From positions 18,377 through 82,376 of the forward strand of contig ONFF01000012.1 in the NCBI GenBank assembly GCA_900317055.1: 64,000 bases of DNA, read 5' to 3'. The position numbers were made by a program, and so were the translations under genes. Positions 1 through 64,000 of the stretch are shown in pieces (position 1 is the first letter of the stretch; each line of letters begins with the position of its first letter). Under the pieces are notes generated by a model. The model was not told where the DNA came from and searched no databases. It saw only the letters and a list, made by a program, of their open reading frames with translations. This stretch comes from an uncultured Bacteroidales bacterium (GTDB lineage: Bacteria > Bacteroidota > Bacteroidia > Bacteroidales > F082).

Positions 1-1058
1 GTCTGGACTACCGTACGGGTGCTGTGATCCCCGCCTTCTCGCCTGGTGAGTTGTATGGTGCCGTGCCGGAGCTGGCCGACATCTGCAACCTCGACACCGA
101 GAAGGTGTTCGCCGTGTTCTCCGAGAACATGTCGCCCAAGGAATACATCGCCCTGGCCAAGAAGATTGGCGAGGAGATCCAAAACGGCATCGACGGCATC
201 GTCATCGGCCACGGCACTGACACCTTGGCCCACACTGCCGCTGCTTTGACCTTCATGTGCCAGAACCTGCCTGTGCCGATTGTCTTGGTCGGCTCGCAGC
301 GTTCATCGGACCGTCCGTCATCGGACGCCGCCTTGAACCTGATGCATGCTATGACGGCTGCCGGTCACGGTGATGTGGCCGAGGTGATGGTCTGCATGTT
401 TGGTCCCACCTCCGATGAGTACGGTTTCCTGCACCGTGGCACTCGTGTGCGTAAGATGCACTCGAGCTATCGCAGCACCTTCCGCACCATCGGTGATACT
501 CCCGTTGCTACCGTCGACCGCAAGCGTGGCGTGGTGCCGATCAAGGAGGTCTACAACCACCGCCGCAACGACCGCGATGTGAAGATCATCCCGACCTTCG
601 ACGACCGCGTGGCCATCCTCTACTACTATCCTGGCATGAAGCCCGATGTGCTTGATGCACTGGTCGACAACGGCTATCAAGGCATCGTGTGGGACGGCAC
701 GGGCTTGGGTCATGTCAACCGTGGCATGTTCGATGCCATCCAGCGTGCCACCGACAAGGGCGTGCATCAGTACATGACCGTGCAGACCATCTGGGGTTAT
801 GCCCACATGTTCGTCTATGACACCGGTCGTGACCTGATGGATAGAGGCATCATCCCCGCTGGCAACATGCTCGCCGAGACCGCCTACATCAAGTTGGGCT
901 GGGCTTTGGGCCAAACGCACGACCGCGAAGAGGTGAAGAACATCATGCTCACTCCAGTCAACAGCGAAATCACCCCGAGAGAGCCTTACAACGGTTACTT
1001 GGTCTACCAAGGCGGAGTGCCCGAGGTGGAGGAGTTTATCCGTAAGGTGCATAAATAA
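1..1058 (+). CDS. gatD: GatD-like Glu-tRNA(Gln) amidotransferase subunit D / type I asparaginase, 5' truncated by window
   Basis: The reading frame is already open at base 3, so the gene begins upstream of the window; about 351 residues are visible. The asparaginase fold shows in HGTDTLAHTAAAL, which carries the second catalytic Thr and its Asp, and in VGSQRSSDRPSSDA, which is typical of GatD rather than of plain L-asparaginases. The first catalytic Thr (GGTIAS region) lies off the edge. In archaea GatD works with GatE to release ammonia from glutamine or asparagine and amidate Glu-tRNA(Gln). Whether a GatE partner lies upstream cannot be seen. A GTG at 24 is only an internal codon. A cytoplasmic asparaginase is the alternative. 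The spacer to the next gene is 59 bp, with no clear terminator. Confidence 0.75.
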   Translation, partial: LDYRTGAVIPAFSPGELYGAVPELADICNLDTEKVFAVFSENMSPKEYIALAKKIGEEIQNGIDGIVIGHGTDTLAHTAAALTFMCQNLPVPIVLVGSQRSSDRPSSDAALNLMHAMTAAGHGDVAEVMVCMFGPTSDEYGFLHRGTRVRKMHSSYRSTFRTIGDTPVATVDRKRGVVPIKEVYNHRRNDRDVKIIPTFDDRVAILYYYPGMKPDVLDALVDNGYQGIVWDGTGLGHVNRGMFDAIQRATDKGVHQYMTVQTIWGYAHMFVYDTGRDLMDRGIIPAGNMLAETAYIKLGWALGQTHDREEVKNIMLTPVNSEITPREPYNGYLVYQGGVPEVEEFIRKVHK

Positions 1059-1117
1059 TATAAGGTGTCGACAATTCCAGCATTTGCTACTCATAATAAA
1101 TAAATTATAATTAAACC

Positions 1118-2860
1118 ATGCCATTTTCTGACTTTAAAACCCTGAAACGTCTGTTGAAATCAGACTTGAGTGCTCTGCCAGTGGTAAAAGTGTCTCTGTT
1201 AGGTGATACAGCAACGCAGTTTCTCGCTACAGCCATTCGAGGAACTGGTGTGGAGCGAGGTTATCATATTGACCTCTACGAGGCAGAATACGACCAAGTG
1301 GAAAGACAACTGCTTGACCCAACGAGTGAATTCTATGAGTTCAATGCAGACTTCATTATATTGTTTCAAAGTACGCACAAACTTGGCGAAAACCATGCGA
1401 TGCTCAGCTCGGAACAACAGACCACCTTGGCTGAGGACAGACTCAACTTCGTGGCCTCAGTATGTTCCAATCCTGCCCTCGAAGGCAAAAAGATCATCTA
1501 TTTCAACTATCCTGAGATAGACGATGCCGTGTTTGGAAGCTATGCCAACCATGTGCCACAATCGCTGACGTGGCAAGTGAGACGGCTGAATTGCGGACTG
1601 ATGGATTTGACGCAACAGTACCCGAACCTCTTTATTTGCGATATTGCAGCGCTGCAAAACAAGTTGGGACGCGATGCCATGTTTGCCGCTAATGTTTACA
1701 CCAGCACAGAGATGGTGTTGAGCATGGATGTATTGCCTAATGTTGCGAGCCGAGTGATGGACATCATTTGTGCCGTAAAGGGGCAATTCAAGAAATGCCT
1801 CATTTTGGACCTTGACAACACGGTATGGGGTGGCGTGATAGGCGACGATGGACTTGAAGGCATCCAGCTAGGTCATGGACTAGGCATTGGCAAGGCTTTC
1901 ACTGAGTTCCAGATGTGGGTCAAGAAGCTCAAGCAGCGTGGCATTATCATTTGCGTAGCCTCGAAGAACAATGAAGAGACAGCAAAGGAACCTTTCGAAA
2001 AACACCCTGATATGGTGCTCAAGCTGGACGACATAGCTGTATTCCAAGCCAATTGGGAGACCAAAGTCGATAACATCCGTACCATTCAAAGCATTTTGAA
2101 CATAAGTTTTGATAGCATGGTGTTCTTGGATGACAACCCATTCGAACGGAATATTGTACGCGAGAACATCAAAGGCATCACCGTACCCGAGTTACCCGAA
2201 GACCCTGCTGATTACTTGGAATACCTGTATGGGCTGAATCTATTTGAAACTGCCAGCTACAGTTCTGCCGACAAAGACCGCACGAAGCAATATCAGGTAG
2301 AGGCTCAACGCGTGTCGCTGAGCAAGACTTTCACCAATGAGGCAGACTTTCTCAAGTCGTTGGACATGGTTTCTGTCGTTAGCGGTTTCACCAAATTCAA
2401 CACACCCCGTGTCGCACAACTTACCCAAAGGAGCAACCAGTTTAATTTGCGTACTGTCCGTTACACCGATGCCGACATCGAATCATTCGCATCGGATGCA
2501 GAAGTGATAGACTTGAGCTTCACCTTACAGGACAAGTTTGGCGACAATGGCTTGATCGCTGTCATCATCATGAAGCCGCAGGACAAAGAGACACTCTTTG
2601 TGGATACTTGGTTGATGAGCTGTAGGGTATTGAAACGTGGCGTTGAGAATTTCACTTTGAACACCATGGTGGAGATTGCCAAGTCAAAGGGATACAAGCG
2701 AATCATAGGAGAATACCTGCCAACGCCTAAGAATGGCATGGTGGCGTTGCATTATCCAGAACTTGGTTTCACGCCGATAGAGGGTAGCCCAACTGCCCAA
2801 TGGGTACTCGATTTGGAGAACTATCAGCCCCGCGAGTGTTTTATTGTTGCCAATGAATAA
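1118..2860 (+). CDS. FkbH-like HAD-IIIC protein (putative glyceryl-ACP synthase)
   Basis: The 580-residue protein has the FkbH layout: an SGNH-like N-terminal region (about 1-215), a HAD phosphatase domain with the nucleophile motif DLDNT at 231-235, and a GNAT-like C-terminal part from about 430. FkbH family enzymes take 1,3-bisphosphoglycerate, remove phosphate and load a glyceryl group on an acyl carrier protein. Here it heads an operon with its own ACP (5104-5346). The next gene starts 3 bp after its stop, so co-expression is very likely. Family assignment is firm. The exact acyl product and its use for surface glycan modification rather than polyketide synthesis are inferred from the MBOAT genes downstream and the lack of polyketide synthase genes. 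Confidence 0.85.
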   Translation: MPFSDFKTLKRLLKSDLSALPVVKVSLLGDTATQFLATAIRGTGVERGYHIDLYEAEYDQVERQLLDPTSEFYEFNADFIILFQSTHKLGENHAMLSSEQQTTLAEDRLNFVASVCSNPALEGKKIIYFNYPEIDDAVFGSYANHVPQSLTWQVRRLNCGLMDLTQQYPNLFICDIAALQNKLGRDAMFAANVYTSTEMVLSMDVLPNVASRVMDIICAVKGQFKKCLILDLDNTVWGGVIGDDGLEGIQLGHGLGIGKAFTEFQMWVKKLKQRGIIICVASKNNEETAKEPFEKHPDMVLKLDDIAVFQANWETKVDNIRTIQSILNISFDSMVFLDDNPFERNIVRENIKGITVPELPEDPADYLEYLYGLNLFETASYSSADKDRTKQYQVEAQRVSLSKTFTNEADFLKSLDMVSVVSGFTKFNTPRVAQLTQRSNQFNLRTVRYTDADIESFASDAEVIDLSFTLQDKFGDNGLIAVIIMKPQDKETLFVDTWLMSCRVLKRGVENFTLNTMVEIAKSKGYKRIIGEYLPTPKNGMVALHYPELGFTPIEGSPTAQWVLDLENYQPRECFIVANE

Positions 2861-2863
2861 GTT

Positions 2864-3286
2864 ATGACAATTGCCGAATTAGCAGAACAGACTGGAAAAA
2901 TAGAGCACACTTATCAGGTGAGTCCTGAAGTCTACCACGCATTCCAATCATGCAGTGGCGACTTCAACCCGTTACACACCGATGTGGCTTTTGCCCAAAG
3001 CAAAGGCTTTAACGATTGTGTGATGTACGGCAACATCTTGAATGCCTTTATCAGCCACTTTGTAGGGATGCTGCTTCCGACAAAAGAGGTGATGATTCAG
3101 AGCCAGGACATCAGTTTCCATAAGCCGGTGTTTCTGAATGACCAAATTGCCCTTGAGGCCACTGTAGATACCGTTTCCGAGGCTGTTGGGATCATCGAGT
3201 TTAAACTAAAATTCAGGCGCATAAGTGAAGGTGTAAAACCGGAACTTGTCGCCAAAGGCCATGTGCAGATAGGATTATTAAAATGA
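2864..3286 (+). CDS. MaoC-like hot-dog fold dehydratase/thioesterase family protein
   Basis: The 140-residue protein carries the MaoC/hydratase 2 signature SGDFNPLHTD followed by a conserved Gly-Phe and YGN, the usual active-site segment of (R)-specific enoyl-CoA hydratases and related hot-dog proteins. It is a single-domain protein of normal length. It starts 3 bp after the fkbH-like gene and its last 4 bases overlap the transketolase gene start, so translation is coupled. In this setting it may dehydrate, hydrate or chaperone an ACP-bound short hydroxyacyl group. That role is inference; the fold is well supported. Confidence 0.8.
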   Translation: MTIAELAEQTGKIEHTYQVSPEVYHAFQSCSGDFNPLHTDVAFAQSKGFNDCVMYGNILNAFISHFVGMLLPTKEVMIQSQDISFHKPVFLNDQIALEATVDTVSEAVGIIEFKLKFRRISEGVKPELVAKGHVQIGLLK

Positions 3287-4116
3287 TTGACAAAGAGTTA
3301 ATAAATCAATTGGAGCAGCTTGCCAAAAAGATCCGGGTGGATATCATACGCACTGGATATTTGGCAGGCAAGAATGGTGCCCACTTTGGAGGTAGCCTCT
3401 CCCCTGTTGAGATATTGGCAGTGCTGTATTCCTGCTTTGTCTCTTTCGACAAAAACGATATGGAGCATCGTGACAGGGTTATCCTGAGCAAGGGTCACGC
3501 CGCTTTAGCACACTACTGCACTTTGTATGAATGTGGTATCATGACCAAAGCAGACCTCGACTCATTTGAACAGAACGGTAGTGATATAGTCGCTCATGCG
3601 AAACGAAACTTATCGAGAGGTTTGGATTTCTCTGGAGGCAGCCTAAGCCTTGGCACCTCATATTCCGTTGGCGTTGCCCATGCCTGCAAGCGCAAAGGTC
3701 TTGACAACCATATATATACCCTCATCGGAGACGGTGAAATGAATGAAGGTCTGATCTGGGAAGCACTGATGTTTGCTGGACACAACCGTCTTGACAATCT
3801 CACCATCATTATAGACCACAATCACCTTCAGGCTGATGGCACTATCGAGGAAGTGATGAACACCGCCCCGCTTGAAGACAAACTGAAAGCTTTTGGATTC
3901 GATGTTATTCAGGTAGATGGGCATTCTGTGAGTGAGTTATACGAAGCTTTTAGTCAACAGCCAAATGGCCGTCCAATGGCCATCATAGCAGAAACAGTAA
4001 AGGGCAAAGGCGTTTCATTTATCGAAAACAAAGCCAAATGGCATCACAGCAGCCTAAACGAGGCCCGTTACCAGAAGGCGCTAAAAGATTTAGGAGAGGA
4101 GGTAGAGAATGGCTAA
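3283..4116 (+). CDS. Transketolase N-terminal subunit (TPP-binding half)
   Basis: The 277-residue protein is the N-terminal half of a split transketolase. It has the thiamine diphosphate/Mg2+ motif starting GDG at 149-151 and ending in the Asn region around residue 178, plus the family pieces HFGGSLS and SKGHAA. Transketolases move a two-carbon glycolaldehyde unit between sugar phosphates. This copy sits between a MaoC-like gene (4-bp overlap) and its own C-terminal half (8-bp overlap), next to an ACP gene. That context argues for a dedicated role in making an acyl donor rather than in the pentose phosphate pathway, which is an inference from position only. Confidence 0.88.
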   Translation: MIDKELINQLEQLAKKIRVDIIRTGYLAGKNGAHFGGSLSPVEILAVLYSCFVSFDKNDMEHRDRVILSKGHAALAHYCTLYECGIMTKADLDSFEQNGSDIVAHAKRNLSRGLDFSGGSLSLGTSYSVGVAHACKRKGLDNHIYTLIGDGEMNEGLIWEALMFAGHNRLDNLTIIIDHNHLQADGTIEEVMNTAPLEDKLKAFGFDVIQVDGHSVSELYEAFSQQPNGRPMAIIAETVKGKGVSFIENKAKWHHSSLNEARYQKALKDLGEEVENG

Positions 4117-5074
4117 TATGAATGTTCAACAATATGCTGGCTCCGGACAGGCAGCAGCCATATTTGGGATGTATTTGCCTGACCATATCGAGGAGTACCC
4201 CAATGTACAAGTGCTCTCCGCCGATATGTCGGTAGCAGCCAGCCTTGACCGTTTTATTTATCAAAGCCCCGAAAAATTCACGGAATTAGGCATAGCCGAG
4301 CAAAACCTTGTGGGCATTTCTGCTGGCATGGCCTCAGAAGGCTATACATGTGTGGCTGTTGCCCAAGCCGCCTTCATTACTATGCGAGCCTACGAGATGG
4401 ACCGCCAGTATTTAGGCTATATGCAAAACAAGGTTATCCTTGTCGGTTTGAATTCGGGCTTCTATCTCCAGTATTTTGGTAACACACACTACTGCATAGA
4501 AGACCTGGCCATCATGCGCCAGATTCCTGGCATGACGGTTCTCTCCCCTGCCGATGCGGCTGAAGCCGTCATGGCCTTTGAGGCTGCCCTAAACTGCCCT
4601 GGTCCGGTTTACATCCGACTCACAGGGGGCTCGCAAGCTCCTACGGTTTATCATGAGACTTGCCCGTTTACCATTGGCAAAAACAATATTCTCCGTGAAA
4701 GTCAGGATGTCTGCCTTTTTACCACAGGTGCTTGTACGGGCTACTCCGTCCAAGCCGTGGAAATCCTGTCTCAACAAGGCATAGAAACAAGGCTTGTGGA
4801 TGTCCACACCTTGAAACCATTTGACACCGAGTCTGTTAGAGAAGCCAAAAACTGCAAGTTGATAGTAACGGCTGAAGAGCACAACATAGTTGGCGGTCTT
4901 GGCACTACTATTGCAGACATCTTGGCTGAGGATGGAGGCTATCCACCACTCTTGAAATTGGGTGTCAAAGACCGTTTCTCCAAGCCTGGTGATTATGATT
5001 ATGTGATGCATCAGCACAGGCTCTCGCCTAACCTGATTGCAGAAGACATTAAAAACAAATTACAATCATTATAA
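4109..5074 (+). CDS. Transketolase C-terminal subunit (Pyr and C-terminal domains)
   Basis: The 321-residue protein is the matching C-terminal half. It has the pyrimidine-binding domain with ELGIAEQN, which carries the glutamate that activates thiamine, and the C-terminal transketolase domain from about residue 190. It overlaps the N-terminal subunit gene by 8 bp, so the two should be made in equal amounts as one enzyme. A 29-bp gap then leads to the ACP gene. In other systems (tetrahydroisoquinoline antibiotics such as naphthyridinomycin) TPP enzymes load a C2 unit from a ketose phosphate onto a carrier protein; the same may happen here, but nothing in the sequence proves it. Confidence 0.88.
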   Translation: MANMNVQQYAGSGQAAAIFGMYLPDHIEEYPNVQVLSADMSVAASLDRFIYQSPEKFTELGIAEQNLVGISAGMASEGYTCVAVAQAAFITMRAYEMDRQYLGYMQNKVILVGLNSGFYLQYFGNTHYCIEDLAIMRQIPGMTVLSPADAAEAVMAFEAALNCPGPVYIRLTGGSQAPTVYHETCPFTIGKNNILRESQDVCLFTTGACTGYSVQAVEILSQQGIETRLVDVHTLKPFDTESVREAKNCKLIVTAEEHNIVGGLGTTIADILAEDGGYPPLLKLGVKDRFSKPGDYDYVMHQHRLSPNLIAEDIKNKLQSL

Positions 5075-5103
5075 ATAATTAAGAATCAAAATATTAAATA
5101 GTT

Positions 5104-5346
5104 ATGGAAAGATCTGAAATTTACGAAAAACTCAACGAAATCTTTTGTGATGTCCTGGACTTAGACGAAGTGCATCTCACTGATGCATCCGTTGCCGACG
5201 ACATTGAGGAATGGGACTCCCTAAGTCATATCCAGTTGATTGTGGCTATTGAAAAAGCCTTTGGAATCAAATTCACTTCTCTTGAAATCATGAAGTGGAA
5301 CAATGTGGGCGAGATGGTGAATTCAATCATTGCCAAAAAGCAATAA
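5104..5346 (+). CDS. Acyl carrier protein
   Basis: The 80-residue acidic protein has the phosphopantetheine site EEWDSLSHIQ with the attachment serine at residue 39, and the normal length of a free-standing ACP. It lies between the transketolase pair and the first MBOAT gene (start 3 bp after the ACP stop), so it is probably the carrier on which the acyl group made by the upstream enzymes is held before membrane transfer. This resembles the DltC role in teichoic acid D-alanylation, although the donor here is not an amino acid because no DltA-like adenylating enzyme is present. Confidence 0.92.
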   Translation: MERSEIYEKLNEIFCDVLDLDEVHLTDASVADDIEEWDSLSHIQLIVAIEKAFGIKFTSLEIMKWNNVGEMVNSIIAKKQ

Positions 5347-5349
5347 TCG

Positions 5350-6819
5350 ATGGTTATCAACTCTTTTAGGTTCTTAGCCTTTTTTGCAGTAGTCTTCTTG
5401 GTTTATTTCCTACCGTGGATGCGACAGCGTCACACACGGCAGAATTTATGGCTATTGCTTGCCAGCTATTTCTTCTATGGCTTTGTGGATTGGAAGATGC
5501 TTCCTATCCTATTGGCTATAACGGTGGCATTTTGGTTTTTGGGTGGATTCATTCGCAAGGCCATTGACCGCGGCAATGCAAAAGCTGCTTCACGCTTCAC
5601 CACATTAGGTGTCGTGTTGGGCATAGGGCTCTTGTTCTACTTCAAATACCTGAACTTCTTTGCTGGTTCTTTTGCCAAGCTTCTTAATGCCGTTGGGCTG
5701 CATGTCAGTTGGTCCACGCTGAATATTGTTCTTCCTGTTGGTGTGAGCTTTTTCACTTTCAAGCTTATCAGCTATGTGATTGAAATCCATCGTGAGAAGA
5801 TACAGCCCAGCGAGAACTTCCTGGAGTTTGCCACTTACGTTGCCTTCTTCCCCACCATCATGGCTGGTCCTATCGACCGTCCCGGAAAGTTTCTTCCCCA
5901 GTTGCACCAAGCTCGCCAATTCAACTACAACTTGGCCATGGACGGCTGCCAGCAGATACTTTGGGGTATCTTCACAAAGATGGTCATTGCCGACAGTATA
6001 GCAGTTATTACGCATGGCGCTTGGTCACTTTATCCTGAAAAAACCTCTTGGTACCTGATTTATGCCGCCTTATTGTCGCCGATACAAGTCTACGCCGATT
6101 TTGACGGCTATTCCAACATGGCCATTGGCGTGGGCAAGATTTTGGGTTTCAACATCACCAAGAACTTTGACCATCCTCTATTAGCGCGTAATGTGTCGGA
6201 ATACTGGCGTCGTTGGCACATCTCCCTAACTGGTTGGATCACGGACTATGTGTTCATGCCGCTCAATGTCAGATTCCGCAATTGGGGTAATTTGGGTATT
6301 TTCCTTGCCATCAGTATCAATCTTGTGGTGATTGGCATGTGGCACGGGGCCAATTGGACCTATGTATTGTTCGGAGTATACCACAGTCTGCTTTTCTTGC
6401 CTCTCATACTCAGTGGAAAGTTTGGGAAGAACAAAAAACTCAAACCAGGCCGATGGGGTTGCATACAGTTTAAAGACTTATTGGGGATGATTGGGACCCA
6501 TTTCCTGATGGCTTTTGGTCATATTATCATCTTTTCTGCAGGAGTGCCGTCTATTATCCGACTTTTCTCTTGTATGATTAAGGGAGACTGGTCTTTCGTC
6601 AATCCTTTCTCATTGCTTTCGTGGTATTCCATCTTAGCTATTGTGGTACTGTTGGTCCTGGAATGGTTTACCAGAAACAAAGAATTTGCCATACAACGCG
6701 AGTCTAAAGATTACACGAACAAGACCTTTAGGATCGTTTTCCTCGACATGTTACTGGCTTTGGCCATTGTAATATTTAGTGCTAGTGCTAACGCAGAGTT
6801 TGTTTATTTCCAATTCTAA
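5350..6819 (+). CDS. MBOAT family O-acyltransferase 1 (DltB/AlgI-like)
   Basis: The 489-residue polytopic membrane protein belongs to the MBOAT/DltB-AlgI family. The two conserved active-site histidines are His332 in WHGANW and His345 in GVYHS, and the family block RRWHISLTGW precedes them. DltB-type enzymes pick up an acyl group from a carrier in the cytoplasm and pass it across the inner membrane. This copy clearly differs from the three later ones (it has RNWGN where they have GGSRVSK) and follows the ACP gene directly, so it is the most likely direct partner of the upstream enzymes. The C-terminus ends FVYFQF, like the other three. Confidence 0.9.
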   Translation: MVINSFRFLAFFAVVFLVYFLPWMRQRHTRQNLWLLLASYFFYGFVDWKMLPILLAITVAFWFLGGFIRKAIDRGNAKAASRFTTLGVVLGIGLLFYFKYLNFFAGSFAKLLNAVGLHVSWSTLNIVLPVGVSFFTFKLISYVIEIHREKIQPSENFLEFATYVAFFPTIMAGPIDRPGKFLPQLHQARQFNYNLAMDGCQQILWGIFTKMVIADSIAVITHGAWSLYPEKTSWYLIYAALLSPIQVYADFDGYSNMAIGVGKILGFNITKNFDHPLLARNVSEYWRRWHISLTGWITDYVFMPLNVRFRNWGNLGIFLAISINLVVIGMWHGANWTYVLFGVYHSLLFLPLILSGKFGKNKKLKPGRWGCIQFKDLLGMIGTHFLMAFGHIIIFSAGVPSIIRLFSCMIKGDWSFVNPFSLLSWYSILAIVVLLVLEWFTRNKEFAIQRESKDYTNKTFRIVFLDMLLALAIVIFSASANAEFVYFQF

Positions 6820-6823
6820 TTCA

Positions 6824-7765
6824 ATGTCTATGAAAAGGTTTTTAAAGCTTTTTTGTTTATTCTTGCTGTTTTTTATCTTGACGATTGGCTGTATCCGAAT
6901 GACTTGGATTCTTTTAACCCCGTCTTTCATGGAAAGGAATGTCCTCGACAAGGATATCCATACAATCGTCTTAGGCGGATCCGTTGGAATGTCAGATTGG
7001 AATGATAGCATTATCCCAGGTTCGAAGAATCTCTGTGCTTCTGCAATGACTTTTGGCGGAGCGCTTAACAATCTGAAATGGGCAACTGAATATAACGAAC
7101 ATAAGCCTGATACTGTCATCCTCACTGCTGGTTTGTTGTCGTTGGTCTATTTTTATGACGAAGTGGATATGCGTATGGTACTCTTAAATTGGTCAGAAGA
7201 AAAAAGAAATTTGCTGACCTATCCTGTTTTTTTTGATAACTATAAGCACCTTAAGGATTATTGGGAATACATACTTGTTTCTTTTCCTTATAAGTACTTT
7301 GATGCATACAAAGGCATTGAAGGAGGTTATGTTCCCGATGATGGTAATGAAATCAATAATCCCATTGCCTTAAATCATATCAACTTAGTAATTGAACGTG
7401 CAAAGGAATATGACGGTCAAGGCTTATTATCCGAAGAGTATCTTAAGACCCATTTCACATATCAGCTCAACAATCTTCGTAAGATAAAAGAGTATTGTGA
7501 CGCCCATCAACAAACACTTATTATTTTAAACACCCCATTGTACAAAATACAAGACATGGTGAGTGATAAAGGATATCGACAGTTGATATGTTCGGAGTTA
7601 GGAGATAGTACACTCGTTGCTGAATACACCCGCTTCGAAGTCCCTGATTCAACCTACTATAGGGATTTGGAGCATTTAAATACCAAAGGAGCTTTGTATT
7701 TTGGCGAACATATTGTAAGAGATGGATTACAATTGCAGTATGCAATAGACTATTGCAAGAATTAG
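6824..7765 (+). CDS. SGNH hydrolase-like/DltD-like partner protein 1
   Basis: The ATG at 6824, 4 bp after the MBOAT stop, is preferred over an upstream one inside the MBOAT gene; it gives 313 residues. An N-terminal membrane anchor (about 5-30) is followed by an SGNH-like domain with GGSVG (Ser53) near the start and DLEHLN (Asp281, His284) near the end, so the Ser/Asp/His set is complete. DltD, AlgX and PatB-type SGNH proteins act outside the inner membrane and finish acyl transfer to the glycan. Sequence is AT-rich compared with the MBOAT genes. The substrate is unknown. Confidence 0.7.
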   Translation: MSMKRFLKLFCLFLLFFILTIGCIRMTWILLTPSFMERNVLDKDIHTIVLGGSVGMSDWNDSIIPGSKNLCASAMTFGGALNNLKWATEYNEHKPDTVILTAGLLSLVYFYDEVDMRMVLLNWSEEKRNLLTYPVFFDNYKHLKDYWEYILVSFPYKYFDAYKGIEGGYVPDDGNEINNPIALNHINLVIERAKEYDGQGLLSEEYLKTHFTYQLNNLRKIKEYCDAHQQTLIILNTPLYKIQDMVSDKGYRQLICSELGDSTLVAEYTRFEVPDSTYYRDLEHLNTKGALYFGEHIVRDGLQLQYAIDYCKN

Positions 7766-7766
7766 T

Positions 7767-7798
7767 TTTGTATGATAACGGATTTTTGCCTATTTTTG
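7767..7798 (+). promoter_or_regulatory. Internal promoter before MBOAT 2
   Basis: TTTG at 7767-7770 and TATTTTTG at 7791-7798 are separated by 20 bp and match the Bacteroidota -33/-7 consensus (TTTG, TAnnTTTG). The start codon of MBOAT 2 is 54 bp further on. The 87-bp gap here is by far the largest in the locus, so the three-paralogue MBOAT array can probably be expressed separately from the fkbH to SGNH1 operon. Confidence 0.65.
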
Positions 7799-7852
7799 CA
7801 GCCGAATTCACTCGAAATCTTAATAATAGATACAATTGTCAATTGTGAATAA

Positions 7853-9325
7853 ATGCTGTTCAACTCCATCCAATTCGCAATATTCCTGCCGATAGTCTTC
7901 CTGCTCTATTGGTTTGTCTTTGACAGCTTTATCAAAAAGTCGAAGAACCAGTTGCGCTTGCAGAACGCTTTCGTGGTGATGGCCAGCTATGTTTTCTATG
8001 GCTGGTGGGACTGGCGTTTCCTCCTGCTCATTGCCTTCACCTCCTTCTGCTCGTGGGGCAGCGGGTTGCTGATAGCGAAAGCTGAGACCAGAAAAAAAGC
8101 CAAGACTTGGATGTGGCTGAACATCGTCCTCAACCTCGGCATCCTGGCTCTCTTCAAGTACTACGACTTCTTCGCCTCCGAGTTCGCCGAACTATTCAAT
8201 GTCTCCACGGTTGGCTTGTTGCTGAAAGTGATACTTCCCGTTGGCATCTCGTTTTACACCTTCCAAGCCCTATCCTACTCCATCGACATTTACCGAGGCA
8301 AGATTGAGCCGACCAAGGACATAGTGGCCTTCTTCGCCTTCATCTCATTCTTCCCCCAACTGGTGGCCGGACCTATCGAGAGAGCGACCAACCTTTTGCC
8401 GCAATTCCTGAAGAAGCGCGAATTCGATTACGACAACGCAATTGACGGCATGCGCCAGATATTGTGGGGCCTCTTCAAGAAAATCGTGGTGGCGGACAAC
8501 TGCGCGGTGTTTGTCGACCATGTGTTCTCAAACTACACAAACGAAACCGGAAGCACTTTGCTTCTTGCCGCCATCTTCTTCACCTTCCAAATCTACGGCG
8601 ACTTCTCGGGCTATAGCGACATCGCCATCGGAACGGCCAAACTGTTCGGCATCAAGCTGATGCGCAACTTCAATGTGCCATATTTCAGCAGGGACATCGC
8701 CGAATTCTGGCGCCGTTGGCACATCTCGCTGACAACATGGTTCCGCGACTATGTGTACATCCCACTGGGTGGAAGCCGTGTATCCAAGGCAAAGGTCGTC
8801 AGAAACACTTTCATCATCTTCCTTGTGAGCGGCTTCTGGCATGGCGCCAACTGGACCTTCATCGCATGGGGAGCCTACCATGCTTTCCTGTTCCTGCCAC
8901 TGATATTGACCGGCAAGAACCGCAAATACACCAACCAAGTGGCTGAAGGAAGACGGCTGCCAACATTAAAGGAAACAGGACAGATGCTTTTGACATTCTT
9001 CTTGGCGGTGATGGGGTGGATCATCTTCAGAGCGGAAAGCATCGGACAGGCTTGGGAGTATGTTCGCGGAATGTTGCAATTCGGCACCTTGCGGGCATGT
9101 TATCGGTTCTTTACCTTGCCAGAAATAAGACTAACAAGTTTGTTCGTTGTGATTATGCTAGTTATTGAGTGGTTGCAACGGGATAAACAACATGGATTTG
9201 AAGGGATAGAAAAATTGTATCTCCTTCATAATAAATATCTTAGACCTATATTATACGCTTTATTGTTGCTCTTGATGATGGTTTTCGGAGGGAAGCATGC
9301 ATCCTTTATCTATTTTCAATTCTAA
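7853..9325 (+). CDS. MBOAT family O-acyltransferase 2
   Basis: The 490-residue polytopic membrane protein carries the MBOAT catalytic region with RRWHISLTTWFRDY and FWHGANW (His330), followed by GAYH. The first about 375 residues are nearly the same as in the MBOATs at 10248 and 12730, while the last about 110 residues are unlike them except for the final FIYFQF. It should transfer an acyl group from a cytoplasmic carrier across the membrane. The partner gene starts 12 bp downstream. Substrate and acyl group are unknown; the locus ACP or the fatty-acid ACP could serve as donor. Confidence 0.9.
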   Translation: MLFNSIQFAIFLPIVFLLYWFVFDSFIKKSKNQLRLQNAFVVMASYVFYGWWDWRFLLLIAFTSFCSWGSGLLIAKAETRKKAKTWMWLNIVLNLGILALFKYYDFFASEFAELFNVSTVGLLLKVILPVGISFYTFQALSYSIDIYRGKIEPTKDIVAFFAFISFFPQLVAGPIERATNLLPQFLKKREFDYDNAIDGMRQILWGLFKKIVVADNCAVFVDHVFSNYTNETGSTLLLAAIFFTFQIYGDFSGYSDIAIGTAKLFGIKLMRNFNVPYFSRDIAEFWRRWHISLTTWFRDYVYIPLGGSRVSKAKVVRNTFIIFLVSGFWHGANWTFIAWGAYHAFLFLPLILTGKNRKYTNQVAEGRRLPTLKETGQMLLTFFLAVMGWIIFRAESIGQAWEYVRGMLQFGTLRACYRFFTLPEIRLTSLFVVIMLVIEWLQRDKQHGFEGIEKLYLLHNKYLRPILYALLLLLMMVFGGKHASFIYFQF

Positions 9326-9337
9326 AATGGAAATACT

Positions 9338-10246
9338 ATGAAACGGTTTCTTTGGGCTATTGTTATAGGAGGTATTGCTTTTTTTGTGTTATGTGGAGCT
9401 GTGGAGTTCTACCAATCACGAGTTGACAACAATTATTCCTACAAGTATTGGTATATGGAAAACCATCGTCATGAAGTGGTAACTTTGCTTCTGGGAGACT
9501 CATATATAGAGAATGCCATTAACCCAGGTTTGATGGGAAAAGGAACATTTAATTTGGCCAGGTCTTCCCGCTGGATTTATTATGACGACAAATTGCTGGA
9601 AAAGTATATTGCTGACATGCCCAATTTAAAGCAGGTGATCTTGGGAATGGGCTATAAGCCCCCGTATTTTAAATCGTATCATTATCCTGAATCAGAAAGT
9701 AATGAGCCAGAAATGAATGAGCATGAAAAGTATATGTACGAGAAATTCATGCATATTCGATATGATGACAATTCAAACCATTGGTTAGGACTGTATAGAG
9801 GCTATATTGACCCCGGCACACTGATTGGCAATAATCTTTTATGTGATTCATTAGGCTATGAACGTGTCGATGGCCAGTCTGTTAATTGGCGATTGGAACA
9901 CAATGTAGATTCAAATGTGTTTCACCAAAAATATGCCAAAGAACAAGTAGCAGAATACACTGGCTATTTAAAAGACATGGCAAGATTGTGTCATCTTCAT
10001 AAGGTTCGTTTTATAGTCATCACCCCCCCCTGCCATGATTCATACATTGTTAATGTCAGGCAGGAAGGTCTTGACATAATACATGGAATAATCGAGAATG
10101 TCCGTTCTGAGTATCCCATAGAATATATTGATTATTTGCAAGATGAAGAATATCGTGCTGATTCAATTTATCGTAATTGTTCCCACCTGAATTCCATAGG
10201 TGCCGATATATTCGCTCTGCGTGTGAAAAAAGATTTTGGTTTATAA
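9338..10246 (+). CDS. SGNH-like partner protein 2 with altered catalytic Asp
   Basis: The 302-residue protein has an N-terminal membrane anchor (about 4-23), the SGNH block with GDS at 53-55 (LLLGDSYIEN) and a C-terminal block NCSHLNSIGA. The residue expected to be the catalytic Asp is Asn280, three before His283. The gene is AT-rich and contains a run of eight C at 10023-10030 that encodes part of TPPC; a slip there would break the frame. It lies between two MBOAT genes (12 bp after one, 1 bp before the next). A role in periplasmic acyl transfer or glycan binding is inferred by position and fold. Confidence 0.65.
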   Translation: MKRFLWAIVIGGIAFFVLCGAVEFYQSRVDNNYSYKYWYMENHRHEVVTLLLGDSYIENAINPGLMGKGTFNLARSSRWIYYDDKLLEKYIADMPNLKQVILGMGYKPPYFKSYHYPESESNEPEMNEHEKYMYEKFMHIRYDDNSNHWLGLYRGYIDPGTLIGNNLLCDSLGYERVDGQSVNWRLEHNVDSNVFHQKYAKEQVAEYTGYLKDMARLCHLHKVRFIVITPPCHDSYIVNVRQEGLDIIHGIIENVRSEYPIEYIDYLQDEEYRADSIYRNCSHLNSIGADIFALRVKKDFGL

Positions 10247-10247
10247 T

Positions 10248-11699
10248 ATGCGTTTCAATTCCATCCAATTTGCAATATTTCTGCCAATAGTCTTCCTGCT
10301 CTATTGGTTTGTGTTCGACCGCTTCATCAGCAAATCGAAGTGGCAGTTGCGCTTACAAAACGCCTTCATTGTTGTGGTCAGCTATATTTTTTATGGCTGG
10401 TGGGACTGGCGATTCTTGCTACTCATTGCCTTCACCTCGTTTTGTTCATGGGGTAGCGGGTTGCTCATAGGAAAAGCAAAAACCAAGAAAAAGGCCAAGA
10501 CATGGATGTGGCTGAACATCGTCCTCAACCTGGGCATATTGGCTCTTTTCAAATACTACGACTTCTTTGCTACAGAGTTCGCCGAACTATTCAACCTCTC
10601 CACAGATGGTTTATTATTAAGGATCATCCTCCCAGTAGGTATTTCGTTCTACACCTTCCAAGCCTTGAGTTATTCAATAGACATTAATAATGGCAAGATT
10701 GAGCCGACCAAGGACATTGTAGCCTTCTTTGCGTTTATATCGTTCTTTCCTCAATTGGTGGCTGGCCCCATCGAAAGGGCGACAAACTTGTTGCCGCAAT
10801 TCCTAAAGAAGCGCAAGTTCGACTACGACACCGCCATTGACGGCACGAGGCAAATACTTTGGGGTCTGTTCAAAAAAATTGTGGTGGCCGACAACTGCGC
10901 GACATTTGTCGATCAGGTGTTTTCTACTTACCCGGAACAAAGTGGAAGCACCCTGTTTCTTGCCGCTGTCTTATTCTCTTTCCAGATTTACGGTGACTTC
11001 TCGGGCTATTCCGACATCGCCATAGGTACAGCAAAACTGTTCGGAATCAAGTTGATGCGAAATTTCAATGTCCCATACTTCAGCCGTGACATCGCTGAGT
11101 TTTGGCGCAGATGGCATATCAGTCTGACGACCTGGTTTCGCGACTATGTCTACTTCCCCATGGGTGGTAGCCGCGTCTCAAAGGCCAAAATCGTAAGAAA
11201 CACCTTCGTCATCTTCCTTGTGAGCGGATTTTGGCATGGTGCCAACTGGACCTATATCGCATGGGGAGCATATCATGCCATCCTTTTCCTACCATTGATA
11301 CTCTTAGGGAAGAATCGAAAGTACCGTAACATCGTGGCGGAGGACCGTTTCCTGCCTACCATTAAAGAATGCTTTCAGATGATGCTGACCTTCTTACTCG
11401 TCGTATTAGGCCGTGTTCTTTCCCGATCTAGAAGCATCGGTCAGGCTTGGGAGTATTTTTGCGGGATGTGCAATGAGAGTCTTTTCACCAAGCCTTTTTT
11501 GTATGCTGGCACGAAAAGGACAATGCTGCTAATCGCAGTGATGCTTATTATTGAGTGGATTACAAGGCGAAAAGAGCATGCCTTACAATATGGCCCTAAA
11601 ATTCCATCTTGGTTGGCTTGGATTTTTAGTGCGGCGATAGTATTGATTATTTTAGAGTACGGTGGCAATAGCCAGTCATTCATATATTTCCAGTTCTAA
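10248..11699 (+). CDS. MBOAT family O-acyltransferase 3
   Basis: The ATG at 10248 is chosen because MRFNSIQFAIF then lines up with the starts of its two paralogues; an in-frame TTG at 10236 lies inside the previous gene. The 483-residue protein keeps RRWHISLTTW, FWHGANW and GAYH. One segment is odd: where MBOAT 2 and 4 have GWIIFRAE just before SIGQ/TIGQ, this copy has GRVLSRSR (around 11408-11431), placing charged residues in what is otherwise a membrane helix. It may be a diverged or weakened enzyme. The partner gene follows 2 bp after the stop. Confidence 0.88.
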   Translation: MRFNSIQFAIFLPIVFLLYWFVFDRFISKSKWQLRLQNAFIVVVSYIFYGWWDWRFLLLIAFTSFCSWGSGLLIGKAKTKKKAKTWMWLNIVLNLGILALFKYYDFFATEFAELFNLSTDGLLLRIILPVGISFYTFQALSYSIDINNGKIEPTKDIVAFFAFISFFPQLVAGPIERATNLLPQFLKKRKFDYDTAIDGTRQILWGLFKKIVVADNCATFVDQVFSTYPEQSGSTLFLAAVLFSFQIYGDFSGYSDIAIGTAKLFGIKLMRNFNVPYFSRDIAEFWRRWHISLTTWFRDYVYFPMGGSRVSKAKIVRNTFVIFLVSGFWHGANWTYIAWGAYHAILFLPLILLGKNRKYRNIVAEDRFLPTIKECFQMMLTFLLVVLGRVLSRSRSIGQAWEYFCGMCNESLFTKPFLYAGTKRTMLLIAVMLIIEWITRRKEHALQYGPKIPSWLAWIFSAAIVLIILEYGGNSQSFIYFQF

Positions 11700-11701
11700 C
11701 G

Positions 11702-12706
11702 ATGAAAAGGTATTTAATCAAAATATTACTCTTTATTGGTCTTCCAATACTTGTTTTGTTGGCTGTGTATTACATTACCGATCCGTTTAAGACATTGCGT
11801 CCCTTTAGTTTACAATACTTTGATGACACCAATCGGGACTATCTTTCAACGGAATTGTTTTTGCGGAACGATTCGGTGTATCACTACAATTCTTTCATTT
11901 TTGGAAGCTCCAGATGCTGTGGCTTCAATACATACCATTGGAAACATTACCTTCCGGAGGGGTCTAGGCAGTTTATGTTTCAAGCCTGGGGAGAAACCTT
12001 AACGGGCATTGAGCAGAAAATCGATTACATAGACCATAATGGAAATGAAATCAAAAATGCATTAGTGTTGTTCGACATTCCTGGCACTTTTGCAAAAGAG
12101 CAATTACCGAAATCCGTTGTGAAAATAAAGGATTATAAGTTTTCAGGACAATCAAAACTAGCCTATCACTCTAATCTGTTTTACCAATTTTCCCAAAAAC
12201 CATCTAAATGGATTTCTTCTGTAATACAGTTCAGTAGCCATACGACGAAAGAGTTCCCTGTTGATTCTGTCAGTAATGATTGGGGAACAAAAATGAAAAA
12301 TATTGACATAAGCCGTCAACCTAAAAAAGATAGTCTGTCAAATTGCACTGCCAAATCCAAAACTATTTTTCTGAAACAGATTGAACATAAAACAGACGAT
12401 GACATACTAGAAAGCGAGCCTTTGATAAACGAAGAGTTTTATAAGCAATTGACTCATATCAAAGATGTTTTCGACAAACATCATACTGATTATAGAATTG
12501 TGATTTCACCTGCTTATTGTTATACACATCCTACGATAAATGCTGATGATTTGACAATTCTTCAGGAAATATTTGGGAAAGACAAGGTGTTTAATTATTC
12601 GGGAAAGAATGATATGACAACAGATTGCTATAGCTATTCAGATCCCAATCACTTTGGATTAAGCGTGGGATGGCATATCATTGAAGATATTTATAACAAA
12701 CAATAA
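11702..12706 (+). CDS. SGNH-like partner protein 3
   Basis: The 334-residue protein starts 2 bp after MBOAT 3. It has an N-terminal membrane anchor (about 4-25), then FIFGSSRCCGF with the putative nucleophile Ser70, and ends with SDPNHFG holding Asp314 and His317, so the Ser/Asp/His set appears complete. The middle part shares no clear similarity with the other three partners. It is AT-rich. By analogy with DltD, AlgX/AlgJ and PatB it should act in the periplasm on the same glycan as MBOAT 3. The substrate cannot be told from sequence. Confidence 0.65.
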   Translation: MKRYLIKILLFIGLPILVLLAVYYITDPFKTLRPFSLQYFDDTNRDYLSTELFLRNDSVYHYNSFIFGSSRCCGFNTYHWKHYLPEGSRQFMFQAWGETLTGIEQKIDYIDHNGNEIKNALVLFDIPGTFAKEQLPKSVVKIKDYKFSGQSKLAYHSNLFYQFSQKPSKWISSVIQFSSHTTKEFPVDSVSNDWGTKMKNIDISRQPKKDSLSNCTAKSKTIFLKQIEHKTDDDILESEPLINEEFYKQLTHIKDVFDKHHTDYRIVISPAYCYTHPTINADDLTILQEIFGKDKVFNYSGKNDMTTDCYSYSDPNHFGLSVGWHIIEDIYNKQ

Positions 12707-12729
12707 CACAAAAACATCATTAGGCCTGT

Positions 12730-14178
12730 ATGCTCTTCAACTCCCTCCAATTCGCGATATTTCTGCCGATAGTCTTCCTGCTCTATTGGTTCGTTTTCGA
12801 CCGCTTCATCAGCAAGTCGAAGTGGCAGTTGCGATTGCAAAACGCCTTCGTCGTGGTGGCAAGTTATGTGTTCTACGGTTGGTGGGACTGGCGTTTTTTG
12901 CTGTTGATTGCTTTTACCTCTTTCTGCTCGTGGGGCAGCGGAATACTCATCGGGAAGGCCGAATCGAAGAAAAAAGCCAAAACCTGGATGTGGATAAACA
13001 TTGTGCTCAACCTTGGCATTCTGGCTCTTTTCAAGTACTACGACTTCTTCGTCTCAGAGTTTGCCGAGCTGTTCCATATCTCTACTGATGGCTTGTTGCT
13101 GAAAGTGATACTCCCAGTAGGCATCTCCTTCTACACCTTTCAAGCCTTATCCTACTCAATTGATGTCTATCGGGGCAAGATTGAACCGACAAAGGACATC
13201 GTGGCTTTCTTCGCATTCATTTCGTTCTTCCCTCAACTGGTGGCCGGCCCTATCGAGCGCGCGACGAACCTCTTGCCGCAATTCCTGAAAAAGCGCGAAT
13301 TCAATTACGACAACGCTGTTGACGGAATGCGACAGATACTTTGGGGCCTGTTCAAGAAGATTGTGGTGGCCGACAACTGCGCGGTGTATGTCGACCAGGT
13401 GTTCTCGACCTATACGGGGCAAAGTGGAAGCACTTTGCTCCTTGCAGCCATATTCTTCACTTTCCAGATTTACGGTGATTTCTCAGGCTATAGTGACATC
13501 GCAATAGGAACGGCAAAGCTGTTCGGTATCAAGCTTATGCGTAACTTCAATGTGCCGTATTTCAGCCGAGACATCGCAGAGTTTTGGCGCAGGTGGCACA
13601 TCTCGCTCACGACATGGTTCCGCGACTATGTCTACATCCCTTTGGGCGGAAGCCGTGTATCAAAGGCGAAGGTTGTCAGGAACACATTCATCATCTTCCT
13701 TGTGAGCGGCTTCTGGCATGGTGCCAATTGGACCTTCATCGCTTGGGGAGCATATCATGCCATCCTTTTCTTGCCGTTGATTTTGACTGGCAAGAACCGC
13801 AAATACACGAACCAAGTGGCTGAAGGAAGATGGCTGCCTTCGCTCAAAGAGGTTGGGCAAATGCTTCTGACTTTCTTCTTGGCGGTGATAGGGTGGATCA
13901 TCTTCAGGGCAGAAACTATTGGACAGACTTGGGAGTATATCTGCGGAATTTGTAATCGTAGTCTATTCACTATTCCGGCAGCGAAAGGTTTTTCCGCATT
14001 GGGGTTAAACATCCTTCTATTGATTATTGTGGAATGGATTCAGCGCGACAAGTCGTTTATTTTGGATTTGTCCTCAATCAAAAAAGGCTATTTGAGGTGG
14101 ACGGCTTATCTCGCCTTGTTGTTTGTCTTGTTTGCCTTTGGAGGTCATGCTACCAATTTCATTTATTTCCAATTCTGA
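12730..14178 (+). CDS. MBOAT family O-acyltransferase 4
   Basis: The 482-residue membrane protein is closest to MBOAT 2 over the first about 400 residues, including RRWHISLTTWFRDY, FWHGANW and GAYH, and diverges from it only in the last about 90 residues before FIYFQF. It starts 23 bp after the previous gene and is followed 3 bp after its stop by its own SGNH-like partner. The very high similarity of the cores and the abrupt loss of similarity near the 3' ends point to duplication or gene conversion of the core with exchange of the tail plus partner gene. Confidence 0.9.
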   Translation: MLFNSLQFAIFLPIVFLLYWFVFDRFISKSKWQLRLQNAFVVVASYVFYGWWDWRFLLLIAFTSFCSWGSGILIGKAESKKKAKTWMWINIVLNLGILALFKYYDFFVSEFAELFHISTDGLLLKVILPVGISFYTFQALSYSIDVYRGKIEPTKDIVAFFAFISFFPQLVAGPIERATNLLPQFLKKREFNYDNAVDGMRQILWGLFKKIVVADNCAVYVDQVFSTYTGQSGSTLLLAAIFFTFQIYGDFSGYSDIAIGTAKLFGIKLMRNFNVPYFSRDIAEFWRRWHISLTTWFRDYVYIPLGGSRVSKAKVVRNTFIIFLVSGFWHGANWTFIAWGAYHAILFLPLILTGKNRKYTNQVAEGRWLPSLKEVGQMLLTFFLAVIGWIIFRAETIGQTWEYICGICNRSLFTIPAAKGFSALGLNILLLIIVEWIQRDKSFILDLSSIKKGYLRWTAYLALLFVLFAFGGHATNFIYFQF

Positions 14179-14181
14179 GTT

Positions 14182-15135
14182 ATGCGTAAGTTCATTATTA
14201 AGTCTTTGTGTCTCGGATTGTTAGTTTTATCTTTTGCGATTGCATTAGACTATATGATAAGCATGGGACTTCGTCGGACTGATTGTTATAGGTATCAGGT
14301 ATTTAATGATATTTTCAAAGACAATTTGGACTATGATATGCTCTTTATGGGTAATTCGAGAAGCTTTATGCATTTCAACCCACGGATTATCGATTCCATT
14401 TGTCATGTTAATTCATACAATTTGGGATTGGGAGGCTATGCCATTAAAACACAAATATCTGAATATCATTGCTATAAAGCGCATAATGGAACTCCAAAAA
14501 CAATCGTTCAACAAGTTGATTTTATGACTCTGAACATGGAAGAAGACATCAGACACCAACACGATTCTGAACGCTTTTTCCCGACTGTTTATGATAAGAC
14601 CATGCGCGGAGAATTGAAACAACTTGGTTACGGCTTTTGGGAATTGTACTGCCCGTTGTATAGGTACAATGGTTATCAAAAAGTAATCAAAGACGGTCTA
14701 TTAGAGTATTTGGGAATAAAGCATTATGTTGAAAAGCCTGCATATAAAGGCTATAGACCAAAAAAAGGATTATGGAATGGGAAAAACGTGGCTTCGATGG
14801 ATTCAATTAACTCATTGATGAATGAAAAGGCGATCGCTTTGTTTGAAGGATACCTTGACGAGTGCAAAAATGATGGTGTATATGTGTTGCTGGTCAACTC
14901 CCCAGTTTATTCACAAACCACAAAAAAAGTGAAAGATTTGGATAAGCTAAACCACTATTTTGATAGCATTGCCCAAAAATATGGATTTAAGTATTTGAAT
15001 TATACCGAAAACTACCCTTTGTGTGACGACACTTTGAATTTTTGCGTTTCGGTTCACATGAATTCAGTGGCAGCAGATAGGTTTTCAACAGATTTTGCGA
15101 ACGATCTCATTTCTCTTGGTTTAATATCCAAGTAA
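14182..15135 (+). CDS. SGNH-like partner protein 4 with altered catalytic Asp
   Basis: The 317-residue protein has a membrane anchor (about 5-24), an SGNH block with FMGNSRSF (Ser59) and LGLGGY behind it, and a C-terminal block ending CVSVHMNS. His292 is in place but the residue three before it is Val289 rather than Asp, so the usual triad looks incomplete. It starts 3 bp after MBOAT 4 and ends the surface-acylation locus; no clear terminator hairpin follows. Sequence is AT-rich, in contrast to the mce gene downstream. Function is inferred from the MBOAT pairing. Confidence 0.62.
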   Translation: MRKFIIKSLCLGLLVLSFAIALDYMISMGLRRTDCYRYQVFNDIFKDNLDYDMLFMGNSRSFMHFNPRIIDSICHVNSYNLGLGGYAIKTQISEYHCYKAHNGTPKTIVQQVDFMTLNMEEDIRHQHDSERFFPTVYDKTMRGELKQLGYGFWELYCPLYRYNGYQKVIKDGLLEYLGIKHYVEKPAYKGYRPKKGLWNGKNVASMDSINSLMNEKAIALFEGYLDECKNDGVYVLLVNSPVYSQTTKKVKDLDKLNHYFDSIAQKYGFKYLNYTENYPLCDDTLNFCVSVHMNSVAADRFSTDFANDLISLGLISK

Positions 15136-15205
15136 GTTTAATAGTAGTCTCGTTTCGCTGCTTTATTGACGACAAAAATTAATTAGGTCGAGGCCAAACA
15201 TTTCC

Positions 15206-15237
15206 TTTGAAATCCCCAAAAAAATGTCATACCTTTG
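15206..15237 (+). promoter_or_regulatory. Promoter of the mce-mmd operon
   Basis: TTTG at 15206-15209 and TACCTTTG at 15230-15237 are 20 bp apart, a full match to the Bacteroidota consensus. The mce start codon at 15288 is 50 bp downstream. No other strong match precedes the following four genes, whose spacers are 4-18 bp. Confidence 0.7.
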
Positions 15238-15287
15238 CACCGATTTAATAAATACGTATTTTTTAACAATAAATTATTCGAATAATT

Positions 15288-15704
15288 ATGCAACCTTCTC
15301 ACATTGAACACATTGGAATCGCCGTCACAAGCTTGGACGAGTCCATTCCTTTCTTTGAAACGCTGCTTGGCACCAAGTGCTATGCCATCGAAGAAGTCGC
15401 CGACCAGAAAGTGAAGACCGCTTTCTTGCGCTGCGGCCAAACCAAAATCGAGCTTTTGGAGCCCACCAGCCCCGAAAGCACCATCGCTAAGTTCATCGAG
15501 AACAACAACGGTCGTGGTGGTATGCACCACATCGCTTTCGCCGTGGAGAACATCGAAGGTCACCTCGAAGAGGCCAAGGAACTGGGCATCCGCCTCATCG
15601 ACCAAGCCCCGCGCGGCGGTGCCGAAGGCCTGAGCATCGCCTTCCTGCACCCGAAATCGACCTTTGGCGTGCTGACCGAACTGTGTGAAAACAAGAACAA
15701 ATAA
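15288..15704 (+). CDS. mce: Methylmalonyl-CoA epimerase
   Basis: The 138-residue VOC-fold protein matches methylmalonyl-CoA epimerase in length and in its metal-binding blocks: HIEHIGIAV at the start, a second metal histidine in MHHIAFAV, and FLHPK near the end. It interconverts the (R)- and (S)-methylmalonyl-CoA epimers so that the mutase product can be used by the decarboxylase. It is the first gene of a five-gene operon with the decarboxylase subunits, 14 bp before mmdA, which confirms the pathway assignment. Confidence 0.95.
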
Positions 15705-15718
15705 AAACACATATAACC

Positions 15719-17278
15719 ATGTTAATTGAACAGAAAATCCAGGAATTGTTGGAGAAGCGCAACGAGGCCCGTCTCGGCGGTGGCCAGAAGCGCATCGACT
15801 CCCAACATGCCAAAGGTAAGATGACGGCACGCGAGCGTATCGCCATCCTGCTCGACGAAGGCAGCTTCGAAGAGACTGACATGTTCGTGACCCATCGCAC
15901 CGTCGATTTCGGTCTCGACAAGCAACAGTACCTCGGCGACGGCGTCGTCACCGGTCACGGCACCATCGACGGCCGCGTCGTCTACGTCTACGCTCAAGAC
16001 TTCACCGTGTTTGGTGGTGCCTTGAGTGAGACCATGTCCCTCAAGATCTGCAAGGTGATGGACCAAGCCATGAAAGTTGGCGCTCCCGTCATCGGTATCT
16101 GCGACTCGGGCGGTGCCCGTATTCAGGAAGGTTCCCGCTCCCTCGCCGGCTACGCCGAGATCTTCCAGCGTAACATCAACGCTTCGGGTGTAATCCCGCA
16201 GATTTCGGCCATCTTCGGCCCCTGCGCCGGCGGTGCCGTGTATTCTCCCGCACTCACTGACTTCATCATCATGACCAATGTGGGCAGCTACATGTTCCTC
16301 ACTGGCCCGAAAGTCGTGAAGACCGTCATCGGCGAGGATGTCTCAACAGACGACCTCGGTGGTGCCCGCATCCACAGCCAGAAGTCGGGCGTGGCCCACT
16401 TCGCTGCCGAGACCGAGGAGGAAGGTCTTGCCATCATCCGCCGACTCATCTCCTTCATCCCGCAGAACAACATGGAGAATGCTCCGCTCGTGGAATGCAA
16501 CGACCCCATCGACCGCATGGAGGATGCCCTCAACCAAATCATCCCCGACAACCCGAACAAGCCTTACAACGTCGGCGACATCATCAACGCCATCGTCGAC
16601 AACGGCGACTTCCTCGAGATCCACAAGAACTACGCCAAGAACATCATCGTCGGCTTCGCCCGCTTCGATGGCATGTCGGTCGGTATCGTGGCCAACAACC
16701 CGGCTTTCTTCGCTGGTGTGTTGGACTGCGATGCTTCGCGTAAGGGCGCCCGTTTCGTCCGTTTCTGCGACGCCTTCAACATCCCGATCGTGACCTTGGT
16801 CGATGTCCCCGGCTTCCTGCCTGGCACTGGCCAAGAATACAACGGTATCATCGTCCACGGCGCCAAGTTGCTCTATGCCTACGGTGAGTCCACCGTGCCG
16901 AAGGTCACCGTCACACTGCGTAAGTCCTATGGCGGTTCTCACCTCGTAATGGGCTGTAAGCAGCTGCGCAACGACGTCAACTACGCTTGGCCGACCGCCG
17001 AGATCGCCGTGATGGGTGCCAGCGGTGCCGTTGAGGTGCTCGATGGCAAGAAGATTGCCGAAATCGAGAATCCCGAAGAGCGCGCTGAGTTCGTTGCCAA
17101 GAAGGTGGATGAATATACCAAGAAGTTCGCCAACCCGTACGAGGCTGCCAAGTTCGGTTACATCGACGATGTGATCGAGCCGCGCAACACCCGTTTCCGT
17201 GTCATCCGTGCCCTGCGCACACTTGAGACGAAACGCCTCGCCAACCCCGAGAAGAAGCATTCGAACATCCCGCTGTAA
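15719..17278 (+). CDS. mmdA: Methylmalonyl-CoA decarboxylase alpha subunit (carboxyltransferase)
   Basis: The 519-residue protein is a biotin-dependent carboxyltransferase of the propionyl-CoA carboxylase beta type. The acyl-CoA and biotin oxyanion-hole glycines show as [10 protein letters not shown] and [12 protein letters not shown], and the C-terminal half has [13 protein letters not shown]. With BCCP, beta and delta subunits next to it the enzyme is the Na+-pumping methylmalonyl-CoA decarboxylase, which moves CO2 from methylmalonyl-CoA to biotin in the last energy-saving step to propionate. It could also act as part of a propionyl-CoA carboxylase, but no biotin carboxylase gene is present here. 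Confidence 0.95.
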
Positions 17279-17296
17279 CCGTAAATCCTTGAAACG

Positions 17297-17671
17297 ATGA
17301 ACCTGTTACAAATATCATTACTGTTGGCTCACGAAGATTGGGTCTACACCAAAGGTTGGATTGTCACCATCGCTGGTTTCCTCATCGTCATCATCGCCCT
17401 CTTCGTCCTTTCGACCATCTTCCGTGGCGTGGCTGCCTATTTCAAGAAGCAGGATGCCAAAAAGAACGAGGTGAAGGAGATTAAGCCTGTGACGGTGAAG
17501 CCCACTAAAGTGGCTGAAGGCGAGATTCCTGCCGAGGTGCAAGCCGCCATAGGTATGGCCCTGTACCTCTCGACCAACCTTCACGATAAAGAGAGCAATG
17601 TAATCACCATCGAAAGAAGAGTGACTTCTTGGAACGACAAAAATTACGGAGTTAGACACTGGAAACGTTAA
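17297..17671 (+). CDS. mmdD: Methylmalonyl-CoA decarboxylase delta subunit (OadG family)
   Basis: The 124-residue protein has one N-terminal membrane helix (about residues 17-40) and a charged, Lys/Glu-rich cytoplasmic tail, the layout of OadG/MmdD small subunits that hold the alpha and beta subunits together. Primary sequence in this family is poorly conserved, so the call rests on size, topology and its place between mmdA and the biotin carrier gene. The C-terminal stretch from about residue 85 (ALYLSTNLHDKES) resembles that of other Bacteroidales OadG-like proteins. Confidence 0.82.
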   Translation: MNLLQISLLLAHEDWVYTKGWIVTIAGFLIVIIALFVLSTIFRGVAAYFKKQDAKKNEVKEIKPVTVKPTKVAEGEIPAEVQAAIGMALYLSTNLHDKESNVITIERRVTSWNDKNYGVRHWKR

Positions 17672-17682
17672 ATTGAACAATC

Positions 17683-18123
17683 ATGAAAAAATTCAAATTC
17701 ACCATTAGTGGTAAACCATACGAAGTAGAAGTCCAGAACATTGAGGGCAACATCGCCACAGTCAATGTGAATGGCACTGATTATCAAGTGGAGATGGAAG
17801 AGCAAGCCGCTCCGGTGATCGCTCCTGTGGCCCGTCCGGCCGCCAAGCCCGCCGCCAGCGCTCCTGCCCAGAGTGCCGCTCCGAAACCGGCCGCTGCCGC
17901 AGGTGGTGCCGGCTACAAGATGGCCGCTCCGCTTCCTGGAACCATCATGCAGATCTTCGTCAAGCAAGGCGACGCCGTGAAGAAGGGCGACAAGTTGCTC
18001 ATGTACGAAGCCATGAAGATGGAAAACAACCTGCTGGCTGAGGCTGACGGTACCATCACCGCCATCAACTGCCGTCAGGGCGACAACGTGCTTCAAGGTG
18101 ATACTTTAATCGTAATCGGATAA
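17683..18123 (+). CDS. mmdC: Biotin carboxyl carrier subunit (gamma)
   Basis: The 146-residue protein ends in a biotinyl domain with the biotin motif EAMKMEN (biotin on the Lys). An Ala/Pro-rich flexible linker (about residues 48-80) separates it from the N-terminal part. The linker is typical of sodium-pump decarboxylase carriers and lets the biotin arm move between the carboxyltransferase and the membrane beta subunit. It is 4 bp before the beta subunit gene. Confidence 0.95.
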   Translation: MKKFKFTISGKPYEVEVQNIEGNIATVNVNGTDYQVEMEEQAAPVIAPVARPAAKPAASAPAQSAAPKPAAAAGGAGYKMAAPLPGTIMQIFVKQGDAVKKGDKLLMYEAMKMENNLLAEADGTITAINCRQGDNVLQGDTLIVIG

Positions 18124-18127
18124 GGTC

Positions 18128-19870
18128 ATGTTAGGCAAGAAAAGTACATATAGAAAGCCTGCGGTCATCCTCGGTTCATTAGTGCTCCTAATGTTGCTCA
18201 ACCTCATGGTTGTCAACAACCCATTGTTTGCAACTAGGGTTGCCGACTTGGGCAAAACCGAGCAAGTGAGTGAGATGACCCCAGAGGAAAGCAACGCCCA
18301 GCTGGCTGAGATGGCTGACGCGATTGTCGCGGAACAGCAAAAGTCGGCCGAACTGGGTCAACAGATTGAAAACCTTAACCAACGCGTGACCACGCTGGAA
18401 GGTAAGAACGCCAAGCATCATGTGGCCGCCAAGGAAGAAGTCAAGGAAATGTCCACCAAAGACCGTCTGAAAGAAGGTCTGCGCAACTTCTGGCTGCTTA
18501 CGGGTTTCCGCAACTGCAAGATTGGTAACATCATCATGATTTTGGTGGGTATCCTCTTCATCTTCCTGGCCATCCGCTTCGAGTTTGAACCTATGCTGCT
18601 TATCCCGATTGGCACGGGTATCATTGTGGGTAACATTCCCTTCTTCCAGGGTTTCGGCGTCACCTTTGCCGATGCTATGGCCAATCTACAAGCGCTAGAT
18701 CCAGCGACACTCAATTTCGATTTAGACACGGCTAAGGCCTTGTTGATAGCCGTCTTCGGCGACAACCCGGGCGACAAACACATGGTATTGAGCGAAGCCA
18801 TCAAGTCGGTCGAGCATCTGAACATGGCTGATTATGGCCTGGTCAATAACGACATCGAAAGCGTGAAAGGTTTGATGACGAGCGTGTTCCAAAGCGGCGA
18901 GCTGAACCTCCAGACCGGTCTTTACCAGAAGGGCAGTGTGTTGAACTACCTGTACTTCGGTGTGACCTCGGGTGTGTATCCGCCCTTGATTTTCTTGGGT
19001 ATCGGCGCCATGACCGACTTCTCGTCGCTCATCGCCAACCCGAAACTGATGATCCTCGGTGCCGCCGCCCAGTTGGGTGTGTTCATCACCTTCATTGGTG
19101 CCTTGTATCTCGGCTTCAACCTGCGTGAGGCTGGCGCTATCGGTATCATCGGTGGTGCCGACGGTCCTACCGCCATCTTCCTGTCTTCGCGTTTGGCCAA
19201 CGGCATGAACGGCACGCGCAACCTCATTGGTCCCATCGCCATCGCAGCTTATTCCTATATGGCTTTGGTGCCCGTGATTCAGCCGCCTATCATCCGCTTG
19301 CTTACCACTAAAGAAGAACGCCTTATCAAGATGGGTGCCCCTCGTATGGTTAACAAGACCGAAAAGATCATGTTCCCCATCGTCGGCCTCATCCTGACCA
19401 CTTTCATCAGCCCCACCGCCCTGCCGCTGTTGGGTATGTTGTTCTTCGGTAATATCATCAAGGAATCAGGTGTGGTGAAGCGTTTGCAGAACACCGCCTC
19501 CAATCCTTTGATTGACATTGTCACCATCGTTTTGGGTCTCACCGTGGGTGCCTCTACACAGGCCTCTGTGTTCCTGACCTCGAGCTCCATCAAGATCTTT
19601 GCCTTGGGTGCTGCCTCATTCTGCGTAGCCACCGCTGGCGGTCTGCTGGGTGCCAAGTTGATGAACCTCTTCCTGAAGGAGAAGATCAACCCGATGATTG
19701 GTGCCGCTGGCGTTTCGGCTGTGCCGGATAGCGCCCGCGTCGTCGAAGTGGAAGGTCAGAAGTACGACCCATCGAACCACCTGCTCATGCATGCCATGGC
19801 CCCGAATGTCTCCGGCGTTATCGGCTCGGCAGTCGCAGCTGGTGTGATGATGTCGTTCTTAATGATGTAA
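18128..19870 (+). CDS. mmdB: Na+-translocating decarboxylase beta subunit with N-terminal extension
   Basis: From about residue 140 this is a standard OadB/MmdB membrane subunit, including GGADGPTAIF with the Asp that binds Na+ and carboxybiotin during transport. The total of 580 residues is about 150 more than usual. The extra N-terminal part has one membrane helix (about 10-32) and then a Gln/Glu-rich stretch (about 52-100) that should form a coiled coil. The extension may be an assembly or anchoring device. It closes the operon, followed by a strong hairpin terminator. Confidence 0.93.
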   Translation: MLGKKSTYRKPAVILGSLVLLMLLNLMVVNNPLFATRVADLGKTEQVSEMTPEESNAQLAEMADAIVAEQQKSAELGQQIENLNQRVTTLEGKNAKHHVAAKEEVKEMSTKDRLKEGLRNFWLLTGFRNCKIGNIIMILVGILFIFLAIRFEFEPMLLIPIGTGIIVGNIPFFQGFGVTFADAMANLQALDPATLNFDLDTAKALLIAVFGDNPGDKHMVLSEAIKSVEHLNMADYGLVNNDIESVKGLMTSVFQSGELNLQTGLYQKGSVLNYLYFGVTSGVYPPLIFLGIGAMTDFSSLIANPKLMILGAAAQLGVFITFIGALYLGFNLREAGAIGIIGGADGPTAIFLSSRLANGMNGTRNLIGPIAIAAYSYMALVPVIQPPIIRLLTTKEERLIKMGAPRMVNKTEKIMFPIVGLILTTFISPTALPLLGMLFFGNIIKESGVVKRLQNTASNPLIDIVTIVLGLTVGASTQASVFLTSSSIKIFALGAASFCVATAGGLLGAKLMNLFLKEKINPMIGAAGVSAVPDSARVVEVEGQKYDPSNHLLMHAMAPNVSGVIGSAVAAGVMMSFLMM

Positions 19871-19897
19871 TTACACCTATTAATATATTTAGGTAAC

Positions 19898-19931
19898 AAA
19901 AATCCGCCCCAATGCTTCGGGGCGGATTTTT
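19898..19931. terminator. Bidirectional terminator between mmdB and the kinase gene
   Basis: A 13-bp perfect stem (AAAAATCCGCCCC with its complement) around an 8-base loop, with A-runs on one side and T-runs on the other, lies between two converging genes. It can end transcription in both directions. Confidence 0.88.
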
Positions 19932-19934
19932 GTT

Positions 19935-20768
19935 TTACTGGAGAATATCCTTCAAACATGCCCTAAACTCGGGCATAGGTCGACAAGTGTCGCGCTCCAC
20001 GATTAGAGTCTTGAGACCTGCGAAAGGACGGATCTTTGCTTCAATATCCTTGAGAGTATGTTCTCTACCGAAATAGTCGAATGCAAAACATTCCCAAAAC
20101 CTGATGGATGTGGATTTGCCCATGTGGAAAGTCTCCTTGATGAAAGCCTCGTCGGAAAGCACACAGCAAAGATACACCATACCCACATCGAAAAGATGGT
20201 TGCCATAGCAGAAATCGCCAAGGTCGATGAAATACTGTTTACCATCAGCAAAGATGGCATTCGAAAACTGGAGGTCGCCGTGAATGGCAGTGTCCTCGTC
20301 GGGAACACTAGCAATGAATTGACTCAGCTTCTCCTTTTCCTCAGCCGTGAAGAAAAGGTTGTCGGCCAGCAAACTGAAGTAACGATTTTTCACATTTTCA
20401 AATTGTGAGATATCAATATGTGTGGCGTGCAGTTGCAGGCACATTTGGGCGAATTCCTCGGCATATTGTTTCACTTTCTCAGGATGGTCACCCGTTGCAC
20501 GCGAATAGGAAGTCTTGTTGGGAATGCGCTTGAAACGGATTCCATAACGGCCGTCCTCCGTCACCACATACTCGCCCAGCTCTGGTGTGGGGATGCCTAG
20601 GTCAAACACCTTGCGTGCAAGGAACATTTCATCCAAAGGCTGTTGAATCTTGCCAGGAAAATAAAGTTTGAGCATCACAGAAGGGTCTGTCTTGTGGTCG
20701 TAGCTCTCGCCGTTGGCACCACCGCCCGAGAGAATATAGTCGTCAAGTGAGATCTTGATAGCTTCCAT
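19935..20768 (-). CDS. Aminoglycoside phosphotransferase-like kinase
   Basis: The ATG at 20768 gives 277 residues; an upstream ATG at 20846 would overlap the promoter. The protein has the APH/choline kinase fold: Brenner's motif as HGDLQFSN (catalytic Asp, Mg-binding Asn) followed by FIDLGDF in place of the DFG-like metal site, and an N-terminal Gly-rich segment GGGANG. It resembles the TIGR02172-type family of small-molecule kinases found in Bacteroidetes and Fibrobacter, whose substrate is unknown. There is no basis for calling it an antibiotic resistance gene. It is divergent from the SpoIIE operon. Confidence 0.75.
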   Translation of the reverse strand: MEAIKISLDDYILSGGGANGESYDHKTDPSVMLKLYFPGKIQQPLDEMFLARKVFDLGIPTPELGEYVVTEDGRYGIRFKRIPNKTSYSRATGDHPEKVKQYAEEFAQMCLQLHATHIDISQFENVKNRYFSLLADNLFFTAEEKEKLSQFIASVPDEDTAIHGDLQFSNAIFADGKQYFIDLGDFCYGNHLFDVGMVYLCCVLSDEAFIKETFHMGKSTSIRFWECFAFDYFGREHTLKDIEAKIRPFAGLKTLIVERDTCRPMPEFRACLKDILQ

Positions 20769-20795
20769 AGATGAAATGTCTGGTCTTTGAAAAGG

Positions 20796-20803
20796 CAAAA
20801 ATA
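20796..20803 (-). promoter_or_regulatory. -7 element of the kinase gene
   Basis: CAAAAATA on the + strand reads TATTTTTG on the - strand, matching TAnnTTTG. It is 28 bp upstream of the ATG at 20768 and faces away from the promoter at 20835, so the two genes share a short divergent control region. Confidence 0.5.
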
Positions 20804-20834
20804 GAAAAATACCTTGTCTTTCATCAACTTTTTG

Positions 20835-20842
20835 TATTTTTG
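20835..20842 (+). promoter_or_regulatory. -7 element of the SpoIIE-partner-switch operon
   Basis: TATTTTTG matches the Bacteroidota -7 consensus, with TTG at 20814-20816 18 bp upstream as a weaker -33 match. The start codon of the SpoIIE-type gene is at 20864. The next four genes overlap or follow closely, so this is the only clear promoter for the five-gene set. Confidence 0.55.
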
Positions 20843-20863
20843 TCATTGATTAACCCCTCAAGT

Positions 20864-21898
20864 ATGGGCAAAAACTCTTTCGCGAACCGGCTAAGCTGGA
20901 GCATCATCGGCATTGTTTCCGTCATATATTTGGCGGCATTGGTCATCATTGCAGTCATCTTTTATCAAATGATGACCGACGAAGCAACACAACTCTCCGA
21001 GGAGACTTTAGCCCATGCTTCACGAATGTACCTCAACCTGATTATCGTCGGGTTTATCGGTTTGGTAGTGATTTTTTTCGTTTGCAGACGCGTAATCCGC
21101 ACCAAGACCCGACCTGTCACAGAGGAGCTACAAACCACCACGATAGCCAATGAACGGATGGAGTCGGAACTGAATGTGGCACGAAACATCCAGATGGGTA
21201 TGCTGAACACAGATTTTCCTGCGCAACTCCATGCAATGTTGTGTCCCGCCAAGGAGGTTGGTGGCGACTTCTACGACTTTTCACTCAAGGACGACCAGAT
21301 GTATTTCGCCATCGGCGATGTGTCAGGCAAAGGAGTGCCTGCCTCGCTGATGATGGCTCTCACCAGTGTTATCATGCGCTTTGTGGCTGGACTGGGGCTG
21401 CCCATCAACACCATGCTGGAGCGCATCAACAACAGCGTATGCAAAGCCAATAGCCATGGTATGTTCGTCACCTTGTTTGTCGCCCGTATCGACTTAAAAA
21501 CTGGACACATGGAATTTTGCAACGCTGGACATAACTCTATCGTCGTGGTTCCTCCCGACGAAAACCCATATTTTCTCAAGGCAAAGCCGAACCTCGCCAT
21601 TGGTCTGTTAGGCGACTTCCATTATGAAGGAGAGAGCCTCGAATTGAAACCAGGAACACGACTCATTGCCTATACTGATGGTGTTACCGAGGCGGAATCA
21701 GTTATTGAATCAGAGAACGAACACTCTATACAACAGTATGGCAACGAGCGTTTGTTAGCCTGGGCGCACGACATCACCCAAAAAGGCCCAGTAGTGCAGG
21801 AAAAAGAAGTCGTCGAAAGCCTTTATCAATCGGTGAAGGACTTCGCCAACGGCAATCCGCAAAATGACGATATTGCAATTATGAGTTTGAAGGTTTAG
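20864..21898 (+). CDS. SpoIIE/RsbU-type PP2C phosphatase, membrane bound
   Basis: The ATG at 20864, just after the promoter, gives 344 residues (an upstream ATG at 20771 lies before the promoter). Two membrane helices (about 12-38 and 60-80) enclose only about 22 residues, so there is almost no outside sensor domain. A short linker (about 85-125) leads to a SpoIIE-type PP2C domain with metal-binding GGDFYDF and GDVSGKGVPASLMMA. RsbU/SpoIIE phosphatases remove phosphate from a STAS antagonist. Its likely substrate is the STAS protein at 22352, encoded two genes downstream. Confidence 0.9.
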   Translation: MGKNSFANRLSWSIIGIVSVIYLAALVIIAVIFYQMMTDEATQLSEETLAHASRMYLNLIIVGFIGLVVIFFVCRRVIRTKTRPVTEELQTTTIANERMESELNVARNIQMGMLNTDFPAQLHAMLCPAKEVGGDFYDFSLKDDQMYFAIGDVSGKGVPASLMMALTSVIMRFVAGLGLPINTMLERINNSVCKANSHGMFVTLFVARIDLKTGHMEFCNAGHNSIVVVPPDENPYFLKAKPNLAIGLLGDFHYEGESLELKPGTRLIAYTDGVTEAESVIESENEHSIQQYGNERLLAWAHDITQKGPVVQEKEVVESLYQSVKDFANGNPQNDDIAIMSLKV

Positions 21899-21945
21899 TT
21901 TAGAGTTTAGAGTATTTGTTAGTTTAGAGTTGAAAGTAATAAGTT
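21893..21945 (+). repeat. Degenerate GTTTAGAGT repeat in intergenic gap
   Basis: Between the phosphatase and the RsbW-like gene the sequence consists of imperfect copies of GTTTAGAGT (for example around 21899, 21905 and 21922). A similar run in inverted orientation is at 60025-60055. Such simple AT-rich runs may be slippage products. No gene or hairpin is seen in this 55-bp gap. Confidence 0.5.
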
Positions 21946-21953
21946 GAAAGACA

Positions 21954-22361
21954 ATGAAAAGAAGGTTTAATCCAATCAAAGACAAGAGCAGCGAAATCAT
22001 CAATTACCTGATGGCATCGCCAGACATGCCCGACGACGAGGCGTTACGCTTCAAGATTCAACTCTCCATCGAGGAAGTCGTTGACAATGTAGTCCATTAT
22101 GCCTACGAAGGCGGCATCGGATGGCTCGAAGTGAGTACGCACCTCGACAGCAATTCGCTAATCCTTACCGTTGAGCTACGCGATGCGGGTGTGCCTTTCA
22201 ACCCTTTGGAGCAATCCGAACCCGACATCACGCTGTCAGCGGAAAACCGTGAGGTCGGTGGGCTGGGCATCTTCCTATGCAAGAAACTGATGGATAGCAT
22301 CAGCTACCGCTATGAAAATGGAAATAATGTACTGACAATGACAAAATTAATATGGAAGTAA
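21954..22361 (+). CDS. RsbW-like anti-sigma factor / GHKL serine kinase
   Basis: The 135-residue protein is a single GHKL ATPase domain of the RsbW/SpoIIAB type. The N-box is EEVVDNVVHYAY, and the ATP-lid glycines appear in GGLGIFLCKK. Such kinases phosphorylate a STAS antagonist and hold a target protein when the antagonist is phosphorylated. The target is classically a sigma factor but none is encoded nearby. Its last 10 bases overlap the STAS gene, which is the expected partner. Confidence 0.9.
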   Translation: MKRRFNPIKDKSSEIINYLMASPDMPDDEALRFKIQLSIEEVVDNVVHYAYEGGIGWLEVSTHLDSNSLILTVELRDAGVPFNPLEQSEPDITLSAENREVGGLGIFLCKKLMDSISYRYENGNNVLTMTKLIWK

Positions 22362-22654
22362 TCATAAACAAACAAGAAGGAAAGACTATGGTGGAGCTCA
22401 ACGGCAGAATCGACACCACCAACGCCGACCAGTTCCAACAAGAAGTGAAACCCCTGATGGAGGGTAACCAAAGTGATATCGATATCGACTGTGCCGGTAT
22501 GACCTATACTTCATCCCAAGGACTGCGAACTTTCCTGCTCCTGCAAAAAAGCGTGAATGCGCGTGGCGGAAAAATGGTGCTTCGCAACATGAATCCGATG
22601 GTGAAGGAAGTGTTTGACATTACCGGTTTTTCAAACATCATCACGATACTATGA
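22352..22654 (+). CDS. STAS domain anti-anti-sigma factor (RsbV/SpoIIAA-like)
   Basis: The 100-residue protein is a lone STAS domain. The loop TYTSSQGLRTF contains the serine that would be phosphorylated by the RsbW-like kinase and dephosphorylated by the SpoIIE-like phosphatase, completing the switch. It overlaps the kinase gene by 10 bp and the alarmone synthetase gene by 4 bp (ATGA), so all three should be made in fixed proportion. The usual output would be release of a sigma factor; here the output may instead involve the alarmone enzymes. Confidence 0.92.
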   Translation: MEVIINKQEGKTMVELNGRIDTTNADQFQQEVKPLMEGNQSDIDIDCAGMTYTSSQGLRTFLLLQKSVNARGGKMVLRNMNPMVKEVFDITGFSNIITIL

Positions 22655-23733
22655 AGCTCGATATCCACAGTGAGATGATACTCGACGAGTATCGCGCCCA
22701 ACTACCAATCTTTGAAAGGCTAAAAGACATCGTCAAGAAGCAGTTGCAGCGTTGCCTTGACGAAAACAACATCCTGGTCTCTGGTCTCGAAGCACGCATC
22801 AAGAATGAGAACAGCTTAGAAAGAAAACTTGCAATCAAAGGCTACAAATACCGTACGCTTGACGATATTACCGACATCCTCGGTGCTCGCATTATCACTT
22901 TCTATAGCGACGAGGTGGACCTTATCTCAGCCTTAGTAGAGCGAATAATCGAGATTGACTGGAACAATTCTGTCGACAAGCGCAAAATGCTTGAGACCGA
23001 CCGTTTCGGCTATATGTCGCTTCATTACGTCTGCCGCCTCCCCAAGTCGGTTTACAACGACCCCACTACTCCCGAGTTAAATCAGATAAGATTCGAATTG
23101 CAGATGCGAAGCACCTTACAGCATGTGTGGGCCAACATGTATCATGACATGGGTTACAAAAGCGATGTGGAAATTCCCATGGAATACCAGCGCAACATGA
23201 GTAGGTTGGCAGGAATATTGGAACTCGCCGACGAGCAATTCAGCCTGATTCGTCGTGAAATCAACGACTACCGCCGCAATGTGCAGTCATTAGTGGCCTC
23301 TGGAAACTTCAACGAGGTGCCACTCAACGGCGACACCTTCCGCAGCTATCTCGAGCTGAAGCCATACCATAGACTGGCAGAGAAAATCGCGGCCATCAAC
23401 CAAGCAGAGCTCTACGAGGATTCCTTAATGCCATACTATAATGTGTTATATCTGTTGGGCATGAAAACCATCGGCGATATTGAAAACATGCGCAACGAAT
23501 ATAGCGAAGGAGCTTATCAACTCGCACTGCTCCAACTGGCTGGCACCGGACTTGATATCGTGGCTTGCTCCGTAGCCTTGCAGAATCTGTGTATCGTTTC
23601 TGTCCTAAAGCAGGGCTTCGGCAAGGCCGGTTTGCTAAAGTTGTTCAATCTGGTCTACGGTGAAAGCAGCTACAATGCGCAAAGGGCCAAACGCGTCTTT
23701 GAACAAGCTCAAAAGATTAATCTGATACAATGA
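22651..23733 (+). CDS. RelA/SpoT synthetase-domain protein, putative (p)ppGpp synthetase
   Basis: The 360-residue protein has an N-terminal RelA/SpoT nucleotidyltransferase domain (about 40-190) with DITDILGARII, RFGYMSLHY and ELQMRSTLQHVWA, which hold the GTP and ATP binding and catalytic residues. There is no HD hydrolase, TGS or ACT domain. The C-terminal about 160 residues match nothing I recognise and may be a regulatory or interaction domain. It overlaps the STAS gene by 4 bp and the hydrolase gene by 4 bp. Length is more than that of typical small alarmone synthetases (about 200-250 residues). Confidence 0.85.
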   Translation: MKLDIHSEMILDEYRAQLPIFERLKDIVKKQLQRCLDENNILVSGLEARIKNENSLERKLAIKGYKYRTLDDITDILGARIITFYSDEVDLISALVERIIEIDWNNSVDKRKMLETDRFGYMSLHYVCRLPKSVYNDPTTPELNQIRFELQMRSTLQHVWANMYHDMGYKSDVEIPMEYQRNMSRLAGILELADEQFSLIRREINDYRRNVQSLVASGNFNEVPLNGDTFRSYLELKPYHRLAEKIAAINQAELYEDSLMPYYNVLYLLGMKTIGDIENMRNEYSEGAYQLALLQLAGTGLDIVACSVALQNLCIVSVLKQGFGKAGLLKLFNLVYGESSYNAQRAKRVFEQAQKINLIQ

Positions 23734-24290
23734 ACAATCCACTTGACACCCATTTATTCGATAAAGCAGTCGTCTTTGCCACCCAAGCCCACGGCGGAAC
23801 AGAACGTCGCGGGAAAGCCTACCCTTACATCATCCATCCCATGGAGGCAGTCAGCATTGTGGCTACCATCACCAATGACCCTGAGATGTTGGCTGCGGCC
23901 ATACTACACGACACCGTTGAGGATACCGACGCGACCCTTGACCAAATTCGTGAGATTTTCAGTGAAAGAGTGGCTGACCTGGTTCAGCATGAAACCGCAC
24001 CTTTAGATGACACCTTGACTTGGCGAGAGAAAAAAACACAGCAAATCAAGCAACTGGCAGAAGCACCATACGACAGCAAAGTGGTAGCATTGGGTGACAA
24101 ACTCTCCAACATGCGTGGTATAGCATGGGATTATCGCAAGGTCGGTGACAAAGTTTGGGAACTGTTCCATGCCCCTAACGGGAAAGACGACGTCGCATGG
24201 TATTACCGCTCCTTAGCCGATGCACTATCGGAGCTCTCGGGAACCGCTGCCTATCAAGAATTCTCGAATTTAGTTAATGAAGTGTTTTAA
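23730..24290 (+). CDS. HD-domain (p)ppGpp hydrolase-like protein (MESH1/SpoT type)
   Basis: The 186-residue protein has the SpoT-type HD layout: FATQAHGGTERRGKAYPYI, HDTVED with the metal-binding His-Asp, and ALGDKLSNMR with the later metal Asp and substrate-binding residues. It is a single domain like the small alarmone hydrolase MESH1. Overlapping the synthetase gene by 4 bp, it provides the opposing activity in the same operon. It could act on other nucleotides, but the motif set and the neighbour favour (p)ppGpp. Confidence 0.85.
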   Translation: MNNPLDTHLFDKAVVFATQAHGGTERRGKAYPYIIHPMEAVSIVATITNDPEMLAAAILHDTVEDTDATLDQIREIFSERVADLVQHETAPLDDTLTWREKKTQQIKQLAEAPYDSKVVALGDKLSNMRGIAWDYRKVGDKVWELFHAPNGKDDVAWYYRSLADALSELSGTAAYQEFSNLVNEVF

Positions 24291-24401
24291 CCGAAGCATT
24301 ATAATATCTGTTTTCGGCTAGTGCGATAGTGAGCATAGCTATTTTCAATGTAATCGGGCTATCAAGACGACTAATTGGAGTGCGAAAACACATTTTTTTC
24401 G

Positions 24402-24409
24402 TATTTTTG
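24402..24409 (+). promoter_or_regulatory. -7 element before the secreted-protein gene at 24497
   Basis: TATTTTTG matches the -7 consensus; the -33 match (TTG at 24375-24377) is 24 bp away, longer than usual. The 206-bp gap from 24291 to 24496 shows no other feature. A leader of about 80 bases would result. Confidence 0.45.
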
Positions 24410-24496
24410 CACTCTAAAATTATGCGTCTTTACATTCGTTGAAATACGAGGAAAACCTAACAAAAATATTTTAAATCAAATCAAATTAATTCAATC

Positions 24497-25072
24497 ATGA
24501 AAAAAGTAGCATTATTTGTGGTGCTGTTCTCGATGATGACCATCAGCGCCAAAGCACAGTGGCTCAATTTTTCCGAAAACCAGAAACGTGCCGTCGTCGG
24601 CTTCCACACTGGTCTTGTGGGGTATAATGGTGTCGACGACATTCCCAACAAAAGCCTTTCCGATTTGGGTGTAGGCGTCAGCCTCAACGTGTTAGGCGTG
24701 TATGCCGATTTCCTCTATGTCTCCCCCGACCATATGTATGACAGCCATGTTGTTCAAACCAATTGGGACGACCACGATGCCTTTGTCATCAATATAGGTT
24801 ATCAAATCCCCATCTACCAAGACTATGTGTTTATCACTCCTCTCATTGGTTGGAGCCGTGTATCCACCGGCATTACGGAAGGCAACAACATCGGCGTTGA
24901 TCCTGAAAAACGGTCCATTTACCACAAATATCACTCGACTTGGCGTCGCAATGATTTCAACTACGGTGGTATGCTTACCGTAGCTCCTTGCAAGTATTTC
25001 GAAATCAATGCAGCATTCACTGCTCATGCTGCCTATGCCGGCATTGCCTTCAACTTAGCCAATTTTAAATAA
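24497..25072 (+). CDS. Secreted beta-strand-rich protein of unknown function
   Basis: The 191-residue protein has a signal peptide ending SAKAQ (cleavage after about residue 20). The mature part alternates hydrophobic and polar residues with many aromatic residues and ends NLANFK, suggesting a small outer-membrane beta-barrel or beta-rich periplasmic protein. I do not recognise the family. It is 31 bp before another secreted protein and probably forms an operon with it and the S41 protease. Confidence 0.7.
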   Translation: MKKVALFVVLFSMMTISAKAQWLNFSENQKRAVVGFHTGLVGYNGVDDIPNKSLSDLGVGVSLNVLGVYADFLYVSPDHMYDSHVVQTNWDDHDAFVINIGYQIPIYQDYVFITPLIGWSRVSTGITEGNNIGVDPEKRSIYHKYHSTWRRNDFNYGGMLTVAPCKYFEINAAFTAHAAYAGIAFNLANFK

Positions 25073-25103
25073 TCCCGACATTTTAACCTAACATCTTTCT
25101 TCA

Positions 25104-25904
25104 ATGAAAAAAGCACCTTTGATTCTCTTGGTTTGTGTCATGATGGGCATCAGTGCATTTGCCCAGACCAGACCTAACAGAGCCTTATACCTGAACATGG
25201 GAGGTAGCTATGGTGTTGCCAGTTCATATGACAACGGCACGGTTCCCTTCTTCATTATGGGCTCTTCAAACATTCAAACCTCTGGCATCACCTACGGATG
25301 GAAGCGCTATGAGACAAATCTTGAGTTCCGCTCCATTAACACCACTTTGAAAAACCCCACTGGCACTTGCCTCGACTACGATGTCTATTATGACTTCCTC
25401 TATCGTGTCCACGACTCGGAGAGCGGCCGCTGGCACCAATGGGTTGGTGGCGATGTCGATGCCTTTATCGACATCCGTCAAATCCCCAGCCTGCAAAACG
25501 CATCGACCAATCTTTCGATGTTCGGCAATCTTGGCCTCGTTTGGAAAGCCGAATTCGACTTCGCCTACAACAAGGACAAGACACATAACTGGCTGACCGC
25601 CTATGGAAAAGTGAACCTGCCTTTGATTGGCGCGGCCAACCGTCCCGACTTCGCCTATGTGGGTGATGGTATAGGGGTGACTGAACCAATAGAGCTCCTC
25701 ACTGCCCAGCACCACACCTTTGCCAAGTTCTTCCCTGGCTGCAACACCGATTTGGGTCTGCGCCTCAATTTCAAGAATGGCAACTGCATTGATTTCAACT
25801 ATCGCTGGGACTTCATCACTACAGGCAAAAAGGACGTCTACAACTATGTCAACGCCCTTCATAGCTTCAACGCCACATTCATGTTCAACCTTTACAAACA
25901 ATAA
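25104..25904 (+). CDS. Secreted protein, probable outer-membrane beta-barrel
   Basis: The 266-residue protein has a signal peptide ending SAFAQ (about residue 20). The mature sequence has regularly spaced aromatic and Gly-rich strands and ends in a strand (FNATFMFNLYKQ) of the kind used for outer-membrane insertion. The family is not recognised. It is followed 5 bp later by the S41 protease lipoprotein, so the two may share an envelope role. Confidence 0.7.
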   Translation: MKKAPLILLVCVMMGISAFAQTRPNRALYLNMGGSYGVASSYDNGTVPFFIMGSSNIQTSGITYGWKRYETNLEFRSINTTLKNPTGTCLDYDVYYDFLYRVHDSESGRWHQWVGGDVDAFIDIRQIPSLQNASTNLSMFGNLGLVWKAEFDFAYNKDKTHNWLTAYGKVNLPLIGAANRPDFAYVGDGIGVTEPIELLTAQHHTFAKFFPGCNTDLGLRLNFKNGNCIDFNYRWDFITTGKKDVYNYVNALHSFNATFMFNLYKQ

Positions 25905-25909
25905 TCGCT

Positions 25910-26938
25910 ATGAAAAATATCCGTACCATACTTTTCTGCCTTCTTGCACTGGCCTTTGCCTCTTGCGAGCGCATCGTTTCCGACAAGGACGCACCCGACA
26001 ATCCAGTCAACGTTTTCGAATATCTTTGGAACAAAGTGGACACACAATATGCCTTCTTCGACATTAAGGGCGTCGATTGGGATTCCATTCATAAGGTCTA
26101 TCGTTCTAAAGTGAATGATGAGATGACCGATGATAGTTTGTTCAAAGTCTGCGCCGCCATGATCAACACTTTGAAGGACGGCCACACCAACCTTTGGAGT
26201 AGCTTCAATGTCTCACATAGTGACTCCTTGTTCTATCTGATGATGGAAGGCGGCCAATTTGATGCCAATGTCGTGGCCACCAACTATCTGACGCCTTATG
26301 GTTACACCACCGGCAGTCTCTCCCATAACTTCATCCGCAATGGTAAAGTGGGTTACATCCGTTATTCATCTTTCAGTAGCGATATCAGCGACCGCGACCT
26401 GTTGTTTGTACTAGATCGCTACAAGGACTGCAAAGGCTTGATTCTTGACCTGCGCGACAACGGCGGTGGCGCTTCGACCAATATGACCGCGCTACTCAGC
26501 ATTTTCGACAATCACAAGCAAGAACTGTTCAAGTCACAAATCAAGTCGGGTCCCAAGCATGATGAGTTCACCGACTACCGCACTATTTACGCTGCCGACA
26601 GCAGCCTGCTGGGCAACAAGCCTTACACCAAGCCCGTAGCCGTGCTGATCGACCGTGGTTCTTACAGTGCCACTTCGTTCTTCGCGGTGGCCACCCAAGC
26701 CTACAACAATGTCAAGTTGTTTGGTGACTACACGGGTGGCGGTATGGGTATGCCCAACGGTGGTTCCCTCCCGAACGGTTGGGTCTATCGTTTCAGCATC
26801 ACCCGCACCATCGCTCTCGACGGTGGCAATTATGAAAACGGTGTCCCACCCGATGTGCGCGTCCTCCTCGACCGCGATTTGGCTGCACAAGGCATCGACA
26901 ACATCATCGAGACCGCTGCGGACTGGATTATGCAATAA
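25910..26938 (+). CDS. S41 family peptidase, lipoprotein
   Basis: The 342-residue protein has a lipoprotein signal peptide with the lipobox FASC (Cys18 or so). The tail-specific protease fold shows in LILDLRDNGGG and, further on, in DRGSYSATSFFA with the catalytic Ser, followed by YTGGGMG. There is no obvious PDZ domain between residues 60 and 130, so it resembles the short Bacteroidetes S41 lipoproteins. It probably works in the periplasm or on the outer membrane. Third gene of the 24497-26938 operon. Confidence 0.88.
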   Translation: MKNIRTILFCLLALAFASCERIVSDKDAPDNPVNVFEYLWNKVDTQYAFFDIKGVDWDSIHKVYRSKVNDEMTDDSLFKVCAAMINTLKDGHTNLWSSFNVSHSDSLFYLMMEGGQFDANVVATNYLTPYGYTTGSLSHNFIRNGKVGYIRYSSFSSDISDRDLLFVLDRYKDCKGLILDLRDNGGGASTNMTALLSIFDNHKQELFKSQIKSGPKHDEFTDYRTIYAADSSLLGNKPYTKPVAVLIDRGSYSATSFFAVATQAYNNVKLFGDYTGGGMGMPNGGSLPNGWVYRFSITRTIALDGGNYENGVPPDVRVLLDRDLAAQGIDNIIETAADWIMQ

Positions 26939-26958
26939 CAAAAAACACCTAATACGAA

Positions 26959-26993
26959 AAAGGCTGCTCTTTCATCAAGAAGGAGCAGCCTTT
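26959..26993. terminator. Bidirectional terminator between S41 peptidase and zinc-ribbon genes
   Basis: An 11-bp perfect stem (AAAGGCTGCTC and its complement) with a 13-base loop, A-rich on one side and T-rich on the other, lies between converging genes. Confidence 0.8.
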
Positions 26994-27015
26994 GTTGTGA
27001 TAGTCACAAACAGAA

Positions 27016-27948
27016 TCAAGCGTTGTATTGTGCGATGATGCCCTTGTCGACAAGGATACGACCGCAATATTCGCAAACGATGATCTTCTTGTGCGTGCAG
27101 ATATCCAACTGGTGTTGAGGAGGAATACGGTTGAAGCAACCACCACAAGCCTCGTCGAAAATACCAACGACAGCAAGGCCGTTGCGGGCATTCTTACGGA
27201 TACGCTTGTAAGCAACCAACAAACGGTCTTCCACCAACTTCTCGCAGTCGGCCGAACGCTGCAACAATTGTTCTTCTTCCTTCTCAGTGCCTTCCACAAG
27301 CGAATGCAACTCGTCTTTCTTCTCCTTCAGCGAAGCCTTAAGTTCAGTAAGACGCATTTGCGCATCAGCCACCTTCGTTGCCAAATCATTGTCCTTAGCC
27401 GTAATCTCCTTGATACGTTTCTCCGACAACTGATTGTCCAACTGTTGATATTCGATTTCTTTCGTTAAGGAATCATACTCACGGTTGTTGCGCACATTGT
27501 TCTGCTGTTCCTCATATTTCTTAATCAGGGCCTCGGTCTCCTTAATCTTGATCTTGTAGTCCGAGATGTCCTTCTGATGCTTCTTGCTTTCGTCCTTGAA
27601 GTTGGTGATACGGGTCTCCAAGCCAGCGATTTCATCCTCAATATCCTGAATTTCCAAAGGCAGGTTGCCGCGATAAGCCCTGATTTCATCAATCTTGGAA
27701 TCAACTTGCTGAAGGGTGTAAAGAGCAACCAGCTTTTGTTCCACACTCACTTCAACTGGGTCAACAGGTTTCGGAGCTTCTTGCTTCTCAACAGGAGCTT
27801 CCTCTGTTGAAGCAGCAACTTCCTCTTGCGCCTCAGCCTCAGTCTCGGCTTTTGTTGCTTTTTTCGCCGTCTTTTTTGTTTTCTTAACTTCTTCTGCCTC
27901 AGTAACTTCAGTCACTTCAGCACCTTCTATGTTTTCTTTCTTAGCCAT
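27016..27948 (-). CDS. C4 zinc-ribbon, coiled-coil protein (DUF164/CT398-like)
   Basis: The 310-residue protein has a charged, Ala/Glu/Lys-rich N-terminal tail (about 1-70), a long coiled coil (about 75-235) and a C-terminal zinc ribbon with CGGCFN and CEYCGR holding the four cysteines. The family is widespread and often lies next to nif3-like genes, as here (7-bp gap to the upstream Nif3-like gene on the same strand). Its molecular function is unsettled; a nucleic-acid or protein-binding scaffold is usually proposed. The acidic/basic N-terminal tail is longer than in many relatives. Confidence 0.87.
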   Translation of the reverse strand: MAKKENIEGAEVTEVTEAEEVKKTKKTAKKATKAETEAEAQEEVAASTEEAPVEKQEAPKPVDPVEVSVEQKLVALYTLQQVDSKIDEIRAYRGNLPLEIQDIEDEIAGLETRITNFKDESKKHQKDISDYKIKIKETEALIKKYEEQQNNVRNNREYDSLTKEIEYQQLDNQLSEKRIKEITAKDNDLATKVADAQMRLTELKASLKEKKDELHSLVEGTEKEEEQLLQRSADCEKLVEDRLLVAYKRIRKNARNGLAVVGIFDEACGGCFNRIPPQHQLDICTHKKIIVCEYCGRILVDKGIIAQYNA

Positions 27949-27955
27949 ATTATGA

Positions 27956-28753
27956 TTACTTGTTTTTTACAAAATAGTGTACCGAATTCGTCTTCGTTTC
28001 GGCAATTTCGGCTGCAAAGGTAGGAAATTTTTTCCTAATCAGCTCATATATTAAGTCTTTCGTGAATTGTTCCGTCTCGAAATGTCCCCCGTCAACCAAG
28101 AGGATGTTGCCTTCGGGGACAAAGAAATCGTGGTATTTGATGTCGGCAGTGAGGTAGACATCGGCTTTTTGCCGTAAGGCATCGGGCATGAAAGGTGTGC
28201 CAGAGCCACCACAAAGTGCCACTTTCTGGATTTTTCTCCCCGTCAAGGCAGAATGGCGCAAGCATGGCGAATCGATGGTTTTTGCAACAAGCTCAAGAAA
28301 ACCAATTTCTTCCATCGGAGTCTCAAACTCGCCAATCATACCTGCACCGCATAATTCAGGTTCCGATTCGGAGGGTTGAAGAAAATGCAAGTTTTTCAAG
28401 CCAAGGCGTTCGGCCAGCACTCGACTCACACCCAAATAGCTGTTATCCAGATTGGTATGCATCGAAATCATAGCGATGTCGTGCTTGACGGCCTTCATTA
28501 CGGCGCGTTCGATGTAAGTTTGCGGAGTAAGATGCTTCAAACCACGGAAAATAAGCGGGTGGTGACTGATGATGAGGTCACAATGTTTGGCAATGGCTTC
28601 ATCCACGATTTCCTCAGTGATGTCCAAGCAAATCAAGGCTTTATGTGCTTCGGCATTGAGGTCGCCAACTTGAAGACCTGCATTGTCGTAACTCTCCTGC
28701 CATTGCAACGGCGCAATCTCAGTGATGCAGTTCAAAATGTCTTTTACGGTCAT
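27956..28753 (-). CDS. Nif3-like dinuclear metal-centre protein
   Basis: The ATG at 28753 gives 265 residues, beginning MTVKDIL as in the family; a longer open frame upstream has no support and would cross the lpxK promoter. Metal-binding motifs are visible: ISHHPLIF near residue 65, MISMHTNLD near 100, and VDGGHFETE near the end. The family forms hexameric rings with two metal ions per subunit. Suggested roles include GTP cyclohydrolase-type chemistry, but none is firmly established. It is in an operon with the zinc-ribbon gene. Confidence 0.92.
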   Translation of the reverse strand: MTVKDILNCITEIAPLQWQESYDNAGLQVGDLNAEAHKALICLDITEEIVDEAIAKHCDLIISHHPLIFRGLKHLTPQTYIERAVMKAVKHDIAMISMHTNLDNSYLGVSRVLAERLGLKNLHFLQPSESEPELCGAGMIGEFETPMEEIGFLELVAKTIDSPCLRHSALTGRKIQKVALCGGSGTPFMPDALRQKADVYLTADIKYHDFFVPEGNILLVDGGHFETEQFTKDLIYELIRKKFPTFAAEIAETKTNSVHYFVKNK

Positions 28754-28771
28754 AAATTCAAAATTGAGGCT

Positions 28772-28799
28772 CAAAATTAGGAAAAAATGTCTAATTTTG
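28772..28799. promoter_or_regulatory. Divergent promoter pair between the Nif3-like gene and lpxK
   Basis: CAAAATTA at 28772-28779 (TAATTTTG on the - strand) and TAATTTTG at 28792-28799 (+ strand) are exact inverted copies, both matching the -7 consensus. They drive the Nif3-like gene and lpxK in opposite directions. The lpxK ATG (28809) is only 9 bases after its -7 box, so its mRNA leader must be very short. Confidence 0.5.
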
Positions 28800-28808
28800 A
28801 CCCCTACA

Positions 28809-29846
28809 ATGAGAATTTTGCTGCTACCCATAGCGCTTTTGTACCATATCGTGCTCAGTATCAGGCACAAACTATATGATTGGCACATCTTGAAATCCAA
28901 GCGATTCGAGAAACCTGTGATTTGTGTGGGTAACCTCAACCTTGGCGGGACGGGTAAAACACCGCACACCGAATACCTCATCCGCCTTTTGAAGAACGAT
29001 TACCGTGTGGCTACTTTAAGCCGTGGCTATGGTAGGAGAACCAAAGGTTTCAAGCTAGCAGAAACATCAAGCACTTATAATGATTTGGGCGACGAACCGT
29101 TGCTCTATTTCAAGAAATACCCGGGAATTCAAGTCGCGGTGGACGAAGATCGGGTGGATGGTGTGGCTCACCTGCTTTGGGAGCAGGGGGTCGAAGTCGT
29201 CCTCCTGGACGATGCCTTCCAACATCGAAGCATAAGTGCGGGACTGAATATCCTTTTGACGGAATACCAGCGCCTTTACATGGATGATTACCTCTTCCCT
29301 GCCGGCACTTTACGCGATGTGAGATCGGCGGCCAAGCGAGCCGACATCATCGTGATTAGCAAGGCTCCGAAAGATTTAAGTGAGCAAGAAAAGCAACAGA
29401 TAACCGACAAATTAAACACTTCAAAGAATCAAAAAGTGTTTTTCTCCTACTTGGAGCATGCGGCTTTGCAACCTTTGAACGAAGCGGCAAAGGCATTTTC
29501 CCCTGAAGAAGCAGATGGTGCTTTTGCATTTTGTGGCATCGGCAACCCCAAGCCCTTTGTCGAAGAACTGAAAAAGCGCTATCATACCGTTGATTTTCTG
29601 CCTTTTGGAGACCATCATGCCTATAAGGAAAACGACATGAAAGCCGTTCTCGATTGGTATGAAAAGCTTGACGGAGAAAAGAAAATCATTGTCACCACCG
29701 AAAAAGATGCTGCGCGATTGACAAATTCTCCTTATCTTTGTCAGTTTGAACGCACTCCGCTATACGATTTGCCCGTCACGGTGCATTTCCATGAAGAAGA
29801 AAAGTTTAACGAAGAAATATTGAAATATGTACGAGAGAATTCTTAA
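28809..29846 (+). CDS. lpxK: Tetraacyldisaccharide 4'-kinase
   Basis: The ATG at 28809 gives 345 residues starting MRILLLPIALLYH. The N-terminal membrane-associated helix is followed by the P-loop GNLNLGGTGKTPHTEY and the DDAFQHR motif typical of LpxK. The enzyme phosphorylates the lipid A disaccharide at the inner membrane, showing that this organism makes lipid A. The 3' end overlaps the purine nucleoside phosphorylase gene by 20 bp, and lpxH follows, so two lipid A genes flank a nucleoside gene in one operon. Confidence 0.95.
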   Translation: MRILLLPIALLYHIVLSIRHKLYDWHILKSKRFEKPVICVGNLNLGGTGKTPHTEYLIRLLKNDYRVATLSRGYGRRTKGFKLAETSSTYNDLGDEPLLYFKKYPGIQVAVDEDRVDGVAHLLWEQGVEVVLLDDAFQHRSISAGLNILLTEYQRLYMDDYLFPAGTLRDVRSAAKRADIIVISKAPKDLSEQEKQQITDKLNTSKNQKVFFSYLEHAALQPLNEAAKAFSPEEADGAFAFCGIGNPKPFVEELKKRYHTVDFLPFGDHHAYKENDMKAVLDWYEKLDGEKKIIVTTEKDAARLTNSPYLCQFERTPLYDLPVTVHFHEEEKFNEEILKYVRENS

Positions 29847-30663
29847 CACCGTTGGTTACATTAAATTGAAAACCAACGATTTTCAACCTGAAGTCGGCAT
29901 TGTGTTAGGCTCTGGTTTAGGCGGCTTGGCCAGTGGCATCACCGTTGAATATGCCATCCCCTATTCAGACATTCCGAACTTCCCTGTCTCCACAGTGAAA
30001 GGTCACCAGGGGCAACTGCTTTTTGGCACCATCGCTGGTCGCAAAGTCATTGCCATGCAAGGCCGTTTCCACTACTACGAAGGCTATCCGATGAGTGAGG
30101 TCGCCTTCCCCATCCGCATGATGATGCAGTTGGGCATCCAATTCCTCATCCTCAGCAATGCTGCGGGCGGACTCAACCCGAACTTCCGCGTGGGTGATAT
30201 CATGATCATCAACGACCACATTCACGCCATGCCCAATCCTCTGATTGGTCCCCATGACGAGCGTTTCGGTGAGCGTTTCCCCGACATGAGCGAACCATAC
30301 GACAAACGCCTCATCAAATTGGCAGATGAGATTGCCATGGAAAAAGGCATTTGGGTGCAACATGGTGTGTATTGTTCCACCTCAGGCCCGACTTATGAAA
30401 CCCCTGCCGAGTGCCGTTATTTCCGCATCATTGGTGCCGACACCATTGGCATGTCGACCACACCCGAGGTCATCGTGGCAAGACAAGGCAACCTACCCGT
30501 CTTTGGTCTATCCATTGTTTCTGACATGGGCAACATCTTTGGCGTGGATCACACCATCACCATCACGCATGAGGAAGTCATCAAGGCCGTGAATGCCGTG
30601 GAGCCGAAGCTCATCACCCTCATCACCGAGCTCATCCGCCGCAGCGCCGAAATCAAGTTCTGA
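29827..30663 (+). CDS. punA: Purine nucleoside phosphorylase (PNP-II type)
   Basis: The 278-residue protein has the trimeric PNP signature: LGSGLGGLA near residue 28, KGHQGQ for phosphate, and NAAGG followed by YCSTSGPTYETPAE. The late motif SDMGN has Asp where the mammalian-type enzyme has Asn after Thr, a region that decides base preference. It splits purine ribonucleosides with phosphate for salvage. It begins 20 bp inside lpxK and ends by sharing one base with the lpxH start, so it is translationally coupled to both. Confidence 0.92.
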   Translation: MYERILNTVGYIKLKTNDFQPEVGIVLGSGLGGLASGITVEYAIPYSDIPNFPVSTVKGHQGQLLFGTIAGRKVIAMQGRFHYYEGYPMSEVAFPIRMMMQLGIQFLILSNAAGGLNPNFRVGDIMIINDHIHAMPNPLIGPHDERFGERFPDMSEPYDKRLIKLADEIAMEKGIWVQHGVYCSTSGPTYETPAECRYFRIIGADTIGMSTTPEVIVARQGNLPVFGLSIVSDMGNIFGVDHTITITHEEVIKAVNAVEPKLITLITELIRRSAEIKF

Positions 30664-31415
30664 TGGCCGTTTATTTTGTCACCGACTTCCATTTGGGCAT
30701 TCCCACGCTTGAGGACAGCCAAAAACGCGAGCGTAAACTGTTGCGCTTCCTTGATGACATTCGTCCCAACTGCGAAGAGCTTTACCTGATGGGTGACTTG
30801 TTCGACTTTTGGTTCGAATACAAGACGGTGATTCCCAAGGGCTTCGTAAGGCTGCAAGGCAAGTTGGCCGAATTCGTGGACAACTGCATCCCCGTTCACA
30901 TGTTCATCGGCAACCATGATTTGTGGAGTTTCGGCTATTTGCATGATGAACTAGGACTTGAGATGCACCGTGAGCCTGTCGTCAAGACCATCAAAGGCAA
31001 GAAATTCTTTTTGGTCCACGGCGATGGCAGAGGGCCAGGAGACAAAGGCTACAAGTTCTTGAAAAAGGTGTTTGAGTGCAAGTTCAACCAATGGCTGTTC
31101 CGCTGGTTGCATCCTGATTTGGGCATCGGTATGGCTTTGAAATGGTCGCATAATCATCGCTTGAAAAAGCTTAAGAACGAGGTAGATCGAGGCTATTACG
31201 ATGACATCCCTAACACCCGCCTCTACCAATACGCTCAAGAGCAGGCACAACTTGACCCTACCATCGATTTCTTCGTCTTCGGCCACCAGCATAAACCCAT
31301 GCAATACAAGTCAGGCGAACATGCCTTGACCACTGTCGTTGGCAATTGGATTTATGATTTCACCTATGCGGTGTTTGACGGCGAGACGGTGGAGTTGAAA
31401 AATTTTGAATCTTAA
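30663..31415 (+). CDS. lpxH: UDP-2,3-diacylglucosamine diphosphatase
   Basis: The 250-residue calcineurin-like phosphoesterase has the metal motifs DFHLG, GDLFDFW, GNHDLW, HGDGRG and GHQHKP in order, the pattern of LpxH. It removes UMP from UDP-2,3-diacylglucosamine to give lipid X in lipid A synthesis. Its start ATG overlaps the punA stop by one base (TGATG). The last codons (KNFES) lie in the first unit of a 14-bp tandem repeat, so the C-terminus may vary with repeat changes. Confidence 0.92.
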   Translation: MAVYFVTDFHLGIPTLEDSQKRERKLLRFLDDIRPNCEELYLMGDLFDFWFEYKTVIPKGFVRLQGKLAEFVDNCIPVHMFIGNHDLWSFGYLHDELGLEMHREPVVKTIKGKKFFLVHGDGRGPGDKGYKFLKKVFECKFNQWLFRWLHPDLGIGMALKWSHNHRLKKLKNEVDRGYYDDIPNTRLYQYAQEQAQLDPTIDFFVFGHQHKPMQYKSGEHALTTVVGNWIYDFTYAVFDGETVELKNFES

Positions 31416-31445
31416 ATTTTGAATCTTAAATTTTGAATCTTAAAT
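31400..31445 (+). repeat. Three tandem 14-bp repeats at the lpxH 3' end
   Basis: The unit AAATTTTGAATCTT occurs three times without mismatch (31400-31413, 31414-31427, 31428-31441) plus a partial AAAT. The first unit codes for the last residues and part of the stop of lpxH; the rest is the spacer to the dipeptidase gene. Confidence 0.9.
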
Positions 31446-31455
31446 ACTTACGATT

Positions 31456-32832
31456 ATGCAAATCACCAAAAATTACATCGAAGCCAACAAGGACCGTTTC
31501 CTCGAGGAACTCTTTGGCTTAATCAGAATCCCTTCCATTAGTTCAGAATCAGCCCACAAGCCGGATATGATTCGCTGTGCCGAATACTGGCGCGATGCCA
31601 TCCTGGCCGCCGGTGCCGACAAGGCTGAGGTGATGCCCACTGAGGGCAATCCCATCGTCTACGGTGAGAAAATCATCGACCCGAAATTGCCCACCGTCTT
31701 GGTTTACGGCCACTACGATGTGATGCCCGTCGACCCCATCGACCTATGGCACACCGACCCGTTTGAACCTGTCATCAAGGACGGCAAGATCTGGGCTAGA
31801 GGCGCCGACGACGACAAAGGCCAGTCGTTCATGCACGCCAAGGCCTTTGAGACCATGGTGAAGACCAACACCCTCCCCTGTAATGTGAAGTTTATGCTCG
31901 AAGGCGAAGAGGAAATTGGCTCGGGCAGCCTCTCGAAGTGGGTCGTGGATTACAAAGACCTTGTCAAAGCCGATGTCATCCTCGTTTCCGACACCTCGAT
32001 GATCGGCCCCGATGTGCCGAGCATCACAACTGGTTTGCGCGGTCTCGCCTACTGGGAGATTGAAGTCACTGGCCCCAACGCCGACCTCCACTCCGGCCTC
32101 TTCGGCGGCAGCGTGGCCAACCCGCTCAACACCCTATGCGAGATGATCGCCAAGTGCATGGATGAGAACAACCACATCACCATCCCGCACTTCTACGACG
32201 ATGTCATCGAATGCTCCGCCCGCGAACGCGAGCTGCTCAACATGGCACCTTACAACGAGGAAAACTACAAGAACAGCCTCGGTGTGAAAGCCCTGCGCGG
32301 GGAAAAAGGCTACACTAAAATAGAGCGCGTCGGCATCCGTCCCACCTTCGACCTCTGCGGTATGTGGGGTGGCTACACAGGCGAAGGTGCCAAGACCGTG
32401 CTGCCTTCGAAGGCATACGCCAAACTCTCCTGCCGCCTTGTGCCCGACCAAAACAACGAAAAGATTGCCGTTTTGGTGAAGGACTATCTGGAGAAGAACG
32501 CTCCCGACTATGTCACCGTGAAGGTCACACCGCTGCATGGCGGACAAGCCTACGGCTGCCCTGTTGACCTGCCAGCTTACAAGGCCGCCGAAGCTGCCTA
32601 TATGGACACTTACGGCAAGCAGCCCATCCCGATGCGCTCGGGCGGCTCGATTCCGATTATTGCCAGATTCGAGGAAGTGTTGGGCATCAAGTCCATCCTC
32701 ATGGGCTTCGGTCTCGGCGAAGACGCCATCCACTCGCCCAACGAGAACTACCGCCTCGACCACTTCTACAAAGGCATCGAGACCATCATCGCCTTCTATC
32801 AGCATTTTGCCAAGGGCGGAGAGATAGCATAA
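31456..32832 (+). CDS. M20 family dipeptidase
   Basis: The 458-residue protein is a di-zinc metallopeptidase of the M20 family. Visible motifs are GHYDVMPV (first zinc His and the Asp), RGADDDKGQ (bridging Asp), GEEEIGS (catalytic Glu and zinc Glu), and the lid domain with the HSGLFGG segment. A late zinc His sits in GEDAIHSPNE. Length and motifs fit the dipeptidases related to carnosinase and DapE-like enzymes that Bacteroidales use in peptide breakdown. No signal peptide, so it is cytoplasmic. Probably co-transcribed with lpxH (41-bp gap). Confidence 0.92.
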   Translation: MQITKNYIEANKDRFLEELFGLIRIPSISSESAHKPDMIRCAEYWRDAILAAGADKAEVMPTEGNPIVYGEKIIDPKLPTVLVYGHYDVMPVDPIDLWHTDPFEPVIKDGKIWARGADDDKGQSFMHAKAFETMVKTNTLPCNVKFMLEGEEEIGSGSLSKWVVDYKDLVKADVILVSDTSMIGPDVPSITTGLRGLAYWEIEVTGPNADLHSGLFGGSVANPLNTLCEMIAKCMDENNHITIPHFYDDVIECSARERELLNMAPYNEENYKNSLGVKALRGEKGYTKIERVGIRPTFDLCGMWGGYTGEGAKTVLPSKAYAKLSCRLVPDQNNEKIAVLVKDYLEKNAPDYVTVKVTPLHGGQAYGCPVDLPAYKAAEAAYMDTYGKQPIPMRSGGSIPIIARFEEVLGIKSILMGFGLGEDAIHSPNENYRLDHFYKGIETIIAFYQHFAKGGEIA

Positions 32833-32854
32833 GCACTTGCAACACAACAAAATG

Positions 32855-32886
32855 AAAAAGGAAGAGTCAGTTGGCTCTTCCTTTTG
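32855..32886. terminator. Bidirectional terminator between dipeptidase and Ntn hydrolase genes
   Basis: AAAAGGAAGAG and its complement form an 11-bp stem with an 8-base loop, flanked by A-run and T-run, between converging genes. Confidence 0.82.
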
Positions 32887-32890
32887 TTTT

Positions 32891-34111
32891 TCATTCAACT
32901 CCGAACTTGCTTTTGTATTGTTCTGTGATAAAGTCATCCACCCAATCGTAATAGGCTTCCATCGCTTTTGGTTCTTTGGCTTTCCGTAGTGATGCCACGG
33001 CTTCTTCGCCATGACGCATCACATCCTCTTCGACAAGCAACAATTGCTGCAGAACACCTGTCCCCTTTTTGTTAATCAATGGAGCAAGGTTGCCGTAAAA
33101 AGCCGTATTGTTACCCTTTTTCAAAGTGAAAACACGCGACTTTAGCTGCAAGCCCATCTCACAAAGACGAGAATGGCCAGTGCCGTCATTCGAAACAAGT
33201 GTTGGCAGTTTTCCTGAAGGCAATAATGCCAAAGGCATTGCTATGGTGGTCAAAGGCCAACCCATGATAGTCCAACTGATGGTGTTCAACGGTGATTCGT
33301 CAGGTCTAACACCTTGCACCAACACCACAGAAGCCGTAGAGTAACGTGTAATATAGTCATGGAACGAGACATAACATGTATCCGTCTCTGTCTCAGGCAT
33401 CATATCATACATGTCGAGTTGAGTCACACCGTGTTTCAAATAACGCGAGATGTGAGTGATCAAATAATCATGCTCAAGATGCCCTTCTTTGCATGCTTCT
33501 GCCATGAATGCGGTAATGGCTTGGTAACGTTCCACCCCTTGGTCCAACTTATGGTTGCCTGTTGTGCCGAAATTGGTTCGCATCAGATAGCCGTCAGGTG
33601 CCACTGAAGGGTCGTTCACATCGAACTTCACATAATTATAGTTGCCCGTCTCATAATAGGCGCAACCGCCCTTGGCATCCAACACAGCGAAATTGGAGTT
33701 GATGTCCATAGGTTTCTTAACCGTATCGAGCAGCCGCTCAAAATCCTCCAATGAGGCACAGAGTTCCAAGGCTTTACGGATGAAAATGCCATCACCATCG
33801 GTGTCGCCTCCGTCACCATTCAAGTTATAGGCCGCTGTGTTGATGATACCGAATCCAGCTTCATTGTGGCCACCCCAAACATCGACAGGTGTTGTATCTT
33901 CCGCATTCACCAAGCCAAGATAGCGGTAGCGCTGGCCTTGCACCACCATCATCATATTGTGCACCTTCCCCGAGTCGCGGTGCTTGAAAATCATAGGGCG
34001 ACCATCTTTGGTGACACGGCCAGAAACAATGACCGAGGTGCAGGCCATCATTGGCTGCACCTCGGTCATCATAACTGCCAGCACCACAAGGGAGATCAAT
34101 ATCTTCTTCAT
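32891..34111 (-). CDS. Secreted Ntn hydrolase (C45/C69-like acyltransferase or amidase)
   Basis: The 406-residue protein has a signal peptide ending at about residue 23, immediately followed by CTSVIVSG. A Cys right after cleavage or autoprocessing is the hallmark N-terminal nucleophile of the PVA/C45/C69 families. Next come KHRDSG and, further on, DVWGGHNEAGFGIINTAAYN, typical of acyl-CoA:6-aminopenicillanate acyltransferase-like and related amide hydrolases. It should cleave a C-N bond of a peptide or acylated compound in the periplasm or outside the cell. The exact substrate is not evident. It ends at a convergent terminator and starts 13 bp after the dsbD stop. Confidence 0.78.
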   Translation of the reverse strand: MKKILISLVVLAVMMTEVQPMMACTSVIVSGRVTKDGRPMIFKHRDSGKVHNMMMVVQGQRYRYLGLVNAEDTTPVDVWGGHNEAGFGIINTAAYNLNGDGGDTDGDGIFIRKALELCASLEDFERLLDTVKKPMDINSNFAVLDAKGGCAYYETGNYNYVKFDVNDPSVAPDGYLMRTNFGTTGNHKLDQGVERYQAITAFMAEACKEGHLEHDYLITHISRYLKHGVTQLDMYDMMPETETDTCYVSFHDYITRYSTASVVLVQGVRPDESPLNTISWTIMGWPLTTIAMPLALLPSGKLPTLVSNDGTGHSRLCEMGLQLKSRVFTLKKGNNTAFYGNLAPLINKKGTGVLQQLLLVEEDVMRHGEEAVASLRKAKEPKAMEAYYDWVDDFITEQYKSKFGVE

Positions 34112-34124
34112 GGCTGGTATGTTT

Positions 34125-36173
34125 TTAATCTATTACATGCTGATAATAAGTCCCTTCTTGGAAGTTCTTAATGCCATCCTTCAAGAAAGCCACAAAAGCG
34201 TCCTTGTCTAAATCGTAGGCACGAGGCTTCATCAGCAAGTTGCCGTTGTGGTCCATCAGGCAGTAGTACGGTTGGGCGTTGGTGCCGAATTTCGAGATTT
34301 GGAAATCGGCATACTTGCGGCCGATGGTCTTCTTCTCCTTACCATCGTAGGTTGAAGTGTACCATTCGTTCTCTGGCAATGAAGTCTTGTCATCGACATA
34401 CAAGGCGCAGATGACAAAGTCGTTGCGCAGCATGTCTTTCACACGCGGGTCGCTCCACACATTGGCCTCCATTTCACGGCAGTTCACACAGCCGTGGCCC
34501 GTGAAGTCGATGAAAATCGGCTTGTTCGTTGCTTTTGCGGCGGCCAAGGCTTGGTCATAATCGAAATAACCTTTCAGGTTATGGGCCAGATGGAAGAGGT
34601 CGGCATATTTCACTTCCTCATCAAAGGTTGCCACAGCTTGGGCTTCGCCTTGGGGTGCCACAGCCATGTTTGCCATCTTAGCATCCACATACTCTATTAC
34701 CTTTTCGCTGTTTTCCTCAATGATTCTGTTGAGGTCAAAGTCGAGAGTCTGCTTGGGTGGCAGATAACCCGAGAGGGCCTTCAAAGGTGCACCCCACATG
34801 CCGGGAATCATATAAATAACGAAGACAAAGTCGATAATGATGAGCACCAAACGGAACACGCCCAATTCCTTGACTTCCTTTTCGCCCTTGAAACGAAGCT
34901 TTCCGAGGAGGTAGAGACCCAACAAGGCGAAGCACACAATCCAGATGCCAAGATAAACCTCACGGTCGAGCAGGTGCCAGTGGTAGGTTTGGTCAGCCAC
35001 GCTGAGGAACTTAAAGCCCAGGGCGACTTCGATGAAGCCCAGCACCACCTTCACCGAGTTGAGCCAGCCGCCGCTCTTAGGCAGACGCTGCAACAGGTTC
35101 GGGAAGAAGGCAAACAAGGCAAACGGAAGAGCAAAGGCAACTGCGAATGCGAACATCGTTACAATGGGAGCCCAGAACTCGCCCGAGGTCGACTTGATAA
35201 GCACCGTACCCACAATGGGACCCGTGCAGGCGAATGACACCAAAACCAATGTCAAGGCCATGAAGAAGATACCGCCAAGGTTCTTGGTGTTTTGCTTGCT
35301 GTCGCTCTTGTTCACCATATTGCTGCCCAGCGTGATTTCGAAGGCACCGAAGAACGAGGCCGCAAAAATCATGAATACCAAGAAGAAGATGATGTTCGGC
35401 AGCCAGTGCGTTGCCAGCCAGTTGAAGATGTCGGCGGTAACGCTGTTGCCGCCCACAAGCCAAGTCACCAAGATGATAATGGCAATGGGCAGGGTGTAGA
35501 GCAACACGATGAAAAGGAAATACATAAAGGCCTTGAAACGACCTTGTGCCTTGCTCTCGCCCTCGCCGTGCATAAAGAATGACACGGTCATAGGAATCAT
35601 CGGGAACACGCATGGTGTGAGCAGGGCGGCGAAGCCCCACAAAATAGCTTCAAGAATCATGCTCCAGATGTTGGACTTCGTTCCCGCATTGGTCTCAGGC
35701 TCAGCGGCTTCAATTACTCCGTACTGAAGGTCAACATCTTCCGTTAGTGAGACGCACTGCCCATCCTTGCAGGCTTGGTAATTGATCTCACCCGTGATGG
35801 GAAAACTGCCGTCCTTCAGTTTGCGGAATGTCTGGGCAAACTGCGCCGTGCCAGCAAACTGCTTGTATTCCACTTCAAAGATGTCGTCATAAAACATCGG
35901 CACATCGGTAAGGTCACGAGCCTCGCCTACCGCCTCAAAAAACTCCGAGGTCTTGATGTCGAACACCGTAGGAAGCGGTCCCAGAGCGGGCATCGTAGTG
36001 GAATAGATGTGATACTCGGGATCGATAGTGGCAGTGGCCACAATGTCAAATTCAGTTTCGTTAAGGTCTTGAATAGCAATCGACCATTTGACAGGTTCGA
36101 TAATCTGTGCACGCACCTGCATTGGCATAACAGCAATAAAGGCCAACAGCAGGCTAAAGAAAAGTCGTTTCAT
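34125..36173 (-). CDS. dsbD: Thiol:disulfide interchange protein DsbD
   Basis: The ATG at 36173 (682 residues) gives a clean signal peptide ending VRAQ. Domain order is: N-terminal alpha domain (about 25-165) with the cysteine pair in ACKDGQCV; eight-helix CcdA-like membrane domain (about 180-460) with PCVFPM; and C-terminal thioredoxin domain with CVNC in HGCVNCREME. DsbD carries electrons from cytoplasmic thioredoxin to periplasmic partners. A thioredoxin-like T9SS cargo is encoded nearby at 37665. The -7 box CAAAAATA lies at 36225-36232 on the + strand view. Confidence 0.93.
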   Translation of the reverse strand: MKRLFFSLLLAFIAVMPMQVRAQIIEPVKWSIAIQDLNETEFDIVATATIDPEYHIYSTTMPALGPLPTVFDIKTSEFFEAVGEARDLTDVPMFYDDIFEVEYKQFAGTAQFAQTFRKLKDGSFPITGEINYQACKDGQCVSLTEDVDLQYGVIEAAEPETNAGTKSNIWSMILEAILWGFAALLTPCVFPMIPMTVSFFMHGEGESKAQGRFKAFMYFLFIVLLYTLPIAIIILVTWLVGGNSVTADIFNWLATHWLPNIIFFLVFMIFAASFFGAFEITLGSNMVNKSDSKQNTKNLGGIFFMALTLVLVSFACTGPIVGTVLIKSTSGEFWAPIVTMFAFAVAFALPFALFAFFPNLLQRLPKSGGWLNSVKVVLGFIEVALGFKFLSVADQTYHWHLLDREVYLGIWIVCFALLGLYLLGKLRFKGEKEVKELGVFRLVLIIIDFVFVIYMIPGMWGAPLKALSGYLPPKQTLDFDLNRIIEENSEKVIEYVDAKMANMAVAPQGEAQAVATFDEEVKYADLFHLAHNLKGYFDYDQALAAAKATNKPIFIDFTGHGCVNCREMEANVWSDPRVKDMLRNDFVICALYVDDKTSLPENEWYTSTYDGKEKKTIGRKYADFQISKFGTNAQPYYCLMDHNGNLLMKPRAYDLDKDAFVAFLKDGIKNFQEGTYYQHVID

Positions 36174-36224
36174 AAGTGATTTAGAATTAGTTTGCAAACA
36201 ATGATACTTAATATATTCAAGGTG

Positions 36225-36232
36225 CAAAAATA
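36225..36232 (-). promoter_or_regulatory. -7 element of dsbD
   Basis: The - strand reads TATTTTTG, matching TAnnTTTG, 52 bp upstream of the chosen dsbD start. It lies at the upstream end of the longer open frame, which supports the shorter start at 36173. Confidence 0.45.
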
Positions 36233-36297
36233 AGAAGATTTACAACACAATCGAGAAAAAACATAATTTTACCAACAAAGAACAAAAAAGGTCGTTC

Positions 36298-37662
36298 TCA
36301 ATGACAACCTAATCTGCATTCAAAAACGGTCTTTGTGTCGTTTACAATCTTGAAACGGTCATCGATTCGGTAGCCCACCACCCAAAGGATTTCGCCATCA
36401 GCGGAAACCAAGAGCCAAACATTTTGTTTTTGGTATTCCGTAAACTTCTGATCCACAAAGAAATCGCTCAACAGTTTGGAGCCTTTCATTCCCAAAGGAT
36501 GAAAACGGTCGCCGTGACACCAATGGCGCAAAATCAAAGGGAACTGGATTTTGTCGGCATCCAATTGAGCCACTTCGGATGACTTGTCGATGATGAAATC
36601 GGCAGTTTTCTCCAATTCGGAGAAACGAAGATGTACAGGCGAAAGGATTTCCTCCTCCCCTATTTGAATTAGGATTTCATCATCTGTTTTCTCGTTTATT
36701 TCAGAGAGTTGCAAGTCATCCCTACCGATTACCACGCAATGTGTTGGTGAACAGTATTGGTTCCCGATGCCAGTTCCGATGGCTTCGTGGATGAAATGAC
36801 ATTGGTCGGTGTTGAAACCATATTGGCGCAACCATTCAAAAAGCAATTGGAAAGTAGAAGCCAAGGTCCCTGAGCCTGTCGAAGGGCCGACAGCACTAGG
36901 TGATATTGCAGAATAAGGCAACCGCTGAATCTCACCCTCTCGTTCCACAATCTGCGCCAGCTTCTCTTTCAATAACGACCTATAAAGCTCATTTTCAGCA
37001 GAAAGATGTTCCAAAGACTTATACAGACCTTGCCGCGCCTTTGGTTGCAGTTCATCGAAAACGGGCAATAACTGGTTGCGGATTCTGTTGCGCAGGTATA
37101 CCGACTCCACATTGGTATGATCTTCCCGCCAAACGATATGATTCTCAACAGCATACTTTCGGATTTGCTCTCGCGAAGCCCACAACAATGGACGAATAAC
37201 AACGCCATTTTGTGGCTTCATGCCTTTCAGTCCGTTGAGACCTGCGCCGCGCAACAGGTTGATGAAGAAAGTCTCGGCTTGGTCGTCAGCATGGTGAGCT
37301 ACAGCGATTTTATCATAACCTAACTGCTGCCTCAATTGCTCAAACCAGGCATAACGCAAGTCTCGGGCTGCCATCTCAATGGAGATACCGTATTTTGCAG
37401 CATATTTCTCGGTTTCAAAATGCTTTACAAAGCACTGTATTCCACGATTTTCCGCAAACTTGCGTACAAACCAATCATCACCATCCGACTCATGGCCGCG
37501 CAAATGGAAATTGCAATGCGCTGCGACAAATTCCACCTTGGCTTTCAGCAACAAATCCGCCAAAACCATGGAGTCGATGCCGCCGCTGAGGGCCAGAATG
37601 ACTTTGTCGCCTTCGGCAAGAAGGTTATACCTATTAATATATGCTTGGAACTGGTCAATCAT
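36298..37662 (-). CDS. tilS: tRNA(Ile)-lysidine synthase
   Basis: The 454-residue protein starts with the PP-loop ALSGGIDSMVLADLL and has the N-type ATP pyrophosphatase domain (about 1-215), followed by the TilS central and C-terminal substrate-binding domains. It changes C34 of the CAU-anticodon tRNA-Ile to lysidine, an essential step for reading AUA. Between about residues 255 and 270 the frame contains an insert (AVGPSTGSGTLAS) encoded by a dispersed repeat (36863-36891) that is also found at 41152. The frame stays open, so the insert seems tolerated at a domain linker. Confidence 0.93.
   Translation of the reverse strand: MIDQFQAYINRYNLLAEGDKVILALSGGIDSMVLADLLLKAKVEFVAAHCNFHLRGHESDGDDWFVRKFAENRGIQCFVKHFETEKYAAKYGISIEMAARDLRYAWFEQLRQQLGYDKIAVAHHADDQAETFFINLLRGAGLNGLKGMKPQNGVVIRPLLWASREQIRKYAVENHIVWREDHTNVESVYLRNRIRNQLLPVFDELQPKARQGLYKSLEHLSAENELYRSLLKEKLAQIVEREGEIQRLPYSAISPSAVGPSTGSGTLASTFQLLFEWLRQYGFNTDQCHFIHEAIGTGIGNQYCSPTHCVVIGRDDLQLSEINEKTDDEILIQIGEEEILSPVHLRFSELEKTADFIIDKSSEVAQLDADKIQFPLILRHWCHGDRFHPLGMKGSKLLSDFFVDQKFTEYQKQNVWLLVSADGEILWVVGYRIDDRFKIVNDTKTVFECRLGCH
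36863..36891 (-). repeat. Dispersed 29-bp repeat, copy A, inside tilS
   Basis: On the - strand this 29-bp block starts GTCGGCCCTTCGACAGGCTC and ends AGGGACCTT. It matches the block at 41152-41180 at 26 of 29 positions. Its core (CCCTTCGACAGGCTCAGGG) is a short sequence commonly dispersed in bacterial genomes. Here it adds about ten codons to tilS in frame. Confidence 0.85.
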
Positions 37663-37664
37663 TG

Positions 37665-39116
37665 TCAGTGCTTTACCACAAATTTTGCTATACCTTTTCC
37701 GTCCACCTGAACGAAATACAAACCATCGGGATACCGATTTGTATTGACCCTTACTTGTTGACTATCAGACACAATAGCGTCCACCAACTGACCCAAGCTG
37801 TTGTAAACTTGAATCAAGCCATTAACCTCAATGTTCACAATACCATCAGCTGGATTGGGGTAAATCGCACAACCTTCTTGCTGATTATCAAAGACATCCG
37901 AATAGCATTGATGCACTTCTATGCCCAAAGGCTCAAAAGCGTCAATGATGGTTTGCAAATCATAGATATAAAAGCCCGAATGACCTCCGTCAAGTACGAT
38001 TTGTCTGTCTGGTGCAATCAAGAAATAATGCGGAGAATAGGAGAAATGAAACAAATCCACAAACCTCTGAACGCCTCCTTCCAGGCCTACCGTAGGATAT
38101 TCGACACCAAACTCCTCGCACCATCGGAAACACAACTCCTCGGGGTCGGTGGTCACTTCCATGTAGAATATGTCTTCATTGTTGCATCCGTATCGATAAT
38201 AGGATTCCACAATGTATGGCATCACTTCACGGCACGAAATGCAAGTGAATCCGAAGAAATCAACGAAAACGAACTGACCTCGATCAAGAATATCGAACAA
38301 ATGGATTTCGTTGCCATGACAATCAACCAACTCGAAATCCAAGGCTTCAGGACCAACACAAATCGTATCGGAATTGTTCTCAGAGCCATCTTCACAGCGC
38401 GAAACCACATAGTAACAGTTCTCCTCCGTCGGATGATATGTAACTTTTTCTATGTTTGACTCAACCGTATTGGCCTCAAAATGAAAAGCCTCTTCCGCAT
38501 AATTCCGCGAAAACACATGATAATACTCGGCACCTTCAACGCTCTCCCACTCGAGATCCAATTGTGATGCTGAAAGATGAGCCGTCAAGTTGCTTGGTGC
38601 CTCACACTGACCAAAACTGCAATCGCTTGGCACGATGCCCAAATCCGAAAAGACCCCCTCAAAATGATAGACTATCGGCTCCTGAAATATCTGATGGTCA
38701 GGCAAAAACAAAAGAAACTGGTTGTTCCCATAGTCGTAGATGCAATCAGGATATAGGGCATAAAACGAGGCACTTCCTCCATCCATGCCAATCACGGGAA
38801 ACTCAATATGATGTTCTTCGGACCAACTTTGGCACTGCGCATCATCGGAATGGGTCAACAATTCCATAAAAAACACATCCCTGCCATTGCAGCCATACTG
38901 ATGGTACAAATTGTTCATGGTCAAAGTCTGCCCATAACCGCTAAAATCATTCTGAAAGTGAACCAAGACATATTGCCCACCGTCGAGCAACTCAAACAGA
39001 TTGTACGCTACGCCATTGCAATCCGTAAAGGTAAAATCCTCAACTTCAGGCGGACACTCGGCCTTCAACTGCCAACCCAATGCTAGAAATACCAATACAA
39101 ACAACGCCTTTTTCAT
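37665..39116 (-). CDS. T9SS-sorted secreted protein with two thioredoxin-like domains and an FN3-like domain
   Basis: The ATG at 39116 gives a signal peptide ending QLKA and a total of 483 residues. First thioredoxin-like domain (about 25-150) lacks a CxxC pair. A fibronectin type III-like part (about 165-250) follows. The second thioredoxin-like domain (about 260-385) has an active-site CISC in FTCISCREV. The C-terminus (YPNPADGIVNIEV to the end) is a Por-secretion tail. The product should be exported by T9SS and attached to or released from the surface. Substrate unknown. It ends 2 bp before tilS. Confidence 0.82.
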   Translation of the reverse strand: MKKALFVLVFLALGWQLKAECPPEVEDFTFTDCNGVAYNLFELLDGGQYVLVHFQNDFSGYGQTLTMNNLYHQYGCNGRDVFFMELLTHSDDAQCQSWSEEHHIEFPVIGMDGGSASFYALYPDCIYDYGNNQFLLFLPDHQIFQEPIVYHFEGVFSDLGIVPSDCSFGQCEAPSNLTAHLSASQLDLEWESVEGAEYYHVFSRNYAEEAFHFEANTVESNIEKVTYHPTEENCYYVVSRCEDGSENNSDTICVGPEALDFELVDCHGNEIHLFDILDRGQFVFVDFFGFTCISCREVMPYIVESYYRYGCNNEDIFYMEVTTDPEELCFRWCEEFGVEYPTVGLEGGVQRFVDLFHFSYSPHYFLIAPDRQIVLDGGHSGFYIYDLQTIIDAFEPLGIEVHQCYSDVFDNQQEGCAIYPNPADGIVNIEVNGLIQVYNSLGQLVDAIVSDSQQVRVNTNRYPDGLYFVQVDGKGIAKFVVKH

Positions 39117-39135
39117 GTTCAGATAGTATGGATTG

Positions 39136-39143
39136 CAAAAGTA
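39136..39143 (-). promoter_or_regulatory. -7 element of the thioredoxin-like T9SS cargo gene
   Basis: CAAAAGTA on the + strand reads TACTTTTG on the - strand, 20 bp upstream of the ATG at 39116. It lies within the longer open frame, so it supports the shorter start. Confidence 0.5.
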
Positions 39144-39170
39144 CAAAAACCTCACAATCCGAAAAATAAA

Positions 39171-39737
39171 TCATTTCTTTTTCTTCACCGAAAAACCGAA
39201 GCCGCCGATTTTCTCGCCGAGACCGTAATACTTGCCGTGGGAATAGGCCAAAGGCTTGGCGTGGTTCAACTGGAAAGCACCCGTGCCTTTGTCGATGAGC
39301 TTTTCTTCCGCATTGACGGCCACCACCTCAGCGATGAACATATCGTGAGAGCCTAATTCCTTCACCTCCACCACCTTGCACTCGATGCTCAACGGCGATT
39401 CGGCAATCAAAGGGGCTTTCACGATTTGTGCTGGCTCAGTGTGCAGGTGCATCTGCTTGAACTTGTTGTAGTCGCGACCTGAGCGCACACCACACCAGTC
39501 CGTGGCAGCGGCCAGTTCCTCCGTCGTCAGATTGATGACAAACTCCTTGTTTTTCATGATGAGTTCGTGCGAGTGGCGCTCCTTGCGGACGGAGATGTAG
39601 CACATGGGCGGGTCGGAGCAAATCGTTCCCGTCCAGCCAATGGTGATGATATTGTAGTTTTCCTCGCAGTCGCCGCATGTGACCATCACGGCGGGCAAGG
39701 GATAAATCAGGGTTCCAGGTTTGAAGGGGATTTTCAT
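39171..39737 (-). CDS. Flavin reductase family protein
   Basis: The 188-residue protein matches the FMN-binding flavoredoxin-like/flavin reductase family: the start (FKPGTLIYPLPAVMVTCG) and the segment TIGWTGTICSDPPM followed by VRKERHS form the flavin site. It ends in a Lys-rich tail. Members reduce FMN or act as small electron carriers in anaerobes. It overlaps the end of the preceding membrane-protein gene by one base, so the two are co-transcribed. Confidence 0.87.
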   Translation of the reverse strand: MKIPFKPGTLIYPLPAVMVTCGDCEENYNIITIGWTGTICSDPPMCYISVRKERHSHELIMKNKEFVINLTTEELAAATDWCGVRSGRDYNKFKQMHLHTEPAQIVKAPLIAESPLSIECKVVEVKELGSHDMFIAEVVAVNAEEKLIDKGTGAFQLNHAKPLAYSHGKYYGLGEKIGGFGFSVKKKK

Positions 39738-40282
39738 TATAATATGCTCTTGAATTGAATTTTCTGTTGCTTAGCCCACCTTTCAAACTCCCATTCGAAA
39801 TCATCAAACACATTAAGATCGTCACAACGAAAAGACATCACAGGCCATGTCTCTAAACGATAATTCTTACCTTTTTTTGTTCTAATTGTTAGTATTCCCA
39901 ACCAACGTCGATAAAATTTCATATTTTCCCATTCCACAATTCGTTTTTCGGGCACCAAAACAGACTTTGATATTTTAGTTTGTTCCAATCCCTCATTAGT
40001 TATCTTAAGATTGACTGTCGTCCCCGTTGCTGCTATTATTTTATCAATCAAAAAGAAACCAAAAAGCATAATAGGCAAATATACTAACAGACCCACTATC
40101 TTATTATGTAATTCCCAACGCCTAAGAATTAAAATGGTTAGAGTCAAAGACAATAAGAGCATGGTCAAAAACACCACAACTTGTACCAAGCGTGAGTATC
40201 GCTTCATAACAAATCCGTCAGGATATTCTTTCGCAATCCGTTCGTCTCTTGTCAAATGCTGTTTCTTTTTCTTCTTTGCCAT
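39737..40282 (-). CDS. Small membrane protein of unknown function
   Basis: The ATG at 40282 gives 181 residues starting MAKKKKK; an upstream ATG at 40306 lies inside the promoter box at 40304-40311. A Lys-rich N-terminus is followed by two membrane helices (about 33-55 and 62-85) and a cytoplasmic C-terminal domain of about 95 residues rich in beta strands, including WENMKFYRRWLGILTIRTKK. This topology resembles bacterial PH-like membrane proteins. No function can be given. Confidence 0.65.
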   Translation of the reverse strand: MAKKKKKQHLTRDERIAKEYPDGFVMKRYSRLVQVVVFLTMLLLSLTLTILILRRWELHNKIVGLLVYLPIMLFGFFLIDKIIAATGTTVNLKITNEGLEQTKISKSVLVPEKRIVEWENMKFYRRWLGILTIRTKKGKNYRLETWPVMSFRCDDLNVFDDFEWEFERWAKQQKIQFKSIL

Positions 40283-40303
40283 CTTAGTAATAGTATTCAA
40301 GTG

Positions 40304-40311
40304 CAAAAATA
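40304..40311 (-). promoter_or_regulatory. -7 element of the membrane-protein/flavin reductase operon
   Basis: The - strand reads TATTTTTG, matching the consensus. Its place decides the start of the downstream gene at 40282 rather than 40306. Confidence 0.5.
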
Positions 40312-40365
40312 ATGGTTTCCCCTATCATCTTGTGGAGAATACAACATTGCTGGAGATAGAATTTC

Positions 40366-40749
40366 TTATATCGAATTGATGAAATATCTCACTGCTTCAA
40401 GCAACGGGTCAAGGTCTTGACGAATAGTCAGCAGCACCACTTCACCATCAATGTCAAAATAACCATGTGCGATGTGGTTGCGGATTCCTATTACATCCTC
40501 CCATGGAATCTCTGAACGTTCCTTAAGCAACTCACCTTCTGTAATCCCATCTATTTGATGGATGCCCTCGCCTATTGCTTCAATCAACATGCAACTGGCT
40601 GCAAGCTTTTGCATTCCATCGGGTGACAAATAATAATCCTCAGCCGTCTCGATATTAGCATTCCAATTCTTGAGCTGCTCAATGGCGTTCTCAATTTGTT
40701 GAAAAATGCCTATTACTCTATCCCGATTATTTGATGACGTAAATTCCAT
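40366..40749 (-). CDS. hepT: HepT-like toxin (HEPN RNase, DUF86)
   Basis: The 127-residue all-helical protein carries the HEPN RNase motif R-x4-H-x-Y as RNHIAHGY (Arg90, His95, Tyr97). HepT toxins cleave RNA and are paired with MntA antitoxins, whose gene overlaps this one by 23 bp upstream. The order antitoxin then toxin and the overlap are typical of MNT-HEPN modules. The motif is intact, so the toxin should be active unless modified. Confidence 0.88.
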   Translation of the reverse strand: MEFTSSNNRDRVIGIFQQIENAIEQLKNWNANIETAEDYYLSPDGMQKLAASCMLIEAIGEGIHQIDGITEGELLKERSEIPWEDVIGIRNHIAHGYFDIDGEVVLLTIRQDLDPLLEAVRYFINSI

Positions 40750-41023
40750 CTTTATTGATCTCTTGTAATAAATAAGGATTCATGTGTTGGTGCATTCTCA
40801 CCACATCCACTGGACAACCCAAAAGACGCTCAAGGAAACGTTTCAATCGAACCATCAAATAGGCTTGAGGTTCCATTTCCACGCACACATCAACATCGCT
40901 TCCTTCAATCTGTTCATCTCGCGACACAGACCCAAACAAGCGAAGCGAGCGGATTCCGAAGTTTTTCCTCAACTCATCCTCTTGATTTTCAATCAATTCA
41001 ATATATTCTTTTTTTGTCTTCAT
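40727..41023 (-). CDS. mntA: MntA-like antitoxin (minimal nucleotidyltransferase)
   Basis: The ATG at 41023 gives 98 residues. The nucleotidyltransferase motif GSVSRDEQIEGSDVDV (Gly31-Ser32, Asp43, Asp45) is complete. In characterised MNT-HEPN pairs the antitoxin transfers AMP groups from ATP to the Tyr of the HepT motif, which blocks the toxin. The -7 promoter box ends only 4 bases before the start codon, so the mRNA may be leaderless. The upstream open frame to 41068 crosses the promoter and is not used. Confidence 0.88.
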   Translation of the reverse strand: MKTKKEYIELIENQEDELRKNFGIRSLRLFGSVSRDEQIEGSDVDVCVEMEPQAYLMVRLKRFLERLLGCPVDVVRMHQHMNPYLLQEINKDGIYVIK

Positions 41024-41027
41024 ATTG

Positions 41028-41035
41028 CAAAAGTA
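41028..41035 (-). promoter_or_regulatory. -7 element of the mntA-hepT operon
   Basis: The - strand reads TACTTTTG, matching TAnnTTTG. The A of the mntA ATG is at 41023, so transcription is expected to begin at or within a few bases of the start codon. Confidence 0.5.
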
Positions 41036-41079
41036 ATCAATTTCCTTAAAACGCAACATGTTTGACAATCAGAAAATGA

Positions 41080-41109
41080 AAAAATCCCGCCCAAACGAGC
41101 GGGATTTTT
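41080..41109 (-). terminator. Terminator downstream of korB
   Basis: AAAAATCCCGC and its complement form an 11-bp stem with an 8-base loop and end in a T-run on the - strand, 74 bp after the korB stop. Confidence 0.82.
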
Positions 41110-41151
41110 CAGTTTTTAAAGTCGGCCAGTCGAGGCTTGATATTTCTATCG

Positions 41152-41180
41152 GTCGGCCCTTCGACGCGCTCAAGGACCTT
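41152..41180 (+). repeat. Dispersed 29-bp repeat, copy B, next to the korB stop
   Basis: This block matches the repeat inside tilS (36863-36891, opposite strand) at 26 of 29 positions. It lies 3 bp beyond the korB stop codon, between the gene and its terminator. Confidence 0.8.
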
Positions 41181-41183
41181 AGC

Positions 41184-42215
41184 TTAATCAATCGTCCAAG
41201 TCGAACCGCTGTTGAGCAGGTCGTCCATGCAGTGGATCTTCGAGTTGGCCTTTTCGTTTTCGATGACTTGGTCAAGGCTGTCGTTGAAGGTCGGGGCTTT
41301 CACGTCGCGGATGACGCCGATGGCGACGGGGAAATGAGGCGGCATCATGTGTGCCAGCATCATGTGGATACCCGTGTCCTCGGTGGTCTTGTCGTGGACG
41401 AGAATGTCCTTCTCGGTGATGCCGTTCTCGCCAATCTTCACCACTTCAAGTTGGTTGCCGTTCAGGCGGATACCCTTGTCGCGGTTCTTACCGAAGATGA
41501 GCGGCTGGCCGTGGACGCACTTCACCTGCATGTCGTCGCGGACATCCTTGCCGGTGATGTTTTCGTGCACGCCGTTGGAGAAGATCATGCAGTTTTGCAG
41601 GACCTCGGTCACGGCGATGCCATCGTGCTTGTACGACTCCCAGAAGATTTCACTCAGCTCCTTGGGGTTGATATCCACGCCACGGGCAAAGAAGGTAGCC
41701 TTGGCACCAATGGCGAGTTCGCCAGGATTGAACGGATCCTCGTAGGTACCTTGCGGCGAAGTCTTGGTCTTCGTGCCACGGAAGGTGCAGGGCGAGAACT
41801 GACCCTTGGTCATACCGTAGATACGGTTGTTGAACAGAATCAGGTTGATGTCGATGTTACGACGGCAGGCATGGATAAAGTGGTTGCCACCGATGGCGGT
41901 GCAGTCGCCGTCGCCGGTGATCATCCACACGCTGAGGTTCGGGTTGGCCAGCTTCACGCCAGTGGCGGCAGCGGCAGCACGACCGTGGATGCTATGGAAA
42001 CCATAGGTATTCATGTAGTAAGGGAAGCGCGAGGAGCATCCGATGCCAGAAACGACAACGATGTCTTCCTTCTTCTTACCCAACTTCGGGAAAATGTCTT
42101 GAACGGCCTTCAAGATGGCGTGGTCACCACAACCGGGGCACCATTTCACCACCTGATCGCTTGCAAAATCCTCTTTGGTCAGCATGACCTCTTGTTCGAT
42201 ATTCTGATTTTCCAT
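41184..42215 (-). CDS. korB: 2-oxoacid:ferredoxin oxidoreductase beta subunit
   Basis: The 343-residue protein is the TPP-binding beta subunit. The first cysteine of the site is in WCPGCGDHAI, and the TPP-Mg motif is GDGDCTAIGGNH. With the fused gamma-alpha subunit encoded 7 bp upstream it makes a two-subunit KOR that couples CoA-dependent decarboxylation of 2-oxoglutarate (or reductive formation of it) with ferredoxin. Other 2-oxoacids cannot be ruled out. A ferredoxin gene lies divergently beyond korA. Confidence 0.93.
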   Translation of the reverse strand: MENQNIEQEVMLTKEDFASDQVVKWCPGCGDHAILKAVQDIFPKLGKKKEDIVVVSGIGCSSRFPYYMNTYGFHSIHGRAAAAATGVKLANPNLSVWMITGDGDCTAIGGNHFIHACRRNIDINLILFNNRIYGMTKGQFSPCTFRGTKTKTSPQGTYEDPFNPGELAIGAKATFFARGVDINPKELSEIFWESYKHDGIAVTEVLQNCMIFSNGVHENITGKDVRDDMQVKCVHGQPLIFGKNRDKGIRLNGNQLEVVKIGENGITEKDILVHDKTTEDTGIHMMLAHMMPPHFPVAIGVIRDVKAPTFNDSLDQVIENEKANSKIHCMDDLLNSGSTWTID

Positions 42216-42222
42216 AGTCGTA

Positions 42223-44064
42223 TTATTTTAAAAGGTCGTTAAACTTAGCTTCAAGCTCACCGATGGTGAACGGCAGGCCCATCACCTTATTGAATTGCTC
42301 GCACTTGTATTCCGGGAAGTTCATGCGCAGGTACTTGGCAAACTGACCGCGGTTGATTTCGCAGACCACGATCTTCTTGTGACCTTTCAGCACTTCCTCG
42401 GTGTTGCGCGGCAGCGGCATGATGTAGTCGAAATGGGCGTGAGCGATGCTCTTGCCTTCTTCCATCAGACCCTCGACGGCGGTGCGGACAGTACCGTAGG
42501 TGCCACCCCAGCTCACCACGAGGAGGTCAGCGTTCTTGTCGCCGTAGATTTCCTGCAGCGGGATGTCGTTGGCCACGCGGTTGATCTTCTCCTCACGGAG
42601 TTCGGTCATGATCTGGTGGTTCTCAGGATTGGTGGACAGGTTACCCTTGCCGTTTTCCTTTTCCAGACCGCCGACGCGGTGACGCAGGCCAGGCGTGCCC
42701 GGGATAGCCCATTCGCGGCGGAGCCATTTCTCATCGCGGCGATAAGGCATATAGTCCGGGTCGTTGGCTTTGGCCAGCGGAGGCGTGATGCTCGGCAGGT
42801 CGGCCATCTTAGGGATGCGGAACACCTCGGAGCCGTTACCCAGCGAACCATCGCTAAGCATGATGACAGGCGTCATGTGCTCCATGGCGATACGGGCGGC
42901 TTCGTAAGCGGTGTAGAAGCAACCGGCAGAGCTGCGGGCAGCGATGACCACGAGCGGAGCGTCGCCGTTACGGCCGTAGAGGGCCTGCATCAGGTCGCTC
43001 TGTTCCATCTTGGTCGGCAGACCCGTGGAGGGACCGCCACGCTGCACATCGATGATGACCAGCGGAAGCTCGGTCATCACGGCGAGACCCATGGCTTCGC
43101 TCTTCAACGAGAGGCCGGGGCCGGAAGTCGTCGTCACGGCCATGCAGCCAGTGTAGGCAGCGCCGATCGACGACATGATGCCGGCGATTTCGTCTTCAGC
43201 CTGGTAGGCCTTGACGTTGAGGTTCTTGTATTTCGTCAACTCGGCAAGGATGTCGGTGGCGGGAGTGATGGGGTACGAACCGAGGAAGAGCGGGCGGCCC
43301 GACTTCTCGGAGGCGGCCATCAGACCCCAAGCAGCGGCGGTGTTGCCGGTGATGTTGCGGTACTTGCCCTTTTCGAGGTCAGCGGCTTCCACACGATAGG
43401 TATTCGTGAAGAGTTCCCAAGTGTCGGCATAGTGATAACCGGCGTCGAGGACGGTACGGTTAGCCTTGATCACTTGGTCCTTGCCTTTGAACTTGGTCTC
43501 AAAATACTTGTAAACGGTGTCGAGTTCACGGTTGAACAGGTACATCACGATACCGAGGGCAAACATATTCTTCGATTTCAGCATCGACTTGTTGTCCATG
43601 CCGAAGTCCTTCAGGGCCTCTTTAGTGAGTTCCGAGATAGGAGCCTTCACCACTTGGTAGTCGGCCAAGGTGCCATCGACAGTCGGGTCGTCGGCATAAC
43701 CGGCCTTCTCCAATGCCTTGTCAGTCACTGAGTCGGAGTCGAAGATAATGATGGTTCCAGGACGGAGCCAGCGCATGTTAGCCTTGATGGAGGCGGGGTT
43801 CATGGCCACGAGGACATCGCAGAGGTCGCCAGTGGTGTGAACGGGTTTGTGTCCAAAGTGCACTTGGAAGCCAGAGACGCCTGCCACGGTGCCTTGCGGT
43901 GGGCGGATTTCAGCCGGATAGTCCGGGAAGGTGGCGAAATCGTTTCCGGCAAATGCTGTTGAATCCGAAAAAAGATTTCCGGTAAGTTGCATACCATCGC
44001 CCGAGTCGCCCGAAAAACGGATGACGACATGTTCAAGGGCTACAACCTTACTTTTTGCTGTCAT
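42223..44064 (-). CDS. korA: 2-oxoacid:ferredoxin oxidoreductase, fused gamma-alpha subunit
   Basis: The 613-residue protein has the gamma domain first (about 10-190, with RFSGDSGDGMQLTGNL) and the alpha pyrimidine-binding domain after it (about 220-610, with GSYPITPATDILAEL and TTTSGPGLSLKSEA). This fusion order is usual for bacterial KorA. It is the first gene of korAB and has its own promoter at 44205-44237. Confidence 0.93.
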   Translation of the reverse strand: MTAKSKVVALEHVVIRFSGDSGDGMQLTGNLFSDSTAFAGNDFATFPDYPAEIRPPQGTVAGVSGFQVHFGHKPVHTTGDLCDVLVAMNPASIKANMRWLRPGTIIIFDSDSVTDKALEKAGYADDPTVDGTLADYQVVKAPISELTKEALKDFGMDNKSMLKSKNMFALGIVMYLFNRELDTVYKYFETKFKGKDQVIKANRTVLDAGYHYADTWELFTNTYRVEAADLEKGKYRNITGNTAAAWGLMAASEKSGRPLFLGSYPITPATDILAELTKYKNLNVKAYQAEDEIAGIMSSIGAAYTGCMAVTTTSGPGLSLKSEAMGLAVMTELPLVIIDVQRGGPSTGLPTKMEQSDLMQALYGRNGDAPLVVIAARSSAGCFYTAYEAARIAMEHMTPVIMLSDGSLGNGSEVFRIPKMADLPSITPPLAKANDPDYMPYRRDEKWLRREWAIPGTPGLRHRVGGLEKENGKGNLSTNPENHQIMTELREEKINRVANDIPLQEIYGDKNADLLVVSWGGTYGTVRTAVEGLMEEGKSIAHAHFDYIMPLPRNTEEVLKGHKKIVVCEINRGQFAKYLRMNFPEYKCEQFNKVMGLPFTIGELEAKFNDLLK

Positions 44065-44162
44065 GATTATTGAATTAAGTTATTACTTTTACTTGATTGG
44101 TACTTAACTACTTATTTGACTTCTGGACTTCGGGACTATGAGACGAGGGTCTTTTCCAATCC

Positions 44163-44193
44163 CGTAGTCTCGCAGTCACGCAGTCTCGTGTCT
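44163..44193 (+). repeat. 8-bp tandem repeat upstream of korA
   Basis: Three consecutive copies of CGCAGTCT with single changes (CGTAGTCT, CGCAGTCA, CGCAGTCT) and a partial fourth lie in the 351-bp gap between korA and the ferredoxin gene. The rest of the gap holds the two divergent promoters; no gene is seen in it. Confidence 0.6.
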
Positions 44194-44204
44194 TATTTTC
44201 GGTG

Positions 44205-44237
44205 CAAAATTAAGCAATAATAAGGTGCAAAACCAAA
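44205..44237 (-). promoter_or_regulatory. Promoter of korAB
   Basis: On the - strand TTTG (44234-44237) is followed after 21 bp by TAATTTTG (44205-44212), matching both boxes of the Bacteroidota consensus. The korA start is 140 bp downstream. Confidence 0.6.
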
Positions 44238-44367
44238 GAAAAACGCTTTTTATTTTCCTATTTATAAGTAAATTCGCACTATGTTAAATATCAGCGTCTT
44301 AACCATTATTGTTATTTAGACTGAATAAAAATTTCGTTTTGGGGCATATTGGAATGAAAGTTGTTAG

Positions 44368-44375
44368 TATTTTTG
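44368..44375 (+). promoter_or_regulatory. -7 element of the ferredoxin gene
   Basis: TATTTTTG matches the consensus; the nearest TTTTGG (44337-44342) is a little too far to be a standard -33 box. The ferredoxin ATG follows 40 bp later. Confidence 0.5.
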
Positions 44376-44409
44376 CGGCTCGAAAACTCAAAACAAACCT
44401 TAAAATTAA

Positions 44410-44583
<174 letters not shown>

Positions 44584-44615
44584 TTGAAAAAAATGAAACT
44601 GCATTAAAAGTAAGG

Positions 44616-44641
44616 AAAAGCCTGCCAAAAACAGGCTTTTT
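44616..44641 (+). terminator. Terminator of the ferredoxin gene
   Basis: AAAAGCCTG and its complement form a 9-bp stem with a 7-base loop followed by a run of eight T. It is 33 bp after the ferredoxin stop. Confidence 0.85.
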
Positions 44642-44685
44642 TTTAATTTTTTTGTCAGTTTTTTAAAGTTTGGCAAACTATTTGC

Positions 44686-44693
44686 TATCTTTG
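44686..44693 (+). promoter_or_regulatory. -7 element of the lipoprotein gene at 44758
   Basis: TATCTTTG matches TAnnTTTG. No -33 box with good spacing is seen (TTTG at 44669-44672 is too close). The leader would be about 60 bases. Confidence 0.5.
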
Positions 44694-44757
44694 CCTCGTT
44701 CTTTGAAAGAAACAAACTTAAACAAATAACCTAATTATTAACTAAAATCATTAAGAA

Positions 44758-45636
44758 ATGAAAAAATTAGCATTGGCACTTGTGTGCTTCGCCAGCGTTG
44801 CTTTCTTTGCAAGCTGCACAAAGACAGTGGAACATCCGGAACCTTCGATCGCCGTTAAGACGGGTGAGCTTTTCATCACCGGTAGCGTTGATCAACCTAC
44901 AGTCATTGATTTAGACGACGAAAATGCCATCAGTTACAAGTATGGTTTCCATGTTGAATCCAATACTGAAACCAAGAAAGAACTGAAGAGCTTGGTGATC
45001 ACCACGGATGTGACTTATTTTGAAGAAGATGGTCAAGAGCAAGAAATCTATTACGACACCATCGACCTCACTGGTAAAACTTCCTATGATTTCGAAGAGT
45101 ATCTTTTCGAACAAGAAAGAAATGAAATCCTCGTTATGGAAGGCACAATCAAGGCTTTAGTGACTGACGTTGACAACCAAACCAACATCGCCACCGTCGC
45201 TTTCAGATGCAAAGTGGAAGATACTCCCGAACCGCTAATCGGCCGCACCATTGAATGGATCCGCAAGGGTGCCAACCTCCAAGGTAACACCGAATCGGAA
45301 ATGGCTGCCATGGGCTTGAAATGGACTATCAGCTACAAAGATGTGTTCGCCACCATCGAGCCTTTGAACGAAGATGTTGTCATGTACTTGTGCAACGGCG
45401 ATGACTTTGATGACATTGAATTCGTAAGCCAAAAATACGAATACTTCGCTAACTTGGCTGAAAACGAAGAGCCCATTGAAAAATATCGTAACATCAAAAC
45501 CGAATATGGCGCAGAATACAACGACATGTTGGCCGTTGTCTATGGTGAGGAGTATTACCTGATTCTCATCGAAGACGCTGAAATTGAGACTGGTTCTTAT
45601 GGCACTCAAATCACCATCAATGGTGCTGCCAAATAA
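44758..45636 (+). CDS. Lipoprotein of unknown function, acidic
   Basis: The 292-residue protein has a lipoprotein signal with FASC as lipobox (Cys20). The mature protein is strongly acidic (for example DLDDEN, EEDGQEQE, ENEEPIE) and beta-rich, with two regions of similar spacing (about 30-150 and 165-290). Acidic residues just after the Cys are few (CTKTVEHPE), so surface export by the Bacteroidetes lipoprotein export signal is uncertain. I do not recognise the family. It stands alone between two terminators. Confidence 0.75.
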   Translation: MKKLALALVCFASVAFFASCTKTVEHPEPSIAVKTGELFITGSVDQPTVIDLDDENAISYKYGFHVESNTETKKELKSLVITTDVTYFEEDGQEQEIYYDTIDLTGKTSYDFEEYLFEQERNEILVMEGTIKALVTDVDNQTNIATVAFRCKVEDTPEPLIGRTIEWIRKGANLQGNTESEMAAMGLKWTISYKDVFATIEPLNEDVVMYLCNGDDFDDIEFVSQKYEYFANLAENEEPIEKYRNIKTEYGAEYNDMLAVVYGEEYYLILIEDAEIETGSYGTQITINGAAK

Positions 45637-45654
45637 GTAAAATCTTAAACCAAC

Positions 45655-45688
45655 AAAAAAGAGACGCGTCGTAACGCGTCTCTTTTTT
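45655..45688. terminator. Bidirectional terminator between lipoprotein and GH2 genes
   Basis: GAGACGCGT and ACGCGTCTC form a 9-bp GC-rich stem around CGTA, extended by A and T runs on both sides, between converging genes. Confidence 0.88.
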
Positions 45689-47496
45689 TATTCTGCAAAA
45701 GCGTGGCTGATTTTCCGGTTGATTTGCAACAGCCGCTTTTCATCCAGTTTGACAACTGCCCTATCGTATGTCATCAAACCATTGAGCTCAGTCTCACAAT
45801 CAGTGGTTTGCGTATAGACAGCAGCCGAAAAGCCTTGGAAAGCCATCTTGTATAATTGATTGGCGTATTCCACATAGGTATCAGTCACTTTTTCCTCAGT
45901 GTCAAACTCCACATAGCCCCAGCCTTGGTCTTTCACCCAAGTGTGGCCTTCCACTTTGCGCCCGATGCCTCCATATTCGCCTAAAACCGTGGCGCGGGTC
46001 GGGTCATAAAGCACCATCTTCGGCTCGGGATAATGGTGCAGGTCGAGGATATCTCCGCACTGGTAGAAATTGCCACCCGAAGCAGGATTCACCAAACGTG
46101 TCGGGTCAAGTTTCTTGGTCATCTCCACTATTTCAGGGGTCTTGAACTGTCCCCACGATTCATTGAAAGGCACCCAAACGCCTATGCATGGCTGCGACTT
46201 CAGGCTATTGATAATCTCCGTCCACTCTTTCTTATAGCATTCCTCCGATTCAAGCGTACGCAGGCTCTCTGGCCCTTGGTAGTATTGCGTTGTTTGCCAC
46301 TCGGGGCCGCGACCGCCACTGGGCATGTCTTGCCAGACAATCATTCCGATACGGTCACAATGATAATACCATCGCGCCGGCTCCACTTTCACATGCTTGC
46401 GAATCATATTGAAGCCCAAGTCTTTGGTTTTCTGAATGTCATAGGCCAAGGCTTCATCAGTTGGAGCCGTGTAGAGGCCATCGGGCCACCAACCTTGGTC
46501 GAGGGGCCCGAAATGGAAAATCGGTAGGCCATTCAAGGTGAGACGCACAATACCATTCTCATCGCGTTTTGTGCCAAAGCTCCGCATGGCAAAATAGCTA
46601 TCCACTTCATCTATCACCTTGCCTTTACGCAGCACCTTGACTTTCAAGTCGTACAGGAATGGATGGTCGGGTGTCCAGCGCAGGAAGTCCTCAGGCATAT
46701 TCACCTCTACAGGCTGCCCATTGATGGCCTTGCCCATTGCCACTTTCTTCCCTTCATAAGTCACCTCAACCTGATAGAGGTCATCTCTTGTCGGGTTGGA
46801 AAAATCGACCTCCACACTTACCGTCGCCTTATCGAAATTGGGTGTGGTAACAAGGTTTTGGATATAATCCTCAGGCACATATTCGAGCCACACCGTTTGC
46901 CAAATTCCAGTCACAGATGTATAGAAAATGCCACGCGGATTGATGACCTGCTTTCCGTGTGGGATATAACTGCTGTTGGTCGGATCCCAAACGCGGACCA
47001 CCATGTTGTTTTGTTTGCCTTTCAAAGCCTGTGTAATGTCGAAGGTAAAAGGCGTGTAACCACCTGTGTGCGAGCCCACTTTAATATCATTCACCCAAAC
47101 ATCCGTCATCCAATCCACCGCACCGAAATGCAACAGGATACGGCCGTTTTTCCAATTTCCAGGCACAGCAAAAGTTTTCTGATACCAAAGTGCATTGTCA
47201 GGCCCAACCTCTTTCTGTACACCAGAAAGTGACGACTCGATGCAGAACGGAACGAGGATATCACCCTCGTAACGGCTGGGAGCCTTCTCCCCTTTCGCCG
47301 TGATGGCGTACTGCCAAAGGCCATTGAGGTTTTTCCAATCTGGGCGCACCATCATTGGTCGCGGGTATTCAGGCAAGGCGCTTTCAGGTGTGACCTGTTC
47401 AGCCCAACGGGTTTTGATTTTGTCGCCAGCCGGGGCATACTGTGCCAGGGCAAGGTTTGCTAATAGCATTGAGATTAGTAAGAGTTTGATTTTCAT
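45688..47496 (-). CDS. Glycoside hydrolase family 2, secreted
   Basis: The ATG at 47496 gives a signal peptide ending LALAQ and 602 residues. The order is GH2 sugar-binding domain (about 45-215), immunoglobulin-like domain (about 215-310) and TIM-barrel (from about 310). The acid/base Glu is in VPFNESWGQF and the probable nucleophile Glu in VLGEYGGIG. Family members are beta-galactosidases, beta-glucuronidases and beta-mannosidases; the shorter form here does not tell which. It acts in the periplasm. No other polysaccharide-utilisation gene (SusC/D) is nearby. Confidence 0.88.
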   Translation of the reverse strand: MKIKLLLISMLLANLALAQYAPAGDKIKTRWAEQVTPESALPEYPRPMMVRPDWKNLNGLWQYAITAKGEKAPSRYEGDILVPFCIESSLSGVQKEVGPDNALWYQKTFAVPGNWKNGRILLHFGAVDWMTDVWVNDIKVGSHTGGYTPFTFDITQALKGKQNNMVVRVWDPTNSSYIPHGKQVINPRGIFYTSVTGIWQTVWLEYVPEDYIQNLVTTPNFDKATVSVEVDFSNPTRDDLYQVEVTYEGKKVAMGKAINGQPVEVNMPEDFLRWTPDHPFLYDLKVKVLRKGKVIDEVDSYFAMRSFGTKRDENGIVRLTLNGLPIFHFGPLDQGWWPDGLYTAPTDEALAYDIQKTKDLGFNMIRKHVKVEPARWYYHCDRIGMIVWQDMPSGGRGPEWQTTQYYQGPESLRTLESEECYKKEWTEIINSLKSQPCIGVWVPFNESWGQFKTPEIVEMTKKLDPTRLVNPASGGNFYQCGDILDLHHYPEPKMVLYDPTRATVLGEYGGIGRKVEGHTWVKDQGWGYVEFDTEEKVTDTYVEYANQLYKMAFQGFSAAVYTQTTDCETELNGLMTYDRAVVKLDEKRLLQINRKISHAFAE

Positions 47497-47525
47497 ATTA
47501 TTGTAAGATTTAGATTCATATAAAG

Positions 47526-47650
47526 ATTCCCTTCGGGAATGGAGCATTAACTATGTGTTATCATGCGGCGGTTTGTTATGTCTACTTGCTATAAAGGTCT
47601 CTTAACCGCCGCTGGAAACCTAAATTCTAACTTTCATTCCCCACGGGAAT
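47526..47650. repeat. Composite palindromic repeat (REP-like) upstream of the GH2 gene
   Basis: Two outer palindromes have the same arms, ATTCCC/GGGAAT, with loops TTC (47526-47540) and CAC (47636-47650). Between them are the inverted arms GCGGCGGTT (47565-47573) and AACCGCCGC (47604-47612), 30 bases apart. The 125-bp arrangement fills most of the space between the GH2 gene and the YbjN-like gene and carries no gene. It looks like a REP/BIME-type or MITE-like non-coding element. Confidence 0.7.
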
Positions 47651-47651
47651 C

Positions 47652-48056
47652 TCATTCCTCCATCATTTCCTTATTAAACGCTTCAGCAGCGGCAATGAGG
47701 CTGTGGACGGCACGGGGAATCAATTCCTCAACCTGTGGCGTGGAGTCAAGCATCTGCTCAAAACACATCCAGACCGAAGACCCTTTATCGTGTTCATCCT
47801 CAAACTCATAGAGCACAGCCTTAACCACCTTATAGTTCCAATTGACATTGTTGCAAGCCATGATGGCCTCGGCAAAGTTGTCATCGGTCACATCGAAAAC
47901 GCCGGGCAGAATCAAGCGGAAAAACAACGGGTCGTCGGCATCATTCCATAGGAGGAAATTCCAACCTTCATAGCTGAAATTCAAGCCCAAGTCGTTCTTT
48001 TTAGAGGCAACCCCTATGGACTTCAAATACCTTGACACCAAAGTTTTAATGTTCAT
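47652..48056 (-). CDS. YbjN-like small protein
   Basis: The ATG at 48056 gives 134 residues (a GTG at 48065 overlaps the upstream stop and is less likely). Composition and pattern (VSRYLKSIGV near the start, WNYKVVKAVLYEFEDE in the middle) suggest the YbjN/T3SS-chaperone-like fold, a small alpha/beta domain often found in regulatory or chaperone proteins. It starts 5 bp after the stop of the kinase-AAA+ gene, so it is likely to be part of the same unit and may bind it. Confidence 0.65.
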   Translation of the reverse strand: MNIKTLVSRYLKSIGVASKKNDLGLNFSYEGWNFLLWNDADDPLFFRLILPGVFDVTDDNFAEAIMACNNVNWNYKVVKAVLYEFEDEHDKGSSVWMCFEQMLDSTPQVEELIPRAVHSLIAAAEAFNKEMMEE

Positions 48057-48061
48057 CACGA

Positions 48062-49807
48062 TCACTTTTTGTGGAATCCGATGCGGGTCTTGGTGGAATA
48101 GGTCGGGTTCTTGTATTTCAGTACATCAACGAGGATCTTTTGCGAAATCGGCACATCGTTGTAGGCAGCGGTCATGGCGGCCTCGTTGACAGCCTCCGTA
48201 ATGTCACCAGCATTGAAATCGTCCGACATCTTGGCCAGCTCATCAAAATCGAGCTCTTCGCAGGGACGGTCTTTCAGATGGTCCATGAAGATGTCTTTTC
48301 GAGCCTCAAAATCAGGCTGCGGCACAAAGAACACACGGTCAAAGCAACCGATGCGCATAATGGACTGGTCGATGAGGTCTGGGCGATTGGTCGTGGCTAC
48401 CACAAGGATGCCCTTTTTGGAGCAATCGTTCATCATGCCGTACAAAGCCGAAATCTGAGGCGTGACATTCTCATCTCCTTCGGCATTCGGATTGGGTGCC
48501 ACAAACTCAAGCTCATCGATACAGATGACAAACGGCGCCTTGATTTCGGCAGCATCGAAGACTCGCTGCAAATTATCCAACACACCTTCTTGATAGATAT
48601 GTCCAAATTCTGGACCTCTAATGATGGTGTAATTGAAGCCCAATTCCTCAGCAAAGCTCTCAAGGACAAGGCTTTTCCCGCATCCAGGAGGGCCATAGAG
48701 CAGCACGCCGTTAATCGTCGGCAGCTTGTACAATTTCGCTTTTTCAGGGTTCTGCAAAGCGAAGAGCACTTCCTTGCGCAACTGTTCTTTCAGTTCATCG
48801 CGACCTGTCACATTGTCGAAGCCGCTGCCAGTGCCCTTCTTGTAGGTGATGACTGGGCCGCTGTTGTCTTGGCCTTGTGCATCGGAATCCGGTTTTGCTT
48901 CTTCCTCTTCCATTCGTTTCGCCAATTCGGGCATCACCTGCTCAAACAAGGCTTGGGCAAACTCACCCGCCGAAGCAAAACGGTCGTCTGGCTTCTTGGC
49001 TAAGGCCTTCAACAGGATAGCCTTCATATAATCAGGCAACTTCACCTCATCCGTTTCCAAAACAAGGTCTTGCTTTCTCGCTTTCTTCACTGCGTCGGCA
49101 ATCTTTTGCTTGTCGCCGTCAAAAACTCTCAAATCCGGTCCCTCCCAAGGCGCCTTACCAAACATCAGGAAATAAAGAAGTGCGCCCGTGGAGAAGATGT
49201 CACTCTTCACCGTGTAAACTGCGCGAAAGGTTTCAGGGGCACGGAAATAGGGCATCAAATCCTCATCGACAAAAGTCGGGCGGCCTTTGACCATGTAAGA
49301 GATATGACCCAGGTCAATGATGGTCGGCATCAGCATACCGTCATCCAACTCTTGAAGCATGATGTTGGAAGGCCGTATATCATTGTGTATCAATGCACGG
49401 GAATGAATAAACGACAAACCACTCAAGACACAGAGCGTGATTTGCACCGCATCTTCAAGGTCGAATCGGCCTTCTTCCCTGACAGCATCCAAAAGCAAGG
49501 AACCACGGTAAAATTCTGTCACCAAATAATGATAGACCGCGTTGCCTTTTTTCACCTCTCCGTTGTCGACATAACGAACAACATTCTGGTTCTCCTCGGT
49601 GTTCAGTTCCTTGCAGAGTTGGATTTCGTAGACCTCCTTGCCCTCAAAAAGCTGCTCGTGAGGAATGCTCCTAAGGTCGAACACCTTCATGAAGTACATC
49701 ATGTCATCGGGACCGAGCACCGTATATGATTCAGCGACAATGCCTTTCTTTATAAACGAGTTGATGACATATTTGCCAATCTTCTCCCCTTTTTTGAATG
49801 TTTCCAT
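48062..49807 (-). CDS. Ser/Thr protein kinase fused to an AAA+ ATPase
   Basis: The ATG at 49807 gives 581 residues. The N-terminal half (about 10-290) is a Hanks-type kinase: Lys41 in FMKVFDL for ATP, catalytic loop HNDIRPSN, and DLG in place of DFG (IIDLGHIS), then an APE-like APETF. After a Glu/Asp-rich linker comes an AAA+ domain (about 325-560) with Walker A GPPGCGKS, Walker B CIDELEF and sensor 1 ATTNRP, closest to the FtsH/Cdc48 class. The catalytic loop has the Asp and Asn needed for activity. No membrane segment is visible. It is separated from gyrB by a terminator and followed by the YbjN-like gene. Confidence 0.88.
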   Translation of the reverse strand: METFKKGEKIGKYVINSFIKKGIVAESYTVLGPDDMMYFMKVFDLRSIPHEQLFEGKEVYEIQLCKELNTEENQNVVRYVDNGEVKKGNAVYHYLVTEFYRGSLLLDAVREEGRFDLEDAVQITLCVLSGLSFIHSRALIHNDIRPSNIMLQELDDGMLMPTIIDLGHISYMVKGRPTFVDEDLMPYFRAPETFRAVYTVKSDIFSTGALLYFLMFGKAPWEGPDLRVFDGDKQKIADAVKKARKQDLVLETDEVKLPDYMKAILLKALAKKPDDRFASAGEFAQALFEQVMPELAKRMEEEEAKPDSDAQGQDNSGPVITYKKGTGSGFDNVTGRDELKEQLRKEVLFALQNPEKAKLYKLPTINGVLLYGPPGCGKSLVLESFAEELGFNYTIIRGPEFGHIYQEGVLDNLQRVFDAAEIKAPFVICIDELEFVAPNPNAEGDENVTPQISALYGMMNDCSKKGILVVATTNRPDLIDQSIMRIGCFDRVFFVPQPDFEARKDIFMDHLKDRPCEELDFDELAKMSDDFNAGDITEAVNEAAMTAAYNDVPISQKILVDVLKYKNPTYSTKTRIGFHKK

Positions 49808-49880
49808 ACGCGATAAATTTGTGCAAAGTTCAATATTAAATTTGACTTGTGCAAGAGGCGCTGCATTATTTTCAACAAAA

Positions 49881-49902
49881 AAAGGCCGCTTTCGAGGCCT
49901 TT
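49881..49902 (-). terminator. Terminator of gyrB
   Basis: AAAGGCC and GGCCTTT form a 7-bp stem with an 8-base loop, followed on the - strand by a run of T. It lies 23 bp beyond the gyrB stop and inside the open frame upstream of the kinase start, which supports the kinase start at 49807. Confidence 0.75.
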
Positions 49903-49924
49903 CAATAGTGTCGAACATCAAAGA

Positions 49925-51904
<1,980 letters not shown>

Positions 51905-51934
51905 CTAAAATTTAGCTGTTTTCAATTAAAGGTG

Positions 51935-51942
51935 CAAAGATA
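51935..51942 (-). promoter_or_regulatory. -7 element of gyrB
   Basis: CAAAGATA on the + strand reads TATCTTTG on the - strand; a TTTG box (51965-51968) lies 22 bp upstream on that strand. The leader would be about 27 bases. The 212-bp gap up to 52113 holds only this promoter and a terminator. Confidence 0.5.
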
Positions 51943-52064
51943 CGGAAAATTTCGGCACGAAACACAAAAAAGTTGAGAATTTTGTTTTTTGTCCAAAACG
52001 GCTCTACGGGGCTAAAAATAGGCAAATTTCAAAAACGGCCTGTTTCCTCGCGCACGCGGGAAAG

Positions 52065-52095
52065 AAAAAGCCCCATCCGCTGGAAGGGGCTTTTT
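52065..52095 (-). terminator. Terminator of the beta-barrel protein gene
   Basis: AAAAAGCCCC and GGGGCTTTTT form a 10-bp stem with an 11-base loop and end in a T-run on the - strand, 18 bp after the stop of the gene at 52114. Confidence 0.85.
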
Positions 52096-52113
52096 AGAGC
52101 GTTTAAGACATCT

Positions 52114-53841
52114 TCAGAAAGTCAACTTCACGCCAGCAAAAAACTGAATACCTGTGACAGGATAATTGTAGAACATCTGGTATTTCTGATGCGCCACATT
52201 ATCCAACAAAGCAAAAGCCGTAATCTGCTCGTTCACTTTGTAGTCGGCACCAAGGCTGAGGTCGAAGACATCCTTCAGCTTTTCAGCCTTGAAATTGAAG
52301 TTCTGCCAGTCGACCACACCGTCCCAAACCTTGGCATAGCGTCCGCCTTGGTAAAGGAAGGTGGTGTTGAAAGACAGCTTGTCATCAAAGTCATAGGTCA
52401 CTTTCAGCTTGCCTTCCGTTACGGGACGATACCAAGCATATTCCTCAACGGTAGGCTTACAGCCGTTGTAGGCAAAGCCCAAATCAGCAGTAAGGCTGTT
52501 GCGCATCTTGACGCGGGCATCGGCCATGACAGTCACCGTTTGCGTCTCATCATACACGAGTTCAAAAGTATTCATGATGGGATCATAGCCTTGTGGCACT
52601 TCGGTTGGGTCAGGGATATGGTAGACATAGAACGGATCACCAGCCGTTTGGCGATAGCGAACGCCCAAATGCAAATCCACAATCTCCATGATGTTGGTGC
52701 GCACGCCTCCCTCAAAACCGAGTTTCACATTCTGAACCAGCAAGGAAGGGCTTAAGTATGAAGTAACGAAAGGATTATCTTCAACCACATCGCTGAAACG
52801 CAACAATTTGCGGCCTCCGTTCAATCCCGCATAGAATTCCAGCTTCTTGTCCAAGACAAACAAGCTACCGCTCAAATCGGGACGAACAGCCAAGAACTTG
52901 TCCGCATCAGCGCCCTTTGTGGTTCCATCCAAACGCACGCCAAGATGCAAACGGTAAAACTCTTCACTCATCTCGAAGAAAGGATTGACCTTAAACCAAA
53001 TACGGTCGACCACAAACAATTTGTCGCCTTGTCCCATGCAATAGTCATACTGGAATCCCAAGTCAACGCCCACCTTTTGCGGATGGCTCTTGTCGCCCCA
53101 GAAATTGTCAGCATAACTAAGGGCATATCCTAAATCCAGATTGTGTTCTCTTCCAAACAGATAGAAATAGTCCACATGGGCAGCGTGTCCCAATTCACCG
53201 ATACGGGTCGAAGTGGAGGTCAATCCCAAATGTCCACCTATTTTATTGTAGGTGACCCTCGGGGCATAGACTTCAAGTTGTTCTTTGTTCAGCGAGTCCT
53301 CCGCCAGATTGATGCCATAGTAGTGGTACATGTCATTCTTGTAATAGACGCCACCATCCACCTGGAAGCCGTCGAACTTGCTCGTTGTGACATTGATATC
53401 GAAAGCGTTATTCATGTAGCCTGATGGTGCGTAATTCTTGATACCGAGCCACGAGGAGTTATGCTTGATGCCCACACCGAGACCCAAGGTCTTGGTCTGC
53501 ATAGAGTTGTGCTTATAGAGGAAGATGGGTGAAATCCTTGAGCCGAAACCTGCCATGAGGAAATTCTCCGTTGGAGTGACAAGCTTGTCGTTTTTCGACG
53601 AGAAAGCCGTCGGAGCGATTTTCTCCAAGTCGAGGGCAAACTTCTGCTTGGCGTCCTTTGGGGTGACTTCCGTGCTTGGGAAGTTGTAAGTGGGCTGAGG
53701 CGTCTCAGGGGTGAGCTGCATCTTGTTCACCTTATTCACTTTAGGACGGTATTTGCCTTCCACGGTGACTTGTTCATCGTGCTGTGCGAAGGCGGAGATG
53801 GCCAGGAGGGCCAGGGCTGTTATTAGGATGTGTCTCTTCAT
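52114..53841 (-). CDS. Outer-membrane beta-barrel protein, TonB-receptor-like barrel without a plug
   Basis: The ATG at 53841 gives a signal peptide ending ISAFAQ and 575 residues. There is no clear plug domain. The rest consists of many amphipathic strands with aromatic residues at the ends and finishes FFAGVKLTF, a typical last outer-membrane strand. Similar Bacteroidales proteins are listed as TonB-dependent-receptor-like. It lies downstream of the large TPR gene with 61 bp between, part of which is a palindromic repeat. A joint role of the two proteins in the envelope is likely but unproven. Confidence 0.75.
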   Translation of the reverse strand: MKRHILITALALLAISAFAQHDEQVTVEGKYRPKVNKVNKMQLTPETPQPTYNFPSTEVTPKDAKQKFALDLEKIAPTAFSSKNDKLVTPTENFLMAGFGSRISPIFLYKHNSMQTKTLGLGVGIKHNSSWLGIKNYAPSGYMNNAFDINVTTSKFDGFQVDGGVYYKNDMYHYYGINLAEDSLNKEQLEVYAPRVTYNKIGGHLGLTSTSTRIGELGHAAHVDYFYLFGREHNLDLGYALSYADNFWGDKSHPQKVGVDLGFQYDYCMGQGDKLFVVDRIWFKVNPFFEMSEEFYRLHLGVRLDGTTKGADADKFLAVRPDLSGSLFVLDKKLEFYAGLNGGRKLLRFSDVVEDNPFVTSYLSPSLLVQNVKLGFEGGVRTNIMEIVDLHLGVRYRQTAGDPFYVYHIPDPTEVPQGYDPIMNTFELVYDETQTVTVMADARVKMRNSLTADLGFAYNGCKPTVEEYAWYRPVTEGKLKVTYDFDDKLSFNTTFLYQGGRYAKVWDGVVDWQNFNFKAEKLKDVFDLSLGADYKVNEQITAFALLDNVAHQKYQMFYNYPVTGIQFFAGVKLTF

Positions 53842-53858
53842 ATATCTTGTTATTATGA

Positions 53859-53903
53859 CCTGGGATTGCATCCCAGGGTATGGTAGGTGCGTCCCTTCGG
53901 GAC
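53859..53903. repeat. Two short palindromes between TPR and beta-barrel genes
   Basis: CCTGGGAT-TGC-ATCCCAGG (53859-53877) and GTCCC-TTC-GGGAC (53891-53903) stand one after the other. The second touches the stop codon of the TPR gene. Its core CCCTTCGGG is the same as that of the palindrome at 47526, so both may belong to one REP-like family. Confidence 0.65.
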
Positions 53904-56900
53904 TATTCCATTTCTATAGGTTCGATGCCGTTGCTTTTGCCCACTTTGGGTTCCTTGCGTTCCACCTCGGCGAGTTTGGCGCGGGCTTCTTGTTTCAGGT
54001 CGCTGCCTTTGTAGTTGTCAATGACGCTGCGAAGGGTTTCCTTGGCCTGGAAGTAGTTGTCCTTGGCCACATACACATCAGCCAACGCGATAAACGACTT
54101 GGCAACCCAGTAATCATGGTTCGAGAAGTTATCGGCGATATCGAAGACCTTATTTTCGGCCTCATCGTATTTTTTCATCTTAATGGAAGCCAGAGCGGAA
54201 TAATAGGCGCTCTCTGCACCATACACCGACTTGTCGTTGCGTGCACTCTTGTCGAGTTTCTCGATGGCCGCACTGTAGTTGCCTTTCTCGAAATACGACT
54301 TGCCCATGATATGGTTGATTTGATTAACCTGCTCGTCGGTCAACTCGCGCGATTGTCGCATGATTTCACCCATCTCGATAGCCTTGTCGTATTTGCCCAT
54401 GAAGAAGTTGCTCTTCATGCAGCCTTCGAGGGCTTCGAGTCGCTTGAGCGGCTCCTCTGTAATGCGGAACAGGCGCTCGTAGCATTCTCCAGCCTTATTA
54501 TAATTGCTCTTTTCATACTCGATACGCGCCATCTTCAACAGGGCATTGTCAGTGTAGTCGTTGTCGGGTTGCGACAATATATAATTAAGGTGTTCTACGA
54601 CTTGGTCTTCCGTCCCTACCCTTTCGGCACATTCGAGGCCATAGTAGTGTGCCTTCAGCAGATAAGCGCCACGCTTGAAGTTGTCGAAATAATACTGCAA
54701 GGCGGTCTGGGCTTTCTGATATTGTCCATCAAGGTAGAAGCCCTCAGCATTGGCAAAGGCCAAGGAATCCTGTTGGGTGACCTTCACCTGACCGCCATTG
54801 GCATTGACATAACCGAAGTACTCATCCAAGTTGTTCTGCTCCATATAGATGCTGCGGATGATGTTCATGGCTTCACGCGACTCGTCGGTATTGGGATAGG
54901 AGGCCACCAAATTCTTCAAATTAGCCAAGGCCTGGTCATATTGGTTATTGTTGTAATAAACCATGCCAACCTTCATCATGGCCTGACGCGTATAACTTGA
55001 ACGCGGACGGTCCTTGATGAGGCGGTTGAAGTTGGCGAGAGCCGAACGCTTGTCGCCGTGAACGAGATAGGTATTTCCGATTTCAAACAGTGCCTGCTCA
55101 TAATAAGGCGTGCTCGGATAGGCCTGAATCAGATCGTTCAGCATGTTGATTTTTTGGTTCACATTGCCTTTTGCACCATAGCAAAGGCTTTGTTGATAGA
55201 GCGCATAGTCGGCATTGCGTTTCCCAGGACGGATAGCCTGATCGTAATAGTTGATGGCATACGAGTAATTGCGTTCCATGAAGTAACAGTCGCCAAGGCG
55301 AATGTAGGCATCGGTCTTGAGGTCGTTCTGACTACTGTCTTTGGCAAGACGGATGAAGCTCTTGAAACGCATTATAGCAGCGGTATAATCAGGCTTTTGG
55401 TAATAGAGGTAGCCCAAATCGTAGTCCGCAAGGTTATACTCCGGCATGCTGGTGGCAGATTTCATTCCCTTGAACTGAAGCAGGTACTTGCCTGCCGTGG
55501 CGTGGTCGCCCATCTGGTAGGCCGACTCACCCATCCAGAAGCAAGCCTCAGCTTTCTTGGTCAAGTCTTGGGTGGTGTTCATGATCTTGGAGAAATACTC
55601 CTGCGCCTTATCGAAGCTACCGTTCTGGAAATGGTCAACACCCGTGGCATACAGCAAATCGTTGTAAACCGTCTGCAACTCCGCGCTTTTCTTCTTCATC
55701 GCCTCAAGACGGCTGAGGGCTTCATCGTTTTCCTTCGAGTTGAGCAGCAAATAAATAGACATCTCTTCGGCTTCGGCCTTGCGCTCCGAATCGGGATGCT
55801 CGGCGACAAAGTTGTCAAGCAAGCCAACGGCCTCATTGAAGGGGTCAGTGCCAGGAATGAGACTCAATCGGGCATAGTCAAACAAGGCCTCTTCGGCAAG
55901 TTCGACATCGAAGCCCGCGGAATAGGCAGTAAAGAAGGCACTACGGGCATATTTCAGCTCATCTGTTTTGGCGTAACACGAAGCTAAATAATAGGAAGCA
56001 TATTGCGCGAGGATGTCGTTGTTTCCAGCCACCTTCTGCAAATCGGGAATGGCATCCTTGTAGTTGCCCTTCATCATCTTGCTGACACCCATCTGGTAAA
56101 AGGCCTCGCGTGTGGCAGCCCGAGTCAGGTTCTTCTTATAGATGTCGTAGTATTCCAAGGCCTTGTCGTAGTCCTTCTGTTGGAAATAGGCATCTGCGAC
56201 AATTTGTGCCATCTCCGCCTTGCGTTTCTTGTCGGCCTGACGGATATAGTCGGGACCTTCTTCAATCACCGACTGGTAATCGCCTTTAAGGTAGGCTATC
56301 TGCATAATGTAAGAGGGCACCACCTTGGCATAGTCCTTATGGGTTCGTAGACGGCGGAAGTTGTCCAAAGCCTCGTTATATTTCTCTTTGACATATTGGA
56401 TATGAGCATAATAGTAACGAGCCGAATCCTTGTATTTTCCTTCATTCATCATCAGTCCGTGGAAGAGCGGCATAGCCTTGTCCAACTCATTCGACTGGAA
56501 ATAAGCATAGCCCATGTTGAACTGCATCTGCTGCGCTTCATCGGTGGTAAGCGTGAAGGTGTCCGTCTTTTCATAGATGGCCAAAGCCTCCTTATACTTC
56601 TTTTCCTTGAACAAATGGTTGGCATACAAGAAATTGGCGTGTTTCGCCCAAGTGCTGCCCGGATTGTCATTCACGAACTGGATAATCTTCGCAGGGCCGT
56701 CGGCCTGACCCAAATAGAGCGAACTGACCGCCTCATAATACTGCGCATCAACGCAACGCTGCGATTTGGCATCAGCTGCTTGGGCGCGATATTGGTTGAA
56801 AACAGAGAGCGCTGCACCATATTCCTGATTTTGGAAGAGCAACACACCTTCATTGAAAAGTGCTTCAGGGTCGTAGTTTTCGATATGTTTTTGTGCTGAT

Positions 56901-56962
56901 AATGAAACAGTTAAAATGGCAAACACCACCATTATCATGCCTTTGATCAGTCCTGATTTCAT
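53903..56962 (-). CDS. Large periplasmic tetratricopeptide-repeat protein
   Basis: The 1019-residue protein has a signal peptide ending SLSAQ and then almost only helical repeats of about 34-36 residues with the TPR pattern (for example GVLLFQNQEYGAALSVFNQY and QQKDYDKALEYYDIYKKN). It ends in a short Lys/Glu-rich tail. Such scaffolds bind other proteins in the periplasm, here possibly the beta-barrel encoded next. Similar large TPR proteins in Bacteroidetes are listed with outer-membrane assembly or gliding-type functions, but no specific name can be given. Confidence 0.85.
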   Translation of the reverse strand: MKSGLIKGMIMVVFAILTVSLSAQKHIENYDPEALFNEGVLLFQNQEYGAALSVFNQYRAQAADAKSQRCVDAQYYEAVSSLYLGQADGPAKIIQFVNDNPGSTWAKHANFLYANHLFKEKKYKEALAIYEKTDTFTLTTDEAQQMQFNMGYAYFQSNELDKAMPLFHGLMMNEGKYKDSARYYYAHIQYVKEKYNEALDNFRRLRTHKDYAKVVPSYIMQIAYLKGDYQSVIEEGPDYIRQADKKRKAEMAQIVADAYFQQKDYDKALEYYDIYKKNLTRAATREAFYQMGVSKMMKGNYKDAIPDLQKVAGNNDILAQYASYYLASCYAKTDELKYARSAFFTAYSAGFDVELAEEALFDYARLSLIPGTDPFNEAVGLLDNFVAEHPDSERKAEAEEMSIYLLLNSKENDEALSRLEAMKKKSAELQTVYNDLLYATGVDHFQNGSFDKAQEYFSKIMNTTQDLTKKAEACFWMGESAYQMGDHATAGKYLLQFKGMKSATSMPEYNLADYDLGYLYYQKPDYTAAIMRFKSFIRLAKDSSQNDLKTDAYIRLGDCYFMERNYSYAINYYDQAIRPGKRNADYALYQQSLCYGAKGNVNQKINMLNDLIQAYPSTPYYEQALFEIGNTYLVHGDKRSALANFNRLIKDRPRSSYTRQAMMKVGMVYYNNNQYDQALANLKNLVASYPNTDESREAMNIIRSIYMEQNNLDEYFGYVNANGGQVKVTQQDSLAFANAEGFYLDGQYQKAQTALQYYFDNFKRGAYLLKAHYYGLECAERVGTEDQVVEHLNYILSQPDNDYTDNALLKMARIEYEKSNYNKAGECYERLFRITEEPLKRLEALEGCMKSNFFMGKYDKAIEMGEIMRQSRELTDEQVNQINHIMGKSYFEKGNYSAAIEKLDKSARNDKSVYGAESAYYSALASIKMKKYDEAENKVFDIADNFSNHDYWVAKSFIALADVYVAKDNYFQAKETLRSVIDNYKGSDLKQEARAKLAEVERKEPKVGKSNGIEPIEME

Positions 56963-57074
56963 AAGTCAAAATTTGGGCGAAAATACAAAAATCTCTCTTT
57001 GGTTTGTAAAAAAGATTAAAATTCGTTCGAAACGACAGTATGAAAACGGGATTCATGGGTTTTTATTATCGGTT

Positions 57075-57109
57075 TTTGGCCGTAAGCACGGAAAAATGCA
57101 CTACTTTTG
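57075..57109 (+). promoter_or_regulatory. Promoter of the AspT-like transporter gene
   Basis: TTTG at 57075-57078 and TACTTTTG at 57102-57109 are 23 bp apart, slightly longer than usual. The start codon at 57144 follows 34 bp later. The boxes lie in the longer open frame, so the start at 57144 is preferred. Confidence 0.5.
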
Positions 57110-57143
57110 CCGCAGATATCTAACAACCAAAAACCCTACATTT

Positions 57144-58322
57144 ATGTTGAGTCTTTTCACAGGTTCAGGCGTTGGTCCCACCATCCTCTATTTAGCTTTG
57201 TCCATCTTCATTGGGCTCCTTTTGGGTAAAATCAAGATCGCCAAAATCTCTTTGGGCATCACCTGGGTGCTCTTTGTTGGCATTGCCTTCAGTGCATGCG
57301 GCATCAGCCTTAATGCCGAAATGCTGCATGTCATCAAGGAGTTCGGATTGATACTCTTTGTCGTAGCTGTCGGTCTGCAAGTTGGGCCTGGCTTTTTCCG
57401 TTCCTTCAAGAAAGGCGGTCTGGCCATGAATTTGATGGCTTTAGTCAATGTGGCACTTGGCGTTTTGATTACCATCATCATCGCCAAAGTTGCGCATCAG
57501 GATTTGGCTGACATGGCAGGTGTTTACACGGGTGCCATCACCAACACACCAGGTCTTTCAGCTGCACAACAAGCCGTCACCGACTTGGGCATCGAAGGAG
57601 CTGCCGACCGACTTGCGGCTGGATATGCCGTGGCCTATCCCTTGGCTGTGGTAGGCATGATCTTAACCTGTATCTTGCTTCGACCGCTCTGCCGCATCGA
57701 TTTGGCGAAAGAACCCTTCACCCTCGAAACAACAGCCACTGCAACTGCCACGAGTAAGAAAGGCAAAGGTGGTTTCCTACTCATCCCCGTGTTTGTCATC
57801 ATCGCCTTAGGCATCATTATTGGCTCCATCCCGATTCCTGTGGGCATGAAAGCACCCATTAAACTAGGTCTTGCTGGCGGGCCCTTAGTGGTGGCCATCA
57901 TCGGCGGCTGGCTTGGGGTGAAGAAAGGCTGGTTCAGCACTGAGTTCACTGAAGGGCAAGGCGTGCATGCCTTGCGCGAAGTAGGTATCGCACTCTTCCT
58001 TGCTGGTGTGGGCTTGGGCGCAGGTGGCAAGTTCATAGAAACCGTCCAAGTTCATTATATGTGGGTCGTCTACGGTGTCATCATCACCATGGTGCCACCT
58101 ATCTTGGTCACGCTCTTCGGTCGTTTGGTACTGAAAATGAACTATTACACGCTGATGGGCTTCATCGGGGGCAGCCACACCGACCCTCCCACCCTCGCCT
58201 TTGCCAACACAGTTGCGCCTGAGGGCTGCAAGTTGCCCAACATGGGCTATGCCACCGTGTATCCCTTGACCATGTTCTTGAGGATTTTCACAGCGCAGCT
58301 GTTGGTGTTGCTGGCGGTGTAA
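57144..58322 (+). CDS. AspT/YidE-like membrane transporter
   Basis: The ATG at 57144 gives 392 residues with about ten membrane helices in two halves. The first half has LQVGPGFF and the GAITNTPGLSAAQQA motif; the second has the similar GVGLGAGG and GFIGGSHTDPPTLAFA. This double structure is that of the aspartate:alanine exchanger family (Asp-Al_Ex). The usual RCK/TrkA-C domains between the halves are missing, so it is shorter than YidE/YbjL (about 550). It likely exchanges an amino or dicarboxylic acid; the substrate is unknown. Confidence 0.83.
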   Translation: MLSLFTGSGVGPTILYLALSIFIGLLLGKIKIAKISLGITWVLFVGIAFSACGISLNAEMLHVIKEFGLILFVVAVGLQVGPGFFRSFKKGGLAMNLMALVNVALGVLITIIIAKVAHQDLADMAGVYTGAITNTPGLSAAQQAVTDLGIEGAADRLAAGYAVAYPLAVVGMILTCILLRPLCRIDLAKEPFTLETTATATATSKKGKGGFLLIPVFVIIALGIIIGSIPIPVGMKAPIKLGLAGGPLVVAIIGGWLGVKKGWFSTEFTEGQGVHALREVGIALFLAGVGLGAGGKFIETVQVHYMWVVYGVIITMVPPILVTLFGRLVLKMNYYTLMGFIGGSHTDPPTLAFANTVAPEGCKLPNMGYATVYPLTMFLRIFTAQLLVLLAV

Positions 58323-58333
58323 TACAAAACAAA

Positions 58334-58357
58334 GAAGTCCCGCCAAAGCGGGACTTC
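58334..58357. terminator. Terminator between transporter gene and rnpB
   Basis: GAAGTCCCGC and GCGGGACTTC form a perfect 10-bp stem with a CAAA loop, 11 bp after the transporter stop and just beyond the 3' end of rnpB, which runs the other way. Confidence 0.82.
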
Positions 58358-58360
58358 CTG

Positions 58361-58734
58361 TTAAATAACGACCCAGACGAATAAGCGGGATTCTGTTCCC
58401 CTTGCGGGGCGACTGTCATTTCTCTAGACCTGCGGTCGCCCGCAGGCTCAAGCGCCCTACCCTGAGACGCGGACGAGCAGCCCTCTTGAAGCCCGAAGGC
58501 TTCGTTGTCTCTATACTTGGACTTGCAGCCCATAAGGTTTACCTCACCGGAATGTCGCCACCCGATGCGTGAGCTCTTACCTCGCGTTTTCACCCTTACC
58601 CCTAAGGGCGGTATGTTTCTGTGGCACTTGCTGTTGCCCTTGCGGACACCTTCCTGTTAAGAAGTATGGTGCTCTGTGCTGTCCCGACTTTCCTCGCGCC
58701 GGCTTTCCCGACCCGCGACAGTCTGTCTGAATCG
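58361..58734 (-). ncRNA. rnpB: RNase P RNA
   Basis: The - strand carries the universal RNase P blocks: GAGGAAAGTC (P4 5' strand, 58686-58695) near the 5' end and ACAGAATCCCGC (58385-58396) near the 3' end. They are about 300 bases apart with many GC-rich hairpins between, as in type A RNase P RNAs of Bacteroidota. A -7 box TAATTTTG lies at 58740-58747. It is the ribozyme that trims tRNA 5' ends. Ends are estimated within about 10 bases. Confidence 0.92.
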
Positions 58735-58739
58735 CGCTG

Positions 58740-58747
58740 CAAAATTA
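58740..58747 (-). promoter_or_regulatory. -7 element of rnpB
   Basis: CAAAATTA on the + strand reads TAATTTTG on the - strand. Its position places transcription start at about 58734, consistent with the 5' end of the RNase P RNA. Confidence 0.55.
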
Positions 58748-58775
58748 CAGTTTTTTTTGATACCGAGCCATCAAC

Positions 58776-59051
58776 TTATTGATGAAGCTCCATGCCACGC
58801 GCGAAACATGTTTGGCCATGGAAATCCTCTCCACCTTCCACACCCACATTCTTTCCGTCTTTGCTGGTAATAAACAACCAAGTTTCGCCATTGTCAGGAT
58901 ACTCGAAACGAAGATAACCCTCAAGAATAAGGTTTGCCTCGGTTTGGCCTGTGCGTTGTCGTATTTTTTTCTGCAATTCCTTGGGCAAAGTGATGTAATA
59001 GTCGCCATAAGTGGTGTTGTTGGATTTCTATTTTACAACATTTTGCCATCA
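58776..59051 (-). pseudogene. Probable frameshifted small gene of unknown function
   Basis: A coding-like frame runs from about 59036 to the stop at 58776-58778 (ITLPKELQKKIRQRTGQ, then LRFEYPDNGETWLFITSKDG) but has no usable ATG: a TAG closes it at about 59037. The only near ATG (about 59051) is in another frame (MAKCCKIEIQQ). One insertion in the CAA-rich region would join the two. It may be a decayed gene or a sequencing error. The protein would have about 90 residues; the family is not recognised. Confidence 0.35.
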
Positions 59052-59060
59052 AATGCCCCC

Positions 59061-59192
59061 TCATTTATCGCTCTCCCACCTGCTCATCCCGCCATGTAGC
59101 ACATGCCACCGCCGCATTTGCTCATCCTTCGGCAGCCGCTCCGCCTCCTCAATCAAATGCTGAATCTTTACACTAGCCTTGTTATCAATCAT
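59061..59192 (-). CDS. Putative 43-residue protein sharing its tail with the lipoprotein at 60054
   Basis: The short frame starts MIDNKASVKIQ and ends EQMRRWHVLHGGMSRWESDK. The last about 20 residues equal those of the 77-residue lipoprotein at 60054-60287 except at two positions. Among the six codons that differ in the matching 21 codons (stop included), four changes are silent, which points to selection on protein sequence. Around 59193-59269 a further coding-like piece (LAKNEQIQVLKKMFE) without start is seen, so the region may be a decayed gene cluster. Function unknown. Confidence 0.45.
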   Translation of the reverse strand: MIDNKASVKIQHLIEEAERLPKDEQMRRWHVLHGGMSRWESDK

Positions 59193-59269
59193 ATTATCAT
59201 TCGAACATCTTCTTCAGCACTTGGATTTGCTCGTTTTTGGCAAGTAGTTCCCTATTCTTGTCAAATCCC

Positions 59270-59908
59270 TCATAGCTTGTAATTCACCCCAAGACCCAGC
59301 AAGTGCATAGCGTGTATAATGTCATATTTATATTCAGCGGTAACCAAAAGATTACGCACGATTTCGTATCCGGTTTCGGCACCGACCATCACATTATATG
59401 TGGATCCGACATCTGTAAGAATCGTTCTTCGGATTTGGTACTGCCCCGTTGGACCGCTGATGCTGAAATCCGATTTTCTATGGTTGGTAAACTGATAGCC
59501 CCCGCTGGCACTGAGCGCAAGCAGGAAACCACCACGGTTGACCACATTAAACCGCACTACGGCATCCGCATAATACCTTTTATACATATCGTTGATGATA
59601 CTGAAATTGTCCATAATGGTGATGATGTATCCGTCAGAATCCACCTGCGCGTTATCCTCGCAAACGCTAATGGCTTCATTGTAGCCCAAAACCAAGCCGA
59701 CCGAAAGGCGGTTTTGCCACACTTCGTAAAGCCCTCTGGCCGACACGCCTCTTGGCGAGGATCTGAAAGTCTCACAATCGGTTTTAGCGGCTTTGAGGAA
59801 AACGGGCTGTTCATAGCCAAGCCTCAATTCCCATTTCTTTGAAGATTCCTGTGCGCTTACACCCAACACAAAGAGGATGCACAGCAGCGATAATGCCAAT
59901 TTTTTCAT
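59270..59908 (-). CDS. Outer-membrane beta-barrel protein of unknown function
   Basis: The 212-residue protein has a signal peptide ending LGVSAQ and a mature part with about eight strands typical of small outer-membrane barrels (for example LGYEQPVFLK and YRVVV-like alternation later), ending LLGLGVNYKL. The family is not recognised. It lies among short decayed frames and near the small lipoprotein. The 145-bp gap to 60053 has no gene and contains a GTTTAGAGT-type simple repeat. Confidence 0.72.
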   Translation of the reverse strand: MKKLALSLLCILFVLGVSAQESSKKWELRLGYEQPVFLKAAKTDCETFRSSPRGVSARGLYEVWQNRLSVGLVLGYNEAISVCEDNAQVDSDGYIITIMDNFSIINDMYKRYYADAVVRFNVVNRGGFLLALSASGGYQFTNHRKSDFSISGPTGQYQIRRTILTDVGSTYNVMVGAETGYEIVRNLLVTAEYKYDIIHAMHLLGLGVNYKL

Positions 59909-60024
59909 TTTTACAATTCCTTTCTTTTGATTTGTTTATAATTAGTTTGTTTTTCTCATTAATCTTGTATGTTCCCACCTCGTAAGCACCTCAACACGCT
60001 ATCCCGCATAACGAAACGGACCAA

Positions 60025-60055
60025 CTCCCAACTAAAAACTCTAAACACTAAACTC
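60025..60055 (-). repeat. Degenerate GTTTAGAGT repeat downstream of the small lipoprotein gene
   Basis: The + strand has ACTAAAAACTCTAAACACTAA, the inverse of the GTTTAGAGT-type run at 21893-21945. Both are intergenic and AT-rich. Confidence 0.45.
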
Positions 60056-60287
60056 ACTTATCGCTCTCCCACCTACTCATCCCACCATGCAGCACCCTCC
60101 ACCGCCGCACTTGCTCATTTAAGGCCTCCACCGAGTCTTTTTTCAGGCTGTCGGCAAGCTCCTTACCGCTTTGGGTAAGGGTTTTGGCAGGCCCCTTTTG
60201 GTCACTTCGCTGGCATCCTGCCAGCAGCAGGGCGGCTAATGCCGCCACAGCTGCCGTGAGAATCATGAATTCAGATGTTTTTTTCAT
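60054..60287 (-). CDS. Small lipoprotein, 77 residues
   Basis: The protein has a signal segment with lipobox LAGC (Cys25) followed by a short charged part (about 27-55) likely to be helical and the tail EQVRRWRVLHGGMSRWESDK, which also ends the 43-residue frame at 59061. It starts 3 bp after the BspA-like gene stop on the same strand, so it is probably co-expressed with that surface protein. Function unknown. Confidence 0.65.
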   Translation of the reverse strand: MKKTSEFMILTAAVAALAALLLAGCQRSDQKGPAKTLTQSGKELADSLKKDSVEALNEQVRRWRVLHGGMSRWESDK

Positions 60288-60290
60288 GGC

Positions 60291-62453
60291 TTATCTTTTT
60301 ACCGTAATGCGTTCCGTCTGCGAAACTCCCATTGCATTGGTAATCCGCAGCAGGTAAACCCCTTGCGGCAGGTCTGAAACATGGATTTCATTCGTGTTTT
60401 GCACAGTCTTCACCAACTGTCCAAGCCCATTATAAACCTGCACCTCGGCGGCCTCAATGCCATCTATCGTCGCCTTTTCCGTGGCAGGGTTAGGATAGAC
60501 AGAAACGCTCCCTTCTATTTCCTCCAATCCTACTCCCGAAAAATGCGCAACAAGTTCAATGTCCTCTTCAAGCTCAAAGCTATATGGATTCTCCGTTGAA
60601 ACCTGATTGCCGTTGACTTCCCAATACAAGAACGAACAGCCTTCATTGGGAATAGCCTCCACTTGCACCATTTTATCTTCACAAGTAGCCTCTTTTAAAA
60701 CCCTGACCGTTCCCGCAGTTTCATCGGCTGAAACCACCGATAAAATTACGGTTAAACTCTCATGCATATTGGTAAATTCGCTCCATCCTTCGGCGTTTTG
60801 GTAGGCATCAAGAGTACCGCATGGAACGATGATGGGGATGTCAACAGGGAAATGCCATGCATTCGGAGTCATCATGCGTTTCAATTCTGGTGGAGTGGTC
60901 GCCTTGATTATCATTTTCTCGAATTGTGTATTATCAAAAGCTGACTCAGCAATCCAATTCACTGATTCACCAATGACAAGATTGTTGTAACCGATGCAAG
61001 AATCAAAGGTGTAAATCGGAATCCTCTCCACAAAGTCTGGAATAACCAAATCGCCCGTAAGACTCGTACAATGTGAGAAGGCTCCTGCTCCAATTTCCGC
61101 TAAGCTTTCGGGAAAAACGAATTCGGCAAGTCTCTCGCAATGAGAAAAAGCTTGACTACCTATACTAATCACCCCGTTGGGCATATTGATTTCTGAAAGA
61201 TTGATGCAGTCTTTGAAACAATCGGAATTAATATATTTCAGTCCATCAGGAAGAACAACGGAAACCAAATTGGAACAACCGGTAAAAGTCTCTCTTCCTG
61301 TTTTTTCCCAACCATCGGGAATCACAATATCCTTAAGGCTCGTGCAACCTTTAAAGACACCGTAACCTTGGTCGGATTCATTCTCAAAAACATATCGAGC
61401 AGGAAGAATAACGCTCTCTATACCCGAGCAATCCGCAAAAGCAAGGAAATCGATTTCCCTTACTGACTCCGGAATTGTCAATGTTCCTGTTAAGCCACTA
61501 CATCCACAAAACGCAGAATTTTCAATGAATTGTACGGATTTGCCTAACTCCAAAGCGCCAGTAAAGCCTCTGCTCTCAAAAAATGCGTTTTGGGCAATCG
61601 TTTTCACACTATCAGGTATCACGAGTGCCCCAGCTTGCTGATTCCAACCCGAAAAACTTGAGATTCCAACAATCCTTAACGACTCAGAAAGCACCAATCT
61701 AGTAAATCCCGTGCAATTCATAAAAGTTCCATAGTCATATAGATAATAATCATTATCGGTAAGGCCAATTTCCGTCACAGAATCTGGAATGACAAGTTCA
61801 CCCATAAAACCGCCACAATTAGCAAAGGCACCATATTTGATTTTTTCCAAGCCTTCGGGCAATACAAGTTGGCCTGCCAAGTTAGTACAATCGGCAAAAC
61901 ATGCCACCCCGATAACCTTCAAAGACTCTGGAAGTACCAAACGGTTGAAACCTGAGCAACCCATAAAAGCACCAAGATATATCGAAAAATTGAAATAATA
62001 CATATCGTCTGTGTCACCCAACTCGTTCACTGAATCTGGAATGGTAAGCGTTCCCGTGAATCCGTTGCACTCGAAAAAAGCTCCATACTTGACTTTGGTC
62101 AACGAATGTGGCAGATGGAGTTCTCCAACAAACCCAGTGCAACGACCAAAAGCCATCTCACCAATCTCAGTTATTGATTCAGGTAAAACAAGTTCTCCTG
62201 TTAAACCGCTACAATTCCAAAATGCTTCTTTTTTGATGGATTTCACCTCATAATTTACACCTTGATGCTCCACCGATGCAGGAATGACGAGTTCGCCTTG
62301 TGCGGCTTGCCCGTCCACATGACCGTCCACGCTCACTTGTGGCGGGTCGGTGCTGATGATTGAATACAATAGGTCGCCCGACTGGAAATCATATGCCAGG
62401 GCTTGCATCGCAAAGCCGACCACAATCATTAAGGTTACGAATAATTTTTTCAT
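60291..62453 (-). CDS. BspA-type leucine-rich-repeat protein with T9SS tail
   Basis: The ATG at 62453 gives a signal peptide ending ALAYD and 720 residues. From about residue 70 to 560 it has BspA-type LRR_5 repeats of about 23 residues with the pattern LVLPESxxxIGxxAFxxC. A short linker with a WEVNGNQVSTENPY-type repeat domain (about 590-635) follows. The C-terminus (VYPNPATEKATI to the end) is a Por-secretion tail. Such proteins are exposed on the surface and used for binding host or other bacterial surfaces. Promoter at 62501-62508, with a repeat carrying a phased heptamer just upstream. Confidence 0.88.
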   Translation of the reverse strand: MKKLFVTLMIVVGFAMQALAYDFQSGDLLYSIISTDPPQVSVDGHVDGQAAQGELVIPASVEHQGVNYEVKSIKKEAFWNCSGLTGELVLPESITEIGEMAFGRCTGFVGELHLPHSLTKVKYGAFFECNGFTGTLTIPDSVNELGDTDDMYYFNFSIYLGAFMGCSGFNRLVLPESLKVIGVACFADCTNLAGQLVLPEGLEKIKYGAFANCGGFMGELVIPDSVTEIGLTDNDYYLYDYGTFMNCTGFTRLVLSESLRIVGISSFSGWNQQAGALVIPDSVKTIAQNAFFESRGFTGALELGKSVQFIENSAFCGCSGLTGTLTIPESVREIDFLAFADCSGIESVILPARYVFENESDQGYGVFKGCTSLKDIVIPDGWEKTGRETFTGCSNLVSVVLPDGLKYINSDCFKDCINLSEINMPNGVISIGSQAFSHCERLAEFVFPESLAEIGAGAFSHCTSLTGDLVIPDFVERIPIYTFDSCIGYNNLVIGESVNWIAESAFDNTQFEKMIIKATTPPELKRMMTPNAWHFPVDIPIIVPCGTLDAYQNAEGWSEFTNMHESLTVILSVVSADETAGTVRVLKEATCEDKMVQVEAIPNEGCSFLYWEVNGNQVSTENPYSFELEEDIELVAHFSGVGLEEIEGSVSVYPNPATEKATIDGIEAAEVQVYNGLGQLVKTVQNTNEIHVSDLPQGVYLLRITNAMGVSQTERITVKR

Positions 62454-62500
62454 TGCTTTGAGTTTTTTATCGTGAATACTTTTGTGTTTGATTTTTGATG

Positions 62501-62508
62501 CAAAAGTA
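62501..62508 (-). promoter_or_regulatory. -7 element of the BspA-like gene
   Basis: CAAAAGTA on the + strand reads TACTTTTG on the - strand; TTG (62529-62531) lies 20 bp upstream on that strand as a -33 box. It lies inside a longer open frame, so it supports the start at 62453. The leader is about 45 bases. Confidence 0.55.
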
Positions 62509-62532
62509 GACTCACTATAAAAACCTGTCAAG

Positions 62533-62598
62533 AAAAACAATGTGCGGATTTGTGCGGGTTTTTGGCTATCGTACCGATAATCAATTAGATGCAGATTC
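62533..62598. repeat. 66-bp direct repeat, copy 1, next to the BspA promoter
   Basis: Matches 63035-63100 at 60 of 66 positions, the first 31 without mismatch. It contains TGTGCGG twice at 10-bp spacing (62541 and 62551). It lies directly upstream of the -33 region of the BspA-like gene. Confidence 0.85.
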
Positions 62599-62616
62599 CT
62601 AAAAGTGCCATCAAAT

Positions 62617-62990
62617 TCATTTCTTCACGAATTTGACGATACAATCAATGCAGATGGGAAGCGAGGTAACTTCATCGATAAACACATTGGCGGGGTGCAT
62701 ATCCTCTAAAGAAACATGGTTCAGACTATTTCCCAACTGCTTGGGCCTCCTTGGCCGCTTCCAGCATGGCCACTTGCTGCAAGGCTTCTTTCAGCGTAGC
62801 TTGCGACGAGGGTCGCCCCGATGAGAGCCGCGCCTGCCTTGCAGACTCCTGAATGCTCTCGAAGATTAAATCGAGGAAGGTCTGTGGATCCATTTTCTAT
62901 CTGGTTTACAAGTTCATCGATGATATGAAGTGTTGACTGTGTGAAGCCGTCATTAGCAATTGCCTCATATAGGTCTTGAAAGCACTTCAT
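62617..62990 (-). pseudogene. Internally deleted kinase-like (polyvalent-protein-type) gene
   Basis: An N-terminal part starts at the ATG at 62990 (MKCFQDLYEAIAND) and reads to about 62735. A different frame then gives a C-terminal part, NHVSLEDMHPANVFIDEV, ending IDCIVKFVKK at 62617. DMHPANV followed by CID resembles the catalytic loop and metal site of kinase-like domains seen in phage polyvalent proteins. The middle of such a gene is missing, so it looks deleted and frame-broken. A 55-codon frame at 62726-62893 also exists and cannot be excluded as a separate small gene. A promoter box precedes it (63006-63013). Confidence 0.4.
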
Positions 62991-63005
62991 CGTTTTTCAT
63001 TTGTG

Positions 63006-63013
63006 CAAAAATA
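63006..63013 (-). promoter_or_regulatory. -7 element upstream of the broken kinase-like gene
   Basis: CAAAAATA on the + strand reads TATTTTTG on the - strand; a TTTG box (63033-63036) lies 19 bp upstream on that strand and touches the 66-bp repeat. The ATG at 62990 would be 16 bases downstream. Confidence 0.5.
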
Positions 63014-63034
63014 CACATTATTTCCAAAACCTCA

Positions 63035-63100
63035 AAAAACAATGTGCGGATTTGTGCGGGTTTTTCGCTATCGTCCCTATAATCAAATAGATGCGGAATC
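63035..63100. repeat. 66-bp direct repeat, copy 2, across the LuxR-type gene 3' end
   Basis: Matches 62533-62598. TGTGCGG occurs twice at 10-bp spacing (63043 and 63053). The last 18 bases are the stop and final codons of the LuxR-type gene; the first part lies next to the promoter at 63006-63036. Confidence 0.85.
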
Positions 63101-64000
63101 GCTGGCAAAGCTGCAAAGCGTTGCGGAAAGCGACTCCTCGCTGCCGAAAATGCTTTTCAGTTTGCGGCTGCGCTCGCTCACGGTGTTGTAAGCACGCTGC
63201 ATCAAGGCGGAAATGTCAGCATCCGAAAGGCCAAGCAGGTATAAGCAGCAATAGTCAAGGTCGCCCTTGGTGAGGTTGGGATAGGCCTTGGCCAAACGGA
63301 CGGTGAACTGGTTGAAGTGGCGGTCGGCAGCCTCGCGCAACGCCATCACCTGCTCCTTGCCCAAGGCATAGTCCTGATATAGCTTGCAGTCCATCTGCGC
63401 CTTGAACTGTCCTTCGTTCACCCGCTCCATGATGAGGCGGCAGATAGGCTCTTCGTTAAACGACACCGCTTGCGCCTCCTGTTTCGGCGCGCCGTTGCCC
63501 GCCTGTTGCCGCATCTGGTCCTTCAGCTCGCGCAGCTCCTGGTTGCTCCGTTTCAGCCTTCCCGACATCGAAGCTTTCTCCAATCGGTGCGCCTCGCGTT
63601 CGGCCTCCATCCTCTGGCTCTCCAACCGATGTGCCTCCTGCACAGCCTCCATCTGCTGGCTCGCCGCGTCGCGCTGCTGCTTCATCCTGCGCCTAATCAG
63701 CAACCAAGCCAACAGCGCCGCCACCGCAACCAGAACGCACACCACGACGATCATCCTGTTCTTCCGCAGCCGCGCTGCCTGCTGCCTCTCGGCCTCGGCT
63801 CGCTCTTGCTCCCATTGCAAATGTTGTTGAAACAATTCGTTGAGTTGTGAGACTTGCCTGTTGCTCTCCGCTTCAAGAGCTGGATTTTCCACCTGATAAC
63901 GGGCATATTGGGTGGCCTTCAGCGTGTCACCTTTTACTTGGAAAATATCGCGCAACGACCTGGCAGCACCTCTTTTCATCACAACATTATCCTTGTTTTC
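63083..64000 (-). CDS. LuxR-type (GerE-like HTH) regulator with membrane helix and coiled coil, 5' truncated by window
   Basis: The frame is open to the window end, so the N-terminus is missing; about 305 residues are visible. From the left: end of a TPR-like region (about 10-45), one membrane helix (around VVVCVLVAVAALLAWLLI), a Glu/Arg/Gln-rich coiled coil (about 110-165), then a C-terminal domain whose last part, LTKGDLDYCCLYLLGLSDAD to KLKSIFG, follows the GerE-type HTH pattern. This order (TPR, membrane helix, coiled coil, HTH) is known for Bacteroidota membrane regulators. Its stop lies inside a 66-bp repeat. Confidence 0.78.
   Translation of the reverse strand, partial: ENKDNVVMKRGAARSLRDIFQVKGDTLKATQYARYQVENPALEAESNRQVSQLNELFQQHLQWEQERAEAERQQAARLRKNRMIVVVCVLVAVAALLAWLLIRRRMKQQRDAASQQMEAVQEAHRLESQRMEAEREAHRLEKASMSGRLKRSNQELRELKDQMRQQAGNGAPKQEAQAVSFNEEPICRLIMERVNEGQFKAQMDCKLYQDYALGKEQVMALREAADRHFNQFTVRLAKAYPNLTKGDLDYCCLYLLGLSDADISALMQRAYNTVSERSRKLKSIFGSEESLSATLCSFASDSASI

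Follow-up and report, generated by a model that had tools for sequence, protein, structure and literature searches.

Computational analysis of the window, the 64,000-nucleotide stretch of DNA examined in this study, identified a cassette whose first five genes (fkbH, maoC, tktN, tktC and acp) have about an even chance of forming one ACP-based acyl-donor pathway, with MBOAT1/SGNH1 as its export arm and the split transketolase TktNC extending the MaoC product to C5. This reading was based on the tight gene spacing and on the recurrence of the set on four FkbH backgrounds. The host is a gut-type bacterium, and its cassette would probably assemble a small, unusual acid group on the carrier protein and attach it to surface sugars. 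No description of such a locus was found in the part of the open literature that was searched, including searches for FkbH with polysaccharides.

Organization of the cassette

ORF analysis of the window indicated that all reading frames from fkbH to SGNH4 are open, and all genes described here are located on the forward strand. The fkbH gene (1118–2860) encodes a full-length protein of 580 aa with FkbH_N and HAD-IIIC/FkbH domains and is followed after 3 bp by maoC (2864–3286), which overlaps tktN (3283–4116; 277 aa) by 4 bp; tktN overlaps tktC (4109–5074; 321 aa) by 8 bp, and acp (5104–5346; 80 aa) begins after a 29 bp gap. A further 3 bp separate acp from MBOAT1 (5350–6819), which is followed by SGNH1 (6824–7765; the first ORF start is at 6779, but the ATG at 6824 is more likely), MBOAT2 (7853–9325), SGNH2 (9338–10246), MBOAT3 (10236–11699; an ATG at 10248 is also possible), SGNH3 (11702–12706), MBOAT4 (12730–14178) and SGNH4 (14182–15135). 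The first-pass annotation had described the first five genes as lying back to back and four MBOAT/SGNH pairs as following acp; coordinates, together with family matches well beyond chance, agreed with the former, and all four pairs were found, ending at 15135, with the identity of the SGNH proteins as the weakest part. The variable site that holds the cassette is bounded on the left by the 3' part of gatD (24–1058), whose family assignment was scored on a 99% identical copy in locus L172, and on the right by mce (15288–15704), an epimerase/glyoxalase-like gene named from its gene context. Both genes are outside the pathway.

Enzymes predicted to make the acyl donor

The FkbH protein matched FkbH_N in Pfam (PF21211, E 5e-85) and TIGR01686 in NCBIfam (E 8e-86; 288 bits vs a cut-off of 147), aligned with B. 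fragilis BF1531 (PDB 3slr) over residues 4–384 (E 4e-170), and contains the DxDNT motif as DLDNT. The ACP matched PP-binding in Pfam (E 3e-9) and has a DSL phosphopantetheine site. Proteins of the FkbH family convert 1,3-bisphosphoglycerate to glyceryl-ACP, and the FkbH of the window is predicted to load glyceryl onto the ACP from this compound; bisphosphoglycerate is the substrate described for FkbH in the available text of PMC7489565.

MaoC matched the Pfam MaoC family (E 7e-14) and aligned with the solved structure 1iq6. The D-x(4)-H motif, which is catalytic in MaoC proteins, was present as D-F-N-P-L-H and was kept in all 22 aligned MaoC proteins (the window and 21 loci, leaving out L043, for which no ORF was obtained). 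Many MaoC hot-dog proteins catalyze hydration rather than dehydration; the MaoC of the window is predicted to be an (R)-hydratase/dehydratase that acts on glyceryl-ACP as a dehydratase.

TktN, the TPP-binding N-terminal half of the split transketolase, matched Transketolase_N (E 2e-34), and TktC, the C-terminal half, matched Transket_pyr (E 4e-25) and Transketolase_C (E 1.5e-21) in Pfam. The solved chain nearest to TktN was from a split transketolase (6yak, E 9e-58), and the scores of the two halves, 243 and 190 bits vs the NCBIfam transketolase cut-off of 488 for the full protein, are those expected of a split enzyme. The TPP-binding GDG...N motif and the Glu of GIAEQ were present in TktNC, the latter within GIAEQN in TktC. 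The canonical GEDG substrate loop of transketolase was replaced by QYFG in TktC and was absent in all 14 rows of its clade, several of which are near copies, but was kept in the other split transketolase of the genome and in the aligned solved chains. The absence of this loop suggests that the acceptor of TktNC is probably not an aldose phosphate.

The TktC proteins of the four fkbH-type lineages formed one clade (support 100/99), and the branch uniting them with the TktC proteins of two other acyl clusters, which was not starred, had support of 93/95. Some related tktNC copies adjoin LuxE/LuxC, which are aldehyde-making enzymes. TktC searches at E 1e-70, a threshold that would miss more diverged enzymes, found a match in 1 of 395 genomes of the phylum, 6 of 393 of the order and 6 of 99 of the genus, with the window's own genome counted in each, and in 6 of 399 genomes of the family of G951, with G951 counted; in the phylum sample taken by itself there is no further case. 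A literature search for 'split transketolase' returned no matching paper.

Probable exchange of modules between FkbH loci

Across a comparison set of 85 FkbH loci, for which the best 80 of the 318 loci in the FkbH scan were taken, a common fkbH-acp-MBOAT-SGNH backbone was found to carry exchangeable modules: none, VOC, a methyltransferase, maoC with an SDR gene, or maoC with tktNC, with or without an SDR gene. Loci with none of the modules sought were the commonest class (33 of 85). The fkbH, maoC, tktN, tktC and acp set occurs on four FkbH backgrounds, which are 1) the species group of the window (the window, G126 and G104); 2) Prevotella RUG515 (L061), with an SDR added; 3) Hoylesella marshii (L082), also with an SDR added; and 4) G912 (L123), in which the genes are in a rearranged order and an SDR is present. 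Sampling of these lineages was thin: the window was the starting point, the FkbH scan yielded L061 and L082, and L123 was added by a TktC search based on the other lineages. The FkbH proteins of the four backgrounds did not group on the FkbH tree, which left out L034, L035, L030 and L032 and in which 25 of the 79 inner branches had support below 80.

Absence of the gene order from related genomes had been named earlier as grounds against a single pathway. The order was seen again in a further two species of the genus and, apart from the added SDR, in RUG515 and H. marshii, whereas G912 has the genes in another arrangement; the idea thus withstood this check in a modified form. Strict gene order was dropped as a test of one pathway, because L123 differs in order but has the same gene content. 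The sequence comparison suggests that acyl-shaping enzymes were swapped repeatedly between FkbH backbones. This module swapping, and the proposed position of MaoC as the branch point of the donor pathway, had both been overlooked in the first-pass annotation.

The maoC gene was found in 22 of the 85 FkbH loci, accompanied by an SDR gene or tktNC in all 22, and SDR genes (>100 bits) were found in 20 loci, each time alongside maoC, a rule that depends on a 100-bit threshold of our own choosing; in L098 a weak SDR match (29% identity) lies directly upstream of fkbH without maoC. All four tkt lineages had maoC, compared with 17 of the 80 loci without tkt (Fisher p 0.003, indicative only, as lineages are set against loci that include many near relatives). 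The MaoC of the window was 71–74% identical to those of eight maoC and SDR cassettes (L036–L040, L052, L054 and L057) vs 61% and 58% identical to those of L061 and L082, and the window is therefore arranged as if tktNC had taken the place of the SDR. On the MaoC tree the tkt-type proteins did not form one group (3 changes), which indicates that maoC did not travel with tktNC as one unit. Unlike L061, L082 and L123, the window has no SDR gene adjoining tktNC, and the best candidate for a dedicated SDR in its own genome was only 36% identical to the SDR of L061, so that the product would either keep its ketone or depend on a housekeeping reductase.

MBOAT and SGNH proteins

MBOAT1 and MBOAT2 matched the Pfam MBOAT family (E 2e-15 and E 1e-29, respectively), and MBOAT3 and MBOAT4 were assigned by their 77% and 85% identity to MBOAT2. 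The score of MBOAT1 against the NCBIfam DltB model was 168.9 bits, which is under the cut-off of 375. The C-termini, FVYFQF in MBOAT1 and FIYFQF in the other three, correspond to FxYxxF, which was found at the C-terminus of all 95 MBOATs examined and is described as the acyl-shuttle motif of MBOATs (PMC12148441, in the available text).

In a tree of MBOAT proteins longer than 420 aa from 84 of the 85 FkbH loci (without L034) and seven other loci, 66 of 67 rows on the side of MBOAT1 were ACP-linked, that is, had an ACP gene upstream within the same run of genes, vs 6 of 28 rows on the side of MBOAT2–4 (L029, L095, L099, L110, L112 and L173, the last of which belongs to the genus of the window). 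In a smaller tree of 27 selected loci and nine others, with an adjacency rule of 60 bp, one side was almost ACP-free. MBOAT/SGNH pairs were also found without the cassette at the same gatD-mce site in other species, as read in the best 30 of 91 matches, i.e., the nearest species. The tree split and these cassette-free pairs weakened, as a matter of likelihood, the earlier view that all four pairs form one system. MBOAT2–4/SGNH2–4 are probably a separate neighboring array that uses a donor other than that of the cassette, such as acyl-CoA.

No Pfam match was found for SGNH1–3 at 0.01, and among SGNH1–4 only SGNH2 matched an NCBIfam model (TIGR02171, 31.9 bits, far below the cut-off of 544). All four proteins contain a GxS motif and, late in the sequence, a His motif; the His is preceded at a distance of three residues by an Asp in SGNH1 and SGNH3 but not in SGNH2 and SGNH4. 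Structures were modeled for SGNH1 and SGNH4 only, at low confidence (mean pLDDT 50.7 and 47.2), and Foldseek searches with these models returned nothing reaching E 0.001. For SGNH1, ranks 1–5 were GDSL/SGNH enzymes (E 0.02–0.07), with FtsZ chains next at comparable E values; for SGNH4, rank 1 was an unrelated aldolase (probability 0.08) and rank 2 was thioesterase I (probability 0.75, E 0.08). The sequence of SGNH1, the membrane-anchored partner of MBOAT1, had no real match among solved structures. The SGNH label is thus putative, resting on the two motifs and on low-confidence models.

Proposed pathway and alternatives

In the proposed pathway, FkbH would convert 1,3-bisphosphoglycerate to glyceryl-ACP, and MaoC would remove the 3-OH of glyceryl-ACP to give an enol product that would be pyruvoyl-ACP. 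In the sister cassettes the SDR would reduce the carbonyl of pyruvoyl-ACP to yield lactyl-ACP; in the window TktNC, in the place of the SDR, would extend the MaoC product by a two-carbon ketol unit taken from a ketose. Addition to the C2 carbonyl, in the manner of acetolactate synthesis, would give a branched C5 acid; alternatively, addition to C3 in the enoyl form would give a linear 3-deoxy C5 acid. The extra SDR of the relatives would reduce the ketone so formed. If MBOAT1 and SGNH1 work like the pairs already described, MBOAT1 would then shift the acyl group from ACP to the Tyr within the FxYxxF motif at its own C-terminus, and SGNH1 would hand it on to a periplasmic or surface glycan. Literature searches yielded no TPP enzyme described as working on a 2-oxoacyl group bound to ACP, and to our knowledge a C5 polyhydroxy-acyl ester is not known from bacterial glycans. 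We tentatively propose, at somewhat less than even chances, that a TPP enzyme lengthens ACP-bound pyruvoyl by a ketose-derived C2 unit to form such an ester, within a combinatorial system that swaps tailoring modules among fkbH-acp-MBOAT backbones.

It is possible, although unlikely, that FkbH and ACP supply a plain glyceryl (or lactyl) donor, with a side role for MaoC and TktNC or with a free small molecule as their substrate. The module-free class being the commonest among the FkbH loci is consistent with such a donor, but the pairing of maoC with tktNC is repeated on FkbH backbones placed apart on the tree, also in rearranged order.

A decidedly doubtful alternative is that TktNC transfers a ketose-derived C2 unit to ACP to give glycolyl, as in naphthyridinomycin and dnacin, with FkbH supplying glyceryl as a second acyl group. 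For a TPP-bound C2 unit to become a thioester, an oxidant is needed, for example a lipoyl group, and the 754 aa of DinS include a lipoyl/E2 part. A two-component dnacin transketolase beside an ACP (and KASIII) has been proposed to load a hydroxyethyl unit (PMC7570522, in the available text), and the related tktNC clusters L124, L127 and L187 are also found with KSIII and ACP. However, no lipoyl protein is encoded among the cassette genes, which makes glycolyl-ACP less likely as the main route; TktN and TktC, at 277 and 321 aa, are far from the 754 aa of the described large subunit DinS (PMC7570522); and the route leaves MaoC, found in all four tkt lineages, without explanation. Of the earlier suggestion, the part retained is a single ACP-based route whose product, a small hydroxylated acyl group, is handed to an MBOAT/SGNH pair; glycolyl and the four pairs as a unit were not retained. 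Very improbable is a free C2-extended acid or sugar acid, made by TktNC and then used on ACP via FkbH or another ligase with no chemistry on an ACP-bound group: sister tktNC clusters carry AMP-ligases, which would load a free acid, but no such ligase was found in cassettes of the FkbH type, and FkbH is described as acting on bisphosphoglycerate (PMC7489565).

Relation to known systems

In bryostatin-type starters, FkbH, ACP, DH and KR produce lactyl. This FkbH, dehydratase and ketoreductase set matches the maoC and SDR sister cassettes, but the cassette enzymes are free-standing and would feed an MBOAT, and TktNC stands in the reductase place in the window. Acetohydroxyacid synthase adds a TPP-bound C2 unit to the ketone of a pyruvyl group, the same reaction type as proposed for TktNC, which differs in belonging to the transketolase family and in having its predicted acyl acceptor on ACP. 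A split TPP enzyme beside an ACP is also found in the two-component C2-loading transketolases NapB/NapD and DinS/DinU (PMC7570522); the cassette differs in having MaoC and FkbH and in having no large or lipoyl-bearing subunit. As in the FkbH glycerate pathways of tetronates and methoxymalonyl-ACP, in which FkbH and a stand-alone ACP give glyceryl-ACP (PMC7489565), both proteins are present, but the cassette has no polyketide synthase and its product is expected to form an ester with a glycan.

The export arm resembles the Dlt system for D-alanylation of teichoic acids (DltA-DltC-DltB-DltX-DltD), in which the MBOAT uses a carrier-bound acyl group and a Tyr shuttle passes it to the SGNH partner (PMC12148441). 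Unlike Dlt, the cassette is in a Bacteroidales host, has its shuttle motif fused to the MBOAT, and has a donor predicted to come from FkbH, MaoC and TktNC rather than from DltA; no DltA-like gene was found among the cassette genes. FxYxxF at the MBOAT C-terminus and a separate SGNH protein are shared with the PatA/PatB-type O-acetyltransferases, in which PatA uses acetyl-CoA and which are said to be without a carrier protein (PMC12148441, in the available text). MBOAT2–4 may be of the PatA kind, but MBOAT1 is on the ACP-linked side of the tree.

Described MBOAT/SGNH pairs carry acetyl or D-alanine (PMC12148441, in the available text). If the proposed pathway is correct, the cassette would represent a route to tailored hydroxy-acid esters built on a carrier protein, with one branch using a new TPP reaction. 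ACP masses and ester types could then be predicted for many Bacteroidota, most of them from the rumen, about whose surface glycans little is known. These findings suggest that bacteria vary their surface through the swapping of acyl-donor modules.

Gene content and genomic site of the cassette

The tightly spaced gene set with four MBOAT/SGNH pairs described in the first-pass annotation is confirmed. The genes fkbH, maoC, tktN, tktC and acp, of which tktN and tktC encode the two halves of a split transketolase (TktNC), lie on a single strand: fkbH and maoC are 3 bp apart, maoC overlaps tktN by 4 bp, tktN overlaps tktC by 8 bp, 29 bp separate tktC from acp, and another 3 bp separate acp from MBOAT1. 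Pfam and NCBIfam profiles confirmed each family assignment for FkbH, MaoC, TktN, TktC, ACP and MBOAT1. Downstream of acp, MBOAT1/SGNH1 is followed by three further MBOAT/SGNH pairs, up to position 15135.

The gatD-mce interval is a variable site for surface-acylation genes, among others. In the genus, gatD lies 134–182 bp upstream of mce in 7 of 30 loci, an MBOAT gene lies between the two in 8 of 30, the window included, and the remaining loci contain other reading frames. In genome G112 (L173:1656-4370) an ACP-KSIII-MBOAT-SGNH set is found at this site instead of the FkbH cassette.

Window positions 24-1058, left of the cassette, are the 3' part of gatD, which is preceded by gatE in related loci (L172:11489-14832; also L178). 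The two genes place a Glu-tRNA(Gln) amidotransferase of archaeal type in a genus of Bacteroidales. When the L172 proteins were scored, GatD reached 497 bits with TIGR02153 and GatE 380 bits with TIGR00134, both above cut-off, and GatE reached 433 bits with NF003107, below its cut-off of 456. A GatE search of its own genome (E 0.001) returned only itself, with no GatB-like second copy seen.

Distribution and locus types

FkbH relatives (E 0.001 or better) were found in 23 of 173 genomes of the family, and the only close ones besides the window were in G104 (98%), G126 (97%) and G168 (56%), with a remnant in G076. The same cassette is present in G126 with three and in G104 with two MBOAT/SGNH pairs, versus four in the window; in G104 it is spread over two contigs. 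The G076 cassette (L028:6387-8462) is decayed, a 5' part of fkbH being fused to an apparent MBOAT tail and followed by two SGNH-like pieces, as labelled from sequence reading.

From the scan of named genomes the best 80 of 318 FkbH relatives were taken, and with L027, L029, L030, L032 and L123 these gave 85 loci (L034 and L035 apparently being G104 and G126 again), which were typed by the genes lying up to 3.5 kb from fkbH. None of the modules was present in 33 loci, VOC in 26, maoC+SDR in 16, VOC+methyltransferase in four, tkt+maoC+SDR in three, tkt+maoC in two and maoC+SDR+methyltransferase in one. VOC (glyoxalase-like) and methyltransferase genes fill the module position, lying either between fkbH and acp or next to them, in L042, L046, L047, L060, L092, L101 and others. 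A near relative of the window FkbH (71% identity) with an ACP lies on a Treponema-labelled contig (L083); either the gene left Bacteroidota by horizontal transfer or the contig was binned wrongly. Titles and abstract starts in open PubMed Central, with subscription papers outside this scope, yielded no description of an fkbH-maoC-tkt-acp-MBOAT locus.

Exchange of modules between backbones

Mapping the module types onto the FkbH tree required 29 changes, where shuffled types required 41.5 and the smallest possible number is 6, indicating that modules are partly inherited and often changed. L040 (maoC+SDR) and L046 (VOC) have nearly identical FkbH proteins (path 0.024) and different modules. The four tkt lineages, namely the window species group (window, G126 and G104), Prevotella RUG515 (L061), Hoylesella marshii (L082) and G912 (L123), are scattered on the FkbH tree; their TktC proteins, by contrast, make up a single clade (100/99), which unstarred branches place among TktCs from other acyl clusters. 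MaoC does not track TktC, as the tkt-type MaoCs need three changes on the MaoC tree. The gene order in G912 is tktN-tktC-SDR-fkbH-acp-maoC-MBOAT. The best evidence that these enzymes act together is that equal gene content recurs, in changed order, on different backbones.

Predicted donor chemistry

An SDR or tktNC was present in all 22 maoC loci, and maoC in all 20 loci where an SDR matched at more than 100 bits; L098 has a weaker SDR match directly upstream of fkbH, without maoC. The window order is fkbH-maoC-tktNC-acp-MBOAT, and that of sister Prevotella cassettes is fkbH-maoC-SDR-acp-MBOAT. An SDR needs a carbonyl, which loss of the 3-hydroxyl from glyceryl-ACP would supply (pyruvoyl-ACP), and a TPP enzyme needs a carbonyl or enoyl acceptor; on the simplest reading, therefore, SDR and TktNC are predicted to be alternatives acting on the MaoC product. 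Bryostatin provides a lactyl precedent for a route of the FkbH type.

In the proposed route, FkbH would make glyceryl-ACP, MaoC would remove its 3-hydroxyl to give pyruvoyl-ACP, and SDR in the sister cassettes or TktNC in the window would act on that product. Pyruvoyl-ACP is the somewhat favored prediction for MaoC, and the chances that TktNC adds a C2 unit to it are about even. Glyceryl-ACP formation by FkbH has been described (PMC7489565).

TktNC retains the TPP motif and the catalytic Glu. Where canonical transketolase and DXS carry a GEDG loop, window TktC has QYFG; GEDG is missing in all 14 rows of the cassette TktC clade, whereas the genome's other split transketolase retains it. In GEDG, the Asp is the residue that contacts the acceptor sugar. 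A wider family of glycan loci (L124-L128, L186-L188) carries tktNC with an AMP-ligase, mostly with SDRs and ACP and in some cases with LuxE/LuxC or KSIII, and FkbH was not seen in the stretches read. Judging from their gene company, these sister copies may add a C2 unit to aldehydes or ketones during acyl assembly. LuxE/LuxC/ACP sets have been reported from flagellin glycosylation islands, in two papers of which neither mentions transketolase (PMC4875605, PMC7874193).

Acyl transfer

The SGNH label is the least secure assignment in the locus. Pfam gave no matches for the three SGNH proteins submitted, and NCBIfam gave one match among four, far below its cut-off. The label is based on sequence motifs and two low-confidence structure models, whose nearest solved folds were GDSL/SGNH enzymes plus unrelated ones, none at E 0.001. 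SGNH1-4 share 18–24% identity, versus 77–85% for MBOAT2-4, the pattern to be expected of SGNH partners that differ in their acceptors. In H. marshii, an AT3-like acyltransferase follows the ACP inside an apparent polysaccharide cluster; the AT3, flippase and glycosyltransferase labels in this cluster were read by eye, and NCBIfam gave no matches for the AT3-like protein.

All four window MBOATs end in FxYxxF, the motif on which PatA has been shown to shuttle its acyl group; the Dlt system relies on a carrier protein, and acyl-CoA is said to serve other MBOAT/SGNH pairs (PMC12148441). An MBOAT tree (n=95) was divided at the branch that best separated ACP-linked from other rows. On the MBOAT1 side, 66 of 67 rows stand behind an ACP in the operon, the exception being L074, which has no annotated acp. 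The 28 rows on the MBOAT2-4 side comprise the three window array proteins, six ACP-linked proteins, among them the MBOAT of the G112 set, five that follow an ACP with another MBOAT in between, and 14 with no ACP. This ACP linkage makes it most likely that MBOAT1 takes the cassette product.

The whole locus (1118..15135) had been read as one surface-acylation pathway with an unusual acyl donor. That reading holds for a coherent ACP-based donor route feeding MBOAT1/SGNH1 and probably does not extend to MBOAT2-4, for which, judging from the MBOAT tree, another donor is more likely than an ACP-bound one. The first five genes very probably constitute one ACP-based donor pathway supplying MBOAT1/SGNH1.
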